Source of the DNA: a virus
Direction: 5' to 3' (one strand)
IMG/VR virus record: IMGVR_UViG_3300000313_000007
Location: 1-40,852 of that record
DNA: 40,852 bases
Both the position numbers and the translations under genes were made by a program. Below are positions 1-40,852 of the stretch, one piece after another (positions within the stretch are counted from its first letter, which is position 1; every line of letters begins with the position of its first letter). The notes beneath the pieces are model-generated. The model was not told the origin of the DNA, did no database searches, and worked only from the letters and a program-made list of their open reading frames with translations.

Positions 1-153
1 CACCGCATTACCAATGCATTTGCAGAAGGTACAAACAGTGTTATTCAGCATATAAAATCATCTGCACGTGGCTTCAGGAACTTTGAGAACTACAGAATAG
101 CCATATTTTTTTTCTGTGGCGGACTTAATTTGCACCCACAAGAAAGCCGGTAG
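1..153 (+). CDS. ISL3-like transposase, C-terminal fragment
   Basis: Open frame from the first base of the window to TAG at 151-153, giving 50 residues that read as the C-terminus of a DDE transposase: an EGTNSVIQHIK segment followed by ARGFRNFENYRIAI. The pattern EGxNxxIxxIKxxARGFRNFxNYR is characteristic of the ISL3 family. The 5' part lies outside the window. AGAGCC at 153-158 right after the stop resembles the inner-to-outer end of an ISL3 inverted repeat, so the element may end near 158, followed by an AT-rich tract. No inverted-repeat partner is visible. Family assignment is fairly safe; the exact IS end is a guess. Confidence 0.75.
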   Translation, partial: HRITNAFAEGTNSVIQHIKSSARGFRNFENYRIAIFFFCGGLNLHPQESR

Positions 154-215
154 AGCCATTTTTTTTTTAACTCTTTCCAAATTTAACTTCAATTACGCTG
201 TACAAAAGTGTATTA

Positions 216-1931
216 CTATTTTGTAAATGCAAATTGACTAGATAATATATTATTAACTAATTCATTTTGAACAATAGATATTTTTTCAATAAGCGTCAAC
301 AATTCTGTAGACTTATCTGAAATACGAATGTCATATTCATCCTTATTAGTATTATCAATCTTTGTTCTATTAATAAAATCGGTTATTGTATCAAATTCCC
401 AATAATAATATGATATTGTATCTGTTTTTATTTTATCACTATGAACAATTTTATTTTTATAAAAAATTATTCTACCAATATTTTTATATAAAATATACAA
501 ATTATACCCAAATGACTTTCTAAATTTACTATTATTTATTAACCTTATTGATTCAAATTCTTTCAAATATTCTTTATATTTTGTAAAATTTTTTCTTATA
601 ATATAAAACTCTATCAATTCCAACAAAGACTCTGAACCGTATAATTTATAATAATCTTTATTAGGATCATCTTTACAAGAATCTTCAATTATCTTAATAT
701 ATTGTTTATAGTAATCGTAATATCTTACTTCATTATTCTCTATTTCAGCAAAATCATTTTCCTTCCAATATATATCAATCATTAATTTATAAAGTTCAAA
801 TATTTTTTTTAGTGTATAATTGTTTTGATAATTTTTATCAAGATAATTTTTCAATGCTAATTTATAATATGCTAATTTAATATTATTATTAACCTCTAAT
901 TTTCCCAAGTTCAAATATAATTCAGCTTTATCATTTTCACATTTTCGAATTAATTTATTTTTTAAACAGTAAGATTTTTTACTTTCTATACATGATATAC
1001 AATCGGTCAAATAACTCATAGATTGTTTTTTTTGATTGTTTTTCTTATAAAATTGATAATTCGAAAAACAATCATTTTCTTGCAATGTATGATTACTAAT
1101 AGGTTCCGAATAATTATTAGCTTTTGAAAAACCATTAATATCATAATAAATAGTTTCTGCTCTAATACTAAAAAAACAATCCAATTCTTTTAATATATTT
1201 TTCTTTGATTCGTAAGGTATTTTTAGTGTCTCGAAAATTATTCTTTTTTCCCCTACTTCATCTTTTTTCCCATTTACAGAAGGGAACGCAGCAAGACTAA
1301 ACAAAAAAACACTATCTTGCTTGATTATTCTATTATTTATCTTTGATGGATTCCAAAACCAAAAGCAAGGGTCGAACTTCGTTCTATTCTCGGCACGGTC
1401 ATAGTTAAAAGTTTTTAACACTGTAATTATATCATCGTCTTTTTTAATATCAGGCAATTCGTTTTGTGAAAAATATTCAATATTATTATTATTAATATCA
1501 TTTGTCAAGTCTAAAAAAATTACACGTCCATCTTTTTTTGATTCTACACCTTTGTTAGTTGATTGACAAGCCATCCACAAAGCAATTAAACAATTTGTTG
1601 TAAAATCAACCAAACAAGTTGCACCACCATTATGCTGAATCTCTGCCAGTAATTCCATATCTGTTAATGTACTTCCAGACTTTATTTCACCATATCCATA
1701 CTGCCTTGCGTTTCTAAGTAAATTAGCATGATAATTAATAAATTCATTTTGAAAATATTTTTTTTCATTTAAAAGCCTTCTGCCTGCGCCTGATATTATA
1801 TTCCAATCACAATTTGCTTGACCACGAAAAATATACCTACCATTCATATCTTCCAAATTTAAAATTTTTAATTTTTCTGCCAAAGCCTTTATAAATGAAC
1901 TCACACAATCAATTACAATAGTATCTTCCAT
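216..1931 (-). CDS. FRG-domain protein, candidate anti-phage defence gene
   Basis: 571 residues. The N-terminal part (about residues 30-250) carries the FRG signature: YIFRGQANCDW at 33-43, then IQHNGGATCLVDFTTN near 94-109, as in FRG (DUF) proteins. The C-terminal half is helical, very Lys/Asn/Tyr rich and may contain TPR-like repeats; no other catalytic motif is seen. A GGAGG ribosome site precedes the ATG, and TATAAT (minus strand) at 1967-1972 is a likely -10. FRG domains are known from abortive-infection and other phage-defence contexts; their activity is not settled. The gene stands alone beside an IS end, its base composition is far more AT-rich than the phage genes, and it points toward the IS, all suggesting cargo. 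Defence role is inference. Confidence 0.75.
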   Translation of the reverse strand: MEDTIVIDCVSSFIKALAEKLKILNLEDMNGRYIFRGQANCDWNIISGAGRRLLNEKKYFQNEFINYHANLLRNARQYGYGEIKSGSTLTDMELLAEIQHNGGATCLVDFTTNCLIALWMACQSTNKGVESKKDGRVIFLDLTNDINNNNIEYFSQNELPDIKKDDDIITVLKTFNYDRAENRTKFDPCFWFWNPSKINNRIIKQDSVFLFSLAAFPSVNGKKDEVGEKRIIFETLKIPYESKKNILKELDCFFSIRAETIYYDINGFSKANNYSEPISNHTLQENDCFSNYQFYKKNNQKKQSMSYLTDCISCIESKKSYCLKNKLIRKCENDKAELYLNLGKLEVNNNIKLAYYKLALKNYLDKNYQNNYTLKKIFELYKLMIDIYWKENDFAEIENNEVRYYDYYKQYIKIIEDSCKDDPNKDYYKLYGSESLLELIEFYIIRKNFTKYKEYLKEFESIRLINNSKFRKSFGYNLYILYKNIGRIIFYKNKIVHSDKIKTDTISYYYWEFDTITDFINRTKIDNTNKDEYDIRISDKSTELLTLIEKISIVQNELVNNILSSQFAFTK

Positions 1932-1972
1932 AATTTACCTCCGATAATAAACTATAAAAAAATGTTATTATA

Positions 1973-2244
1973 GACTTCATAAATGATGTAATAATCAAAC
2001 TTTTGCTGCTCTCATCTAAATTGGTACAATTTTTGACCATTTCTTATAAATGTATTTTTCCAACGAGGTAATCCATAAAAAATAGACAAAAACTACAGAA
2101 AAAGCCCAGTGCCATCGAAAAAGACTGCAAAACTTCGGTTTCATTGAGTTGTCTAAAAAGACATTCTGAATGAATCCTATATTAAAAAATATTATAACCC
2201 GTTATTTTATAAAAACAGGTTTTTATAAAATTTCCCTAAAATAT
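1973..2244. other. AT-rich intergenic stretch
   Basis: Between the FRG gene and the dam-associated repeat. It holds the FRG promoter region at its left edge. No convincing ORF, RNA or repeat was seen in the remainder. Confidence 0.4.
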
Positions 2245-2307
2245 AAAAAAATGCCGTCGACTACACAATAATGCATAGCCAGCGGCAAGACGATACCAGA
2301 CATATCT
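2245..2307 (-). ncRNA. Predicted ~63-nt small RNA divergent from the dam leader (copy A)
   Basis: Read on the minus strand: TTGACA (2342-2337), a 17-nt spacer, TATTCT (2319-2314), a start near 2307, then a hairpin (2286-2253) with arms GCCGCTGGCTA and TAGTCGACGGC, followed by seven Ts (2251-2245). That is a complete promoter-terminator unit of about 63 nt. The second copy at 39731-39796 keeps the promoter with the same 17-nt spacer, the hairpin loop (GCATTA.TGT) and the T tract, while the stem sequence differs but still pairs. One stem mismatch is present. Function unknown; it could regulate dam or the neighbouring cargo gene. Confidence 0.45.
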
Positions 2308-2357
2308 TACTAAAGAATATTCCTATAGTATCATTTTGTCAAATTATTTTATCAAAA

Positions 2358-2370
2358 CGACTATACAAGT
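2358..2370 (+). promoter_or_regulatory. TGACTATA-type promoter (CGACTATA variant), leaderless
   Basis: CGACTATA at 2358-2365, then CAAGT, then ATG at 2371: the same 13-nt distance from element to ATG as at five other loci. The equivalent site in copy B has the full TGACTATA. No -35 hexamer at normal spacing. Predicted start of transcription falls on the A of ATG. Confidence 0.6.
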
Positions 2371-2379
2371 ATGAAATAA
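2371..2379 (+). CDS. Two-codon leader ORF (Met-Lys-stop), copy A
   Basis: ATG AAA TAA lies exactly where the promoter predicts the mRNA to begin. The same nine bases occupy the same place in copy B (39857-39865). A leaderless minimal ORF could let ribosomes load and stall or release at the 5' end of the dam mRNA. Only its position and conservation support it. Confidence 0.4.
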   Translation: MK

Positions 2380-2550
2380 TCACACAAAACAGGCAGAAAC
2401 CGGCGGGTCACTACCCCGTCGACAAGCGCATACACGCCTACGGATTACTCCGCTTCTACCCGACTTATGCATAAGTATGTATAGAATCGGATTACTCAGT
2501 CTCAAGGTTTAGCCAAAAGTAAAAAAAATTATTTTCTCAAGGAAAAATCC
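2380..2550 (+). promoter_or_regulatory. Structured leader of dam copy A
   Basis: Hairpin CGGCGGG (2401-2407)/CCCGTCG (2415-2421), next a small GCG/CGC hairpin, then CGGA-TTAC-TCCG (near 2439-2450), then the 14-base palindrome ACTTATGCATAAGT. Copy B has CGGCGAG/CTCGCCG in the first stem: one G-C pair becomes A-T and a G-T pair becomes G-C, so two changes preserve pairing while the loop varies. This is direct covariation evidence for an RNA fold. An AAGGA ribosome site precedes the dam ATG. It resembles no riboswitch I recognise. Confidence 0.55.
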
Positions 2551-3345
2551 ATGAAGACACCTATTACGTATTATGGCGGCAAGCAGCAGCTTGCAAAGAA
2601 AATCATTTCTCTTATTCCAGCACATGACATATACTGCGAACCTTTTATCGGAGGCGGTGCTGTTTTCTTTCAGAAGCAGCCGTCAAAATCTGAAATTATC
2701 AACGATATAAACGGCGAACTGATAAACTTCTATGAAGTTATACAGAAAGACTTTTCGCTTCTGGCCCAGCAGGTATCAATCAGCCTGCATAGCAGGGAGT
2801 TATACAGGCAGGCCCGCGTAGTCCATGAAAATCCTGAAATGTTTGACCGTATAAAGAGAGCCTGGGCTATATGGGTACTTGCCAATTCCTCATTCGGTGC
2901 CAATTGGAAGGCCGGCTGGGGATATGACGCTGCAGGCCAGACAACAAAAACAATAACTAATAAGCGCAATTCCTTTACAGTGGAACTTGCAATACGGCTG
3001 CAGAATGTCCAGATTGAAAGCTATGATGCCCTCAAAATTATCAGTAGTAGAGACCGGCCAGAAACGTTCTTTTATTGTGATCCGCCCTACCCGGATACAG
3101 ACCAGGGCCATTATGACGGGTATTCAGCAGAGGACTTCCGGCACCTGCTTGAAACGCTCGAACATATACAGGGTAAATTCCTGCTTAGCTCTTTTAGACA
3201 TCCGGTGCTTACAGCTTTCACAGTTAAAAACAACTGGTATCAGATAGAACTGAAAATGAATAAGCCTATGTCGGTAAAGTCCGGTATTTCAAAACAGAAA
3301 ATAGAAGTACTGACCGCAAATTATCCTATAAAACTGGATAACTGA
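2551..3345 (+). CDS. dam: Dam-type DNA adenine-N6 methyltransferase, copy A
   Basis: 264 residues, usual length for phage Dam (D12 class) enzymes that transfer a methyl group from SAM to adenine. YYGGKQQLAKKI at 7-18 is the SAM-binding motif, FIGGGAVFF follows near 32, and FYCDPPY near 173-179 is the catalytic DPPY motif. SD AAGGA lies ahead of the ATG. It is preceded by a structured leader and followed by a hairpin, and it converges with the integrase. The recognition site cannot be read from sequence. Copy B at 40037 differs at about ten residues. Methylation could protect phage DNA or time its replication and packaging. Confidence 0.92.
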   Translation: MKTPITYYGGKQQLAKKIISLIPAHDIYCEPFIGGGAVFFQKQPSKSEIINDINGELINFYEVIQKDFSLLAQQVSISLHSRELYRQARVVHENPEMFDRIKRAWAIWVLANSSFGANWKAGWGYDAAGQTTKTITNKRNSFTVELAIRLQNVQIESYDALKIISSRDRPETFFYCDPPYPDTDQGHYDGYSAEDFRHLLETLEHIQGKFLLSSFRHPVLTAFTVKNNWYQIELKMNKPMSVKSGISKQKIEVLTANYPIKLDN

Positions 3346-3354
3346 CAGTATGGA

Positions 3355-3380
3355 CATCGGCGTATTTTCTTACGCTGATG
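3355..3380. terminator. Hairpin between convergent dam and integrase
   Basis: CATCGGCGTA (3355-3364)/TACGCTGATG (3371-3380), ten pairs with one G-T, loop TTTTCT. It lies between two convergent genes, where a shared terminator is expected, but neither strand has a clear T tract. Confidence 0.5.
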
Positions 3381-3384
3381 CCCA

Positions 3385-4545
3385 TTACAGTTGCAGTAAC
3401 TTGATAAGTTTTTCCTGCGCCTCGTACACTTCTGGGAACATGTCAGGCGACCAGTTTGTATAACGCTCCTGCATACTCCCGCTACCGCTTGAATGCCCTA
3501 TAACAGCCGCAACCTTTACAGGAGGCACATTCTCAGATAAAAGAAATGTATTGAAAAAATGTCGCCATGAATGAACACAAAGCAGCCGTTTTTTCTTCTC
3601 TTCTGCCATACCATTCAATGCAAGCACTTCGTTTAAATGCCGTAGCACTGTCATTTCCGTTGTAAAACCGAAAGCAAAATGTTTATCATTCAAATTACAA
3701 AGAGGTTTCAAAAACTCGTACAATGTTCTGGGAATAGGTATTTTCCGCTGTTCCTTCGTTTTTGTTGGACAAATTCGTCCCTGATACATCTGTTCAGTTA
3801 CGTCTATGAAATCTTCATGGAGATTCTTTTTGTTTATTGCAAGTATTTCACTGATTCGCATACCGGTAAGAGCTGCTGTCAAATTTGCAATTCTCGAAAC
3901 ATCGGAACGCCATTTAGCACGGAATATATTTTCGGCTTCTTCCAACGTGAACGCATCCCTTTTCTTGTCATCTCCTTTCATTGGGCGTATTCCGCGGAAT
4001 GGGTCAAACATCATTATATTATCCGCAAGCGCATAATCAGTAATTATACGAAGTACTGCAACTACATTATTTACCGTTTTACGTGACATCGACTTGTCTT
4101 GAATTAAATGAGTTCTGAAATGTTTTATGTCGCTGGGCTTTATATCGTGTAACTTGTAATCTGCAAAATAGGGCATTATATGTTTTTCAAGATGTTGACG
4201 GTACTGTTTTATTGTAGACAGGGAAAGTGCTGGATGTTCGGTTGTACCTTCTTCCATTTTGTCGGAAAACCAAGGTGAACCGTCATCAAACCATTTTGCA
4301 GCATAAACTCCGAACTGCTGACTTGAACCGCCGTAGAGTTGTCCATGCTTCAGCAAGTCGTCACAATATGCCCTTGCTGCCGTTTTTGCTTTGCATCCGG
4401 TTGTTTTTCCGGTTGTAAGAGTCCCGTCAGAACTATATGTCTTAAAATACCATACGGTTCCTTGTTTAAGTTGTCGTTTGTAAAGAAAATAAGCTCCGTG
4501 CATAATTACCACTTTTCTGGCGGTTTGTACACATTTTGTATACAT
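3385..4545 (-). CDS. int: Tyrosine-recombinase phage integrase
   Basis: 386 residues. An N-terminal arm-binding part and a SAM-like core-binding part (about 100-190, STIKQYRQHLEKHIMPYF) lead into the catalytic domain: the first Arg in LTGMRISEIL, HSWRHFF (His-x-x-Arg), the second His in IGHSS, and the nucleophile Tyr in ERYTNW. All active-site residues are present, so the protein should be active. The ATG at 4545 has no good SD; an in-frame ATG at 4503 (MHGAYF) is an alternative start. It converges with dam copy A and marks the left end of the phage. It catalyses integration and excision together with an Xis; the HTH protein at 11803 is the candidate. Confidence 0.93.
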   Translation of the reverse strand: MYTKCVQTARKVVIMHGAYFLYKRQLKQGTVWYFKTYSSDGTLTTGKTTGCKAKTAARAYCDDLLKHGQLYGGSSQQFGVYAAKWFDDGSPWFSDKMEEGTTEHPALSLSTIKQYRQHLEKHIMPYFADYKLHDIKPSDIKHFRTHLIQDKSMSRKTVNNVVAVLRIITDYALADNIMMFDPFRGIRPMKGDDKKRDAFTLEEAENIFRAKWRSDVSRIANLTAALTGMRISEILAINKKNLHEDFIDVTEQMYQGRICPTKTKEQRKIPIPRTLYEFLKPLCNLNDKHFAFGFTTEMTVLRHLNEVLALNGMAEEKKKRLLCVHSWRHFFNTFLLSENVPPVKVAAVIGHSSGSGSMQERYTNWSPDMFPEVYEAQEKLIKLLQL

Positions 4546-4606
4546 ATACAGGAAGTTTAATTAAGGAAGGTTTGCTAATTCATTGTACCACTAAGAATTA
4601 GACTTA

Positions 4607-4631
4607 CATCTCCTATAGGAATTGAACCTAT
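4607..4631 (-). other. tRNA T-arm/acceptor-like fragment, possible att remnant
   Basis: On the minus strand, ATAGG-TTCAATT-CCTAT forms a perfect 5-bp T-arm with a canonical 7-nt loop, followed by seven acceptor-like bases AGGAGAT and a G. No matching 5' acceptor strand (ATCTCCT) or complete anticodon arm lies upstream at tRNA distance, so this is not a whole tRNA. Such 3' halves next to an integrase often derive from phage attachment sites. Here it sits inside the proposed prophage, so the meaning is uncertain. Confidence 0.35.
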
Positions 4632-4798
4632 GTTGTCGGGATGAAAATTGCTCTGTTTAGCCTGACTGTAGACCTTTATAATAGAAGAATAATGTATTTA
4701 AGTGTATACAGTATCCCACAAATTCATACAAATTGCAAACACTTTTGCAGACAGTAAATTATATACCCCTACAGGGTATTTTATATGCATTAGTTTTC

Positions 4799-4834
4799 TT
4801 GACATAATACAATTTTGTATATACATTATTGTAT
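4799..4834 (+). promoter_or_regulatory. brnTA promoter with two tandem BrnA-type operators
   Basis: TTGACA at 4799-4804, with TACATT at 4822-4827 after 17 nt. Two abutting 14-mers cover the spacer and -10: ATACAATTTTGTAT (4807-4820) and ATACATTATTGTAT (4821-4834), both inverted repeats with the arms ATACA/TGTAT. Ribbon-helix-helix antitoxins such as BrnA bind tandem short palindromes and repress their own operon, so these are likely BrnA dimer sites. Binding is inferred. Confidence 0.6.
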
Positions 4835-4845
4835 GTAGAGGTTTT

Positions 4846-5184
4846 ATGACAGTTGTTAGTACGGACGGCCTGTGTGAATGGGACAGCAACAAAGATTTGA
4901 CTAATCGCAAAAAACACGGGTTAAGTTTTGAAACAACATCAGCTGTCTTTTATGATGATTTTTTCATTGAAGAATCTGACTATGAGCATTCTATAAATGA
5001 AGAACGGTACAGAGGTATCGGCAATATTAACGGCATCGTTATTATTACCGTTTTTTATACAGAACGCATAAGTGACGGAACTACGAGAAAAAGAATAATA
5101 TCGTCACGACGCGCAACACCTTTTGAGGAAGAACGATATGAACACTACATACACATTATCACCGGAACAACTGAAAGAACTTGA
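4846..5184 (+). CDS. brnT: BrnT-family toxin (DUF497 ribonuclease)
   Basis: 112 residues from ATG 4846, chosen because GAGG lies just upstream and it matches BrnT length. The core reads CEWDSNKDLTNRKKHGLSFE, the standard DUF497/BrnT opening, followed by VFYDDFF, RYRGIGNINGIVIITVFYTER and the RKRIISSRRATPFEEERYE end. BrnT is a RelE-fold ribonuclease that stops growth when its antitoxin is lost. The downstream brnA overlaps it by 47 nt, giving tight translational coupling. Likely autoregulated through the two palindromes upstream. Confidence 0.88.
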   Translation: MTVVSTDGLCEWDSNKDLTNRKKHGLSFETTSAVFYDDFFIEESDYEHSINEERYRGIGNINGIVIITVFYTERISDGTTRKRIISSRRATPFEEERYEHYIHIITGTTERT

Positions 5185-5416
5185 AGCGGTAAAATCTCGT
5201 CCGATTGATACTTCCGATATTCCGGAACTTAGTGCGGATGAAGCGGAAAAACTTCATTTCAAATACTACAAACCTGTAAAAGAACCTGTCCAACTTCGCA
5301 TTGACGCAGATGTTCTGCATTGGTTTAAATCATCAGGGAAAGGTTACCAGAGCAGAATTAACGCTGCCTTACGGCAGGTAATGATACATGAGCTTTCCGA
5401 AAAAAAAGCGAAGTAA
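5138..5416 (+). CDS. brnA: BrnA-family antitoxin
   Basis: About 92 residues from ATG 5138, which has GAGGAAG upstream; the longer frame from a TTG at 5123 is less likely. Features: N-terminal LSPEQLKELEAVKSRPIDTSDIPEL, then KYYKPVKEPVQLRIDADVL and the ribbon-helix-helix part LHWFKSSGKGYQSRINAALR. BrnA neutralises BrnT and binds DNA. A decayed copy of this gene lies at 6430-6672, so the locus was once duplicated. Confidence 0.88.
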   Translation: MNTTYTLSPEQLKELEAVKSRPIDTSDIPELSADEAEKLHFKYYKPVKEPVQLRIDADVLHWFKSSGKGYQSRINAALRQVMIHELSEKKAK

Positions 5417-5459
5417 ATGCACCGCATAATCACCTGGCAGAATACAGAAGGTTACATAC

Positions 5460-5733
5460 ATGAACGAACGCGGACAAAACTTTAATGATTTTATGAAGGA
5501 ACATGGATTATTTGAAGAAGCTCACGAATTGGCTGCTAAAAAAAATCATAGCTGTGCAACTTAAACAGGAAATGAATAATCAACATTTCACAAAAACGGG
5601 CATTGTAAAAAAAATGAACACTACCCGATCTGCTGTAGACAATGCGCTCGATTCCGAGTTCAACACTTCGATAGAAACACTGGATCGTTTCGCTTGTGCG
5701 CTGGGAAAACAGTTATCCTTGACGCTGAGATGA
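5460..5733 (+). pseudogene. XRE-family regulator split by a frameshift in an A8 tract
   Basis: Frame 1 from ATG 5460 gives MNERGQNFNDFMKEHGLFEE..HELAAKK and then runs out of frame in a run of eight As (about 5541-5548). The +1 frame continues with IIAVQLKQEMNNQHFTKTGI, MNTTRSAVDNALDSEFNTS and FACALGKQLSLTLR to TGA at 5733. Joined, they form one typical small XRE/HTH antitoxin-type protein of about 90 residues. One A too many explains the break. It may be a dead gene, a phase-variable switch, or rescued by polymerase slippage on A8. A 22-codon ORF at 5417 just before it may be the remnant of a partner gene. It follows brnA by 43 nt. Confidence 0.75.
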
Positions 5734-5785
5734 TTTTTTGTCAACATTCTTCACAGTAATTTATTACATAGATTCTATTCAAAAT

Positions 5786-5798
5786 TGACTATATAATT
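5786..5798 (+). promoter_or_regulatory. TGACTATA promoter, leaderless
   Basis: TGACTATA at 5786-5793, then TAATT, then ATG at 5799. There is no SD sequence before the start codon. Same 13-nt spacing as the other loci. Confidence 0.65.
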
Positions 5799-6329
5799 AT
5801 GGTAGTCAATAAAAAAGAATGTACATTACTGTACAACGTAGATTTTCAGCTTACAAAAGAATGTTTTGATGAATATCTCAAGGAAGCTTTTAAAACAAGA
5901 ACCCAATGTGCCGATAATATTATCATGATTAACAAAAGAGAAATTCGTGATTGCTTTAGAAAAAAAAATATTCCATTTGGAATGAGCATTTATACTGATA
6001 TATTCATTTCAAACAAAAGCAATATGAATTATAAACTTAGCGCATTATGGGATACAGGGGCTTCTACAACAGGTATATCGCAAAAAATTGCATCATTCAT
6101 AGGCGCTGAAATATATGGCTATGAAACTACTTTTTCTGTTAACGGTGAGAAACCAACTCCGTATACATTCATAAATATTCTTATGCCTGATAAGAAATAC
6201 AAAGCACTAAAAGTATTTATAAATAATACAACAGTAGACGTGTTAATCGGACTAGACATAATCAACTGCGGAAATTTTATATTACGTAAAACACGAAAAG
6301 GAGCAGTTAATTTTTCATTTACTTTATAA
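5799..6329 (+). CDS. Retropepsin-like aspartic protease
   Basis: 176 residues. A catalytic DTGA motif (LWDTGASTTGIS, near residues 85-96) and a later hydrophobic strand DVLIGLDII (near 149-157) are the two signatures of single-domain retropepsin-fold proteases, which act as dimers with one Asp from each. The first 75 residues are unassigned. No signal peptide, so it is probably cytoplasmic. It has no SD and starts exactly 13 nt after TGACTATA, so a leaderless message is predicted. It stands alone, AT-rich, between an intact and a decayed set of antitoxin genes, which marks it as cargo. Substrate unknown; processing of a toxin, phage protein or regulator is possible. Confidence 0.8.
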   Translation: MVVNKKECTLLYNVDFQLTKECFDEYLKEAFKTRTQCADNIIMINKREIRDCFRKKNIPFGMSIYTDIFISNKSNMNYKLSALWDTGASTTGISQKIASFIGAEIYGYETTFSVNGEKPTPYTFINILMPDKKYKALKVFINNTTVDVLIGLDIINCGNFILRKTRKGAVNFSFTL

Positions 6330-6336
6330 TTCAAGA

Positions 6337-6408
6337 GAAACGCTGAACCGTTTTGCCTTTGCTTTAGGAAAACAGTTGTCACTAACGCACAGATTAAAAA
6401 AGCTCTGA
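6337..6408 (+). pseudogene. XRE regulator remnant (C-terminal end)
   Basis: The frame 6337-6408 encodes ETLNRFAFALGKQLSLTHR, matching ETLDRFACALGKQLSLTLR at the end of the XRE gene at 5460-5733. There is no start or N-terminal part. It is a leftover of a duplicated antitoxin block on the far side of the protease gene. Confidence 0.7.
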
Positions 6409-6429
6409 TTAATCCATTTACGCATCTGG

Positions 6430-6672
6430 ATGCAACATACACTTTATTACCGATACAAATAAAAAACTTGAAGCCTTAAAATCTCAACCAATTGATATTT
6501 CAGATATTCCAGAGCTTAGAGTTCAAGAAGCGGAAAAACTCCATTTCAAATGTTATAAACCAGTCAAAGAGTCTGTTCAGATTCGTATACATTCAGCTGT
6601 TCTGCTATGGTTAAAATCATACGGTAAATGCTACTAGAGCAGAACCAACGTTGCACTACGGTAGATTATTAT
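6430..6672 (+). pseudogene. Decayed brnA copy
   Basis: In more than one frame this reads LEALKSQPIDISDIPELRVQ, EAEKLHFKCYKPVKESVQIR and LLWLKSYGKCY, matching brnA at 5138-5416 residue for residue in long blocks. A frameshift near the start (the initial ATG frame stops after ten codons) and an in-frame TAG where brnA has Gln destroy it. No brnT copy accompanies it. Confidence 0.8.
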
Positions 6673-6717
6673 ACAAACACTTTTAAAATATTTTAATAAA
6701 AAATAATATTCACTTAG

Positions 6718-7377
6718 CTACTCTTCGTTATTCTTACCTTCTTGGCTTTGATTGTAAATACAATACAATATATCATCCATTCTTGCTAATTTATCCTTTT
6801 TATCATGTGCTGAGTCTAGTATATTTAATAAGGCCGAAGAGGTTTTAACCATATCTTTGAGAAAAGGAGTATTTATAATAAATCTTATTTTTTGAAGATC
6901 TTGAAAATTTTGAAGTATTACATCGTTAATTTCATCATCAGTTACACCTATATCCTCATCAATTAATTGGAAATAAGGAATTCTCTGGTCTGCTAAAAAA
7001 TAATATAAAGCAAAAACTTTAGCTTTTTCACTATCAAAAGCTTGATCACCTTCAATCAAGGCCCAAACTTTTTCATAAAATATTTTTTGATCCAAGTTAT
7101 CAAGTAAAAGTTTTTTAATAAAACTATTTACAATATCACCATATTTTTCTTTTATTGAGTTTAATTCATTCTCTCCCATATAGTCGCTGATTATTTCTTT
7201 TTCATTAGACTTTATGGTCTCATACTTCTCCAAAAAAAACTGTAATAATTCCGATGAGATATCTGGATTATTATGCAAAATATCATATATATGTTTGCAG
7301 ACTGAAATCGTACTTCCTTTTGCACTATTTAATATATTAATTATTTCATTTTCTTTCTCTTGAATAATTTCATTCAT
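6718..7377 (-). CDS. Unknown protein, third gene of nitrilase operon
   Basis: 219 residues, acidic, Asn/Lys/Ile rich, predicted almost wholly helical with coiled-coil character in the first 110 residues and a FALYYFLADQRIPYFQLID segment near 120-140. No signal peptide, membrane segment or catalytic motif. I do not recognise it. It starts 28 nt after the winged-helix gene and in the same direction, so it is the last gene of the operon. The AT-rich composition matches the two upstream genes and not the phage backbone. Confidence 0.7.
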   Translation of the reverse strand: MNEIIQEKENEIINILNSAKGSTISVCKHIYDILHNNPDISSELLQFFLEKYETIKSNEKEIISDYMGENELNSIKEKYGDIVNSFIKKLLLDNLDQKIFYEKVWALIEGDQAFDSEKAKVFALYYFLADQRIPYFQLIDEDIGVTDDEINDVILQNFQDLQKIRFIINTPFLKDMVKTSSALLNILDSAHDKKDKLARMDDILYCIYNQSQEGKNNEE

Positions 7378-7405
7378 AATAACTCCTAATATTAATAAGC
7401 AATCA

Positions 7406-8209
7406 TCAATTTACAACTGTCTCGTACAATCTTTTAATGTTCGAGGCGTAAAAATGTTTATAATTTTTATGTGCCAAATCAAAATTGCTATTTTTTTTCT
7501 CAACTGGATTTCCCTTTATATATAGAGACTCATCTAATTCAGGAAAATTTGTTTTGAACTGACTAGCAGAAGCTGTTTGCTTTTGAAGATCTTGTGATTT
7601 CATAATTATTCTAGATAATTTAGATTCTCCATCATCTTTATTTACTTTAATGTTCATTATTTCCAAAGATATTTTTCTGCTACCTTCAATAGCTTTTAAT
7701 ATATTATATCCTTCAGCAGTTAAATAATAATATTTTTCACGACCAGAATTATATGCATATATATATGACTGTAATATCGATCTTGACATTATTTGAGATA
7801 AAGAGGACTCTGATTTATTCAGTTTTGTAGCAAGTTCCTTATGCATAATACCTTTATTCTTAGCAATTAATGAAAGCAAATTACTATATTTTTTATATTG
7901 ACTAATAAGAGTCTGGGATTGTTTATATTGTATGTTTAACTGTTTTTTTCGATTAGCTAATTCCATATTTCCTAATAAAAACCCCATTACAAATGACGAG
8001 TAAATATTTTTATTAGTATTAGAATTTGCATACCAATATTGTTTAAGCAAAATAGACAATTCTTCAAACGAATGAGGAGGATCTATCATAGGAGTATTTA
8101 AATAAGTAAAAATCTCTTCTGAAAAAATTCTTAAAGAATCCTCAGAAATAGTATTATCCGCATTTAATTCGGTAAGGATAAAAGTAGAAATCTTAGAAAA
8201 TCTATTCAT
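7406..8209 (-). CDS. Winged-helix DNA-binding protein, second gene of nitrilase operon
   Basis: 267 residues. Residues about 105-175 form a MarR-like winged helix: KKYSNLLSLIAKNKGIMHKE, then ATKLNKSESSLSQIMSRSIL as the recognition helix region, and a wing GREKYYYLTAEGYNIL. The first 100 residues are helical and may sense a signal or mediate dimerisation; the C-terminal 80 are polar and probably flexible. It lies 69 nt after the nitrilase-fold gene. It may regulate the operon or serve as the sensor of a defence module. No partner motif proves either. Confidence 0.75.
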   Translation of the reverse strand: MNRFSKISTFILTELNADNTISEDSLRIFSEEIFTYLNTPMIDPPHSFEELSILLKQYWYANSNTNKNIYSSFVMGFLLGNMELANRKKQLNIQYKQSQTLISQYKKYSNLLSLIAKNKGIMHKELATKLNKSESSLSQIMSRSILQSYIYAYNSGREKYYYLTAEGYNILKAIEGSRKISLEIMNIKVNKDDGESKLSRIIMKSQDLQKQTASASQFKTNFPELDESLYIKGNPVEKKNSNFDLAHKNYKHFYASNIKRLYETVVN

Positions 8210-8278
8210 GTGAATATCCTCGAATAAATAGTTTATAAACAGTTTAGCTTGTCTGTTATCAAGTATATTACCATTTTT

Positions 8279-9820
8279 TTATTTTGGCAATACTATTTGC
8301 TTTGTATCAACTACATTTTGTTCAGAAAATGAATAATTGACTACAAAAATACATCCAAGTGATTGATTACCACATTGCGTACATAAATTACTTCGTTTAA
8401 TAGGTATTTTTTTCTCCTTAGGTTCCCCACCCTTAGTAAAAACAGGACATGTTACATAAGAAATTTCATTTTCCCCTATTTTCCGTGCACTACAATCGTT
8501 ACAAAGTACTGAGCTAGAATGATATAATGATGTTAGATTTTCTGTTCCTCGATTAAATCCTTCAACAGAATTACTATGAGCAGAAACAAATATAAAAGCA
8601 GGGTTAAAGTATTGTGCTATATTATTTGTATAATTACCAATTATGTCTCTACAAACTGATGGGAGAATATATCCGATTCCCGGAATATAAAGTAATGTGC
8701 AATATACATTTTTGTTATTAAGAGGTTCTATACGCCTCTTATCTACAGGATCAATGTATGGAACATATTTACTGTACAAAGTTCTAATTTTCGGTGGTAT
8801 AAAAATATTCATAATATTTTGATTTTTTGTAGTCCATGTCGACCCTGCAAAAATACAAAGTAAATTAGAATCTTCTCTTACTTTTGATATAAAATTTTTA
8901 TTTTCCTTAGAAAATAAAAATTTATACAATTTTGGTGAAAAAGTATACTCTGGAAATATTATAAAATTTACACCTTGGGAACAAGCTTCGGTAATAGCAC
9001 TTTTATATATTTGTTGTATTTTTGATATATCATCAGGATATTCTATATATTCTTTTTCACCAAGGTTAAAAGATTGTATATTAGAAAGTGTACAAATTGC
9101 GATACTCAATTTATTCGATTTATTAATATTTTGTATTGTAGATGGCTTATTATATACAAAAAAAGTTTTGGGAAGTTTTTTTAAATGAGGCAAACCATTT
9201 ATTTCCAATTCACTTTTTTTTACAAATAAAAAAACTTTTAACATTTTAGAATAATCATGCAAAGATAATTCAGGTTTAAAATCGGAATTATTTGGTTTCT
9301 TTGTATTATAGCTAACACGATCTATTATTCGTGCATCTTTATCGCTGCAATTAAAAAAGACAGGTCGATATCGCAAGTACAAACCATAAGCTGTATTATT
9401 ACTACCTAATGGTCCCATATCATGAGGAAACATACTTTCACTAGTATTTTCTAGTCTATGTTTTTCTTCTGTATCGATTCCAATTAATAAACAATAAGCT
9501 ATAATGCTGTCTCTCATATCAAGGCAAATATTATTAGAAAATTTTATTTTCTTCAATTTTTGGCATATCTCTATTACAACACTTTTGTAAGAAAATATAT
9601 CAAATGCACACGATTCAACAATAATACTGCGCAGTTTGTCTGGTAATTCTTTTATCGCCTTTTTATCAGATTCTATTTGCTTAGAATTTTTACAATCAAT
9701 ATAGTTTATATAAAAATCAAACCAATTCTTATTATTTTTAATTAAAAATAAATAACATCTGTAAGCAAGGTCATAAATATCTTTTGTTTTTTTGAAATAA
9801 TCGTAAATACTAACTTTCAT
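8279..9820 (-). CDS. Nitrilase/carbon-nitrogen hydrolase-fold protein, candidate defence effector
   Basis: 513 residues from ATG 9820, preferred over the upstream TTG because GAGG precedes it by six bases. Residues 1-230 are helical and unrecognised. Residues about 235-500 form a nitrilase-superfamily domain with the complete triad: Glu in NFIIFPEYTFSP (291), Lys in LYSKYVPY (351) and Cys in PSVCRDIIGN (390). Two CxxC pairs (440-443 and 480-483) in the C-terminal part suggest a metal-binding insertion. Nitrilase domains are known effectors in some bacterial defence systems (for example fused to class 1 DRT reverse transcriptases), but no reverse-transcriptase YxDD motif is present here. First gene of a three-gene operon. 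A small-molecule amide or nitrile substrate, perhaps a nucleotide cofactor, is speculation. Confidence 0.75.
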   Translation of the reverse strand: MKVSIYDYFKKTKDIYDLAYRCYLFLIKNNKNWFDFYINYIDCKNSKQIESDKKAIKELPDKLRSIIVESCAFDIFSYKSVVIEICQKLKKIKFSNNICLDMRDSIIAYCLLIGIDTEEKHRLENTSESMFPHDMGPLGSNNTAYGLYLRYRPVFFNCSDKDARIIDRVSYNTKKPNNSDFKPELSLHDYSKMLKVFLFVKKSELEINGLPHLKKLPKTFFVYNKPSTIQNINKSNKLSIAICTLSNIQSFNLGEKEYIEYPDDISKIQQIYKSAITEACSQGVNFIIFPEYTFSPKLYKFLFSKENKNFISKVREDSNLLCIFAGSTWTTKNQNIMNIFIPPKIRTLYSKYVPYIDPVDKRRIEPLNNKNVYCTLLYIPGIGYILPSVCRDIIGNYTNNIAQYFNPAFIFVSAHSNSVEGFNRGTENLTSLYHSSSVLCNDCSARKIGENEISYVTCPVFTKGGEPKEKKIPIKRSNLCTQCGNQSLGCIFVVNYSFSEQNVVDTKQIVLPK

Positions 9821-9928
9821 ACAATACCTCAATTATCTATATCATTTATTTTCTTTTTTTAACTTAAAAGGTCTTAAAAAAACAAAATCTATATATCATA
9901 AAATCAGTAAAGAGCATATTAAGTTAAA

Positions 9929-9956
9929 ATTATAACACAAAGTCTCAAAAAATCAA
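9929..9956 (-). promoter_or_regulatory. Promoter of the nitrilase operon
   Basis: On the minus strand TTGATT (9956-9951), 16-nt spacer, TATAAT (9934-9929), about 105 nt before the ATG at 9820. A near-consensus housekeeping promoter, unlike the TGACTATA phage promoters, so expression in the lysogen is expected. Confidence 0.6.
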
Positions 9957-9986
9957 TTATGCATAATAATCTATCTCAAATTTTTT

Positions 9987-10301
9987 TTATTCAGTAAATT
10001 CGGTATGTTTTACCTTCCATTTTTTAATCGAAATTGCAACCCAGAAAGAATATACTCCAACCGTTATAATCATTAAAAGCAGCCACTTTATCCACAACCA
10101 GAAAAGCCCTATTGCTGTTCCGTTAAATTGAAGCCGTTTTCCCTCTATTACGGTATGTTTTGTTTCCCAGTTGTAAACCATACAGAACGCCCAAGGGTAG
10201 CAAATACCCAACGTACAAACCGTAACAAGGATGCCCAGAATTCTCCAGCCGATAAGCTGCAACAGACCACCGTCAAAATAAGACTTTGAATCATCCGACA
10301 T
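9987..10301 (-). CDS. DUF898-like small membrane protein
   Basis: 104 residues with SD AGGAG. It reads as a short DUF898/YjgN-type protein: SYFDGGLLQLIGWRILGIL, then CYPWAFCMVYNWETKHTVIE, GKRLQFNGTA and a final WIKWLLLMIITVGVYSFWVA. Two strongly hydrophobic segments (about 14-38 and 66-90) predict an inner-membrane hairpin. It is preceded on the same strand by the module 1 repressor and could be a lysogenic-conversion or superinfection-exclusion gene; that role is inferred from position only. Confidence 0.75.
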   Translation of the reverse strand: MSDDSKSYFDGGLLQLIGWRILGILVTVCTLGICYPWAFCMVYNWETKHTVIEGKRLQFNGTAIGLFWLWIKWLLLMIITVGVYSFWVAISIKKWKVKHTEFTE

Positions 10302-10440
10302 GATACTCTCCTAATCGATTTTGTATATTTTACATCCAAAACAGCAAATATTCCAGAATAAATTCAACTTTTTTTGCAGCTTCTATTTACGATTAGCCTT
10401 TTCGTCAGTATTTTTTATACAATCTTAAATGTATACTTTC

Positions 10441-10794
10441 CTACCCTGCTGTATTTGCCTTATCTTTGTGTGCGTTCTCTGCGGCTGTTGTTATCATCGG
10501 GCGTATGATTGCCTGCGTCTTAGCGTCAAGTTCGTGCCAATCGTCAAGTAAATGCCTGTCGTCGTCGTTTAGGCCGTCTGGATCTTCACCTGTTAATAGC
10601 CATTCAACGGAAACATTAAAATATTTCGCTATTTTAAATGCAATATCTGCGCTAGGTATACTGCCTCTTTTTGACCATGAAGTAAACGGTTGTAACGAGA
10701 TGCCTATCGCATCGGCAACAGCCTTTCTTTTCAAGTTTTTTTCTTTAAGTAGCTTATCTATTCTTTCAACAATTTCTTTCCCAACAATACTCAT
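10441..10794 (-). CDS. XRE-family CI-like repressor, module 1
   Basis: 117 residues. HTH_3 domain at about 5-68: RKAVADAIGISLQPFTSWSK is the helix-turn-helix, and the VSVEWLLTGEDP end of the domain is typical of phage repressors. The C-terminal 50 residues are short and acidic, with no LexA-type Ser/Lys protease. No SD: the ATG lies exactly 6 nt after GATAAT, so the mRNA is predicted to be leaderless like lambda cI from PRM. It faces the operon beginning at 11009 across three operators. A HExxH peptidase is the first gene of that operon, as in ImmR/ImmA pairs, which suggests inactivation by cleavage. Confidence 0.87.
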   Translation of the reverse strand: MSIVGKEIVERIDKLLKEKNLKRKAVADAIGISLQPFTSWSKRGSIPSADIAFKIAKYFNVSVEWLLTGEDPDGLNDDDRHLLDDWHELDAKTQAIIRPMITTAAENAHKDKANTAG

Positions 10795-10800
10795 GTCTTA

Positions 10801-10806
10801 ATTATC
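10801..10806 (-). promoter_or_regulatory. -10 of leaderless repressor promoter, module 1
   Basis: GATAAT on the minus strand, then six bases (TAAGAC), then the repressor ATG. The -35 region is poor and lies within operator O1, as at lambda PRM, where the bound repressor activates. Module 2 has the same hexamer and spacing. Confidence 0.65.
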
Positions 10807-10815
10807 GTCAAATTA

Positions 10816-10901
10816 ATTCACCAAAAGATGATTATTTTCTTGACAAAACAATCTATTGGTTATATAACAATACATGTAATCACCAATTAATGATTACATG
10901 T
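10816..10901. promoter_or_regulatory. Three-operator array, module 1
   Basis: O3 at 10872-10901 is an 11-bp perfect inverted repeat, ACATGTAATCA/TGATTACATGT, around CCAATTAA. O1 at 10816-10834 matches the O3 core at 15 of 19 positions. O2 at 10846-10864 is a weaker, inverted match (12 of 19). Their centres are 10824.5, 10855.5 and 10886.5: two equal steps of 31 bp, three helical turns. O2 covers the spacer of the rightward promoter and O3 its start point. Confidence 0.7.
10840..10868 (+). promoter_or_regulatory. Early promoter, module 1
   Basis: TTGACA (10840-10845), 17-nt spacer, TATAAC (10863-10868). Start predicted near 10875, inside operator O3. It drives the leader RNA and the gene at 11009. 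Confidence 0.75.
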
Positions 10902-10996
10902 AAAAGGTGGACAACTAAGGCGATCGTGCTTCCTTAATTGCCTACGGCGATTATTAGCCGCTTGTGTAAGCACGAAACACAGGCGGCTTTATTTTT
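10875..10996 (+). ncRNA. Kissing-loop leader with intrinsic terminator, module 1
   Basis: Three hairpins. H1: TAAGG (10916-10920)/CCTTA (10932-10936), loop 10921-10931. Hm: TTGCC-TAC-GGCGA (10938-10950). H2: GCCGCTTGTGT (10957-10967)/ACACAGGCGGC (10977-10987) with one G-U, followed by TTTATTTTT, an intrinsic terminator. CGTGCTT in the H1 loop (10925-10931) is exactly complementary to AAGCACG in the H2 loop (10968-10974). The leader ends just before the SD of the metallopeptidase gene. It therefore looks like an attenuator or antitermination element, or a short RNA ending at about 10996. The module 2 leader has the same plan with unrelated sequence. Confidence 0.7.
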
Positions 10997-11008
10997 GGGG
11001 TATGCAGT

Positions 11009-11806
11009 ATGACGAACGAAGACATTAAAAACAAGCTTCTGCAGCTATATGAATGCAAAACAGATTTTACAGTCATACAAACAGGCAAAAAAAGCAGCAA
11101 AGTAAACGGTTTTTACCGCGTCGTCACGCATGAAATATTTCTTCATAATAAAAACTTCAATTCTGATAACCAGCTCATGTATACAGCTGTACATGAACTT
11201 ACACACCATATTCTTGATACTGAAAAAGGTGTAAAAACGGCACGATGTCATTCAGGTGCTTTCTACTCGACATTTTATAACCTTATCGACAAAGCTGTTG
11301 ACCTTCATTTCTATTCCCGCAACAGAAACACAGAAACGGCAGAACTAATAAAAGAGGCCAATGACATTCAGAAGCAGATTACCGACCTGCAAAAAAAACT
11401 CGGTAAAGTGCTCATAAAGATACAAGCAGTATGTGATAAAAATAGCGACCGTTTCGAAGATGTAATTGAGCATGACTGCCAGATATCAAGACAGCAGGCA
11501 CATAAATTTATGCAGATGTCTGCAATAAACCTTTCTGTATCAGAAGAAATCTTAAACGCACTTTCAATTAAATCATCGACAGACGCAATGACAAAACAGG
11601 CTGCTATACAGGCGACAGCCGAAGGAAAAACCGTACAGCAGATAAAGGCAATTGCACAAGCGGCAAAACCGACAGACAACGGCCTTGAGTCACCGGAAAA
11701 GCTGCTTAAAGAAAAACAGCGGCTTGAAAAAACAATCGATCAATTAAACGACAGGCTTATCCAGGTTGAAGAAACTCTTAGAAGTATGGGGGAAGAATCA
11801 GAATGA
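11009..11806 (+). CDS. ImmA-like HExxH metallopeptidase with DUF3102-like C-terminal half
   Basis: 265 residues; SD GGGG eight bases before the ATG. N-terminal zinc-peptidase domain with VHELTHHILD at 61-70 (HExxH = 62-66). Residues 115-140 and 230-262 are coiled coils. The middle reads VLIKIQAVCDKNSDRFEDVI then DCQISRQQAHKFMQMS, similar to DUF3102 phage proteins. ImmA/IrrE-type peptidases cleave XRE repressors in ICEBs1-like elements. First gene after operator array 1, opposite an XRE repressor, so derepression by cleavage is the natural guess. Fusion of the two halves is unusual. The next gene overlaps its stop as ATGA. Confidence 0.78.
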   Translation: MTNEDIKNKLLQLYECKTDFTVIQTGKKSSKVNGFYRVVTHEIFLHNKNFNSDNQLMYTAVHELTHHILDTEKGVKTARCHSGAFYSTFYNLIDKAVDLHFYSRNRNTETAELIKEANDIQKQITDLQKKLGKVLIKIQAVCDKNSDRFEDVIEHDCQISRQQAHKFMQMSAINLSVSEEILNALSIKSSTDAMTKQAAIQATAEGKTVQQIKAIAQAAKPTDNGLESPEKLLKEKQRLEKTIDQLNDRLIQVEETLRSMGEESE

Positions 11807-11973
11807 CTGAATTCATGACGGCAAAACAAGTATCTGAATGGTTGCATATATCTTTAAAAAAAGTACGGCAGCTTACGTATTATAAAAAGATTCCGGCGCA
11901 TCATCTCGGAGCACGTGTTATATACATACCTGATGAGGTTGAAAAAACAATTAGAACGAATGAAAAACTATAG
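11803..11973 (+). CDS. Excisionase-type helix-turn-helix protein
   Basis: 56 residues, start ATG overlapping the previous stop (ATGA). MTAKQVSEWLHISLKKVRQL is a MerR/excisionase-type HTH (HTH_17), followed by the wing YYKKIPAHHLGARVIYIPDE. Proteins of this size and fold act as Xis or as small regulators. No other Xis candidate is seen in the window, so it is the likely excision directionality factor for the integrase at 3385. Translationally coupled to the metallopeptidase. Confidence 0.75.
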   Translation: MTEFMTAKQVSEWLHISLKKVRQLTYYKKIPAHHLGARVIYIPDEVEKTIRTNEKL

Positions 11974-11977
11974 ACAG

Positions 11978-12523
11978 GATAACGGCGTATGCCACAAGCG
12001 CCGCAATATAGTTAACCTTGCCCGTATGGGCTGGCAATAACGCAGGTAACCGGCATACAGGTTACACAATCACCCTGCCGGTAGACGCTGAAAAGCGGGT
12101 CGCAAGACCGGGGATAAGCAGCCGCAGTGATGCGGAAGGCAGCAAATCAAGACCGGTGAATCAGTAACCTTTTATTAATTTTGGATAAAAGTTCTTGCAG
12201 AGAATATTCTGCGTGGTTCCGTGGGTGAGAAGCAAAGCCACCGCCGGTGCGATAAATACTGATTGAGTGTACATACAGAATCAGGGCGGTATAGCCGTAA
12301 GGCAACCTATATAAGTGCTCGCAGGTTCGCGACCTGCCGGAACCAATCTATCATAGCGCGTAACGAGCGAGATTTTCACGGATTGAGCTATACAACCGTG
12401 ACGCCGGCTCCCGGCGTGATTCAGACTAGCCATTGCCGACAGGGGAGTCAATCGAGGCCGCAGCTGTGCGTAAAACAGCGACCGTGTGCCACTCTGTTTC
12501 GGCGAGGGAACACGGCCTTTTTT
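11978..12523 (+). ncRNA. Large structured non-coding RNA, ~546 nt
   Basis: No convincing ORF fills this interval, but pairings are dense. H1 CGGCG/CGCCG (11983-12003) and H2 GTAACC/GGTTAC (12046-12065) have complementary loops, TATGCC (11988-11993) and GGCATA (12052-12057), with GCCC-GTAT-GGGC between them. GNRA tetraloops: CGCT-GAAA-AGCG (12086), GGTC-GCAA-GACC (12098), CCGCA-GTGA-TGCGG (12122), GCC-GTAA-GGC (12294). Long-range helix TGGTTCCG/CGGAACCA (12214-12221 with 12338-12345). Hairpins GCAGGT/ACCTGC (12321-12337), TCACGG/CCGTGA (12376-12401), ACGCCGG/CCGGCGT (12401-12417) and GCTGT/ACAGC (12463-12479). It ends in a terminator with TTTTTT. AACTAT at 11966-11971 predicts a start near 11978. 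Size and style resemble the phage-borne ROOL and GOLLD RNA classes, but I cannot confirm membership. Confidence 0.75.
12455..12523 (+). terminator. Intrinsic terminator of the large RNA
   Basis: CCGTGT (12482-12487)/ACACGG (12510-12515) with inner GCC/GGC, directly before TTTTTT at 12518-12523. An alternative outer stem AGGCCG (12455-12460)/CGGCCT (12513-12518) competes for the same 3' arm, so two forms are possible. Confidence 0.7.
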
Positions 12524-12559
12524 AAGCAACTTAAAACTGCTTAGCAGGAGGCTACAGGA

Positions 12560-12766
12560 ATGCAAGACATAGGACTTTCACAAATTAAAAAAATAAAGCA
12601 GCGAATCGCAAAAAAAATAGTCGACGCCCTGAAAGATGAAGAAATGCTTATTAACCGTATCAGCTTCAACGACACACGTCGTCTAGTAATTGAATATTCA
12701 ATCAGCGACCAACAAGAAATGAATAAATCTCTTGAAGCCCGTTATGATCACGTAGATGTCCTATAA
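12560..12766 (+). CDS. Small early protein, unknown
   Basis: 68 residues, basic N-terminus (QIKKIKQRIAKKIVDALKDE), then a beta-like RLVIEYSISDQQ. SD AGGAGG twelve bases before the ATG. Hairpin CTGC-TTA-GCAG (12537-12547) abuts the SD and may affect access. Follows the large RNA terminator by 36 nt. No family recognised. Confidence 0.65.
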   Translation: MQDIGLSQIKKIKQRIAKKIVDALKDEEMLINRISFNDTRRLVIEYSISDQQEMNKSLEARYDHVDVL

Positions 12767-12807
12767 AGTCAACATATTGTTAGATTATTTATTTTGGGAG
12801 GTATATT

Positions 12808-13008
12808 TTGAATAAGAAAAGTGTCTTATTAAATCTCGTGTCATTACTTGAAGACAATGGATTTACAGTAAATGCAATCAATGAAGAAACGGCGGCAGAT
12901 TTAACAAGTTTGCATCCTGCGGCGCATCAATACATTAACGATATTACGGCAAAAACCGGAGTAATTAATATCAAGTGTACTCCGGTAAATCTTGATTCTA
13001 ATGTTTAG
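12808..13008 (+). CDS. Small early protein, TTG start, unknown
   Basis: 66 residues beginning with TTG, supported by GGGAGG seven bases upstream. Mixed alpha/beta: VLLNLVSLLEDNGFTVNAIN then a C-terminal TGVINIKCTPVNLD. Its last bases overlap the end of the convergent zinc-ribbon gene by 4 nt. No function assigned. Confidence 0.6.
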   Translation: MNKKSVLLNLVSLLEDNGFTVNAINEETAADLTSLHPAAHQYINDITAKTGVINIKCTPVNLDSNV

Positions 13009-13226
13009 ATTTTCACATGGGCAGAAAGTGCAAATATATCGTTATAGATGCAGTTTAAAAGTTCGCTGTTATCCATTCCGATATATGCGTCACAGGAAGA
13101 ACAAACTATTACATTTTGCGTTTCTGCTGATTTCTCAAAATGAATAGTTTTGCGAGAAAATGTAGCATTTCCGCATTTCGGGCATACAAAACGATCATAA
13201 GTTTTGAATACTTCACCTTTTTCCAT
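13005..13226 (-). CDS. Small zinc-ribbon protein in repressor operon 2
   Basis: 73 residues. CPKCGNATF near 18-26 and CSSCDAYIG near 42-50 make a CxxC-CxxC zinc ribbon. SD GGAGG. It lies 32 nt after the module 2 repressor on the same strand, so it is co-transcribed in the lysogen. Could bind nucleic acid or modulate the repressor; unknown. Confidence 0.72.
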   Translation of the reverse strand: MEKGEVFKTYDRFVCPKCGNATFSRKTIHFEKSAETQNVIVCSSCDAYIGMDNSELLNCIYNDIFALSAHVKI

Positions 13227-13258
13227 ACTAACCTCCGTAAATCAAATATCGGAAGAAA

Positions 13259-13528
13259 CTAAAACTTGTTGAGTGTTTCTAGTATGGCAGATTTAAGTTC
13301 CGGCATTCTGTCAGCCGGTTCCTTGCCGGTAACAAGATATTCGACGGTAACGCCGAGTGCAGAAGCTATGAGAACGGCTTCAAGAGCGTCTGGATAGCGC
13401 CCGGCGCTAATCCGGTTCTTGAATGTACCTAAATTGAGGTCACATTTTTTGCAAAGCCACTCCTGAGTAGTGTTTTTTGCTTTTATTTGAGCATTTACGT
13501 TATTCCAGAATAGTTTTGCATCGTACAT
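13259..13528 (-). CDS. XRE-family repressor, module 2
   Basis: 89 residues, essentially one HTH domain: TQEWLCKKCDLNLGTFKNRI is the helix-turn-helix and VTVEYLVTGKEP closes it, the same closing motif as in the module 1 repressor. No protease or long C-terminal domain. No SD; ATG lies exactly 6 nt after GATAAT, predicting a leaderless message. It faces the replication operon across three AAGTAAY-N6-RTTACTT operators. Likely the main lysogeny repressor of the early operon. Its HTH differs from the module 1 repressor, matching the different operators. Confidence 0.85.
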   Translation of the reverse strand: MYDAKLFWNNVNAQIKAKNTTQEWLCKKCDLNLGTFKNRISAGRYPDALEAVLIASALGVTVEYLVTGKEPADRMPELKSAILETLNKF

Positions 13529-13534
13529 AACCCT

Positions 13535-13540
13535 ATTATC
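13535..13540 (-). promoter_or_regulatory. -10 of leaderless repressor promoter, module 2
   Basis: GATAAT (minus), six bases AGGGTT, then the repressor ATG. The O1 centre lies 23.5 bp from the outer end of this hexamer, the same value as in module 1. Confidence 0.65.
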
Positions 13541-13548
13541 GGTTAAAA

Positions 13549-13633
13549 AAGTAATAAAATAATTACTTTTTTGATTGACAAAGTAACTTTACTGTTACTA
13601 TAATGTGACTTGTAAGTAACGCTATAGTTACTT
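13549..13633. promoter_or_regulatory. Three-operator array, module 2
   Basis: O1 AAGTAAT-AAAATA-ATTACTT (13549-13568), O2 AAGTAAC-TTTACT-GTTACTA (13581-13600), O3 AAGTAAC-GCTATA-GTTACTT (13614-13633, arms extend to 9 bp). Centres 32 and 33 bp apart. O1 overlaps the weak -35 of the repressor promoter, O2 fills the spacer of the early promoter and O3 covers its start. Arrangement is lambda-like. Confidence 0.85.
13575..13604 (+). promoter_or_regulatory. Early promoter, module 2
   Basis: TTGACA (13575-13580), 18-nt spacer, TATAAT (13599-13604): a consensus housekeeping promoter. Start near 13611. Drives the leader and the replication operon. Confidence 0.85.
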
Positions 13634-13747
13634 ACATAAACAGAGCAATGATTGTACCTCACACAATGATTGCTTTGGCAATCACCTCCTGAAAAGGAAA
13701 GTGAAAGCCGTCCGGGTTTGTGAGGAAGCCGGGCGGCTTTTATTTTT
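13611..13747 (+). ncRNA. Kissing-loop leader with intrinsic terminator, module 2
   Basis: H1: GCAATGATTGT (13645-13655)/ACAATGATTGC (13663-13673) with one G-G mismatch, loop ACCTCAC. Middle: TCCT-GAAA-AGGA (13687-13698). H2: twelve pairs (13704-13715 with 13729-13740, one G-U), loop 13716-13728, running into TTTTATTTTT. CCTCAC of the H1 loop (13657-13662) is complementary to GTGAGG in the H2 loop (13720-13725). CCTCCT at 13685-13690 could also pair with the SD AGGAG at 13748. Same plan as the module 1 leader; the terminator precedes the whole replication operon, so readthrough must be controlled. Confidence 0.72.
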
Positions 13748-13753
13748 AGGAGA

Positions 13754-13951
13754 ATGAAAATAAATATGACGTTTTACGAATCAAGACAAACCGAAATCGA
13801 CAGAACAGCAGCATCAGTAAGCGAATCATTCCGGGACCTACCGCGGACAGAGGGTGTTGTTATGTGCATTGCGACTACATCGGCTTTCCTACAAGCAGAA
13901 ACAAACAAACTGCTTGATATGTCGGTAGCAGATGCGGAATGCATGTTATGA
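13754..13951 (+). CDS. Small early protein, unknown
   Basis: 65 residues; SD AGGAG just upstream with ATG 13754. Mostly helical and acidic (SESFRDLPRTEGVVMCIATT, then FLQAETNKLLDMSVADAECML). First gene of the replication operon. No family recognised. Confidence 0.6.
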   Translation: MKINMTFYESRQTEIDRTAASVSESFRDLPRTEGVVMCIATTSAFLQAETNKLLDMSVADAECML

Positions 13952-13958
13952 ACTGAGT

Positions 13959-14333
13959 ATGACTGAACGCGTAGAGGTACAAAAAATATATATAAAAAAT
14001 AAAGAGTACTGGCTTGCACAGGATTTTACTTTGATACCTGTAAACCACTGTGTCAGATGTAAAAAGCCCTTTTCAGCGCATACAGAAGAGGCGGTTAATT
14101 ATCAGGGCTTCGGGGTCAGCTTTGCCCGGGGTGCATACTCAGGATTATGTCCTGATTGTATTAAATGGTACAGAAAGCAAAAAGAGCAGATGCCGGAGCC
14201 ACATCATAAAGTAAAATCACGGATTCTTGATTATGGTGATCATATTGTTCTGGCGACAGAAAGTTTCAGCATATGGCCGGATGGAGTACAGATACAAGGT
14301 GAAACAGAATACCGGGTATATAAAAAGGGGTAA
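13959..14333 (+). CDS. Early zinc-binding protein, unknown
   Basis: 124 residues from ATG 13959; an in-frame ATG at 13932 would add nine residues and overlap the previous gene. Both have weak ribosome sites. CVRCKKPFSAH followed about 30 residues later by GLCPDCIKWY gives a CxxC-CxxC zinc site. The C-terminal part is beta-rich. Ends 3 nt before the ATPase gene. Confidence 0.65.
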   Translation: MTERVEVQKIYIKNKEYWLAQDFTLIPVNHCVRCKKPFSAHTEEAVNYQGFGVSFARGAYSGLCPDCIKWYRKQKEQMPEPHHKVKSRILDYGDHIVLATESFSIWPDGVQIQGETEYRVYKKG

Positions 14334-14336
14334 ACG

Positions 14337-14991
14337 ATGGCAGTAATCGTAATGGTATACGGAAAGAGCGGCAGCGGAAAGTCAACATCACTCCGTAATT
14401 TCAAAAAGGGTGAAATCAGCGTAATCAATGTTAGTAAAAAGCCCTTCCCGTTCCATGCTGAATTTACGTCACTTGCAACAGACAGTTATGAACAGATACG
14501 GCAAGCAGGTAAGTACAACAGCATCACCAAGTATCTGTATTGACGATGCTACGTACTTACTCGTTGACGAGTTCATGCGGACCGCAAAAATGACGGGCTA
14601 TCAGAAATTCACCGACATGGCTCTGAACTTTTTCAATCTTGTGCGCTTTTGTAACGATGAGCTCGACAGCAGCAGAATTGTTTATTTTCTCGGTCACTCA
14701 GACACAGACAGCAACGGTGATGAACATTTTAAAACTATCGGGCAGCTGCTTGACGAGAAAGTAACGCTCGAAGGGCTTTTTACGGTTGTACTAAAAACCG
14801 TTGTACAGGATGGACATTATTTCTTCGCGACACAGACGAACGGACAGGACACCGTAAAAAGCCCTATAGATATGTTTCAGAAGCAGCTTATACCGAATGA
14901 CTTGAAAGCGGTCGACGACACTATACGCGGATTCTGGAACATACCAAGAACACACACAGGCACTAATATGCCGAAATTCGGCACTAAATAA
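14337..14991 (+). pseudogene. Sak4-like phage recombination ATPase, frameshifted
   Basis: Frame 1 (14337-14543) begins MAVIVMVYGKSGSGKSTSLR, a Walker A motif, and runs to SYEQIRQAGKYN before a TGA. The +1 frame picks up at about 14500-14530 with SICIDDATYLLVDEF (Walker B), then FLGHSDTDSNGD, TIGQLLDEKVTLEGLFTVVL and TQTNGQDTVKSPIDMFQ, ending at 14991. Together they match the single-frame AAA ATPases of the Sak4/NTP-binding phage family that work with single-strand annealing and DUF669 proteins; DUF669 is the next gene. No slippery heptamer is obvious. Options are an inactivating 1-base insertion, a sequencing error, or recoding. Confidence 0.75.
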
Positions 14992-15008
14992 ACAGGAGAT
15001 AAAACACT

Positions 15009-15710
15009 ATGGGATTTTGGGCAAACTACAAACCGGAAGATTACGACACAGTATTTGACTGCAGTGACGGAGACCATACACTTACAATCGTGAAGGTCGA
15101 ACCGAAGCAGAGCAAGAACAATAACGACATGATCGAAGTATCGTTCAAGGTCGACAACATCGGCGTGTATTATGTCGAGCGGTACACTGACAACGAATAC
15201 TTCAACAAAATAATAACAAGGTTCTTCGACGCGTTCGGTATTCCGCGCGGAAACTTCACGTTTAAGAGCTGGTTCGGTAAACAGGCTCAGGGGCACTTCA
15301 TCCACAAGGAAGAAACATATACCGGTAAAGACGGACAGCAGAAGACAATTAACAAAGCACGTCTGCAGTACCTTGCTGTACCGGACAAAGAATCTAACGG
15401 CTACGAGTCGTATCAAAGTGCGGCAGAGGACGCACCGTCTGAACCAACGGCACAGGAAACAGCCGGCGCTTCTGCAGCGTTCGACAAAAAGACTGCTAAA
15501 CCGTCACCTATGACAAAAGAAACGGCCGATGAACTTAATAAAATGTTCGAAAGCGGACAGTTCACGCAGGAAGAAGCAATCGCCTATTACGCTCTGTACC
15601 ATAACGGGGAAGTTGCCGCGGATGCACTGCTCTGGAAAGTTCGTAAGGAATACACAACACGGCTTAACAAAAATAATGACAAGGCGCAGAACGAGATGCC
15701 TATTTTCTAG
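15009..15710 (+). CDS. DUF669-like phage ssDNA-binding/recombination partner
   Basis: 233 residues; SD AGGAG. The opening MGFWANYKPEDYDTVFDCSD and the folded part to about residue 125 match DUF669 phage proteins encoded beside Sak4-like ATPases. A low-complexity Ala/Ser/Pro linker follows, then a helical part, and the chain ends in NEMPIF, recalling the acidic PF tip of SSB proteins that docks replication partners. Likely binds single-stranded DNA during phage recombination and replication. Function by family and context. Confidence 0.72.
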   Translation: MGFWANYKPEDYDTVFDCSDGDHTLTIVKVEPKQSKNNNDMIEVSFKVDNIGVYYVERYTDNEYFNKIITRFFDAFGIPRGNFTFKSWFGKQAQGHFIHKEETYTGKDGQQKTINKARLQYLAVPDKESNGYESYQSAAEDAPSEPTAQETAGASAAFDKKTAKPSPMTKETADELNKMFESGQFTQEEAIAYYALYHNGEVAADALLWKVRKEYTTRLNKNNDKAQNEMPIF

Positions 15711-15721
15711 GAGCGGTAAAA

Positions 15722-16180
15722 ATGAAATGCGAGGTTACATTAAAATACGTCAACATTACGGACATAATGCGCGGAATACTCGGCTTCAAAATAGCAGACC
15801 AGAGCGACGCCGTAAAAATAAGCGTATCCAATGTAATCCGCAATTGTATAAAACGCTACGGCGGTATGGTACGTATTACAGTCCAGCCGCCGTATAAGAT
15901 GCGCAGTACCGGGCCTTACAGCCAGAACCATCATTTAAACGGACACATTATAGATATCTGCAACGCAACAGGGAACAGCTACGAAGATGTAAAGACGGCA
16001 ATAAAAATGTTTGCTGTCGAAAACATGGGGTATCCGTATGAAATGATCCTGGGGAAAATAATTCCTAAGCACGAAAGGGACTGCAATACCGAAGAATGCT
16101 CAAAACTGATAGAAGCTGCACACATTATAGCTGCAGAGAACGGAATAGCACTGACAGAGGCGTGGAATGCTAACAGGTGA
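15722..16180 (+). CDS. NinB-like recombination protein
   Basis: 152 residues; SD GGAGCG. The segment TGPYSQNHHLNGHIIDICNA followed by GNSYEDVKTAIKMFAV and GYPYEMILGKIIPKHERD matches the conserved core of NinB-type proteins, which bind single-stranded DNA and help recombination in lambdoid phages. A C-terminal helix LIEAAHIIAAENGIALTEAW is also typical. Overlaps the next gene by 14 nt. Confidence 0.75.
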   Translation: MKCEVTLKYVNITDIMRGILGFKIADQSDAVKISVSNVIRNCIKRYGGMVRITVQPPYKMRSTGPYSQNHHLNGHIIDICNATGNSYEDVKTAIKMFAVENMGYPYEMILGKIIPKHERDCNTEECSKLIEAAHIIAAENGIALTEAWNANR

Positions 16181-16457
16181 ACAGAGAATTAAGAAACTGA
16201 ACGAACAGCGATGGTTATGCGCATACTGCGGCCGGCCACTTGACGTTATGACAGCGCAGTCGGCGCACAAAATCGCAGACACGAAGAGTAACCGCAGGAA
16301 GTACGGTAACGACATTGTGGACGCATATGAGAACATTGCAATGACGCACGCAGGAAAATGCAACGATGGAATGAATATCGGCTTCAACCCCGGCAAATGT
16401 ACGCAGCTTATTAACCGGATACGAGAACATGACACACACCGCGGAGTATCAAAATGA
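16167..16457 (+). CDS. Small HNH-like endonuclease (early)
   Basis: 96 residues. CAYCGRPL near 19-26, then SAHKIADTKSN and YENIAMTHAGKCNDG resemble the Cys-pair, His and Asn elements of HNH nucleases; a further NPGKC could complete the metal site. Short and without a full canonical HNH string, so activity is uncertain. Sits among recombination genes, where NinG-like nucleases are common. Confidence 0.6.
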   Translation: MLTGEQRIKKLNEQRWLCAYCGRPLDVMTAQSAHKIADTKSNRRKYGNDIVDAYENIAMTHAGKCNDGMNIGFNPGKCTQLINRIREHDTHRGVSK

Positions 16458-17236
16458 ATGAACAGGCTGAATCTTTTATTATGTACGCATCTTTTTATAC
16501 AGCGATGGAAAGTCTTCATGGCGAACAGTTTGAAAAGGTAATGCGTACAATCAATGATTATGCATTCTACGGAACAATTCCGGTTAATATGGATGTCACA
16601 ACAAAAATGATTTTCACGCTTGTAAAACCGCAGATTGACGCAAACAGCAAACGGAGAAACAACGGCAGCAAAGGCGGAGCACCGGCAGGAAACAGCAATG
16701 CAGGTAAAAAACAACCGGAGCTTGATTTATCCAACACGGAAGCACAATCACAGTTTGAACCAGAAACAACCGACGGTTATACAGAAAACAACCAACGGTT
16801 AAATGAAAAACAACCTAATGTAAATGTTAATGTGAATGGAAATGTGAATGACAATGCGAATACGGATAGCGCGCAGGCGCGCACGGATGCAGAGCATCCT
16901 ACCCCGCCCGGCCCTTCAGCTGAGGCCTCTTCTTCGAAACGGTTTATAAAGCCAACACTTCAGCAGGTAAAAGACTACTGCCTCTCCCGAAATAACTGTG
17001 TTGATCCGCAGGCATGGTTAGACCATTACGAAAGCAACGGCTGGAAGATCGGCGCTCATTCGCCTATGAAGGACTGGCAGGCGGCTGTCAGAACATGGGA
17101 GCACAACAACTACTCACTGCCTAAGAGTTTACCAAAGTTTCAGGGCATGGACGGAGACAGGCAGCAGAACGGTAAGGCGGGCGAAATAATGCAGAACATC
17201 ATGAACAGAAGCGCAGGAGGATTACAGCAATTATGA
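16454..17236 (+). CDS. Phage replisome organiser, DUF6291-like N-terminus
   Basis: 260 residues. N-terminal domain FYTAMESLHGEQFEKVMRTI..YAFYG then TLVKPQIDANSKRRNNGSKG is the DUF6291 signature. A long polar linker with a VNVNVNGNVN run lies at about 115-165. The C-terminal part (TLQQVKDYCLSRNNCVDPQA, WLDHYESNGWKI, DWQAAVRTWEHNNY) matches phage replication-initiation proteins. It probably recruits the helicase loader encoded next (overlap 4 nt). The Asn/Val repeat in the linker is a simple-sequence hot spot. Confidence 0.78.
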   Translation: MNEQAESFIMYASFYTAMESLHGEQFEKVMRTINDYAFYGTIPVNMDVTTKMIFTLVKPQIDANSKRRNNGSKGGAPAGNSNAGKKQPELDLSNTEAQSQFEPETTDGYTENNQRLNEKQPNVNVNVNGNVNDNANTDSAQARTDAEHPTPPGPSAEASSSKRFIKPTLQQVKDYCLSRNNCVDPQAWLDHYESNGWKIGAHSPMKDWQAAVRTWEHNNYSLPKSLPKFQGMDGDRQQNGKAGEIMQNIMNRSAGGLQQL

Positions 17237-17961
17237 TTGACAAGACACCAGTTCATAAACTTTCGGACTCTTTGCCCGACTTCACCGCAATAATAAAAGA
17301 CCTTGAGGATAATCCCGAAAAGGCACGGGATGCAGAACGCAAAGCCGCTGAAGGTATGGCCGCGCTTCACGCAGTCACGGCGGAAGGAACGTACAAAAAA
17401 ATCGTTCCTGATAAATACAAGAACATCGGCAGGAAGCTTAACACAGCAGGAAGTAAAGCACGGCAGCAGTTCTACGCGCAGGCGGTTCATGCATGGGAGC
17501 AAATGAAAGCGGGAAATACAGTCACGCTTATTCTTCTCGGTGATTCAGGAATTGGCAAGAGTTTTTTTTCATGCTGGTTGATACACGAAGCACTGCTGAC
17601 GCCGAAAACAATTACAGGCGATATACCGGCGTATTGGTCCTGTGACTATGTTACCGGTTCTGCACTTTCTGCACGGTACAAGAACGCTGACGGATACGGA
17701 GCACATGAATCACGTGAACACATAGCGCATGAATACACGCTTGCGGATATTCTTGTCGTTGACGAAATCGGACGATATGAAAGCAAGTATGAGCAGCAGG
17801 CCGTATTCGACATTGCAGATCAGCGGCAGAAAAGCATGGTTATCATAAGCCAAAAGAAAGGCGTCGAGTTTGCAAACTACGTCGGAACTGCTGTTATGGA
17901 CAGGCTTAATCCGACTGCGCTGTTTATTGACACAGACGGAATGGAGAGCTGGCGCGTATGA
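17233..17961 (+). CDS. DnaC-like helicase loader ATPase
   Basis: 242 residues. Walker A in LLGDSGIGKSFFSCWL near 102-117, Walker B in ILVVDEIGRYESKYEQQAVF near 175-194, sensor-1-like SMVIISQKK, and MDRLNP near the end: the AAA+ pattern of DnaC/DnaI/IstB. Loads the host replicative helicase at the phage origin together with the protein encoded upstream. 4-nt overlaps on both sides. Confidence 0.9.
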   Translation: MIDKTPVHKLSDSLPDFTAIIKDLEDNPEKARDAERKAAEGMAALHAVTAEGTYKKIVPDKYKNIGRKLNTAGSKARQQFYAQAVHAWEQMKAGNTVTLILLGDSGIGKSFFSCWLIHEALLTPKTITGDIPAYWSCDYVTGSALSARYKNADGYGAHESREHIAHEYTLADILVVDEIGRYESKYEQQAVFDIADQRQKSMVIISQKKGVEFANYVGTAVMDRLNPTALFIDTDGMESWRV

Positions 17962-18443
17962 AACTGAATAAAGGCGACGGCCAGCAGCTGTTTTCATTCA
18001 TGCATCCAGCCCCTGATAAAATACCTGTATACATCGACAATCCGGAAACAGACAATGATAAACTGCAGAACCTGCAGTACGATTACTATCACGGGAAGAA
18101 AGAGGCTCTCGGCTTTATGTATCTGACGTTCCGGCGTATCGCGTTGAAAATGATAATTGCCGAACGGAATAAGAAAAAATTCTTCATGGATAAACTAACC
18201 ATGCAGGACAAGGCCGAAGATGCAGCTCTTCTTGTTATAGAACAGTACACCGGTAATGAGCTTGTAATAACAAAATCATTTACTGCATATCTGTATTTAC
18301 AGGTGCGGAAAGTACTGTATTCACAGACAGCCGGCGAGAAGTTTGAACGCTGGTGTATAGAACGCCGGATAAACTTATTTACACTGGATGACGGGGCACG
18401 GGAACGTGTCAAAGCAAAATTTGAAAAGGAGATAAAGAAATGA
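17958..18443 (+). CDS. Unknown early protein with sigma-region-2-like core
   Basis: 161 residues. The central part EALGFMYLTFRRIALKMIIA, KAEDAALLVIEQYTG and KSFTAYLYLQVRKVLYSQ follows the pattern of sigma-70 region 2 (helix, acidic EDA step, then SFxAYLYxxxRxxL). There is no recognisable region 4. A region-2-only sigma-like protein, comparable in principle to T4 gp55, would read promoters consisting of just a -10 element, and the late genes here carry such elements. The resemblance is by eye and short; it may be an ordinary helical phage protein. Overlaps both neighbours by 4 nt. Confidence 0.5.
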   Translation: MKLNKGDGQQLFSFMHPAPDKIPVYIDNPETDNDKLQNLQYDYYHGKKEALGFMYLTFRRIALKMIIAERNKKKFFMDKLTMQDKAEDAALLVIEQYTGNELVITKSFTAYLYLQVRKVLYSQTAGEKFERWCIERRINLFTLDDGARERVKAKFEKEIKK

Positions 18444-18829
18444 ACTTAGAAGAAAAACAGGACGAGGCATATAAAAAAGCAATCCTTGCCTATCTTAACA
18501 ACCGTGTAAAAACTGACGAGTATCTGCTCGCCGCGTGTAAAAAAGAAAATAAAACACTCGACGGGGTTATCGCCTATATAAAACAGGAAGCACAAAAACA
18601 GGCTAAATACGGCGTAGCGTGTATTCCTGACAATGACGTGTATGACTGGGCGGTACATTATATTCTTGAAGACAGCCTGGACTTTGAAAAACAGGAATCC
18701 GCAGAAAAAAAAGAAAACAGTCCTGAACAAGAACAGAAAGCCGGCAAATCTGATAAAACAAACACACCGGCGGAATCTGCAAAAAAACATAAAGACGATA
18801 CAATCTGCGGGCAGCTGGATTTATTTTGA
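18440..18829 (+). CDS. PcfK-like protein
   Basis: 129 residues. AYLNNRVKTDEYLLAACKKE, then TLDGVIAYIKQEAQKQAKYG and NDVYDWAVHYILED form the PcfK-like domain; a charged linker leads to a conserved-looking C-terminal GQLDLF. PcfK and PcfJ are adjacent genes in many conjugative elements and phages. Their function is not established. Followed directly by pcfJ-like. Confidence 0.82.
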   Translation: MNLEEKQDEAYKKAILAYLNNRVKTDEYLLAACKKENKTLDGVIAYIKQEAQKQAKYGVACIPDNDVYDWAVHYILEDSLDFEKQESAEKKENSPEQEQKAGKSDKTNTPAESAKKHKDDTICGQLDLF

Positions 18830-18846
18830 GGTTTGAGGAAAGAAAA

Positions 18847-20211
18847 ATGACACAAAATGAATTTGCAGACTTCATAAATAAAAATATGGATGTACTTCCG
18901 GAAAAAAATAATCAAAGCCTTGATGAAATACTGTACTGGAATTATAAAAAATGCAGTTTCAGAAAGCGACAGGAATATTCACTAATTGACAGAGCTCCCG
19001 ACGGAAGTTTATTTGAAAGAATATTCAGCTGCATTGAATACAAACGCGAAGGTTTCAAGTGGCAGGAAATAATGGCGATAAGTGAAAAGTACGGCACGTT
19101 TTCGAGGAATTGTTTTTATACGTCGTATGGCCTGCAAAGCGGCGTACATGTATATGGGTTCCGTGGGGAAGAATATAAAGGAAACTGCGTGGAAGGATAT
19201 GTAGATCCGATTGCATATCAAGACTTTATGGAAGAATCAGATATTGAACCGGAGAAAGTATACAGTACTGATTTGTTTACGATAAATGATATGATAGGTC
19301 TTGATAATTCACTGAAATATTGTGCCTGGCATAATAATTTTAATATTCGTGCAAGTGCATATATAAGGATATACCGTCTTTATCCTATTGCAGAAATGCT
19401 CATGAAACTCAACCTCACAAAGATGATTACAGAAAAAGCACTTAAGGTTATCACGGGAAACAAAAAACTTCAAAAATGGATCTACCACAACGCAGGAAAA
19501 TTAAAGTACACAGCTTTTAACACAGCATACAATGCGTTCAAGAAAAATGCGGATCCGGCGGAATATAAAGAATTACTCCGCTCACGGTCGAAACTCGGCA
19601 GGTCTCTGTCGTTCACGGATAAAAAGCTGTATAAGCAAGTACTCAAATATACAACTCGCGAAGCTATGTACGAATATATTACTAAAAAGAATGTAAATGC
19701 ATCTTCGTACTGCGATTACCTCAAAGCGGCAGACTGGTTGAAGCTCGATTTTTCCGACACGAAGATTTTGTTCCCGCGCTGTTTCAGAAAACTACATGAC
19801 AATTATACAAAGCAGTACGCTGCACATAAGAACGCGGAGCTTGACGGGAAAATGTCGGCGGTTGCTCAAAGGTATAACTTTCTGGAATGGACTGACGGAA
19901 CTTATAAAACAGTTTGTGCAAAGACAAAACAGGAATTAATAACAGAGGGGAGCACACTGGCGCATTGTGTAGGCAGGATGGATTATGACAGACGGCAGGC
20001 TGACGGGATAAGTATAATCTGCTTCCTGCGCAGGTGTGATAAAACAGATGTCCCGTATGTAACGGTAGAAGTCGGGTTATCAGGTACGCTGGAAGTACGC
20101 CAATGTTACGGATATCAAGACAGCGTTGTACATGATGTAGACGACTTTGTGAAACGGTGGATGAAACACGCACGTGCGGCGTTTACGAAAGTAAAAAGAC
20201 AAGCTGCATAA
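18847..20211 (+). CDS. PcfJ-like protein
   Basis: 454 residues from ATG 18847, chosen because GAGGA lies eight bases upstream; a TTG at 18826 is also in frame. The C-terminal PcfJ domain is clear: ELITEGSTLAHCVGRMDYDR, then YVTVEVGLSGTLEVRQCYGY and VVHDVDDFVKRW. The N-terminal 330 residues are helical and Lys/Tyr rich. The invariant HCVG could be catalytic. Pairs with the PcfK-like gene; role in replication or transfer is unproven. Confidence 0.82.
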   Translation: MTQNEFADFINKNMDVLPEKNNQSLDEILYWNYKKCSFRKRQEYSLIDRAPDGSLFERIFSCIEYKREGFKWQEIMAISEKYGTFSRNCFYTSYGLQSGVHVYGFRGEEYKGNCVEGYVDPIAYQDFMEESDIEPEKVYSTDLFTINDMIGLDNSLKYCAWHNNFNIRASAYIRIYRLYPIAEMLMKLNLTKMITEKALKVITGNKKLQKWIYHNAGKLKYTAFNTAYNAFKKNADPAEYKELLRSRSKLGRSLSFTDKKLYKQVLKYTTREAMYEYITKKNVNASSYCDYLKAADWLKLDFSDTKILFPRCFRKLHDNYTKQYAAHKNAELDGKMSAVAQRYNFLEWTDGTYKTVCAKTKQELITEGSTLAHCVGRMDYDRRQADGISIICFLRRCDKTDVPYVTVEVGLSGTLEVRQCYGYQDSVVHDVDDFVKRWMKHARAAFTKVKRQAA

Positions 20212-20237
20212 ATTTAATACTATTTCGGGAGTTTGAA

Positions 20238-20414
20238 ATGAACTTAAAAAATGAATATTTTAACTGCCATTCTGTAATTCACCTGCCGTCATCATGTAAA
20301 CAGTGTGTACATAATCCGCTATGCAAGCATCCGAGAGATTGCCACATATTAGAACAAAATTTAGAACAAAATATAAGAGAAGAAAAAGCAAATGAACAAA
20401 CAAAGAAAGATTGA
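20238..20414 (+). CDS. Small Cys-rich protein
   Basis: 58 residues from ATG 20238 with GGGAG upstream; a longer frame starting inside the previous gene has no ribosome site. SSCKQCVHNPLCKHPRDCH holds four Cys and two His, a likely metal site. The rest is a charged coil. The next small gene overlaps its end. Confidence 0.6.
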   Translation: MNLKNEYFNCHSVIHLPSSCKQCVHNPLCKHPRDCHILEQNLEQNIREEKANEQTKKD

Positions 20415-20496
20415 AATAATTTTATTTATCATTGCAGCAGTATTTAATATTGCACTGCTCATTTATAATATTTCACTTATTCACAAGGGGGTATAA
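20392..20496 (+). CDS. Tiny single-pass membrane protein
   Basis: 34 residues: short basic head MNKQRKIE followed by one hydrophobic segment (IILFIIAAVFNIALLIYNI) and a short tail. It overlaps the previous gene by 23 nt and ends two bases before the next start; GAGAAGAAA provides a weak SD. Could be a small lysis or exclusion peptide; unproven. Confidence 0.5.
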   Translation: MNKQRKIEIILFIIAAVFNIALLIYNISLIHKGV

Positions 20497-20498
20497 GG

Positions 20499-20738
20499 AT
20501 GTATGAATATTTTTTCTTACTTGGCGTTCAATATGGCATGACTGTAAAAACTTCAGAGGACAATATAAAACAAGGAGCGGAACTTTTAACGATAGTGTTG
20601 AACGGGTATCTTACAGCCAGTAAACAGGCAGATAAAAAACTTACGTTTGAAGAATATCTTACACTTGTAGACATATATACCAGACATTGTGAAAAATCAC
20701 AAGAGAAAGCATCTATGGCAGATAAAAAAAAGAGGTAA
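20499..20738 (+). CDS. Small early protein, unknown
   Basis: 79 residues. Helical; LGVQYGMTVKTSEDNIKQGA and KKLTFEEYLTLVDIYTRHCE. GGGGG precedes by some ten bases. Likely co-translated with the small membrane protein. Not recognised. Confidence 0.6.
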   Translation: MYEYFFLLGVQYGMTVKTSEDNIKQGAELLTIVLNGYLTASKQADKKLTFEEYLTLVDIYTRHCEKSQEKASMADKKKR

Positions 20739-20742
20739 TAAA

Positions 20743-21045
20743 ATGAATTACAATAAAACAACAATGGATGATGTATCATCATATACTTTTAACAAAAACT
20801 CAAATATTGAATATAAGAAAATAAAAACAGGTATTCATATATCTGAATGCTGCGGCAGAAGCAGGGATATTGTAACGTGTCCATTCTGCGGAGAAAAAAT
20901 AACCTTGTACACATGGCGCTGCGGCGGCGGAAAACGGTGTGAATGCTGCGGAGCAATGATATTAGGCTGTGACGGCTACAGAATTATTGATAGAACAAAA
21001 AGGAAGAAAATCAAAACATCTTCTGTACCACTTTATTTATTGTAA
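20743..21045 (+). CDS. Zinc-ribbon protein, last early gene
   Basis: 100 residues from ATG 20743, chosen for the GAGG site just upstream. Nine Cys: SECCGRSRDIVTCPFCGEKI and RCGGGKRCECCGAMILGC make one or two zinc ribbons. Directly followed by the terminator at 21053, so it closes the early operon. May bind DNA or RNA. Confidence 0.68.
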   Translation: MNYNKTTMDDVSSYTFNKNSNIEYKKIKTGIHISECCGRSRDIVTCPFCGEKITLYTWRCGGGKRCECCGAMILGCDGYRIIDRTKRKKIKTSSVPLYLL

Positions 21046-21052
21046 TGCAGAC

Positions 21053-21075
21053 GCGGCAGAAATGCCGCTTTTTTT
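21053..21075 (+). terminator. Strong intrinsic terminator ending the early operon
   Basis: GCGGCA-GAAA-TGCCGC followed by seven Ts: six perfect pairs closed by a GNRA tetraloop. It separates early from late genes; a TGACTATA promoter follows ten bases later. Confidence 0.92.
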
Positions 21076-21084
21076 GTGCCCGAA

Positions 21085-21092
21085 TGACTATA
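21085..21092 (+). promoter_or_regulatory. TGACTATA promoter of the lysis/late region (with leader)
   Basis: AATGACTATAAA directly after the terminator. Using the spacing seen elsewhere, transcription would start at about 21098, giving a 12-nt leader that carries the SD AAGAGGA before ATG 21110. Because the element is here not adjacent to a start codon, it behaves as a promoter. Confidence 0.7.
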
Positions 21093-21109
21093 AACACAAG
21101 AGGACACAG

Positions 21110-21433
21110 ATGGCAACGGAAAGCAGCGAAATAGCCGGATTGAAGGAGCTCATGAACCGCCGGTTCGACGAACTGGAAAAACGCATGAGCGACCGGAAAG
21201 AATACGACGAATCAAACATAAAATCGCTGCATGACAAAGATACAGAACAAGACACACGACTTAACGATCATGCCGAAAGAATACGAGCTCTTGAACAGTC
21301 ACTTGCCGTAATTGTTAAACCCGCATCTAAAACGACATGGGACAAAATCAAAGACAGTTTTATTTCGTGGTGTGTCCCGTTCATTATGGGCGCCCTCCTC
21401 TATTACGTAGCAAGTGGAGGTTTTAAGAAATAA
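21110..21433 (+). CDS. XhlA-like membrane-anchored coiled-coil protein
   Basis: 107 residues from ATG 21110 (SD AAGAGGA). A coiled coil from about 5-70 (GLKELMNRRFDELEKRM, LNDHAERIRALEQSL) leads to one membrane span WCVPFIMGALLYYVASG near the C-terminus: the layout of XhlA/hemolysin-type phage lysis proteins. First gene of the late region, next to lysin and holin candidates. Overlaps the next gene by one base. Confidence 0.72.
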   Translation: MATESSEIAGLKELMNRRFDELEKRMSDRKEYDESNIKSLHDKDTEQDTRLNDHAERIRALEQSLAVIVKPASKTTWDKIKDSFISWCVPFIMGALLYYVASGGFKK

Positions 21434-21996
21434 TGGAGCATATCAAACAGAATGACAAAGACTGTCTTCCGATTATTCAGACGTCCGGCTGCCGGTTCCG
21501 CTGTGACGGACTGGCGGCTGAATACCGTACTGGGAAATTACTGACAGCCGAACAACTAAATGAAACATGGAAATGGGCGCAGGCAACAAACAGAATCGGG
21601 AACATACAGCCGATAAACTGCGGAGTAAAACTGTATGAAGCGTTCAATCCCCGCTGCCCGAAATGTCCGCACTGGTCAGACTGTAAGTTCAACTGTGAAA
21701 AAGACGGCGCAGGCATTGCAACACGCTTTCTGCGGCAGCTCGGCGACAACGGACGTTTTATCGAAGTCGGGACAGTCAGAAACGGTGTCGTCTCATGGTA
21801 TCCGGCTATATCGCAGGAACATCGCCGTATGGATGTCTGTATCCAGAAAATTAAACAGGGCGGACCACAAGGGACACATTTTCGGCTTGTCAGTAAAACA
21901 GCCGGATTGATAGAGGATCCGCATAATCCGGCAATAGCCGCACAGGCTGTTATTTATACCGTTATTTATGCATACATTCCGGGAGAAACAAAATGA
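21433..21996 (+). CDS. DUF261-like protein, candidate lysis peptidase
   Basis: 187 residues. KDCLPIIQTSGCRFRCDGLA, then GKLLTAEQLNETWKWAQ, INCGVKLYEAF and GTHFRLVSKTAG resemble DUF261 proteins of Borrelia and Treponema phages, which have a papain/C39-like look with a Cys in GCRFRC and a His in GTHF. A CPKCPHWSDCKFNC insert adds a possible metal site. It lies between XhlA-like and holin-like genes, where the endolysin is expected; enzymatic activity is inferred. Confidence 0.6.
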   Translation: MEHIKQNDKDCLPIIQTSGCRFRCDGLAAEYRTGKLLTAEQLNETWKWAQATNRIGNIQPINCGVKLYEAFNPRCPKCPHWSDCKFNCEKDGAGIATRFLRQLGDNGRFIEVGTVRNGVVSWYPAISQEHRRMDVCIQKIKQGGPQGTHFRLVSKTAGLIEDPHNPAIAAQAVIYTVIYAYIPGETK

Positions 21997-22253
21997 GTGA
22001 TGAAGCAGACACAACGGCAGAAGTGACTCAGCCGGTAAAAAAGGTATTTGGTGCAAAGAATTTGAGCAAAGGCTCTATTGTATTTGCCTGTATCTGGGTA
22101 GCTGTGCTTACGGTGTTAAAGGGTATGAAAAAAATAGAGCTTGACCAGTCGGAAATCATCGGAAGTGCTGCAGCAATAGTAATGTTCTGGTCACCGACTT
22201 ATTTTTCAGTTTATATGGACAAGCACTATGCGGCAAAAGGTGGCATCGCATGA
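21993..22253 (+). CDS. Holin-like membrane protein
   Basis: 86 residues with two hydrophobic segments (SIVFACIWVAVLTVLKGM near 27-44 and IIGSAAAIVMFWSPTYFSVY near 55-74), a polar N-terminus and a short charged end. Size, topology and place in the lysis cassette fit a class II holin. Overlaps both neighbours by 4 nt. Confidence 0.65.
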   Translation: MSDEADTTAEVTQPVKKVFGAKNLSKGSIVFACIWVAVLTVLKGMKKIELDQSEIIGSAAAIVMFWSPTYFSVYMDKHYAAKGGIA

Positions 22254-22783
22254 AAACAGAACTGAAATACTGGGGTATAGCAGTTATTTCCATTGCATTG
22301 TTTTCGGGATTTTCCCTGTTGTTCAACGGATGCGCGACAACAGGGACTATAACGCCGAAACTTGTTGAACAGTCTGCGGCTGTAGATACCGCAATATCGC
22401 AGCTGCAGGGACAGCAGGCAGAGAGTGCGCAGGCAGCACAGGCTGTCAGTGATACGGCCGAAAGCATAAAACAGACAGCCGGAAAGATTAATAACCCGGA
22501 ACTTACGGCGCAGGTAAACAGGCTGAATGAGCAGACAAACAAACTACTTGAGAGCCAGCAGGCAGAACGGGGCAAAACAGCGCAGGTACAGACGAATTAT
22601 ACTGATATAAAAAATACTGCCGGAACAACTCTTACGAATCAGTCGGCACAGATAAACAAACTGACAGCGCAGCTCAAGTTATCTGTAACGAGGAACTGGC
22701 GGCTCGGTATATCACTCGCGGTTATTATTATACTCATTGTACTAAGTATCGTTCTTAAGATAATGGGTAAGCTGCCGTTCTGA
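22250..22783 (+). CDS. Candidate unimolecular spanin (lipoprotein plus C-terminal TM)
   Basis: 177 residues. The N-terminal signal ends in a lipobox, FSLLFNGCATTG, with Cys at about 28. Residues 35-150 are a long Gln/Ala-rich helix with heptad character (QSAAVDTAISQLQGQQAESA and similar). A single membrane span WRLGISLAVIIILIVLSIVL lies near the C-terminus. A lipid anchor at one end and a membrane span at the other is the architecture of u-spanins such as T1 gp11, which tether outer to inner membrane and fuse them in the last step of lysis. It follows a holin candidate. Function is inferred from architecture. Confidence 0.7.
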   Translation: MKTELKYWGIAVISIALFSGFSLLFNGCATTGTITPKLVEQSAAVDTAISQLQGQQAESAQAAQAVSDTAESIKQTAGKINNPELTAQVNRLNEQTNKLLESQQAERGKTAQVQTNYTDIKNTAGTTLTNQSAQINKLTAQLKLSVTRNWRLGISLAVIIILIVLSIVLKIMGKLPF

Positions 22784-22794
22784 TTTATCAGAAA

Positions 22795-22807
22795 TGACTA
22801 TAGCAGT
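22795..22807 (+). promoter_or_regulatory. TGACTATA promoter, leaderless (HNH gene)
   Basis: AAATGACTATA, then GCAGT, then ATG at 22808. No SD before the start. Confidence 0.7.
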
Positions 22808-23200
22808 ATGAGCAATACAACACTGTGTCATAAGAGTGGCTGTTTCAGAACAGCAGAACAGGGAAAACACTTCTGTAAAAAACATCTATACCTTGAAGAG
22901 TCCTACCGTAAACGTCCCGTCCCGGAACGGAAGAAATCAAACGAGTGGCACAACCTGTATAACTCGCAGCGCTGGCGTACTGTCAGTAAAGAGTTTCTTG
23001 CAGGACATCCGTACTGCTATATCTGCGGAGCAAAAGCAACAATCGTCGACCATATCCGGCCGCATCGCGGAGATACAGAGCTATTCTTCGATGAAACAAA
23101 CCTGCAGCCGATGTGCTGGAAACATCACAGTGCAAAAACGCTCAAAGAAAATAATTATTTCAAACCGGATAGGGGGAGTGAAAAACATGAGGCATTTTGA
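22808..23200 (+). CDS. HNH endonuclease of the packaging module
   Basis: 130 residues. N-terminal CHKSGCFRTAEQGKHFCKKH may bind zinc. The HNH core is complete: SQRWRTVSKEFLAGHPYCYI with CxxC, IVDHIRPHRGD, then ETNLQPMCWKHHSAKT. HNH nucleases encoded just before terminase are needed for cos-end cleavage in HK97-like phages, suggesting cos packaging. Start is leaderless. Confidence 0.9.
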   Translation: MSNTTLCHKSGCFRTAEQGKHFCKKHLYLEESYRKRPVPERKKSNEWHNLYNSQRWRTVSKEFLAGHPYCYICGAKATIVDHIRPHRGDTELFFDETNLQPMCWKHHSAKTLKENNYFKPDRGSEKHEAF

Positions 23201-23266
23201 CGTATACCAACACGCCCCCTTTTTGATTTACACGTGCAAAATGAAAGCCTCTAGGAGATGCGCGTA

Positions 23267-23740
23267 ATGGGCAGGCCGCCAAAACCGGTAGAGCAGCATA
23301 AACAGGATGGAACGTTCCAGAAATGCCGGCATGAAGACAGGGGCACGCAGCTTGAACCGATAGAAACTCTTCCCTGCCCGGCTTCCCTTACCGGTGAAGC
23401 TCTCGAAAAATGGGAAGAAATAGTCCCGAACCTCTGCAAAGCCGATCTTGTCACAGAAACAGATGCGCCCGTTCTGGAACATGCGTTTCACTGCTACGGA
23501 CTCGCCCGGAACCTGCGGAAAATAGCAGCCGCATATCCAGGAGGCGAAGCAAAGTATATTGAATCCCTTGACCGCATGAAAAAAGATGTTCTTTTTGAAT
23601 CACTCCGGTACATGCAGGAATTTGAAAAGATTATGTACAAGTTTGGAATGACACCGGTTGAACGTGCACGTATAAAAGGAACTGTAAAACCGGAGGAAGA
23701 TGAAGACAGCGCAGTAAAAAATATTATCGGGAACGGCTAA
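23267..23740 (+). CDS. terS: Terminase small subunit, P27 family
   Basis: 157 residues from ATG 23267, nine bases after AGGAG; the ATG at 23258 almost touches the SD and is less likely. MGRPPKPVEQHKQDG followed by LTGEALEKWEEIVPNLCKAD is the P27 pattern, and a helical C-terminal part follows. Binds the packaging site and delivers DNA to TerL. Confidence 0.85.
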   Translation: MGRPPKPVEQHKQDGTFQKCRHEDRGTQLEPIETLPCPASLTGEALEKWEEIVPNLCKADLVTETDAPVLEHAFHCYGLARNLRKIAAAYPGGEAKYIESLDRMKKDVLFESLRYMQEFEKIMYKFGMTPVERARIKGTVKPEEDEDSAVKNIIGNG

Positions 23741-23744
23741 ATGC

Positions 23745-25412
23745 ATGGAATATACATACAACGAATACATGAGCGATATTTCAACGGGACATATTCCTGC
23801 CTGTAAAAAGGTAAAACAGGCAGTCCTGCGCCATATAAATGACTTAAAAGCAGCAGAAAAAGGGACGTTCCCCTATCATTTCGACGACTCCTACGCACAG
23901 AAAGCAATAGACTTTTTCGGCGAACTGGTACATACGAAAGGCGAATTTGCAGGAAAAAAGCTGCATCCGGAGCCGTGGCAGCAGTTTATCATTGCAATGC
24001 TGTACGGCTGGCGGCGTAATGACAACGAACTGCGGCGGTTCCGCCGTGCCTATATCCAGATAGCGCGTAAGAACGGCAAGACTTTCTTTTCAAGCGGCGT
24101 CGGGTTGTATGACCTCATGTCGGAGCCGGGCGCAGAAGTCTATTCAGCAGCAACAAAACAGACACAGGCCGCCCGGTGTTTTATCGATGCAAAAAACACC
24201 GTCAAATATTCAAAAACACTGCGAAAATACATAAAGGCATTAGCACATGCACTTACCTTCCGGGATGGAAGCATGAGTGCGCTTTCAAGCGAATCAAAAA
24301 CACTTGACGGTCTCAATCCGTCCTGCGCTGTTATCGATGAATATCATGCACATAAAACGGATGACATTCTGAACGTCATTGAATCCGGTATGAGCAGCAG
24401 GCGGCAGCCCATGCTTTTCATCATTACGACGGCAGGACACGACAGAAACGTGCCCTGCTATGAAGAATACGAACGCGTATCAAAGATACTTGCAGGTACC
24501 AGAGGTTATGAAAATGAAACGTACTTCTGCATTGTCTATGAACTCGATGCGAAGGACGACTGGAAAAATGAAAAGAACTGGTACAAGGCTAATCCGAATC
24601 TAGGCGTATCGGTCAAGATAGATGATCTCCGTATCAAGGCGCAAAACGCACTTCAGAAAAGTACCGATGAGGTTGAATTCCGGACAAAGAACCTTGACGT
24701 GTGGATGAACGCGGCCGAAGTCTGGATAACAGACACAAAATGGATGAAATGCGTGAAGCGTTTCGATGAAAAGAGGCTGGAAGGGTTACGATGCTGGGGA
24801 GGAATTGACCTTTCAAAACGGCTCGACTTCACCGCGTTCACGTGGTACTTTGCCCTTGAGGACGGCAGGCGGTACGCTAAACACTATTTTTTTATTCCGG
24901 AACAGCAGATAGACGCGAAACTGAAAACAGATTCCTATCTTATTCGGCAGTGGATAAAGGAAGGTTATATCTTTGCAACGCCGGGCGATACAGTCGACTA
25001 CGGCTTTATGTTTGAAAAGATACTTACAGACGGGAAGAAATATGACGTACAGGAAATAGCGTACGACAGGAACCTCGCCGAGCATCTTATCCAGCAGCTT
25101 TCAGATATGTATACCTGTGTCGAGTTCAACCAGAGCATAACAGGCATGAGTGAACCGTCGAAAGACTGGGAAAAACTGGTTGTCGACGGAAAGCTCATTG
25201 ATAACAATCCCGTCATGCGGTGGATGGTAAGCTGTGCATCGGTAAAGCCTGATGCAAACGGAAACATAAAACCGCTCAAGCCCGATGTAAATAAATCGAG
25301 TAAGCGGATCGACGGCGTTATAACATCCATCATGGCAGATAACCGGCTTGAAATTGCGCTGCAGGAAGAAACTGAACAGAACAGATATTCCATAGGTGAC
25401 CTTATCTCATAA
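23745..25412 (+). CDS. terL: Terminase large subunit
   Basis: 555 residues. ATPase motor: Walker A-like IQIARKNGKTFFSSGVGL near 105-122, Walker B PSCAVIDEYHAH near 190-201, coupling IITTAGHDRN. Nuclease domain in the second half: WGGIDLSKRLDFTAFTW supplies the first Asp, and a late SKRIDGVITSIMAD segment supplies the last. Usual length for the HK97-type Terminase_1 family. Pumps DNA into the prohead and cuts it. No SD; coupled to terS. Confidence 0.93.
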   Translation: MEYTYNEYMSDISTGHIPACKKVKQAVLRHINDLKAAEKGTFPYHFDDSYAQKAIDFFGELVHTKGEFAGKKLHPEPWQQFIIAMLYGWRRNDNELRRFRRAYIQIARKNGKTFFSSGVGLYDLMSEPGAEVYSAATKQTQAARCFIDAKNTVKYSKTLRKYIKALAHALTFRDGSMSALSSESKTLDGLNPSCAVIDEYHAHKTDDILNVIESGMSSRRQPMLFIITTAGHDRNVPCYEEYERVSKILAGTRGYENETYFCIVYELDAKDDWKNEKNWYKANPNLGVSVKIDDLRIKAQNALQKSTDEVEFRTKNLDVWMNAAEVWITDTKWMKCVKRFDEKRLEGLRCWGGIDLSKRLDFTAFTWYFALEDGRRYAKHYFFIPEQQIDAKLKTDSYLIRQWIKEGYIFATPGDTVDYGFMFEKILTDGKKYDVQEIAYDRNLAEHLIQQLSDMYTCVEFNQSITGMSEPSKDWEKLVVDGKLIDNNPVMRWMVSCASVKPDANGNIKPLKPDVNKSSKRIDGVITSIMADNRLEIALQEETEQNRYSIGDLIS

Positions 25413-25413
25413 A

Positions 25414-25426
25414 TGACTATAGGTGT
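25414..25426 (+). promoter_or_regulatory. TGACTATA promoter, leaderless (portal)
   Basis: CATAAATGACTATA, then GGTGT, then ATG at 25427; the first bases are the terL stop codon. CATAAATGACTATA is repeated exactly before the tape-measure gene. Confidence 0.75.
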
Positions 25427-26707
25427 ATGAGATTATTCGGTTTGGAAATACGGAAGGCTGGCAGCACGAATAAGCCGCCGGCCGAAACAGATACAACAGG
25501 CGGTATACTCACCTTCTCGCCCTATATGAGTGTCGGGGAACTGCTTGCAAACACAACGGTGTCAGCCTGCGTTTCAATCATATCAGATGCGGTGTCAATC
25601 CTCACGTGTAATGTCTACCGGAGGGGAAAACGCGGGCGGACGCTTGCAATAGATACAGACCTCTTCCCCATTCTCCGCGTCAGTCCGAACAGTGAAGATA
25701 AAATTCCATTCACGTTCTTCCAGCAGGTCATGCTTCACTTACTGCTACGCGGTAATGCATTCATTTATGTACAGCGTCAGCAGGGGTATAATCCGCGCGT
25801 CACGGGGCTTTATGCACTTGACCCGGAATGTGTCGAGATAAAACGTGACAAGCTCACCGGTGAAATCTATTATAACTACTACTGCAACGGTATGACGTAC
25901 AAATACGGGACTGATACGGTTCTGCATATTCCCGCCTACCGGTATAACAGGCTCCGCGGACTGTCGCCGCTTGAATACGCGACTCACGCCTCCCGTCTCG
26001 GACTCCGCCTCGATCAGTATACGGATAATTATTTTTCAAACGGTGTCAATTCAAAAATGTTCGTCACGGTCCCGCAGGAAAAAAAGAACTGGAAGAAAGA
26101 AGACAGTGACGAACTTTCCGCACAGTTCGTAAAATCCTACGGCGGACCGGATAATATTCATAAACCGCTTATCCTTGCGCACGGATTAACGGCTACCCCG
26201 GTGAATGTTGCGGGCAACAGTGACAACCAGCTTGTCGAAAACAGGACATTCAGCGAAAAGGAAATAGCAAAAATGTTCCGTGTTCCGCTCTATATGCTTG
26301 GTAAAGATGATGCAAAGTTCACGAATGCAGAACAGATGAATACATTTTTTCTTCAAAACACCCTCACACCGTGGCTTATCCGTATCCAGCAGTCACTTGA
26401 TACCCTCTTACCGGTCTATAACAGCGACTGTTATATCGAATTTGATACAAACACACTCCTGCGGGCTGATATTAAAAGCCGCATGAGCGTATACGTTCAG
26501 GGAATCCAGAACGGAATCTATTCACCGAACGATGTACTTGAGAAAGAAAATATGGAACTGCTGCCGGATGATGTCGGCGGCTATCCGTTTATTCAGTCAC
26601 AAATGATGCAATTAACAAAAGCTAATCTTGACGCTTATATGGCACAGCAGAAAGCAACAATCAAAAATAACAACACGGGAGGAAAAAACGATGCCGGAGA
26701 AAAATAG
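25427..26707 (+). CDS. Portal protein, HK97-like
   Basis: 426 residues. TVSACVSIISDAVSILTCNV, LLLRGNAFIYVQRQ, HIPAYRYNRLRGLSPLEYAT and EKEIAKMFRVPLYMLG are characteristic of HK97-type portals. Forms the 12-subunit ring for DNA passage. Starts leaderless on its own promoter while terL lies directly upstream; overlaps the protease gene by 17 nt. Confidence 0.93.
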   Translation: MRLFGLEIRKAGSTNKPPAETDTTGGILTFSPYMSVGELLANTTVSACVSIISDAVSILTCNVYRRGKRGRTLAIDTDLFPILRVSPNSEDKIPFTFFQQVMLHLLLRGNAFIYVQRQQGYNPRVTGLYALDPECVEIKRDKLTGEIYYNYYCNGMTYKYGTDTVLHIPAYRYNRLRGLSPLEYATHASRLGLRLDQYTDNYFSNGVNSKMFVTVPQEKKNWKKEDSDELSAQFVKSYGGPDNIHKPLILAHGLTATPVNVAGNSDNQLVENRTFSEKEIAKMFRVPLYMLGKDDAKFTNAEQMNTFFLQNTLTPWLIRIQQSLDTLLPVYNSDCYIEFDTNTLLRADIKSRMSVYVQGIQNGIYSPNDVLEKENMELLPDDVGGYPFIQSQMMQLTKANLDAYMAQQKATIKNNNTGGKNDAGEK

Positions 26708-27488
26708 TAAAAAGATAACGGACAGGGAAAACAGGATGCTTACCGTCCGTTCGGTACAGATGGAGACACGGGAAGACGGCGGAAAGAAATATATTTCAGG
26801 ATTCATTCCCTATGATTCAATGTCGGAAGACCTGGGCGGATTTATCGAAATTATCAGGCAGGGTGCATTTACAAAAAGCCTGCAGGAAGCTGATATACGC
26901 TGCCTGTGGAACCATGACGCAGAGAAAGTCTGCGGACGCTCCGGTAACTCGACGCTCACGCTTGAAGACAGGGCGGACGGACTGCATTTTGAAGCGGAAC
27001 TCCCGGCGGTCAGCTGGGCAGGCGATCTCTTTGCAAGTGTATCGCGGCGTGACGCTCCCGGTGTATCGTTCGGTTTTATCCCGGTAAAAGACCGCTGGAC
27101 ATTCGATGATACAGGAAACGGGAACGATACACGGGAACTGCTCGAAGTCAGGCTCTTTGAAGTATCTGTCGGGGTCACATTCCCTGCTTATCCTGAAAGC
27201 AGCTGCAGCGCGTCAACCCGTGAACTTGCACAGCAGGCAGGAATCAACCTTGACGTTATAGGCAAAGTTCTCTCCCTCCGGAAATACAAAAAAGACTATA
27301 TATGCGGAGACACCGAAGCAGCACAGATACGTGCAATTATCGGAAGTCTTACAGAACTGCTGCCGGAAGATAAACCGGAAACAGAAGAAGAAAGCCGCAG
27401 CGCTGATTCTTCCAAGCCGGACGGACAATCCACTTGTGAAGAACGTGAACGTGATTTAGCACTTTTGGAACTGGAAGCAGAAATATAA
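26691..27488 (+). CDS. Prohead maturation protease, HK97 U35 type
   Basis: 265 residues from ATG 26691 with GGGAGGA upstream. ISGFIPYDSMSEDLGGFIEI, GAFTKSL, CLWNHDAEKVCGRSG (His) and RDAPGVSFGFIPV (Ser) carry the serine protease core. The C-terminal acidic tail is usual for this family. Cleaves the capsid N-terminal scaffold domain. Confidence 0.9.
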   Translation: MPEKNSKKITDRENRMLTVRSVQMETREDGGKKYISGFIPYDSMSEDLGGFIEIIRQGAFTKSLQEADIRCLWNHDAEKVCGRSGNSTLTLEDRADGLHFEAELPAVSWAGDLFASVSRRDAPGVSFGFIPVKDRWTFDDTGNGNDTRELLEVRLFEVSVGVTFPAYPESSCSASTRELAQQAGINLDVIGKVLSLRKYKKDYICGDTEAAQIRAIIGSLTELLPEDKPETEEESRSADSSKPDGQSTCEERERDLALLELEAEI

Positions 27489-27502
27489 TAGAGAGGTATG
27501 GA

Positions 27503-28690
27503 ATGACACCTGAAGAAATTACGAAATTGAAGGAACAGCGCGTTTCCGTTATTAAACAGATGCGGGAATTAAACGATGCTGCAAAAACTGAGAAGCGGAG
27601 CTTTACTGCAGAGGAAACTGAGAAGTTTACAAAAATGCAGAAAGATGAACGTGAATTCAAGAGTAAAATCGACGCAGAAGAGCGCGACAATATGCTCAAA
27701 GGGTATGAAACAGAAAAACCTGATTCACCCGAACCGGAAGGACGCAACAGCCCGGCAGAACAGGAACAGCGCGTTTTTAATAATTACCTTCTCACGGGTG
27801 AGAAACGCGATATCTCTGTCGGTACAAACGGAGGCGCACTTGCTCCGCAGCAGTTCGTAAAGCAGGTTATTGCAGAAGTTGAAAAAGCGACACCGCTTAT
27901 TACGCGCGTTACGCAGTTCCACCTTACGCAGGCCTCCTCTCTCGGGGTACCGAATCAGGATTCTGACGCGACAGACGCCGACTGGACGCAGGAAATCCCA
28001 GACTCTATGACGGCAGATGCAACACTCAAATACGGAAAACGGGAACTCACCCCGAACACGCTCGTAAAACTTATTAAAGTTTCGGACAAACTTATTAAGA
28101 CGTCTGCCTTCGATATTGATTCGATTGTCCAGGGGAAAGTTTCTGCAAAAATGGGAAACGCTTTTGAAAAAGGCATTTTGCTCGGCTCCGGGGACGGCCA
28201 GCCGCTCGGCATGTTCACTGCAAGCAATAACGGTATTCCGAAAGGCCGCGACGTCACAGGAAGCAATACGACAACCGTACTTAAAGCGGATTCGGTTATC
28301 CAGACAAAAATGTCACTGCGTCAGGCATACCGTGCCCGTGCAATCTGGATCATGCACAGCGATATTTTTACTGACCTGCTTCTCCTGAAAGACAACAACG
28401 GGCAGTACATGCTCCGGCAGGGACTTACCGCAGGTGAACCTGACAGACTTCTCGGAAACGAAATCATCGAAAGTGAGTTTGCGCCGAACACGAAAGCAGC
28501 CGGCGCCTATGCCGCGCTTTTCGGGGATCCGCAATACTACTGGTGGGCTATGGTCAATCAGATTGAAATAAAGATTCTGAACGAGCTGTACGCCGAAAAG
28601 AATCAAATCGGTTACAAGGGCACGGCCTACGCAGACGGCCAGCCGACACTTGCTGCCGCATTTGCCCGTATGGCTTACGCTGCAGCTTAA
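27503..28690 (+). CDS. Major capsid protein, HK97 fold
   Basis: 395 residues. N-terminal coiled coil (about 1-90) is the cleavable delta/scaffold domain. The body starts near NNYLLTGEKRDISVGTNGGA, with LAPQQFVKQVIAEVEKATPL, FEKGILLGSGDGQPLGMFTA and YWWAMVNQIEIKILNELYA, typical of HK97-type capsids. SD AGAGG. Made with its protease just upstream. Confidence 0.93.
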   Translation: MTPEEITKLKEQRVSVIKQMRELNDAAKTEKRSFTAEETEKFTKMQKDEREFKSKIDAEERDNMLKGYETEKPDSPEPEGRNSPAEQEQRVFNNYLLTGEKRDISVGTNGGALAPQQFVKQVIAEVEKATPLITRVTQFHLTQASSLGVPNQDSDATDADWTQEIPDSMTADATLKYGKRELTPNTLVKLIKVSDKLIKTSAFDIDSIVQGKVSAKMGNAFEKGILLGSGDGQPLGMFTASNNGIPKGRDVTGSNTTTVLKADSVIQTKMSLRQAYRARAIWIMHSDIFTDLLLLKDNNGQYMLRQGLTAGEPDRLLGNEIIESEFAPNTKAAGAYAALFGDPQYYWWAMVNQIEIKILNELYAEKNQIGYKGTAYADGQPTLAAAFARMAYAAA

Positions 28691-28698
28691 CAAACACT

Positions 28699-28714
28699 CC
28701 CCGCCTCTGCGGGG
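28699..28714 (+). terminator. Hairpin after the capsid gene
   Basis: CCCCGC-CTCT-GCGGGG, six GC-rich pairs. No T tract follows, so it may act as an mRNA stabiliser or partial terminator that keeps capsid mRNA in excess. Confidence 0.45.
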
Positions 28715-28738
28715 ATATTCACAGATACGAGGTACTAT

Positions 28739-28936
28739 ATGGCAGAAGAAAACAGCAATCCAAACGGTGCAAACGAAAAGAAACTCACTCTTATAAAGGC
28801 GGAATTCATTTCAGACTACCGGGGTTCTTTCGGCGCATTCAATGCAGGCGATGTGCTGGACATTGAAGAAACGGCATTTACCGCCCTGAGTAAATCAGGC
28901 GTATGCAGAAAAGCCGTAGCAGCAGCGGAAAAATAA
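28739..28936 (+). CDS. Small structural protein, unknown
   Basis: 65 residues. A disordered Asn-rich head, then LIKAEFISDYRGSFGAFNAG and DIEETAFTALSKSGVC, a short beta-rich domain. Lies between capsid and connector genes, where head-fibre or decoration proteins occur. SD GAGG; the stop overlaps the next start (TAATG). Confidence 0.6.
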   Translation: MAEENSNPNGANEKKLTLIKAEFISDYRGSFGAFNAGDVLDIEETAFTALSKSGVCRKAVAAAEK

Positions 28937-29466
28937 TGTTCATTACAAAAGAACAGCTGCAACAGTATACGGGTAAAATTACAGAAGATACCGACATCAT
29001 GCAGGACGTATACTGTTCAGCCGCCTGCGATATCGTAGAAGACTATCTCGGATATGCACCGGAAAGTAAAGAATATACCGAAGTTCTCGACGGTACCGGC
29101 TCAAATCAGCTTGCACTCTCTGCAAAACCTGTGACGGATGTAAAATCGGTACTGATTAACGGCAAAGCAATGGACGCAACAACCTTTACCGCACAGGACA
29201 GATATCTGTACAGAAATGACGGATACAGCTTTCCGGTCGGGAGGCGGAATATTGTTGTAAAACATACAGCCGGAAATAAAACGGTACCGGGAATTATTAT
29301 TATGACGGCGCTACGGATTGCAGGTCTTCTGCAGACGGAAGGCAGCGGCAATATCGGCATTACGTCAAAAACCTTCGGGGACGAAGGAAGCAGAACATTC
29401 TACAAAACAAAGTTTGATGATTATCTTGTACCACTCGAAAGATACCGGATATATGAGGCCGCCTGA
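28936..29466 (+). CDS. Head-tail connector (gp6-like adaptor)
   Basis: 176 residues from ATG 28936. Helical opening ITKEQLQQYTGKITEDTDIM, then CDIVEDYLGYAPESKEYTEV, a middle beta part LALSAKPVTDVKSVLINGK, and a late AGLLQTEGSGNIGIT: pattern of phage gp6/YqbG-like adaptors that join portal to tail. Confidence 0.75.
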   Translation: MFITKEQLQQYTGKITEDTDIMQDVYCSAACDIVEDYLGYAPESKEYTEVLDGTGSNQLALSAKPVTDVKSVLINGKAMDATTFTAQDRYLYRNDGYSFPVGRRNIVVKHTAGNKTVPGIIIMTALRIAGLLQTEGSGNIGITSKTFGDEGSRTFYKTKFDDYLVPLERYRIYEAA

Positions 29467-29960
29467 TGTTTGAGTTCCAGAAGATAACCGTAGACAGTAA
29501 GGAAGTCGAAGAAAAGCTCAAAGGCACAACACTCCGCATGCCGTCTATTGCAAAAAAGATGATGCATGCAGCAAACAGGATTGTAAAAAAACAGGCCGTT
29601 GCAAATGCCAGAAGTCTGTATACAAAACGGAATTCAAAACCGGACGGCAGATCATTTCTCCGTATAGGCGCTTTCAAAGACACCGCTTCAAAAACACAGG
29701 ATTTTACATCATTCGTTTCAAGCCGCCGGTTCTATACGCGTTTTCTTGAAAAAGGCGCAGAAATTAAACCAAGAAAAGGCAGATATCTGCACTTTAAAAT
29801 TAACGGCGAATGGAAGACGGTATCGTCTGTTACTATTCCTGCAAAACCGTTTCTCGGTCCCGCCGTAACAGCAGTATGGGAAAGTGAACAGTCGCTGCAG
29901 GCCATGAACACAGAGTTACAGAGGCAGCTTACTTTGTACTGGCAGAAACAGGGGGCGTAA
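29466..29960 (+). CDS. HK97 gp10-like tail component
   Basis: 164 residues. MPSIAKKMMHAANRIVKKQA, RFYTRFLEKGAEIKPRKGRY and TIPAKPFLGPAV are the family signature; the GT.. KPFLGPA block is the most diagnostic. Helps attach the tail to the head. Confidence 0.82.
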   Translation: MFEFQKITVDSKEVEEKLKGTTLRMPSIAKKMMHAANRIVKKQAVANARSLYTKRNSKPDGRSFLRIGAFKDTASKTQDFTSFVSSRRFYTRFLEKGAEIKPRKGRYLHFKINGEWKTVSSVTIPAKPFLGPAVTAVWESEQSLQAMNTELQRQLTLYWQKQGA

Positions 29961-30395
29961 ATGGATTTTGAAAAAAACGAAAGTGACATAAAAGCTTTTA
30001 TCAAAAAGTCATTTGAAGAGGAATTAACCGGTAAAAGCCTTGCTCTGCCCGGTGAATACGTTTCCGATGCTGTCGACCTTGATGTACATACTAAATCGAT
30101 AACAGTGTTTGAAAACTTTTCTGATTATCAGTTCGAACAGCTTTCCAATGAAAGCAGAACCGCCAGTTACAAACTGACTATATATATAGTTCTGCGGAAT
30201 AAAAAACCGGGTGAACTGCATACGGATATGCTCAGGTATGCAACAGCTTTTTATAAAGTTGCTGCAGAAAACAACACCTTTGCAGGGCTTGTAGATTTTG
30301 CCGATGTCAGCACTGTTACGTTTTACGAAATGGCAGAAGCAAATGAAGCGGTAAAAGTCGCGGAACTGAATATTACACTCAAACAGGAGGATTGA
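29961..30395 (+). CDS. Tail terminator/completion protein
   Basis: 144 residues, starting right at the previous stop. VDLDVHTKSITVFENFSDYQ, TASYKLTIYIVLRNKKPGEL and a closing VKVAELNITLKQED suggest the small alpha/beta tail-completion fold. Assigned mainly by position between gp10-like and tail-tube genes. Confidence 0.6.
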   Translation: MDFEKNESDIKAFIKKSFEEELTGKSLALPGEYVSDAVDLDVHTKSITVFENFSDYQFEQLSNESRTASYKLTIYIVLRNKKPGELHTDMLRYATAFYKVAAENNTFAGLVDFADVSTVTFYEMAEANEAVKVAELNITLKQED

Positions 30396-30396
30396 A

Positions 30397-31347
30397 TTGA
30401 TTACAGGAAACAATGCAGTACTGCAGCTCGGAACGGAAACATCTTATGGAACAGTCGCAGTAATGTCAGATGTCGTACGTTTTTCATCCGCTGATTTCAA
30501 GCCGGTCTATAACAAAAAGGATGACGGACTTCTTACCGGGAAGCTCATAGGGAGCGGAAAAGAAACGATGTCCGTAAAGACAGGCGGTAACCTTTCGACA
30601 CTTGCAAAACCGAAGACAACGGGTATTTTCCTGAAAGGAGCTTTCGGCGTTGAAAAATTAGGCGCCCAAGACGAAACGACAAAGAAATATCCGCACACTT
30701 TCACGCTTGCAGGAAACGGGGAAACTGATTATCTGCCCTCTTTCACTGCAACGGTAGACAAGAAAGCAGGTATTTTTTCGTACAATGGGCTTGTCATAGA
30801 CAGTCTCAATATGTCTGCTGCTGCAGAAGATTATTTGAAGCTTGATATTGTTTTCGTCGGAAAGGATGAAGAGACAGGGACACTTGCGAAAAATCTGACA
30901 GTGGAAACAGCAAAAGCGTTCAAGTTCCGCGGAGGAAAGGCGTATATCGAAAACACCGAAGTTGCAGACGTCACCAGTATGAAGTATGAGCACAAGAATA
31001 ATACAAAGAGTGCGCAGACAACTTCAACAGGGCTGTATTTTTCACAGCCGCAGCAGGGAACGCGTGAAATCACATCGGAAATAGAAATCGTTTACAGCTC
31101 GGCAACAGAAGCGCTCCGGGGTAACTGGTGGAAAAAAGACAATACGTTTGCTTTCAGGCTGAATTTTGCAGACGATGACGGGAATACACTGTCTCTTGAG
31201 ATTCTGGCCGCACAAGTGACCGCGTGTGATCCGCCTGCTATGAGCGGGACGGACGAACTTAAACAGTCAGTTTCGGTGCAGGCCGTAGCAGGTGACAGCG
31301 AACCGGTGACAGCAGTTTTAACAAATGATAAGGCGGAAGCTTATTAA
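30397..31347 (+). CDS. Major tail (tube) protein
   Basis: 316 residues starting with TTG 30397, supported by AGGAGG at 30385-30390. Beta-rich: GTETSYGTVAVMSDVVRFSS, then GNLSTLAKPKTTGIFLKGAF, FRGGKAYIENTEVADVTSMK and FAFRLNFADDDGNTLSLEIL. Size and gene order fit a siphovirus tail-tube protein. Confidence 0.82.
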   Translation: MITGNNAVLQLGTETSYGTVAVMSDVVRFSSADFKPVYNKKDDGLLTGKLIGSGKETMSVKTGGNLSTLAKPKTTGIFLKGAFGVEKLGAQDETTKKYPHTFTLAGNGETDYLPSFTATVDKKAGIFSYNGLVIDSLNMSAAAEDYLKLDIVFVGKDEETGTLAKNLTVETAKAFKFRGGKAYIENTEVADVTSMKYEHKNNTKSAQTTSTGLYFSQPQQGTREITSEIEIVYSSATEALRGNWWKKDNTFAFRLNFADDDGNTLSLEILAAQVTACDPPAMSGTDELKQSVSVQAVAGDSEPVTAVLTNDKAEAY

Positions 31348-31367
31348 TAATTTAAAGGAGAAACACA

Positions 31368-31972
31368 ATGAAACTTTCTGATGCTACAAAAAAATACATT
31401 TTCAAGACACGGATCGATATGGATGATGAGGGGAACTATATCGTACTGCGTGAACCGACAATGCAGCAGTTTTCGCAGCTTTCCGAAGACGAAAAGGAAA
31501 GCAAGAAGAATCTGAAACTGCTCGGCGATATGCTGCCTTCCTGCATCGTTGAATCATCCTACAAACAGGACGATGATACAACGCCTGCAACCGGCGAACA
31601 GATTGCAAAAATGCTGAAAGACAGCTCAAGCCTCGAAGCCGAAGTACTCAATATCTGGGCTGAATCAATCCCTTTCGGTGCACGCCTGCAGAAAAAAGAG
31701 AAATAAGGCAGTGTGCACGCCTGTATTTCTACGGGGGCGATCCGGGGGCGCTGGAAGAAACAGCGGAATACTGGAAAAAATGGAAAAAGCTTTTCGAAGT
31801 ATTTGTTATCTGCCGTGATGCACGGTACGGGAATCTGCTCCACCTGCCTTTTTCTGGCGGTGTATATGAACAGCCGTGTAAAACAATGGACGTCATAGAA
31901 CAGATTCTGTCGTGCTTTATTGAAAAATTGAATGACGAAAGGAACAATACGCTGAGTATGCTGCACGCGTAA
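31368..31972 (+). CDS. Tail assembly chaperones gpG and gpGT (-1 frameshift)
   Basis: The first frame (31368-31706, 112 residues, SD AAAGGAG) is the gpG-like chaperone ending LQKKEK. From A6 at 31692-31697 the -1 frame stays open to TAA 31972 and lacks its own start; it reads REIRQCARLYFYGGDPGALE, YWKKWKKLFEVFVICRDARY and so on. The shift context is CAG AAA AAA GAG. A -1 shift yielding a minor longer chaperone is conserved in siphoviruses, and the gene lies between tail tube and tape measure as expected. The two products guide tape-measure folding and tube assembly. Confidence 0.82.
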
Positions 31973-31975
31973 TAA

Positions 31976-32003
31976 GACGGGAGATGTAACAGTCTCCCGT
32001 TTT
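31976..32003 (+). terminator. Intrinsic terminator before the tape measure
   Basis: ACGGGAGA (31977-31984)/TCTCCCGT (31993-32000), eight perfect pairs, then TTTT in all at the 3' edge. A TGACTATA promoter follows at once, so the tape-measure unit is transcribed separately. Confidence 0.82.
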
Positions 32004-32009
32004 CATAAA

Positions 32010-32022
32010 TGACTATATAAGT
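32010..32022 (+). promoter_or_regulatory. TGACTATA promoter, leaderless (tape measure)
   Basis: CATAAATGACTATA, then TAAGT, then ATG at 32023. No SD. It directly follows a terminator, which favours a genuine promoter. Confidence 0.8.
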
Positions 32023-34362
32023 ATGGGAACACCTGCGGTAACTTACAAAATAGGCGGAAAATACGACAAAAGCGGTGAAACGAACGCCGTAAAAGGAATT
32101 GCCAGTCTCACAAATGCGGCTAAAACGTTCAATACCGCTATGAAAGCGTTTGTAGGTGTAAAAGTTTTACAGGGGTTACACAGCGTCATTGACGGAAGTA
32201 CGGAAGCTTTTTATGAACAGAAAGACGCACAGTCACTTTTATTTACGTCTATCTCCAGAAATGCGAACTTATCAAAGAGTGCTTTTTCAAATCTCAAGAA
32301 GCAGGCAGACGAATTAACGGGAATTTTTGATGGCTCTGCGATTGAATCACAGCAGGCCTATGCGGCACAGATTGGATTAACGCAGAAGCAGATTGAAGAT
32401 ACGACGTCTGCGGCTGTTGATATGGCATCTTCGGGAATAAAGCCGCTGGATAACATTACAAAAATGCTCACGGAATCATACAGCGGGAATGTGAGCGAAC
32501 TAAAGAAGATTGTCCCGGAAGTTTCAAAATTAACAACGGAGCAGTTGAAGCATGGTGACGCAGTAAAACTTGTTGCTCAGCAGTACAAAGGATATGCCGC
32601 TGCTATGGGACAGACATTTTCCGGCCGTGACAAAGTATTTAAAAATACGTTCGGTGACTTACAAGCGGCAGTAGGTTCTGTCTGGGGAAGTCTGAAATTT
32701 GAAGGTATGGGAAAGCTGTTAGAACCGATTAAAAAGCTGACAAACTTTATAGAGCAGCACCAGACACAGATTATCAACGCCGTTCTTCATTTACCTGAAA
32801 TATTTGGGACTGTCTTTTCAAGCATCGGACAGGTTATCAAAAAAACTTTTTCAGCAGACGGCCTGAAAAATCTGTTTGTCTATCTCGGCAGTACGGTATT
32901 TGGCATATTCCGGCTTGTAATTTCTTCAATCTGGGATTTGATAAAGCTGCAGGCTCAGAACTTCTATCAACTCGCAGATGTAACTATAGGAAATATAGGG
33001 CGGATTATTTCAAATGGTGCAGCCAATATCGGAAATCTCATAATCGAGGCACTTAATAAAGTACTGCAGGTTCCCGGAATTAAACAACTGTATGAAGCAT
33101 TCACCGGGAATAAGTCAGGAACAGGAATAACATTCCGCTTCCAGCAGCAGGACATAAAGACTTTCTCACAGTTCGCGGCAGACGTGGGAGAGAATTTTAA
33201 AAACTTTGACGGTAATTTAAAAACTGCCATCAGCAATTTTGTCGATGGACAGAAACTTAATAATACAAATTTTCTGGACGATTACAAGGATATAAGCGAT
33301 GAGGCTAGGGACAAGATATCAAAAATTCTAAACAGCGATCTGCCTGCGGACTTAAAAAAAGCTCTTGCCGGAAATGTTGTATCAGGCGGAACAGCGGCTG
33401 GCGGCACCAGTGCAGGTGAATCAACCATATCTCAGCTTATGACTGGAATAACATCCAATCTTGGTAATTTTGGAACTACTGCACAAACTGCCTACAAAAC
33501 GGTAACAGGCGGACTTACAAAAACGGCTGGCTTGATTGGATTAATAATATCGTTAATAAGCTCTGCAATTTCTGTCATGAGCAGTAAATCAGAGTATTTT
33601 TCTCAGTCAATCAGTTTCGATACCATCTTCAAAAGAGCTTTTTCAACATCAAAGATAGATGAGGTTGCAAAACCGCTTGTTAATGTTCTCAAGGATTTAG
33701 GCACATTTCTGAAGCCGATATTCTCAATGCTGCTTTCCATTATGGCGGATGTTCTAAATCCAATTTCAAAAAGTTTTTCAGGTATATTACAGGCTTTCAC
33801 TCCGCTGATATCCGCAATAGCAAAAATAATATCTCTGCTGTCAAAGACATCAGTTCTCAGCATTGTTATTAATTTGGTGATGAAAATCATACAGATATTC
33901 ACACGGTTAAGCCCGATTCTTAATATTTTCACAGCGGTTTTGAATCTTATCGCAAATATACTGATGTGGTTGTATAACAAGATTGTTGTACCTGTCTATA
34001 ATGGCATCGTATGGGTTTTCACACAGATAGCGAATTTTTTTATCGGATTGTATAACCGGATTGCGGATGTGTTAAATTCAATAAATATTATGGGATGGCA
34101 GCCGTTTGACATATCGAAAAAAGATTCAATCGATTACGACGCTGAGAAATTATCTGAAATGTCTGACGACGACTACAATAGTAATAGTAGTGATGATGAC
34201 GACGACAGCAGCAGTGGCGGTTCTGCCAGTTATACAGCAGCGAAAGATGTCTATGTAAACATCTACTTTAATAATTCATACGTAAACGGCGACGCGCAGC
34301 AGATAGCCATCATGCTGGCAAAAGAAATTAAGAATGCGGAAAAACTCGGCTATGTTGCGTAA
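32023..34362 (+). CDS. Tape measure protein
   Basis: 779 residues. Helical start with AFVGVKVLQGLHSVIDGSTE, a tail tape-measure core to about 230, several hydrophobic stretches (GLIGLIISLISSAISVMSS and LSIVINLVMKIIQIFTRL among them) that may insert in the host membrane at injection, and a Ser/Asp-rich linker (SSDDDDDSSSGGS) before a short folded end. It sets the tail length; around 0.15 nm per residue would give roughly 115-120 nm. Leaderless start. Confidence 0.9.
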   Translation: MGTPAVTYKIGGKYDKSGETNAVKGIASLTNAAKTFNTAMKAFVGVKVLQGLHSVIDGSTEAFYEQKDAQSLLFTSISRNANLSKSAFSNLKKQADELTGIFDGSAIESQQAYAAQIGLTQKQIEDTTSAAVDMASSGIKPLDNITKMLTESYSGNVSELKKIVPEVSKLTTEQLKHGDAVKLVAQQYKGYAAAMGQTFSGRDKVFKNTFGDLQAAVGSVWGSLKFEGMGKLLEPIKKLTNFIEQHQTQIINAVLHLPEIFGTVFSSIGQVIKKTFSADGLKNLFVYLGSTVFGIFRLVISSIWDLIKLQAQNFYQLADVTIGNIGRIISNGAANIGNLIIEALNKVLQVPGIKQLYEAFTGNKSGTGITFRFQQQDIKTFSQFAADVGENFKNFDGNLKTAISNFVDGQKLNNTNFLDDYKDISDEARDKISKILNSDLPADLKKALAGNVVSGGTAAGGTSAGESTISQLMTGITSNLGNFGTTAQTAYKTVTGGLTKTAGLIGLIISLISSAISVMSSKSEYFSQSISFDTIFKRAFSTSKIDEVAKPLVNVLKDLGTFLKPIFSMLLSIMADVLNPISKSFSGILQAFTPLISAIAKIISLLSKTSVLSIVINLVMKIIQIFTRLSPILNIFTAVLNLIANILMWLYNKIVVPVYNGIVWVFTQIANFFIGLYNRIADVLNSINIMGWQPFDISKKDSIDYDAEKLSEMSDDDYNSNSSDDDDDSSSGGSASYTAAKDVYVNIYFNNSYVNGDAQQIAIMLAKEIKNAEKLGYVA

Positions 34363-34363
34363 C

Positions 34364-34376
34364 TGACTATATATAC
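34364..34376 (+). promoter_or_regulatory. TGACTATA promoter of the tail-tip gene (with leader)
   Basis: AACTGACTATATATAC; predicted start near 34377 gives a 15-nt leader with a weak AGCAGG site before ATG 34392. Second case in which the element is not fused to a start codon. Confidence 0.6.
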
Positions 34377-34391
34377 AGCAGGTACGAAGAC

Positions 34392-37300
34392 ATGAATATC
34401 AGTTTAATATTTTCAGACAAAACAACAGCAGATTCCGCAATCATTATTGATGGTACTTCAAAGGTTGAAACATTTTACAGTGATCTGAAGCACTCTGATA
34501 ATAGTTTCAAGTGCAAAATTCCTTATTCAATAGCTCTGGTAAATAAAATCAAAGCGGATTTGCAGAATAATATAAAATGTTTTGTTAAAAATGATGACGG
34601 AAGTAATTATTTTTGTGGGTATATACGTAAAACAGTCAGCTTTGAAAAGACTCAGAGTAACCAGCCCGTCAGCATTGAACTTGTTTCACCTTCTTTTCTG
34701 CTTGATAAGACACTTGATAAAGGTACCGTCTATATTAATAAGCCGGTTACCTTCATCATAACAGACTTGCTTTCTAAAGCCGGATTTACAGATATTAAAA
34801 ACATCGGTGTAGATTCCGTTATTTCCGTCTGCTCGCTGTCAGAAGACGACAATATTAAAGATGTTATTGACAATGTTCTTACAGAATACTGCAAAACGTA
34901 TGACTTCAACGACGATGGATATTTTTACACAGCTGACATTCTCAATGTACCTTCAACGGACAGCATCACACAGTCATTTAACGGAGATAATATACGCGAA
35001 TCAATCAAAATAGCCGCAAAGGAACGGGAAGCAGATTATATAGAAGCAACTTGGAATAAGTACGAGTATAAAGAAAATATTCTGCTTTTTTCCGACACTT
35101 CAGGCCAGACGGACGATGAAAAATGCAAAATAACAGTAAAGGCCGGGAAATACTTTGCTGACACGCCGTATAACTATCTCACATATGACAGCTCTCTTGG
35201 TACCGCCGTCGTTTATGTAACTGATATTACACCGAAGATTAAAGCTGATTCAGGTATCACGTACAGTGTCACCCGTACGGATGAATACGGGAACGACTTG
35301 GGTACTTCCTGTATGCTTTCTGCCCATAACAATACCGCAGACGACGCAGAAATTACGCAGCTTGATATTTACGGCAATGCTTATATTAATACAGGCACAA
35401 ATACAAACGTTTCATCGACAGCCTCAAAAAAGAAATCGGTAACGATTAATTATTTGCATGATGAAGACAGTGTTAAAACGTTTGTCGCGGCGGTTGCCAA
35501 TTATTACCGCTATTCATGTAACACCATAACTTTTAAATCAACACTTAATTTTACCTGCGGTACGTTCATTTCCGTCACTGATTATGGTATAGGTACTTAT
35601 TACTGCAGGATTGTAAAGAAAACTTCAAAGCTGGACGCAAAGGCCGTTGAGTACGAAGTAGAGACTATTAATGATTTTACGCCGGCAGCAGTCAGCAGTA
35701 CAAAATCAAATTACAACGGTGCAAATGCCTCACGATTTTCAGGTTTTAGTGATTTTACCGCGCCGACTGTACCTGTTATTTCCAGTGCCGTTATTGACGC
35801 GAACGGCTGGGCAACAATCACCATAACGCCTTCAACTGATTCAGAAAGCGGCGTAAGCTATTACAAACTCTACCGGAAAGAAGGCAGTGAGACATTCAGC
35901 GTATTAACAATGCTGAATCATACCGGAAGCAATATTTCATATGTTGATAAAACTGTCAGAAAAGGATTTTCTTACAGCTATTGTGTTTCTGCCGTTGATA
36001 AAGTCGGTAACACATCCGCCCTGTCAGCAGCAAAAAGTATAACAGCAAAAGTAACGGCAGCTCCGAACCCTGCAACGGGATTAACAGCTGTTGCGAATAC
36101 CTCAGATTTTATAAAACTTGCATGGACGGCCGCTGTTGCTGATACTGACGAAAACAAGGCTGCTTACTACATCGTTAGTATATCACGGGACGGCGGTACA
36201 ACATGGACGGTATGTGATAAAAGCTACGGTACCACTTTTTATTATTATTATGATAGAACTATTGATAAATACCCTGAATCGGCAGTACTCAAAAATTACA
36301 GGTTCCGGCTGCAGACAGTTTCCGTAAATTCCGTATCATCCACTGCATACGCAGCCATTGCTGTTGATTACTCTGCATACGGTACATGGATACCAAAGGC
36401 GGCAACCGTAGCAGCTGTCGCGGAAGAAAACGGCATACGGCTGACATGGACTGATACAAACAGTAATTTTTATGGCAGCATCACTTATACGCCTGTTATT
36501 TCATATTCCAGTACGGCACGGACAACAGACGCGACAAAAGACAAAACTTATTTTTATGAATTTAATAGGACGCTTGACGGATACCCGGAAAAATCAACGC
36601 TGACAGGCGCTTCTAAGTATCTCAAAAACTATAGTATTGCAGTAAAGACTACGGACGAAAAAAGCGGAAATAGTGTAACTGGTACGGCCGTCATACCCGA
36701 TGAAAGCAATTATTTACAATGGCTTCCCGTCGCGCCGACAATTCAAAGCTCTGTAGCCGGCAGAAACGTTACGCTTATACTGTCCGAAAGCAGCTCTATA
36801 TATGGCACATTCAAGTACCGCGTACAGATAAAAAAAATTAGTGCAACAGCCGACACGGCATTTTTCAAACCTGATTTATCAACTGATCCGTATTCTGCGC
36901 TGACAGCATATAAAAATGGCAGCGGCTATATTACGACAGCAGGAAATACTTTTTCTCAAACTTTACCTTTAAACGGGCAAAATGATTCAAGTCCTGCTCC
37001 CATTGCAACTTCTTATCAATACAGTGTTATCGCAGAAAATGAAAGCGGTGCAGGAACATCGGCATCGACAATAACAGTTACGGCACTTGCGACAGGTGCC
37101 ACTGATTTAACAGATGCAACCATAACAGAAAATAAAATTGCGAAAGGCGCGGTAACCGCAGACAAGATACACGGCGGAACTATTACGGCGGATAAAATGG
37201 CCGCTACGGACTTGTCCGCCGGAAGTGCTTATTTCTCAAAAATTGCAGGCAACAAGGGTGCTGACGCTAATAATTTCTGGAGCGGGCTTGATGGTACGAC

Positions 37301-38807
37301 ACCGGAACTTCGAGTTGGTAATGACGTTGCGTTAGAAAATAATAATAATGATGATGCTGAATACCTGCATTATATACCGAAGGCAGAAACGACGGGCTTA
37401 AAACGTGCTGCCGGGTTCTATATGAAGATTAAGAATTTCATTATCTCCGCTGTTGCTTCAATCGTACTCGGTTTATTCCGTGTCAAGAAAAAGGGCGCAG
37501 CTGATTCAGCCAGCTTCATGACGGTTAATCCGACAGACTCAGCGGACAGCACGACAGGCACGCCCGCACAGACGGTAAATATAAACGGTAGTACTTTTGT
37601 TAAAAATCTATTACGGGTAAAAAACATATATCAGACATACGATACAATAGATTTATCAGATACAAGTAAATACAGTGCTGATAAGTGGTATCCTGTTGTA
37701 GGTTCCGGCCTTCAGCAAAGTGCTCCTTTTACAAAAATACAGGTATCAGTTCAGTTAAACAGTGGTACTAAACCATCATGGAGTACTCATGGTAGTGGTT
37801 TTTCGTGCGGACTTGTACTTTACATAAAAAGTTCCGGTTGGGGTACAACAGGAGCACAGTCATATTGTACCGATTATTCATACTCTTTTTGTAATGAAAA
37901 TCCACTTGGTTATACACAATTAACAAATTCCTCTTTACCAGTGCTGTATATGCGTGGCGGTGGAAAGTATTTTGTGTATTCTGATTATCCAATGACATGG
38001 ACAGTTCAAACAGCAGCTTATACAAGTAACAGTCAGTCTGTGTCACCAGTAACAAGTTGCCCGGGGCTGAATTTCCCTTATACAATTATCTACGCAAATA
38101 TTAACGGCAATAGTGGAATATTTAGCGGAGCTGTTCAGTCGGCTGCAGGTAAAACAACAGGAGACATGTCCGTCGGGGGCGCGTTGAATGTAGCAGGGGC
38201 ACAGACAAACTCAGGGCTGATAACTGCAAACGGTGGGCTGTCAGTTGCGGCCGGAAGAAAAATTGCCAATAACGGGACATTAGAGCAAATTGGTGATTCA
38301 ACATTTACCAGAACCATAGAAGCAAAAGGCGGATTACATACAGACGGAACAGTTCAGTCAAATGAGCTTTCCTGTAATACGGTTGAAGTCTGCATACCTA
38401 CGACAGACACAAATAAAATCGGCATTTTACAGCCCCGCTTTTATTGTGCCGCTGTATTCTACTGGACTGGTTCAGCCGTATCCATTATCAGCTCCAGCAA
38501 TATTTCATCCATTACAAGATTAGGCACAGGACAATTTAAATTATTAATAGAGCATAAATTATACATGGGCAGCATGGAAGATACTGATACGCTAACGACA
38601 ATAACAAGGACTCCGTATTTTATTATGAAGGGATATATAAATGACAGTCCAAATAATGCAGCATATAAAAATCTTGGCGGTATAATGAATACTGAATGGC
38701 GGCATTGCACAAATTATTACATAACTATCAATCAGTGGGATAACCAAAGCGACAGTGCTGTTGATCCCAATGGAATTTGGGCTTTTGAAATAGACTACAT
38801 AGAATAA
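34392..38807 (+). CDS. Tail tip/host-recognition protein with fibronectin III domains
   Basis: 1471 residues. Residues 1-440: tail hub-like part. About 455-780: fibronectin type III-like repeats (VPVISSAVIDANGWATITIT with YYKLYRKEG and FSYSYCVSAVDKVGN; NPATGLTAVANTSDFIKLAW). About 905-1000: a fibre-like region with repeated ITENKIAKGAV and TADKIHGGTITADKM. About 1015-1035: a hydrophobic FIISAVASIVLGLFRV. The C-terminus has repeats such as GGLSVAAGRKIANNGTLEQI and a beta-rich end, likely the receptor-binding part. Base composition becomes more AT-rich after about 37.6 kb, hinting that the tip was exchanged. Confidence 0.82.
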   Translation: MNISLIFSDKTTADSAIIIDGTSKVETFYSDLKHSDNSFKCKIPYSIALVNKIKADLQNNIKCFVKNDDGSNYFCGYIRKTVSFEKTQSNQPVSIELVSPSFLLDKTLDKGTVYINKPVTFIITDLLSKAGFTDIKNIGVDSVISVCSLSEDDNIKDVIDNVLTEYCKTYDFNDDGYFYTADILNVPSTDSITQSFNGDNIRESIKIAAKEREADYIEATWNKYEYKENILLFSDTSGQTDDEKCKITVKAGKYFADTPYNYLTYDSSLGTAVVYVTDITPKIKADSGITYSVTRTDEYGNDLGTSCMLSAHNNTADDAEITQLDIYGNAYINTGTNTNVSSTASKKKSVTINYLHDEDSVKTFVAAVANYYRYSCNTITFKSTLNFTCGTFISVTDYGIGTYYCRIVKKTSKLDAKAVEYEVETINDFTPAAVSSTKSNYNGANASRFSGFSDFTAPTVPVISSAVIDANGWATITITPSTDSESGVSYYKLYRKEGSETFSVLTMLNHTGSNISYVDKTVRKGFSYSYCVSAVDKVGNTSALSAAKSITAKVTAAPNPATGLTAVANTSDFIKLAWTAAVADTDENKAAYYIVSISRDGGTTWTVCDKSYGTTFYYYYDRTIDKYPESAVLKNYRFRLQTVSVNSVSSTAYAAIAVDYSAYGTWIPKAATVAAVAEENGIRLTWTDTNSNFYGSITYTPVISYSSTARTTDATKDKTYFYEFNRTLDGYPEKSTLTGASKYLKNYSIAVKTTDEKSGNSVTGTAVIPDESNYLQWLPVAPTIQSSVAGRNVTLILSESSSIYGTFKYRVQIKKISATADTAFFKPDLSTDPYSALTAYKNGSGYITTAGNTFSQTLPLNGQNDSSPAPIATSYQYSVIAENESGAGTSASTITVTALATGATDLTDATITENKIAKGAVTADKIHGGTITADKMAATDLSAGSAYFSKIAGNKGADANNFWSGLDGTTPELRVGNDVALENNNNDDAEYLHYIPKAETTGLKRAAGFYMKIKNFIISAVASIVLGLFRVKKKGAADSASFMTVNPTDSADSTTGTPAQTVNINGSTFVKNLLRVKNIYQTYDTIDLSDTSKYSADKWYPVVGSGLQQSAPFTKIQVSVQLNSGTKPSWSTHGSGFSCGLVLYIKSSGWGTTGAQSYCTDYSYSFCNENPLGYTQLTNSSLPVLYMRGGGKYFVYSDYPMTWTVQTAAYTSNSQSVSPVTSCPGLNFPYTIIYANINGNSGIFSGAVQSAAGKTTGDMSVGGALNVAGAQTNSGLITANGGLSVAAGRKIANNGTLEQIGDSTFTRTIEAKGGLHTDGTVQSNELSCNTVEVCIPTTDTNKIGILQPRFYCAAVFYWTGSAVSIISSSNISSITRLGTGQFKLLIEHKLYMGSMEDTDTLTTITRTPYFIMKGYINDSPNNAAYKNLGGIMNTEWRHCTNYYITINQWDNQSDSAVDPNGIWAFEIDYIE

Positions 38808-38823
38808 AACAGAGGATAAAAAT

Positions 38824-39045
38824 ATGAAGCATTTTATTTATAACGACGGCAGTAAGAACATAACCGGAACAATTACAGGCGATGATATCGAAGTCATAAA
38901 AGCGATAGTTCCCGAAGGCGTAGGCTTTTATGTCTATACCGATGCCGATGTAAAAGACATAAGCGCACCTGTTGAGGCTTGGGAACTTTCAGGCGATTAC
39001 GACGGATACGGAACGTATAAAGTAGAAGCGGCGGCAGACAAATGA
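38824..39045 (+). CDS. Small tail-associated protein, unknown
   Basis: 73 residues. FIYNDGSKNITGTITGDDIE then GVGFYVYTDADV and AWELSGDYDGYGTYKV; beta-rich. SD GAGG. Sits after the tail tip and overlaps the next gene by 4 nt. Confidence 0.65.
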   Translation: MKHFIYNDGSKNITGTITGDDIEVIKAIVPEGVGFYVYTDADVKDISAPVEAWELSGDYDGYGTYKVEAAADK

Positions 39046-39287
39046 CGATAACCGTAAATGAAACGAAACTGGCAGAAGTAAAGCAGGCGCAGTACAGGCA
39101 GTGCGTCGTTGAGCTTATCCGGCAGAAGTACTCTGTCAATGACGAATACGACGTACTGAACAAAGGCATCGCCGACACCGCTGACGCAGACTATGTTGCG
39201 TACAGGGCGTATGTCGCGGAATGCAAGACTAAGGCGAAAAGCAAATTAGAATTGACATTAACTTGCCTACAGGGTACCTTTTATTAA
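39042..39287 (+). CDS. Small late protein, tail-fibre-assembly-like
   Basis: 81 residues. Helical: VELIRQKYSVNDEYDVLNKG, then DYVAYRAYVAECKTKAKSKL, the pattern of small proteins (XkdW-like) found after phage tail fibres. The last ten residues look out of character and coincide with a sharp drop in GC, so the natural C-terminus may have been replaced where cargo was inserted. Confidence 0.6.
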   Translation: MTITVNETKLAEVKQAQYRQCVVELIRQKYSVNDEYDVLNKGIADTADADYVAYRAYVAECKTKAKSKLELTLTCLQGTFY

Positions 39288-39369
39288 AGGCTTTACTATA
39301 ATGTAATTGCAAAGAAATAGATAATTTCAATTAAAAATATGAACTATTTATTCAAAATAGGATTATGCT

Positions 39370-39549
39370 CTATGAATGATCAACCTTATAATGTCCACAA
39401 TTTGTACATCTATCCCACCCCCCATCTCCTCCTTGATATTGGTGGCAATTACATCCAGCCTTTAAACAAAAACCTGAATGATAAGCAAAAGCAAAACTTG
39501 TTGCAATCAATGAAATTGCAATTACCAATAATGTAATTCTTTTCTTCAT
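39370..39549 (-). CDS. Small secreted Cys/His-rich protein (cargo)
   Basis: 59 residues, ATG at 39549 with SD GGAGG seven bases upstream. MKKRITLLVIAISLIATSFA is a textbook signal peptide, with cleavage likely after AFA (residue 22). The mature 37 residues hold HSGFCLKAGCNCH and CTNCGHYKVDH: five Cys and four His, so a metal site or disulfides are likely. Opposite strand to the late genes and AT-rich, so it is probably expressed in the lysogen. It lies just before the dam unit, the place occupied by the FRG gene at the left end. I do not recognise a family. Confidence 0.72.
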   Translation of the reverse strand: MKKRITLLVIAISLIATSFAFAYHSGFCLKAGCNCHQYQGGDGGWDRCTNCGHYKVDHS

Positions 39550-39730
39550 ACAAATACCTCCGATAAATTACTTACAATTATCTAATTCTTTGCATTACTA
39601 ATAAACAAATCAAAAAATAATTTACAAATTATTAAATTTGTACAAACATATATTGATTTTTGTATTCTGAATATGTATATAAATATAACACAATATTTTG
39701 CTAAAAACTTTTTTTTTACATATAACAATA
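39550..39730. other. AT-rich intergenic stretch
   Basis: Promoter region of the minus-strand secreted-protein gene and the left margin of the dam repeat. No gene or clear structure seen. Confidence 0.4.
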
Positions 39731-39796
39731 TAAAAAAGTCGCAACCTGTACACTAATGCACAGGCTGCGGCAAAACGATACCAGACATATATCACT
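39731..39796 (-). ncRNA. Predicted ~66-nt small RNA divergent from the dam leader (copy B)
   Basis: Minus strand: TTGACA (39831-39826), 17-nt spacer, TACTAT (39808-39803), start near 39796, hairpin 39771-39738 with conserved loop GCATTAGTGT and a stem different from copy A but still paired, then six Ts. Parallel to the RNA at 2245-2307. Confidence 0.45.
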
Positions 39797-39843
39797 TACT
39801 AAATAGTACTCTCATACTATCTTTTTGTCAAATAATTTTAAAA

Positions 39844-39856
39844 TGACTATATAGGT
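39844..39856 (+). promoter_or_regulatory. TGACTATA promoter, leaderless (dam leader copy B)
   Basis: AAATGACTATA, then TAGGT, then ATG at 39857. TTGTCA at 39825-39830 could also act as a -35. Confidence 0.65.
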
Positions 39857-39865
39857 ATGAAATAA
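39857..39865 (+). CDS. Two-codon leader ORF (Met-Lys-stop), copy B
   Basis: ATG AAA TAA at the predicted transcription start, as in copy A at 2371. Conserved sequence and position are the only evidence. Confidence 0.4.
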   Translation: MK

Positions 39866-40036
39866 TCACACAAAACAGGCAGAAACCGGCGAGTTGGTAC
39901 CTCGCCGACAAGCGTTAGCACGCCTACGGATTACTCCGCTTCTACCCGACTTATGCATAAGTATGTATAGAATCGGATTATTCAGTCTCAAGGTTTAGCC
40001 AAAAGTAAAAAAAATTATTTTATCAAGGAAAAATCT
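39866..40036 (+). promoter_or_regulatory. Structured leader of dam copy B
   Basis: Stem CGGCGAG (39887-39893)/CTCGCCG (39901-39907), perfect seven pairs, covaries with copy A. The CGGA-TTAC-TCCG hairpin and the palindrome ACTTATGCATAAGT are unchanged. AAGGA precedes the dam start. Confidence 0.55.
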
Positions 40037-40831
40037 ATGAAGACACCTATTAAGTATTACGGTGGCAAGCAGCAGCTTGCAAAGAAAATTATCTCTCTTA
40101 TTCCACAGCATGAAATATACTGTGAACCTTTTATCGGCGGAGGTGCCGTTTTCTTCCAGAAACAGCCGTCAAAATCTGAAATTATCAACGATATAAATGG
40201 AGAACTGATAAATTTCTACGAAGTTATCCAGAAAGACTTTTCGCTTCTGTCTCAGCAGGTATCAATCAGCCTGCACTGCAGGGAGTTATACAGGCAGGCT
40301 CGCGTAGTCCATGAAAATCCTGAAATGTTTGACCGTATAAAGAGAGCCTGGGCTGTATGGGTGATTGCCAATTCCTCATTCGGTGCCAATTGGAAGGCCG
40401 GCTGGGGATATGACGCTGCAGGCCAGACAACAAAAACAATAACTAATAAGCGCAATTCCTTTACCGAAGAACTTGCAATACGGCTGCAGAATGTTCAGAT
40501 TGAAAGCTATGACGCCCTCAAAATTATCAGTAGCAGGGACAGACCGGAAACGTTCTTTTATTGTGATCCGCCCTACCCTGATACAGATCAGGGCCATTAC
40601 GACGGCTATTCAGCAGAAGACTTCCGGTGCCTGCTTGAAACGCTCGAACATATACAGGGTAAATTCCTGCTTAGCTCGTTTAGACATCCGGTGCTTACGG
40701 CTTTCACAGTTAAGAACAACTGGTATCAGATAGAACTGAAAATGAACAAGCCTATGTCGGTAAAGTCCGGTATTTCAAAACAGAAAATAGAAGTACTGAC
40801 CGCAAATTATCCTATAAAACTGGATAACTGA
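40037..40831 (+). CDS. dam: Dam-type DNA adenine-N6 methyltransferase, copy B
   Basis: 264 residues, differing from copy A at about ten positions (for example Thr6 to Lys, Val145 to Glu). All motifs are intact: YYGGKQQLAKKI, FIGGGAVFF and FYCDPPYPDT. Same upstream leader and same trailing hairpin start. Being downstream of the tail genes, this copy is more likely the resident phage's own methylase. Two nearly equal copies offer a target for homologous recombination that would remove everything between them. Confidence 0.92.
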   Translation: MKTPIKYYGGKQQLAKKIISLIPQHEIYCEPFIGGGAVFFQKQPSKSEIINDINGELINFYEVIQKDFSLLSQQVSISLHCRELYRQARVVHENPEMFDRIKRAWAVWVIANSSFGANWKAGWGYDAAGQTTKTITNKRNSFTEELAIRLQNVQIESYDALKIISSRDRPETFFYCDPPYPDTDQGHYDGYSAEDFRCLLETLEHIQGKFLLSSFRHPVLTAFTVKNNWYQIELKMNKPMSVKSGISKQKIEVLTANYPIKLDN

Positions 40832-40852
40832 CAGTATGGACATCGGCGTATT

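Follow-up and report, generated by a model that had tools for sequence, protein, structure and literature searches.

The prophage described here, a Treponema sequence of 40,852 nt (the window), contains two CI-like switches, each divergent from its own early operon, which raises the question of whether the two are copies of a single switch or independent units. An initial annotation had read them as a duplicated, diverged lambda-like switch and had taken one switch per phage to be the rule, a rule with published exceptions in phages P22 (immC and immI; PMC11016777) and N15 (immB and immA; PMC4488713). The two separate repressor-operator loci found within this one genome belong with that P22/N15-type, two-immunity class. 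From comparisons of sequence, we consider it probable that the two are autonomous immunity cassettes, open to exchange, and that each has private codes of its own, one for its operators and one for an RNA attenuator, for which binding, termination and pairing are predicted.

Anatomy and geometry of the two switches

Each module consists of a minus-strand CI-like repressor, three operators, a rightward TTGACA promoter and an early operon, as initially annotated (Table 1). An unbiased search for arrays of three palindromic sites, with spacing left free within 18-45 bp, returned exactly the originally proposed operator centres as the best array in each module, and no dinucleotide shuffle reached the array score of either (0/1000 for module 1, 0/1000 for module 2). 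As a control, the same finder recovered the annotated lambda OR3/OR2/OR1 at 23/24 bp. The module 1 array scores 11.39 and that of module 2 scores 12.90, the lower value being due to the O2 site of module 1, a poor match (AAAACAATCTATTGGTTATATA). The distances given in the initial annotation were reproduced on recomputing: operator centres lie 31/31 bp apart in module 1 and 32/33 bp apart in module 2, the O1 centre is 23.5 bp from GATAAT in both modules (counted from the base nearest the ATG), TTGACA starts 15.5 bp (module 1) or 16.5 bp (module 2) past the O1 centre, and a gap of 6 nt separates GATAAT from the ATG in both. By position, the three operators overlap both promoters in each module (0/1000 shuffles each).

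Table 1. Features of the two switch modules and their early operons, in window coordinates
Feature	Position	Strand	Basis or remark
Rep1, 117-aa CI-like XRE repressor, without S24	10441..10794	-	Pfam PF07022, 38.3 bits; PHROGs transcriptional repressor
GATAAT, predicted -10 of rep1 promoter	10801..10806	-	-12 to -7 if the transcript begins at the A of ATG (leaderless)
Module 1 O1, centre 10824.5	10814..10835		free-spacing palindrome search and shuffles
Early promoter 1, TTGACA-17-TATAAC	10840..10868	+	sequence
Module 1 O2, centre 10855.5, weak	10845..10866		free-spacing palindrome search and shuffles
Module 1 O3, centre 10886.5	10876..10897		free-spacing palindrome search and shuffles
Leader 1	10919..10953	+	GGCGAT (10919-10924) and GGCGATTA (10946-10953), rival partners of TAATTGCC (10935-10942)
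Leader 1 predicted intrinsic terminator	10956..10998	+	sequence; loop AAGCACGA (10968-10975)
265-aa HExxH zincin-like protein, first gene of early operon 1	11009..11806	+	weak fold matches
56-aa HTH_17 (excisionase/AlpA-like) protein	11803..11973	+	Pfam PF12728, 28.2 bits; PHROG excisionase match weak
73-aa zinc-ribbon-like ORF, downstream of rep2	13005..13226	-	weak Pfam matches
Rep2, 89-aa CI-like XRE repressor, without S24	13259..13528	-	PF07022, 21.8 bits; PHROGs transcriptional repressor
GATAAT, predicted -10 of rep2 promoter	13535..13540	-	6 nt from ATG
Module 2 O1, centre 13558.5	13548..13569		free-spacing palindrome search and shuffles
Early promoter 2, TTGACA-18-TATAAT	13575..13604	+	sequence
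Module 2 O2, centre 13590.5	13580..13601		free-spacing palindrome search and shuffles
Module 2 O3, centre 13623.5	13613..13634		free-spacing palindrome search and shuffles
Leader 2 hairpin P1	13642..13684	+	AGAGCAATGA (13642-13651) / TGATTGCTTT (13667-13676)
Leader 2 predicted intrinsic terminator	13704..13740	+	loop TGTGAGG (13719-13725), complementary to P1 loop
Early operon 2	13754..18829	+	65-aa and 133-aa ORFs, Sak4-like, SSB-like, then further genes
Sak4-like annealing protein, early operon 2	14428-14991	+	
SSB-like gene, early operon 2	15009-15710	+	

Rep1 lies above the PF07022 (Phage_CI_repr) cut-off of 22 and Rep2 falls 0.2 bits below it, and an XRE profile run over the whole window matches these two proteins only. 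A Pfam search found no S24 domain, the C-terminal part of lambda-type repressors that serves cooperativity and RecA-stimulated cleavage, in Rep1 or Rep2; the first repressors of relatives L081 and L099 contain one. Neither early operon has an HTH match in its first gene by Pfam or PHROGs, and thus no cro-like first rightward gene was found. The best fold matches of the HExxH protein are the minigluzincins 4jiu/4jix (E 0.014-0.047), with IrrE 3dte at E 0.3 and none at E 0.001. This protein was considered as an ImmA-type antirepressor inactivating Rep2 and was set aside on a Peptidase_M78 score of only 14.9 bits (cut-off 22), so that such a role is a lead only. A Bro-N/ANT gene follows switch 2 in L081, and no such match occurs among the window genes tested.

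Origin and recurrence of the modules

Duplication of one switch within this phage, followed by divergence, would fit the fold family common to both modules and their very similar spacing. However, Rep1 and Rep2 are only 30% identical across 61 aa and stand far down each other's similarity lists (ranks 92/99 and 80/96), whereas each has relatives 41-57% identical in other Treponema prophages, and a quick tree places the two apart, albeit on few alignment columns. Each repressor thus has its closer kin in other Treponema prophages, which led us to reject a sister relationship between the modules. Nor does the matching geometry provide evidence of duplication, since modules with unrelated operators share it throughout the genus; it was accordingly discarded as a mark of a single origin in this phage. 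Together with the exchange of switch 2 as a cassette in a relative (see below), these observations make duplication very improbable, and of the original claim we retain the two switches with their own early operons and give up their origin by duplication. We give hardly any credence to the notion that the window joins two prophages with one switch each. A 1.18-kb direct repeat (90.6%) with methyltransferase genes at both ends and a second integrase just outside the window would suit such a junction, but the two switches share one early region, with a single set of late genes, and L081/L082, L099 and L103 have the same layout.

The genus-wide geometry was surveyed in 111 nonredundant modules. 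Both spacings of the best array fall within 28-34 bp in 50/111 modules against 148/2220 shuffles (6.7%), a range picked after viewing the data; narrower ranges gave 43/111 against 77/2220 (29-33 bp) and 31/111 against 46/2220 (30-33 bp). For 49 modules no shuffle was as good, and 35 of them lie within 28-34 bp; in 24 of these, the best -35 starts 14.5-17.5 bp past the O1 centre. A -10 element placed exactly at -12 of the ATG averages 4.08 of 6 matches, against 1.5-2.92 at other offsets (12 rows, 11 modules). A significant palindromic array is absent from several modules (e.g., L099 module 1), and among 16 XRE sites in other spirochaetes, too few for a claim, a significant 31/31 array occurs only in L191 (same order). 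Similarity to Rep1 and Rep2 was the criterion by which repressors entered the survey, so common descent may account for the shared geometry as much as constraint does.

The two-switch layout recurs in relatives L081/L082, L099 and L103. Same-strand XRE pairs 400-6000 bp apart occur at 12 of the 96 loci with XRE; the window, L081/L082, L099, L102, L103 and L112 were mapped, and L100, L104, L114, L173 and L177 were left out. L112 looks chromosomal and the arrays of L102 are unconvincing, and a scan of genome contigs gave one distant locus. In L081 and L082, identity is 97.2% as far as the second repressor's start codon and 96.4% afterwards, and between these blocks the operator-leader-first-gene stretches of the two are unrelated. 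These appear to be prophages differing by a precise swap of the switch 2 cassette, with the module 2 operators of L081 spaced at 32/33 bp, as in module 2 of the window.

Early leaders and their loop pairs

Each early operon opens with a predicted intrinsic terminator, and the loop of this terminator is the complement of a stretch further upstream in its own leader. In leader 1 this stretch is TCGTGCTT (10924-10931); in leader 2 it is CCTCACA (13657-13663), carried in the apical loop of P1, and GGCAATCA (13677-13684) is a competing partner. The terminators and complementary loops lie within the stretch covered by the initial annotation, which made no mention of them.

Across Treponema prophages the leader loop pairs covary. 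A loop complement of at least 7 nt is present in 9/12 terminator-bearing leaders, against 10/132 swapped pairs and 15/156 other terminators (Fisher p 9e-7), a strong terminator being present in only 12 of the 111 leaders. The leader frame (AGAGC..GCUUUGG) is conserved while the loop pairs within it are hypervariable. Taken singly, the window pairs are modest (4/500 and 10/500 shuffles), those of L094 (112/500), L100 (156/500) and L121 (457/500) are unconvincing, and leaders 1 and 2 of the window cross-pair (5 and 4 nt) no more than expected by chance. The module 2 leaders of L081 and L103, whose terminator bounds were set by hand and which were left out of the 9/12 count, contain 8-nt complements at 26/1000 and 68/1000 shuffles. 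Viral contigs gave 28 pattern matches, of which only L237, L238 and L245 look like genuine leaders and only L245 passed the loop test. Rfam returned no match in the window at the gathering threshold (chance-level matches only at E up to 5) and two tRNAs only at ten loci. A search of the window for type I double hairpins (TTGACA loop), which characterize relatives of Rep1, found none. A terminator beside the start codon could instead be an ordinary mRNA hairpin.

Hypervariable, covarying loop pairs in a conserved frame are as expected of a specificity code, and such a code might serve RNA immunity of the P4/N15 type, in which the terminated leader would be a stable small RNA acting in trans on nascent leaders that share its specificity, giving each switch both protein and RNA immunity. 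The leader-derived RNA of P4 pairs with two complementary leader stretches (PMC4825925), and the N15 anti-immunity system is, by a title cited in PMC4488713, under a small processed RNA. However, cis folding explains the covariation equally well, the location of the partner within the same RNA favours pairing in cis, and a Rfam match is absent; we regard RNA immunity as possible, if rather unlikely. The leaders might also be put-like elements, conferring on RNA polymerase a resistance to terminators further downstream, as the put RNAs of HK022 are about 70 nt with two stem-loops downstream of early promoters, and terminators precede most lambdoid early genes (PMC9378689). Here, though, a T run follows the second stem-loop itself, and loops that vary freely and are mutually complementary are not described for put in the available text of that source, which makes a put-like role improbable.

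Proposed mechanism and known systems

For the two autonomous cassettes that we favour, we propose that in each switch a small repressor dimer binds three sites about three helical turns apart. The early promoter would be shut by occupation of O2, located in the spacer between -35 and -10, and of O3, at about +12. O1, which covers the -35 region of the apparently leaderless promoter that drives the repressor gene, would provide negative feedback; measured from the predicted repressor start, O2 is about 61.5-62.5 bp upstream, a position at which class I activation would be possible. Transcripts escaping repression would meet a second check, namely an untranslated leader that ends, immediately ahead of the first gene, in an intrinsic terminator whose loop is predicted to be capable of pairing with an earlier part of that leader. 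Since neither module shares its operators or loop pairs with the other, cross-talk between the switches is not expected. Switch 1 would gate the HExxH/HTH_17 operon and switch 2 the recombination/replication genes, as cassettes that would be separately exchangeable rather than sister copies. A bolder scheme, which we offer as speculation and think unlikely to hold in full, gives each Treponema prophage two exchangeable immunity sockets, each a two-layer lock of a repressor with private operators and a terminated leader RNA with private kissing loops acting in trans against phages of the same specificity. Four independent recognition pairs would then set superinfection immunity and induction, and switch 1 (SOS-cleavable in relatives) would open switch 2 through a product of its own operon.

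Phages of spirochaetes have received very little study. The open-licence literature, represented mostly by titles and abstract openings, yielded no description of these switches or leaders, and in the main text of a Treponema prophage survey (PMC11144348) a word search found 'repressor' in the reference list only and 'immunity' not at all. A constant geometry alongside changing operators, repressors and RNA loops amounts to a natural mutagenesis experiment on the features that lysogeny switches have to retain. With two switches side by side, and one of the pair exchanged between nearly identical prophages, a direct test becomes feasible of whether one cassette or both determine immunity specificity, and of whether the protein layer has an RNA layer behind it.

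One close comparison is the lambda OR switch. Both have a divergent CI-family repressor and three operators overlapping the repressor and early promoters, with a -10 near enough to the ATG for a predicted leaderless repressor mRNA; the lambda PRM transcript is leaderless. The term lambda-like stands for the logic of the switches and fails for their spacing, about three helical turns (31/31 and 32/33 bp, against 23/24 bp in lambda OR), and for the window's lack of S24 in its repressors and of a detected cro-like first gene; two switches and leader terminators with paired loops further set the Treponema prophage apart. Staphylococcus phi11 also has three homologous operators (PMC3991615), for which the array finder gives one 33-bp spacing in an array no better than shuffles, and for Lactococcus TP901-1 a 32/32 array is one of two near-equal answers; both phages differ in having a single switch with cro or mor genes. 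The CI RNA of satellite phage P4 offers an untranslated leader with premature termination and internal complementary stretches (PMC4825925), as predicted here, but immunity in P4 is conferred by the RNA itself, whereas each leader here is also under a repressor-operator switch and has no Rfam match. In HK022, a pair of put stem-loops past an early promoter increases terminator read-through; the leaders here are predicted to form stem-loops, for which a put-like effect would be conjectural. P22 shares two immunity regions in one phage (PMC11016777), but its immI is a Mnt/Arc/Ant antirepressor control and not a second CI-type three-operator switch before recombination/replication genes. N15 likewise combines a primary CI/Cro-like immunity having operators with a secondary locus (PMC4488713), an antirepressor under a small processed RNA according to a title cited there. 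Its secondary locus is an antirepressor operon, whereas the Treponema prophage has two adjacent, same-orientation protein switches of one kind.

Anatomy of the two switches

The gene content marks the window as a tailed-phage prophage, and one named relative was found for its genome, a Treponema MAG. Besides the features in the table, it encodes a Sak4-like annealing protein, an SSB-like protein, a portal, a major head protein and a tape measure. Each switch (module) comprises a minus-strand repressor (Rep1 or Rep2), three predicted operators (O1-O3), a rightward early promoter and a leader. The distances given for both modules in the initial annotation all hold on recomputation, and an unbiased finder (three palindromic sites, free spacing) returned the same operator centres, with array scores reached by 0 of 1000 shuffles for each module. 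As a control, the finder recovered lambda OR3/OR2/OR1 at their annotated centres (23/24 bp). With +1 set at the repressor ATG, O1, O2 and O3 lie at -30.5, -61.5 and -92.5 in module 1 and at -30.5, -62.5 and -95.5 in module 2. Neither repressor carries an S24 peptidase domain.

Features of the window and of locus L081
Feature	Position	Remarks
571-aa FRG-domain protein	216-1931	left edge
1.18-kb direct repeat, first copy	2193-3366	90.6% identical to second copy; 264-aa DNA methyltransferase gene
Region matching L219	3251-4452	70% DNA-identical to region of a second integrase gene just past the window (L219)
Integrase	3385-4545	
Two switches	within 10441-13754	
HExxH protein	11009-11806	
GC-rich non-coding block	11975-12560	early operon 1; tRNA-like outline
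tRNA-like outline	12215-12344	stem GGTTCCG/CGGAACC and T-arm-like hairpin
Terminase large subunit	23745-25412	
1.18-kb direct repeat, second copy	39684-40852	264-aa DNA methyltransferase gene
tRNA-like fold in locus L081	5255-5350 (L081)	

The repeat and the second integrase may mark a reused integration site or a tandem remnant. Homologues of the HExxH protein (E 1e-8 or better) are present in 189 of 200 genus genomes, for the most part as one copy of about 35-44% identity, with additional closer copies at 53-58%; it is a phage version of an apparent core Treponema protein. Searches for a tRNA, Rfam or phage DNA match to the tRNA-like outline gave none, and the words CGGATTGAG..TATA and ATCTATCATAG recur in the surveyed locus L099.

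Recurrence, origin and exchange

A survey of 111 nonredundant XRE modules, drawn from the window and 98 fetched loci of the genus Treponema (L-numbers), placed both best operator spacings at 28-34 bp in 50 modules, compared with 148 of 2220 shuffles. Forty-nine modules beat all 20 of their own shuffles; 35 of these had both spacings in that range, and in 24 of the 35 the best -35 started 14.5-17.5 bp past the O1 centre, most commonly at 16.5 bp (12/35). Operator sequences vary between modules: module 2 of L081 shares the 32/33 spacing of window module 2, but its operators are CTTTGCRAAYRCAAAG, not AAGTAAY-N6-RTTACTT. Where 28-33 bp separate the ATG from the O1 centre, a -10 tends to occur at exactly -12 to -7 (on average 4.08 of 6 matches at the -12 offset, 1.5-2.92 at other offsets; 12 rows, 11 modules), a placement that predicts leaderless repressor mRNAs. 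In a second group the ATG lies 17-22.5 bp from O1 (16 rows), and several of its modules are followed directly by an ORF of ~290 aa and no phage operon. The same operator ruler immediately before a ~290-aa ORF, not a phage operon, is seen in L109, L157, L162, L164, L154 and L166, whose modules suggest that the design may serve outside prophages.

Twelve of 96 XRE-bearing loci contain two XRE genes on the same strand, 400-6000 bp apart. The initial annotation had proposed searching related prophages for the two-module layout, and among the loci mapped it is present in L081/L082, L099 and L103, in the order repressor 1, short operon, same-strand repressor 2, next early genes. An S24 peptidase domain is found in the first repressors of L081 and L099 but not in L099's second repressor (91 aa). 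Having two switches is a recurrent but not a universal trait, since three Rep1-like prophage loci (L088, L089, L090) show a single XRE each within about 15 kb.

The same annotation had read the pair as one switch duplicated and diverged inside the phage, which was not borne out, each repressor being nearer to those of other loci. Rep1 (117 aa) and Rep2 (89 aa) share 30% identity over 61 aa; among survey HTH regions, Rep2 ranks 92 of 99 among Rep1 matches and Rep1 80 of 96 among Rep2 matches, and the closest relatives listed for both are proteins of other loci, 41-57% identical. In a quickly built tree of 105 rows and 82 columns, with many forks open, Rep1 grouped with L087 (SH-aLRT 94) and Rep2 fell elsewhere. 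The same tree pairs the first repressor of L099 with that of L103 (94) and puts the second repressors of both loci in a small group together with L091 and L085 (93). This suggests that the two-switch layout is inherited, with each position retaining its own repressor lineage.

Identity between L081 and L082 is 97.2% over the stretch running from the integrase to the start codon of a 127-aa second repressor, and 96.4% from position 9167 of L081 onward. Between these parts L082 has that repressor's own operators (32/32), a leader and a first gene; L081 has a different repressor (90 aa), operators (32/33), a leader and a gene for a Bro-N/ANT antirepressor, and its 127-aa repressor is left without its operators. 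The two loci represent a natural exchange of switch 2 in which switch 1 stayed unaltered.

Leaders with complementary loops

Both window modules have a strong intrinsic-terminator-like hairpin between promoter and first ORF, and their leaders fold more strongly than shuffles (z -3.4 and -8.9). In module 1 the terminator loop has its complement further upstream in the same leader (TCGTGCTT/AAGCACGA); in module 2 the pair is CCTCACA/TGTGAGG, the upstream partner being the apical loop of a hairpin. Cross-pairing between the two window leaders did not exceed 5 and 4 nt.

A strong terminator is held by 12 of the 111 leaders. The longest own complement reaches at least 7 nt in 9 of these 12 (swapped loop-leader pairs, 10/132) and at least 6 nt in 11 (swapped, 25/132). 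Complements of at least 7 nt occur in 15 of 156 other terminators of the same loci (Fisher p 9e-7 vs 9/12), a set whose inclusion of one of these leaders' reverse strand and of the leader before the L083 HExxH operon works against the contrast. Out of 500 shuffles, the loop pair was matched by 0 and 1 for the two modules of L099, 1 for L082, 4 for window module 1, 5 for L095, 7 for L104, 10 for window module 2, 11 for L088, 34 for L085, 112 for L094, 156 for L100 and 457 for L121.

The leader frame AGAGC..GCTTTGG is common to module 2 of the window, L082 and L099 and to module 1 of L081, whose repressors and operators are unrelated. Of 196 genus genomes, 5 contain an exact pattern for it, each time at an early leader of one of these prophages, and none contains the pattern read backwards. 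Inside the frame it is the pairing loops that change fastest; a specificity code would look like this, but cis pairing alone could also produce it. Leaders of Rep1 relatives (L087, L088, L089, L090; L093, L094 and L095 by eye) open with a pair of hairpins, of which the second is a near-perfect stem of 11-21 bp around TTGACA (TGAC loop); the stem sequences all differ, and this may be a separate RNA element.

Proposed mechanism and known systems

Taking anatomy, statistics, recurrence and exchange as the observed part of the account, we propose that the repressors would silence the early promoter from O2 and O3, that O1 would restrain repressor synthesis and that O2 might act as a class I activating site for the repressor promoter. 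Transcripts escaping repression would be attenuated in the leader, with loop pairing tuning the attenuator. Our guess that switch 1 acts before switch 2 draws on the S24 domain in relatives and on the genes that follow each switch: those for the HExxH and HTH_17 proteins come after switch 1, those for recombination after switch 2.

In the open-licence literature searched, no phage was described that has two adjacent, like-geometry three-operator CI-type switches and separate paired-loop leaders. Individual elements have precedents: P22 (PMC11016777) and N15 (PMC4488713) each have two immunity regions, termination in a leader RNA occurs in P4 (PMC4825925), and lambdoid phages usually carry early terminators, which HK022 overcomes by put RNA (PMC9378689).

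What the first reader, a model, noticed from the sequence alone, without database searches (positions are those of the whole stretch)
11978..12523. Large structured non-coding RNA in the early region
About 546 nt without a credible ORF, with four GNRA-capped hairpins, an 8-bp helix spanning 116 nt, many GC-rich hairpins, a 6-bp loop-loop complement and a terminal hairpin with six Ts. It resembles the giant ornate RNAs of phages (ROOL, GOLLD) in size, setting and style. If it matches none of them it would be a new class.
Basis: partly seen in the sequence, partly recalled or inferred. Interest (0 to 1): 0.88.

Follow-up and report, generated by a model that had tools for sequence, protein, structure and literature searches.

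The report
Unlisted modular RNA in Treponema phages
A stretch of a bacterial virus genome that makes no protein carries a small RNA hairpin that recurs, with matching compensating mutations, at gene boundaries in many other phages, so it belongs to a family of structured RNAs that the Rfam reference library does not list and whose job is still unknown.

Summary
In detail: 11978-12523 (+) has no credible ORF, about 50% GC against 35-40% in its flanks, three GNRA hairpins with stems of at least 4 bp (0.08 expected) and a terminal hairpin plus six Ts. The 8-bp helix is at chance level and global folding is only mildly better than shuffles. Nothing in Rfam 15 matches, so it is not ROOL or GOLLD. 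I found no homologue of the full 546 nt. Its 5' hairpin SL1 (12016-12034) does recur: NCUUG-NCC-GUAU-GGN-CUGN lies in about 30 noncoding places, mostly phages and Treponema-type genomes, with Watson-Crick pairing kept through all four pair types, also at a pair outside the search pattern (26 of 32; 10 by permutation). SL1 sits just after stop codons or tRNA ends and is often followed by a second hairpin, an AAUUU(U)GGA element (also in the window) and T-runs. I read the region as an unusually long member of an undescribed modular phage RNA family. A cis-acting operon-boundary role is the likeliest mechanism, but it is inferred. A ROOL/GOLLD-like particle is possible and unsupported.

The parts
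11978..12523 (+). Structured non-coding RNA region between an HTH gene and a small ORFan; probable unit from just after the HTH stop to the terminator
   Evidence: GC rise, no coding evidence, GNRA hairpins far above chance, SL1 and AAUUUUGGA shared with other phages
12011..12041 (+). SL1: conserved hairpin (core 12016-12034 CCUUGCCCGUAUGGGCUGG; UU/U internal loop; GUAU apical loop; outer stem GUUA/UAAC)
   Evidence: core found exactly in 7 viral contigs, 5 of them noncoding; covariation on 32 noncoding instances; fold
12046..12065 (+). Hairpin GUAACC-GGCAUACA-GGUUAC in the position that SL2 takes in relatives; its loop differs from the SL2 consensus GA..AGA
   Evidence: fold; comparison with relatives; competes with pairing 12049-12055/12076-12082
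12086..12109 (+). Two abutting GNRA hairpins CGCU-GAAA-AGCG and GGUC-GCAA-GACC
12122..12135 (+). GNRA hairpin CCGCA-GUGA-UGCGG
12148..12185 (+). CAAGAC (12148-12153) followed by AAUUUUGGA (12177-12185); same order in L064, L089, L095
   Evidence: 0 of 4000 shuffles of the window RNA hold this combination; AAUUU(U)GGA lies within 250 nt of SL1 in 8 of 33 loci against 0.014 per 250 nt background
12159..12264 (+). Domain closed by AAUCAGUA/UACUGAUU (12159-12166/12257-12264), with GCGAUAAA (12249-12256) before the closing strand; tentative counterpart of 'module B' of relatives
   Evidence: z -3.06; module B seen by eye in L066, L083, L114, L129, L103, L085
12294..12303 (+). GNRA hairpin GCC-GUAA-GGC
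12482..12523 (+). Terminal hairpin plus six Ts, terminator-like
   Evidence: inverted repeat I11; sequence
11803..11973 (+). Upstream gene, small HTH/excisionase-like protein (context, not part of the RNA)
   Evidence: Pfam HTH_17 E 2.3e-6, PHROG 668 E 2.6e-6
12560..12766 (+). Downstream small ORF of 68 aa without relatives (context)

Best explanation
The region encodes a structured RNA in the early operon of a siphovirus prophage of a Treponema-type host. It is a long member of an undescribed modular RNA family whose hallmark is hairpin SL1. In the family, SL1 folds just after the stop codon of the upstream gene or just after a tRNA, further structured modules follow (SL2, AAUUU(U)GGA, GCGA(U)AAA domains), and several members end in a hairpin plus T-run shortly before the ribosome-binding site of the next gene. 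Most likely it works in cis at operon junctions: SL1 marks and protects the boundary of the RNA unit, and the 3' hairpin sets how much transcription stops there (releasing a separate ncRNA) and how much reads into the next genes. Shown here: the SL1 structure (covariation), its placement at gene and tRNA ends on the coding strand, the shared second element, and the absence from Rfam. Inferred: transcription, termination and read-through, processing, and any protein or RNA polymerase partner.
For: SL1 structure: 97.3% of cells paired against 82.7% in shuffles, 37 cells with both sides changed against 9.2, all slid controls far lower. In a scan leaving two stem pairs free, every hit outside a long reading frame is Watson-Crick at both (14 of 14 distinct), against 7 of 33 hits inside long frames (Fisher 3e-7). 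A pair outside the search pattern is Watson-Crick in 26 of 32, permutation mean 10.3. Placement: in 14 of 31 loci SL1 starts 0-18 nt after a same-strand stop codon or overlaps it; in L023 and L070 it follows a tRNA called by ARAGORN by about 2 nt. Second element: AAUUU(U)GGA in 8 of 33 within 250 nt against 0.014 per 250 nt. T-runs close to the next RBS in L066, L083, L114 and the window. Neighbouring genes are phage recombination, replication and packaging genes: terminase small subunit, Sak4, exonuclease, SSB; the window's early operon also has Sak4 and SSB downstream.
Against: No transcript data. The downstream genes differ between members, so no gene-specific regulation is visible. Some members lack SL2 and the later modules, for example the SL1 before the capsid gene of a capybara microvirus, which sits after, not before, a terminator-like hairpin. 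The window's hairpin at the SL2 position does not fit the SL2 consensus. Most of the window's 546 nt has no counterpart elsewhere.
Confidence: 0.45

Rival explanations
1. A trans-acting ornate phage RNA of the ROOL/GOLLD style: an abundant stand-alone RNA, possibly multimeric, that acts as a particle or scaffold.
For: Prophage setting, 546 nt, several GNRA hairpins well above chance, own terminator-like end, no Rfam match; ROOL and GOLLD are prophage/phage RNAs of unknown function often near tRNA islands (PMC12286853), and some SL1 loci are next to tRNAs.
Against: No Rfam similarity to either; relatives found share only small modules and are mostly short; no full-length homologue, so no evidence that the large fold is conserved; no tRNA in the window.
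Confidence: 0.2
2. SL1-SL2 is an RNA antiterminator like HK022 put: nascent hairpins bind RNA polymerase so that it passes the terminators inside phage operons.
For: Two-hairpin layout of about 50-55 nt at operon junctions, upstream of T-runs; in the window it lies about 1 kb into the early operon; HK022 putL and putR are two-stem RNAs of about 70 nt downstream of early promoters (PMC9378689).
Against: No sequence likeness to the HK022 put region; the window lacks a consensus SL2; the capybara microvirus SL1 lies after a terminator-like hairpin.
Confidence: 0.15
3. SL1 is a stabilising or protein-binding hairpin of mRNA ends (5' leader protection, RNase site or repressor site), and the rest of the window RNA is unrelated structured sequence.
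For: SL1 alone, without other modules, precedes Treponema genes (L075, L082, L063), metK leaders hold an SL1-like hairpin (L116, L118, L125, L132), and a microvirus capsid leader has one.
Against: AAUUU(U)GGA co-occurs with SL1 far above background, and the window holds it too.
Confidence: 0.15
4. SL1 acts as DNA (single-strand hairpin or protein-bound palindrome), for example a small mobile or replication hairpin.
For: No G-T/G-U pair at all among the variable pairs, 0 of 26 at the free outer pair; presence in an ssDNA microvirus.
Against: It keeps one orientation relative to the upstream genes; SL2 and module B stems contain G-U pairs; pairs that may be any base as long as they match do not fit a dimeric operator.
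Confidence: 0.05

Closest known systems
ROOL RNA
   Same: Phage/prophage large non-coding RNA; some relatives near tRNAs
   Different: No covariance-model similarity; most relatives small and modular; no evidence of oligomers
GOLLD RNA
   Same: Prophage RNA, variable parts, tRNA neighbourhood in some members
   Different: No covariance-model similarity; many members exceed 800 nt per PMC12286853
HK022 put antiterminator RNA
   Same: Two adjacent hairpins at early phage operon positions upstream of terminators
   Different: No sequence likeness in the HK022 region read here; antitermination untested
lambda nut sites (boxA/boxB), from general knowledge
   Same: SL2 has a purine-rich loop (GA..AGA) on a 5-bp stem, as boxB does
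   Different: No boxA sought or seen, extra SL1, no N-like protein identified

Membership tests
ROOL / GOLLD / OLE and all other Rfam 15 families | Match to the family's covariance model | tested here: not met
   No hit at gathering threshold over the whole window; only chance hits at E<=5 on 11850-12650; relatives also without hits except a tRNA
ROOL / GOLLD | Assembly into RNA-only multimeric cages | not testable with these tools
   Needs in vitro RNA and cryo-EM or native mass measurements
ROOL / GOLLD | Prophage location, often near tRNA islands | tested here: inconclusive
   Prophage yes; no tRNA in the window; tRNAs next to SL1 in L023, L070, L092
SL1 family (defined here) | Hairpin NCUUG-NCC-GUAU-GGN-CUGN with covarying stem | tested here: met
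   Window 12016-12034 exact; model R1 built without the window scores it 35.6 bits, but the members were found with the window's hairpin, so that score is not independent; covariation
SL1 family (defined here) | SL2 hairpin with GA..AGA loop after SL1 (optional in the family) | tested here: not met
   Window has GUAACC-GGCAUACA-GGUUAC at that place; several other SL1 loci also lack SL2
SL1 family (defined here) | AAUUU(U)GGA element downstream (optional in the family) | tested here: met
   12177-12185; 8 of 33 loci against 0.014 per 250 nt background; preceded by CAAGAC as in L064, L089, L095
HK022 put | Sequence/structure of put stems I and II | tested here: not met
   HK022 region around nun and cI read and folded; no SL1-like hairpin
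HK022 put | Antitermination through the RNAP beta' zinc-binding domain | not testable with these tools
   Needs transcription assays
Protein-coding gene or decayed gene | Open frame with homology | tested here: not met
   No Pfam match for overlapping ORFs at E<=10; frames interrupted

The most novel reading that the evidence does not exclude
A new class of phage RNA devices: a modular RNA built around SL1, ranging from about 50 nt to over 500 nt, that binds host RNA polymerase, ribosome or RNA-processing enzymes at operon junctions in spirochaete and gut phages, of which the window's 546-nt form is the largest seen here.
Probability: 0.25. Interest if true: 0.85.

Novelty: new variant of a known kind. 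Interest (0 to 1): 0.6.

Why it matters
Structured phage RNAs with conserved parts but no known job are useful leads: ROOL and GOLLD show that they can be very unusual objects, and put shows that they can act directly on RNA polymerase. A hairpin kept by compensating changes in about 30 places, at the ends of genes and tRNAs, gives a short, testable handle (19 nt) on an RNA family that Rfam does not list, in spirochaete and gut phages whose RNA biology is little studied. It is also a search key with which a deeper alignment of the large form can be assembled.

Tried and rejected
(1) BLASTN of the 546 nt against 274 family genomes, 393 phylum genomes, annotated phages and plasmids: only short chance-level matches, except the 25-mer that led to SL1. 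(2) Locating the RNA by neighbouring genes: the 265-aa upstream protein has phage relatives (59% identity and less), but none of the loci read carries an equivalent RNA beside it; the downstream ORF is an orphan. (3) Coding origin of SL1 (peptide ALARMGW): true for L067, L068 and similar hits, rejected for the rest because they lie outside long frames and covary. (4) HK022 put homology: none. (5) Two-mismatch hits in the family as such: the control pattern read backwards gave a comparable number, so only hits with compensated changes were used. (6) A combined model of 'module B': registers of its stems shift between subtypes, so no covariance model was built; a strict pattern scan found only L066. 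One input row of alignment A2 had a letter added by hand; that alignment was discarded. Alignment A5 used loops shortened to N and supports no claim. (7) Group I/II intron, RNase P, tmRNA, tRNA: no Rfam or ARAGORN support. (9) Literature searches for a matching phage motif or Treponema prophage ncRNA: nothing found in the held library.

Full report
What is in the sequence. The window lies in contig C28 of its genome. It is a temperate siphovirus prophage: integrase 3385-4545 (-), repressor-like HTH 10441-10794 (-), terminase, portal and major head genes from 23258 on. The finding lies in the rightward early operon between an excisionase-like HTH gene ending at 11973 and a 68-aa ORFan starting at 12560. 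No coding signal was found. GC rises to about 0.50. Three GNRA hairpins of 4-5 bp stand against 0.08 expected, and the region ends with a hairpin plus six Ts. The long 8-bp helix is at chance level and global folding is only mildly better than shuffles on both strands, so folding energy alone would not have carried the claim; the sub-domains 12082-12136 and 12159-12264 do better.

Known families. cmscan against all 4227 Rfam families gave nothing at gathering threshold over the window and only chance matches at E up to 5 for the region. Full-length homologues were not found in annotated phages, plasmids, 274 genomes of the family or 393 of the phylum.

The hairpin SL1. The phylum search returned a 25-nt match whose core, CCTTGCCCGTATGGGCTGG, occurs exactly in seven viral contigs, five of them noncoding, and in other Treponema loci. 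Leaving one stem pair free, all 21 viral stretches were Watson-Crick at that pair: C-G, T-A or A-T. Leaving two pairs free, 50 stretches were found; all 14 distinct hits outside long open frames are Watson-Crick at both pairs, while hits inside long frames are so in 7 of 33 (Fisher 3e-7). The in-frame hits thus serve as an internal chance control. On 32 noncoding instances, 97.3% of cells pair, 37 cells have both sides changed (shuffle mean 9.2), and slid versions drop to 18-50% paired. The outer pair, not part of any search pattern, is A-U, U-A, C-G or G-C in 26 of 32 against 10.3 by permutation. No G-U pair occurs at all, which is odd for RNA and remains unexplained. The UU/U internal loop, the GUAU loop and the inner pairs do not vary, but most of these positions were fixed by the search patterns, so their constancy is partly ascertainment.

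Where SL1 sits. In 14 of 31 loci it starts 0-18 nt after a same-strand stop codon or overlaps it. In L023 and L070 it follows by about 2 nt a tRNA called by ARAGORN; in L069 and L106 it follows tRNA-like 3' arms seen by eye but not called by ARAGORN. Neighbouring phage genes include terminase small subunit (L083), Sak4-like annealing protein (L084), exonuclease and SSB (L089), and RecE-like nuclease and polymerase exonuclease subunit (L085). In a capybara microvirus it stands in the leader of the major capsid gene, after a terminator-like hairpin.

What follows SL1. Often there is a linker and SL2, a 5-bp hairpin with loop GA..AGA; model R1 built from six such loci finds others, including two copies in L091. 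The window was not used to build R1 and scores 35.6 bits, but this comes from SL1, by which the set was collected; SL2 is not matched in the window. AAUUU(U)GGA occurs within 250 nt of SL1 in 8 of 33 loci (window included) against 0.014 per 250 nt in the same loci; the order CAAGAY ... AAUUU(U)GGA, shared by the window, L064, L089 and L095, occurs in none of 4000 shuffles of the window RNA (the motif was chosen after seeing it, so these figures are somewhat optimistic). A further domain with nested stems and CGAAA before the closing strand is visible in L066, L083, L114, L129, L103 and L085; the window may have a counterpart at 12159-12264 (GCGAUAAA), which is tentative. Several members have T-runs just before the next RBS, as the window has.

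Interpretation. A structured RNA family not in Rfam is well supported through SL1 (my estimate: about 0.9 that SL1 is a functional paired element; about 0.8 that the window region belongs to the same modular family). The mechanism is inferred. Placement at gene and tRNA ends, co-directional orientation, and terminator-like ends inside operons favour a cis role at operon junctions (boundary, stabilisation, termination or antitermination) over a gene-specific riboswitch, since flanking genes vary. A trans-acting ornate RNA of the ROOL/GOLLD kind cannot be excluded: the window's form is larger than the other SL1 units seen here (about 50-330 nt by eye) and unusually rich in GNRA hairpins. ROOL and GOLLD facts are from PMC12286853 and put facts from PMC9378689.

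Limits. The members were collected with patterns derived from the window's SL1, so sequence constancy is overstated where the pattern was fixed; the covariation tests rest on positions that the patterns left free or did not cover. No transcript data exist here. Covariation of the 546-nt whole remains untested.

Noticed in passing
window 2551-3345 and 40037-40831 (+): Two copies of a D12-class DNA adenine methyltransferase gene, 97% identical in protein, same orientation, near the two ends of the prophage and next to the integrase on the left; may reflect duplication around the integration site.
   Followed up: partly
L116, L118, L125, L132 (about 1450-1550 in SL1 orientation): metK leaders of Treponema-type genomes hold CCAGU..ACUGG, GCUAAA near the RBS and an SL1-like hairpin GCUUGCCCGUAUGGGC; reminiscent of a SAM-II-type riboswitch with an inserted hairpin, but no such Rfam hit in L118 even at E 5.
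   Followed up: partly
window 12016-12034 and relatives: The covarying SL1 pairs are never G-U, unlike usual RNA stems; a DNA-level or strict geometry constraint may act.
   Followed up: partly
L106 around 670-717: A mini tRNA-like element (7-bp acceptor-like stem plus T-arm, no anticodon arm), not called by ARAGORN, directly before SL1.
   Followed up: no
L182 (MK496703.1, near 5604-5620): SL1 variant UCUUGUCCGUAUGGACUGA in the capsid-gene leader of a capybara gut microvirus.
   Followed up: yes
L075, L082 (G095 C1 about 14930-16600): SL1 with a G-C closing pair between tandem repeat-protein genes (BspA-like by eye), 4 nt after the stop codon.
   Followed up: no
window 216-1931 (-): FRG-domain protein beside the prophage; role not examined.
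   Followed up: no
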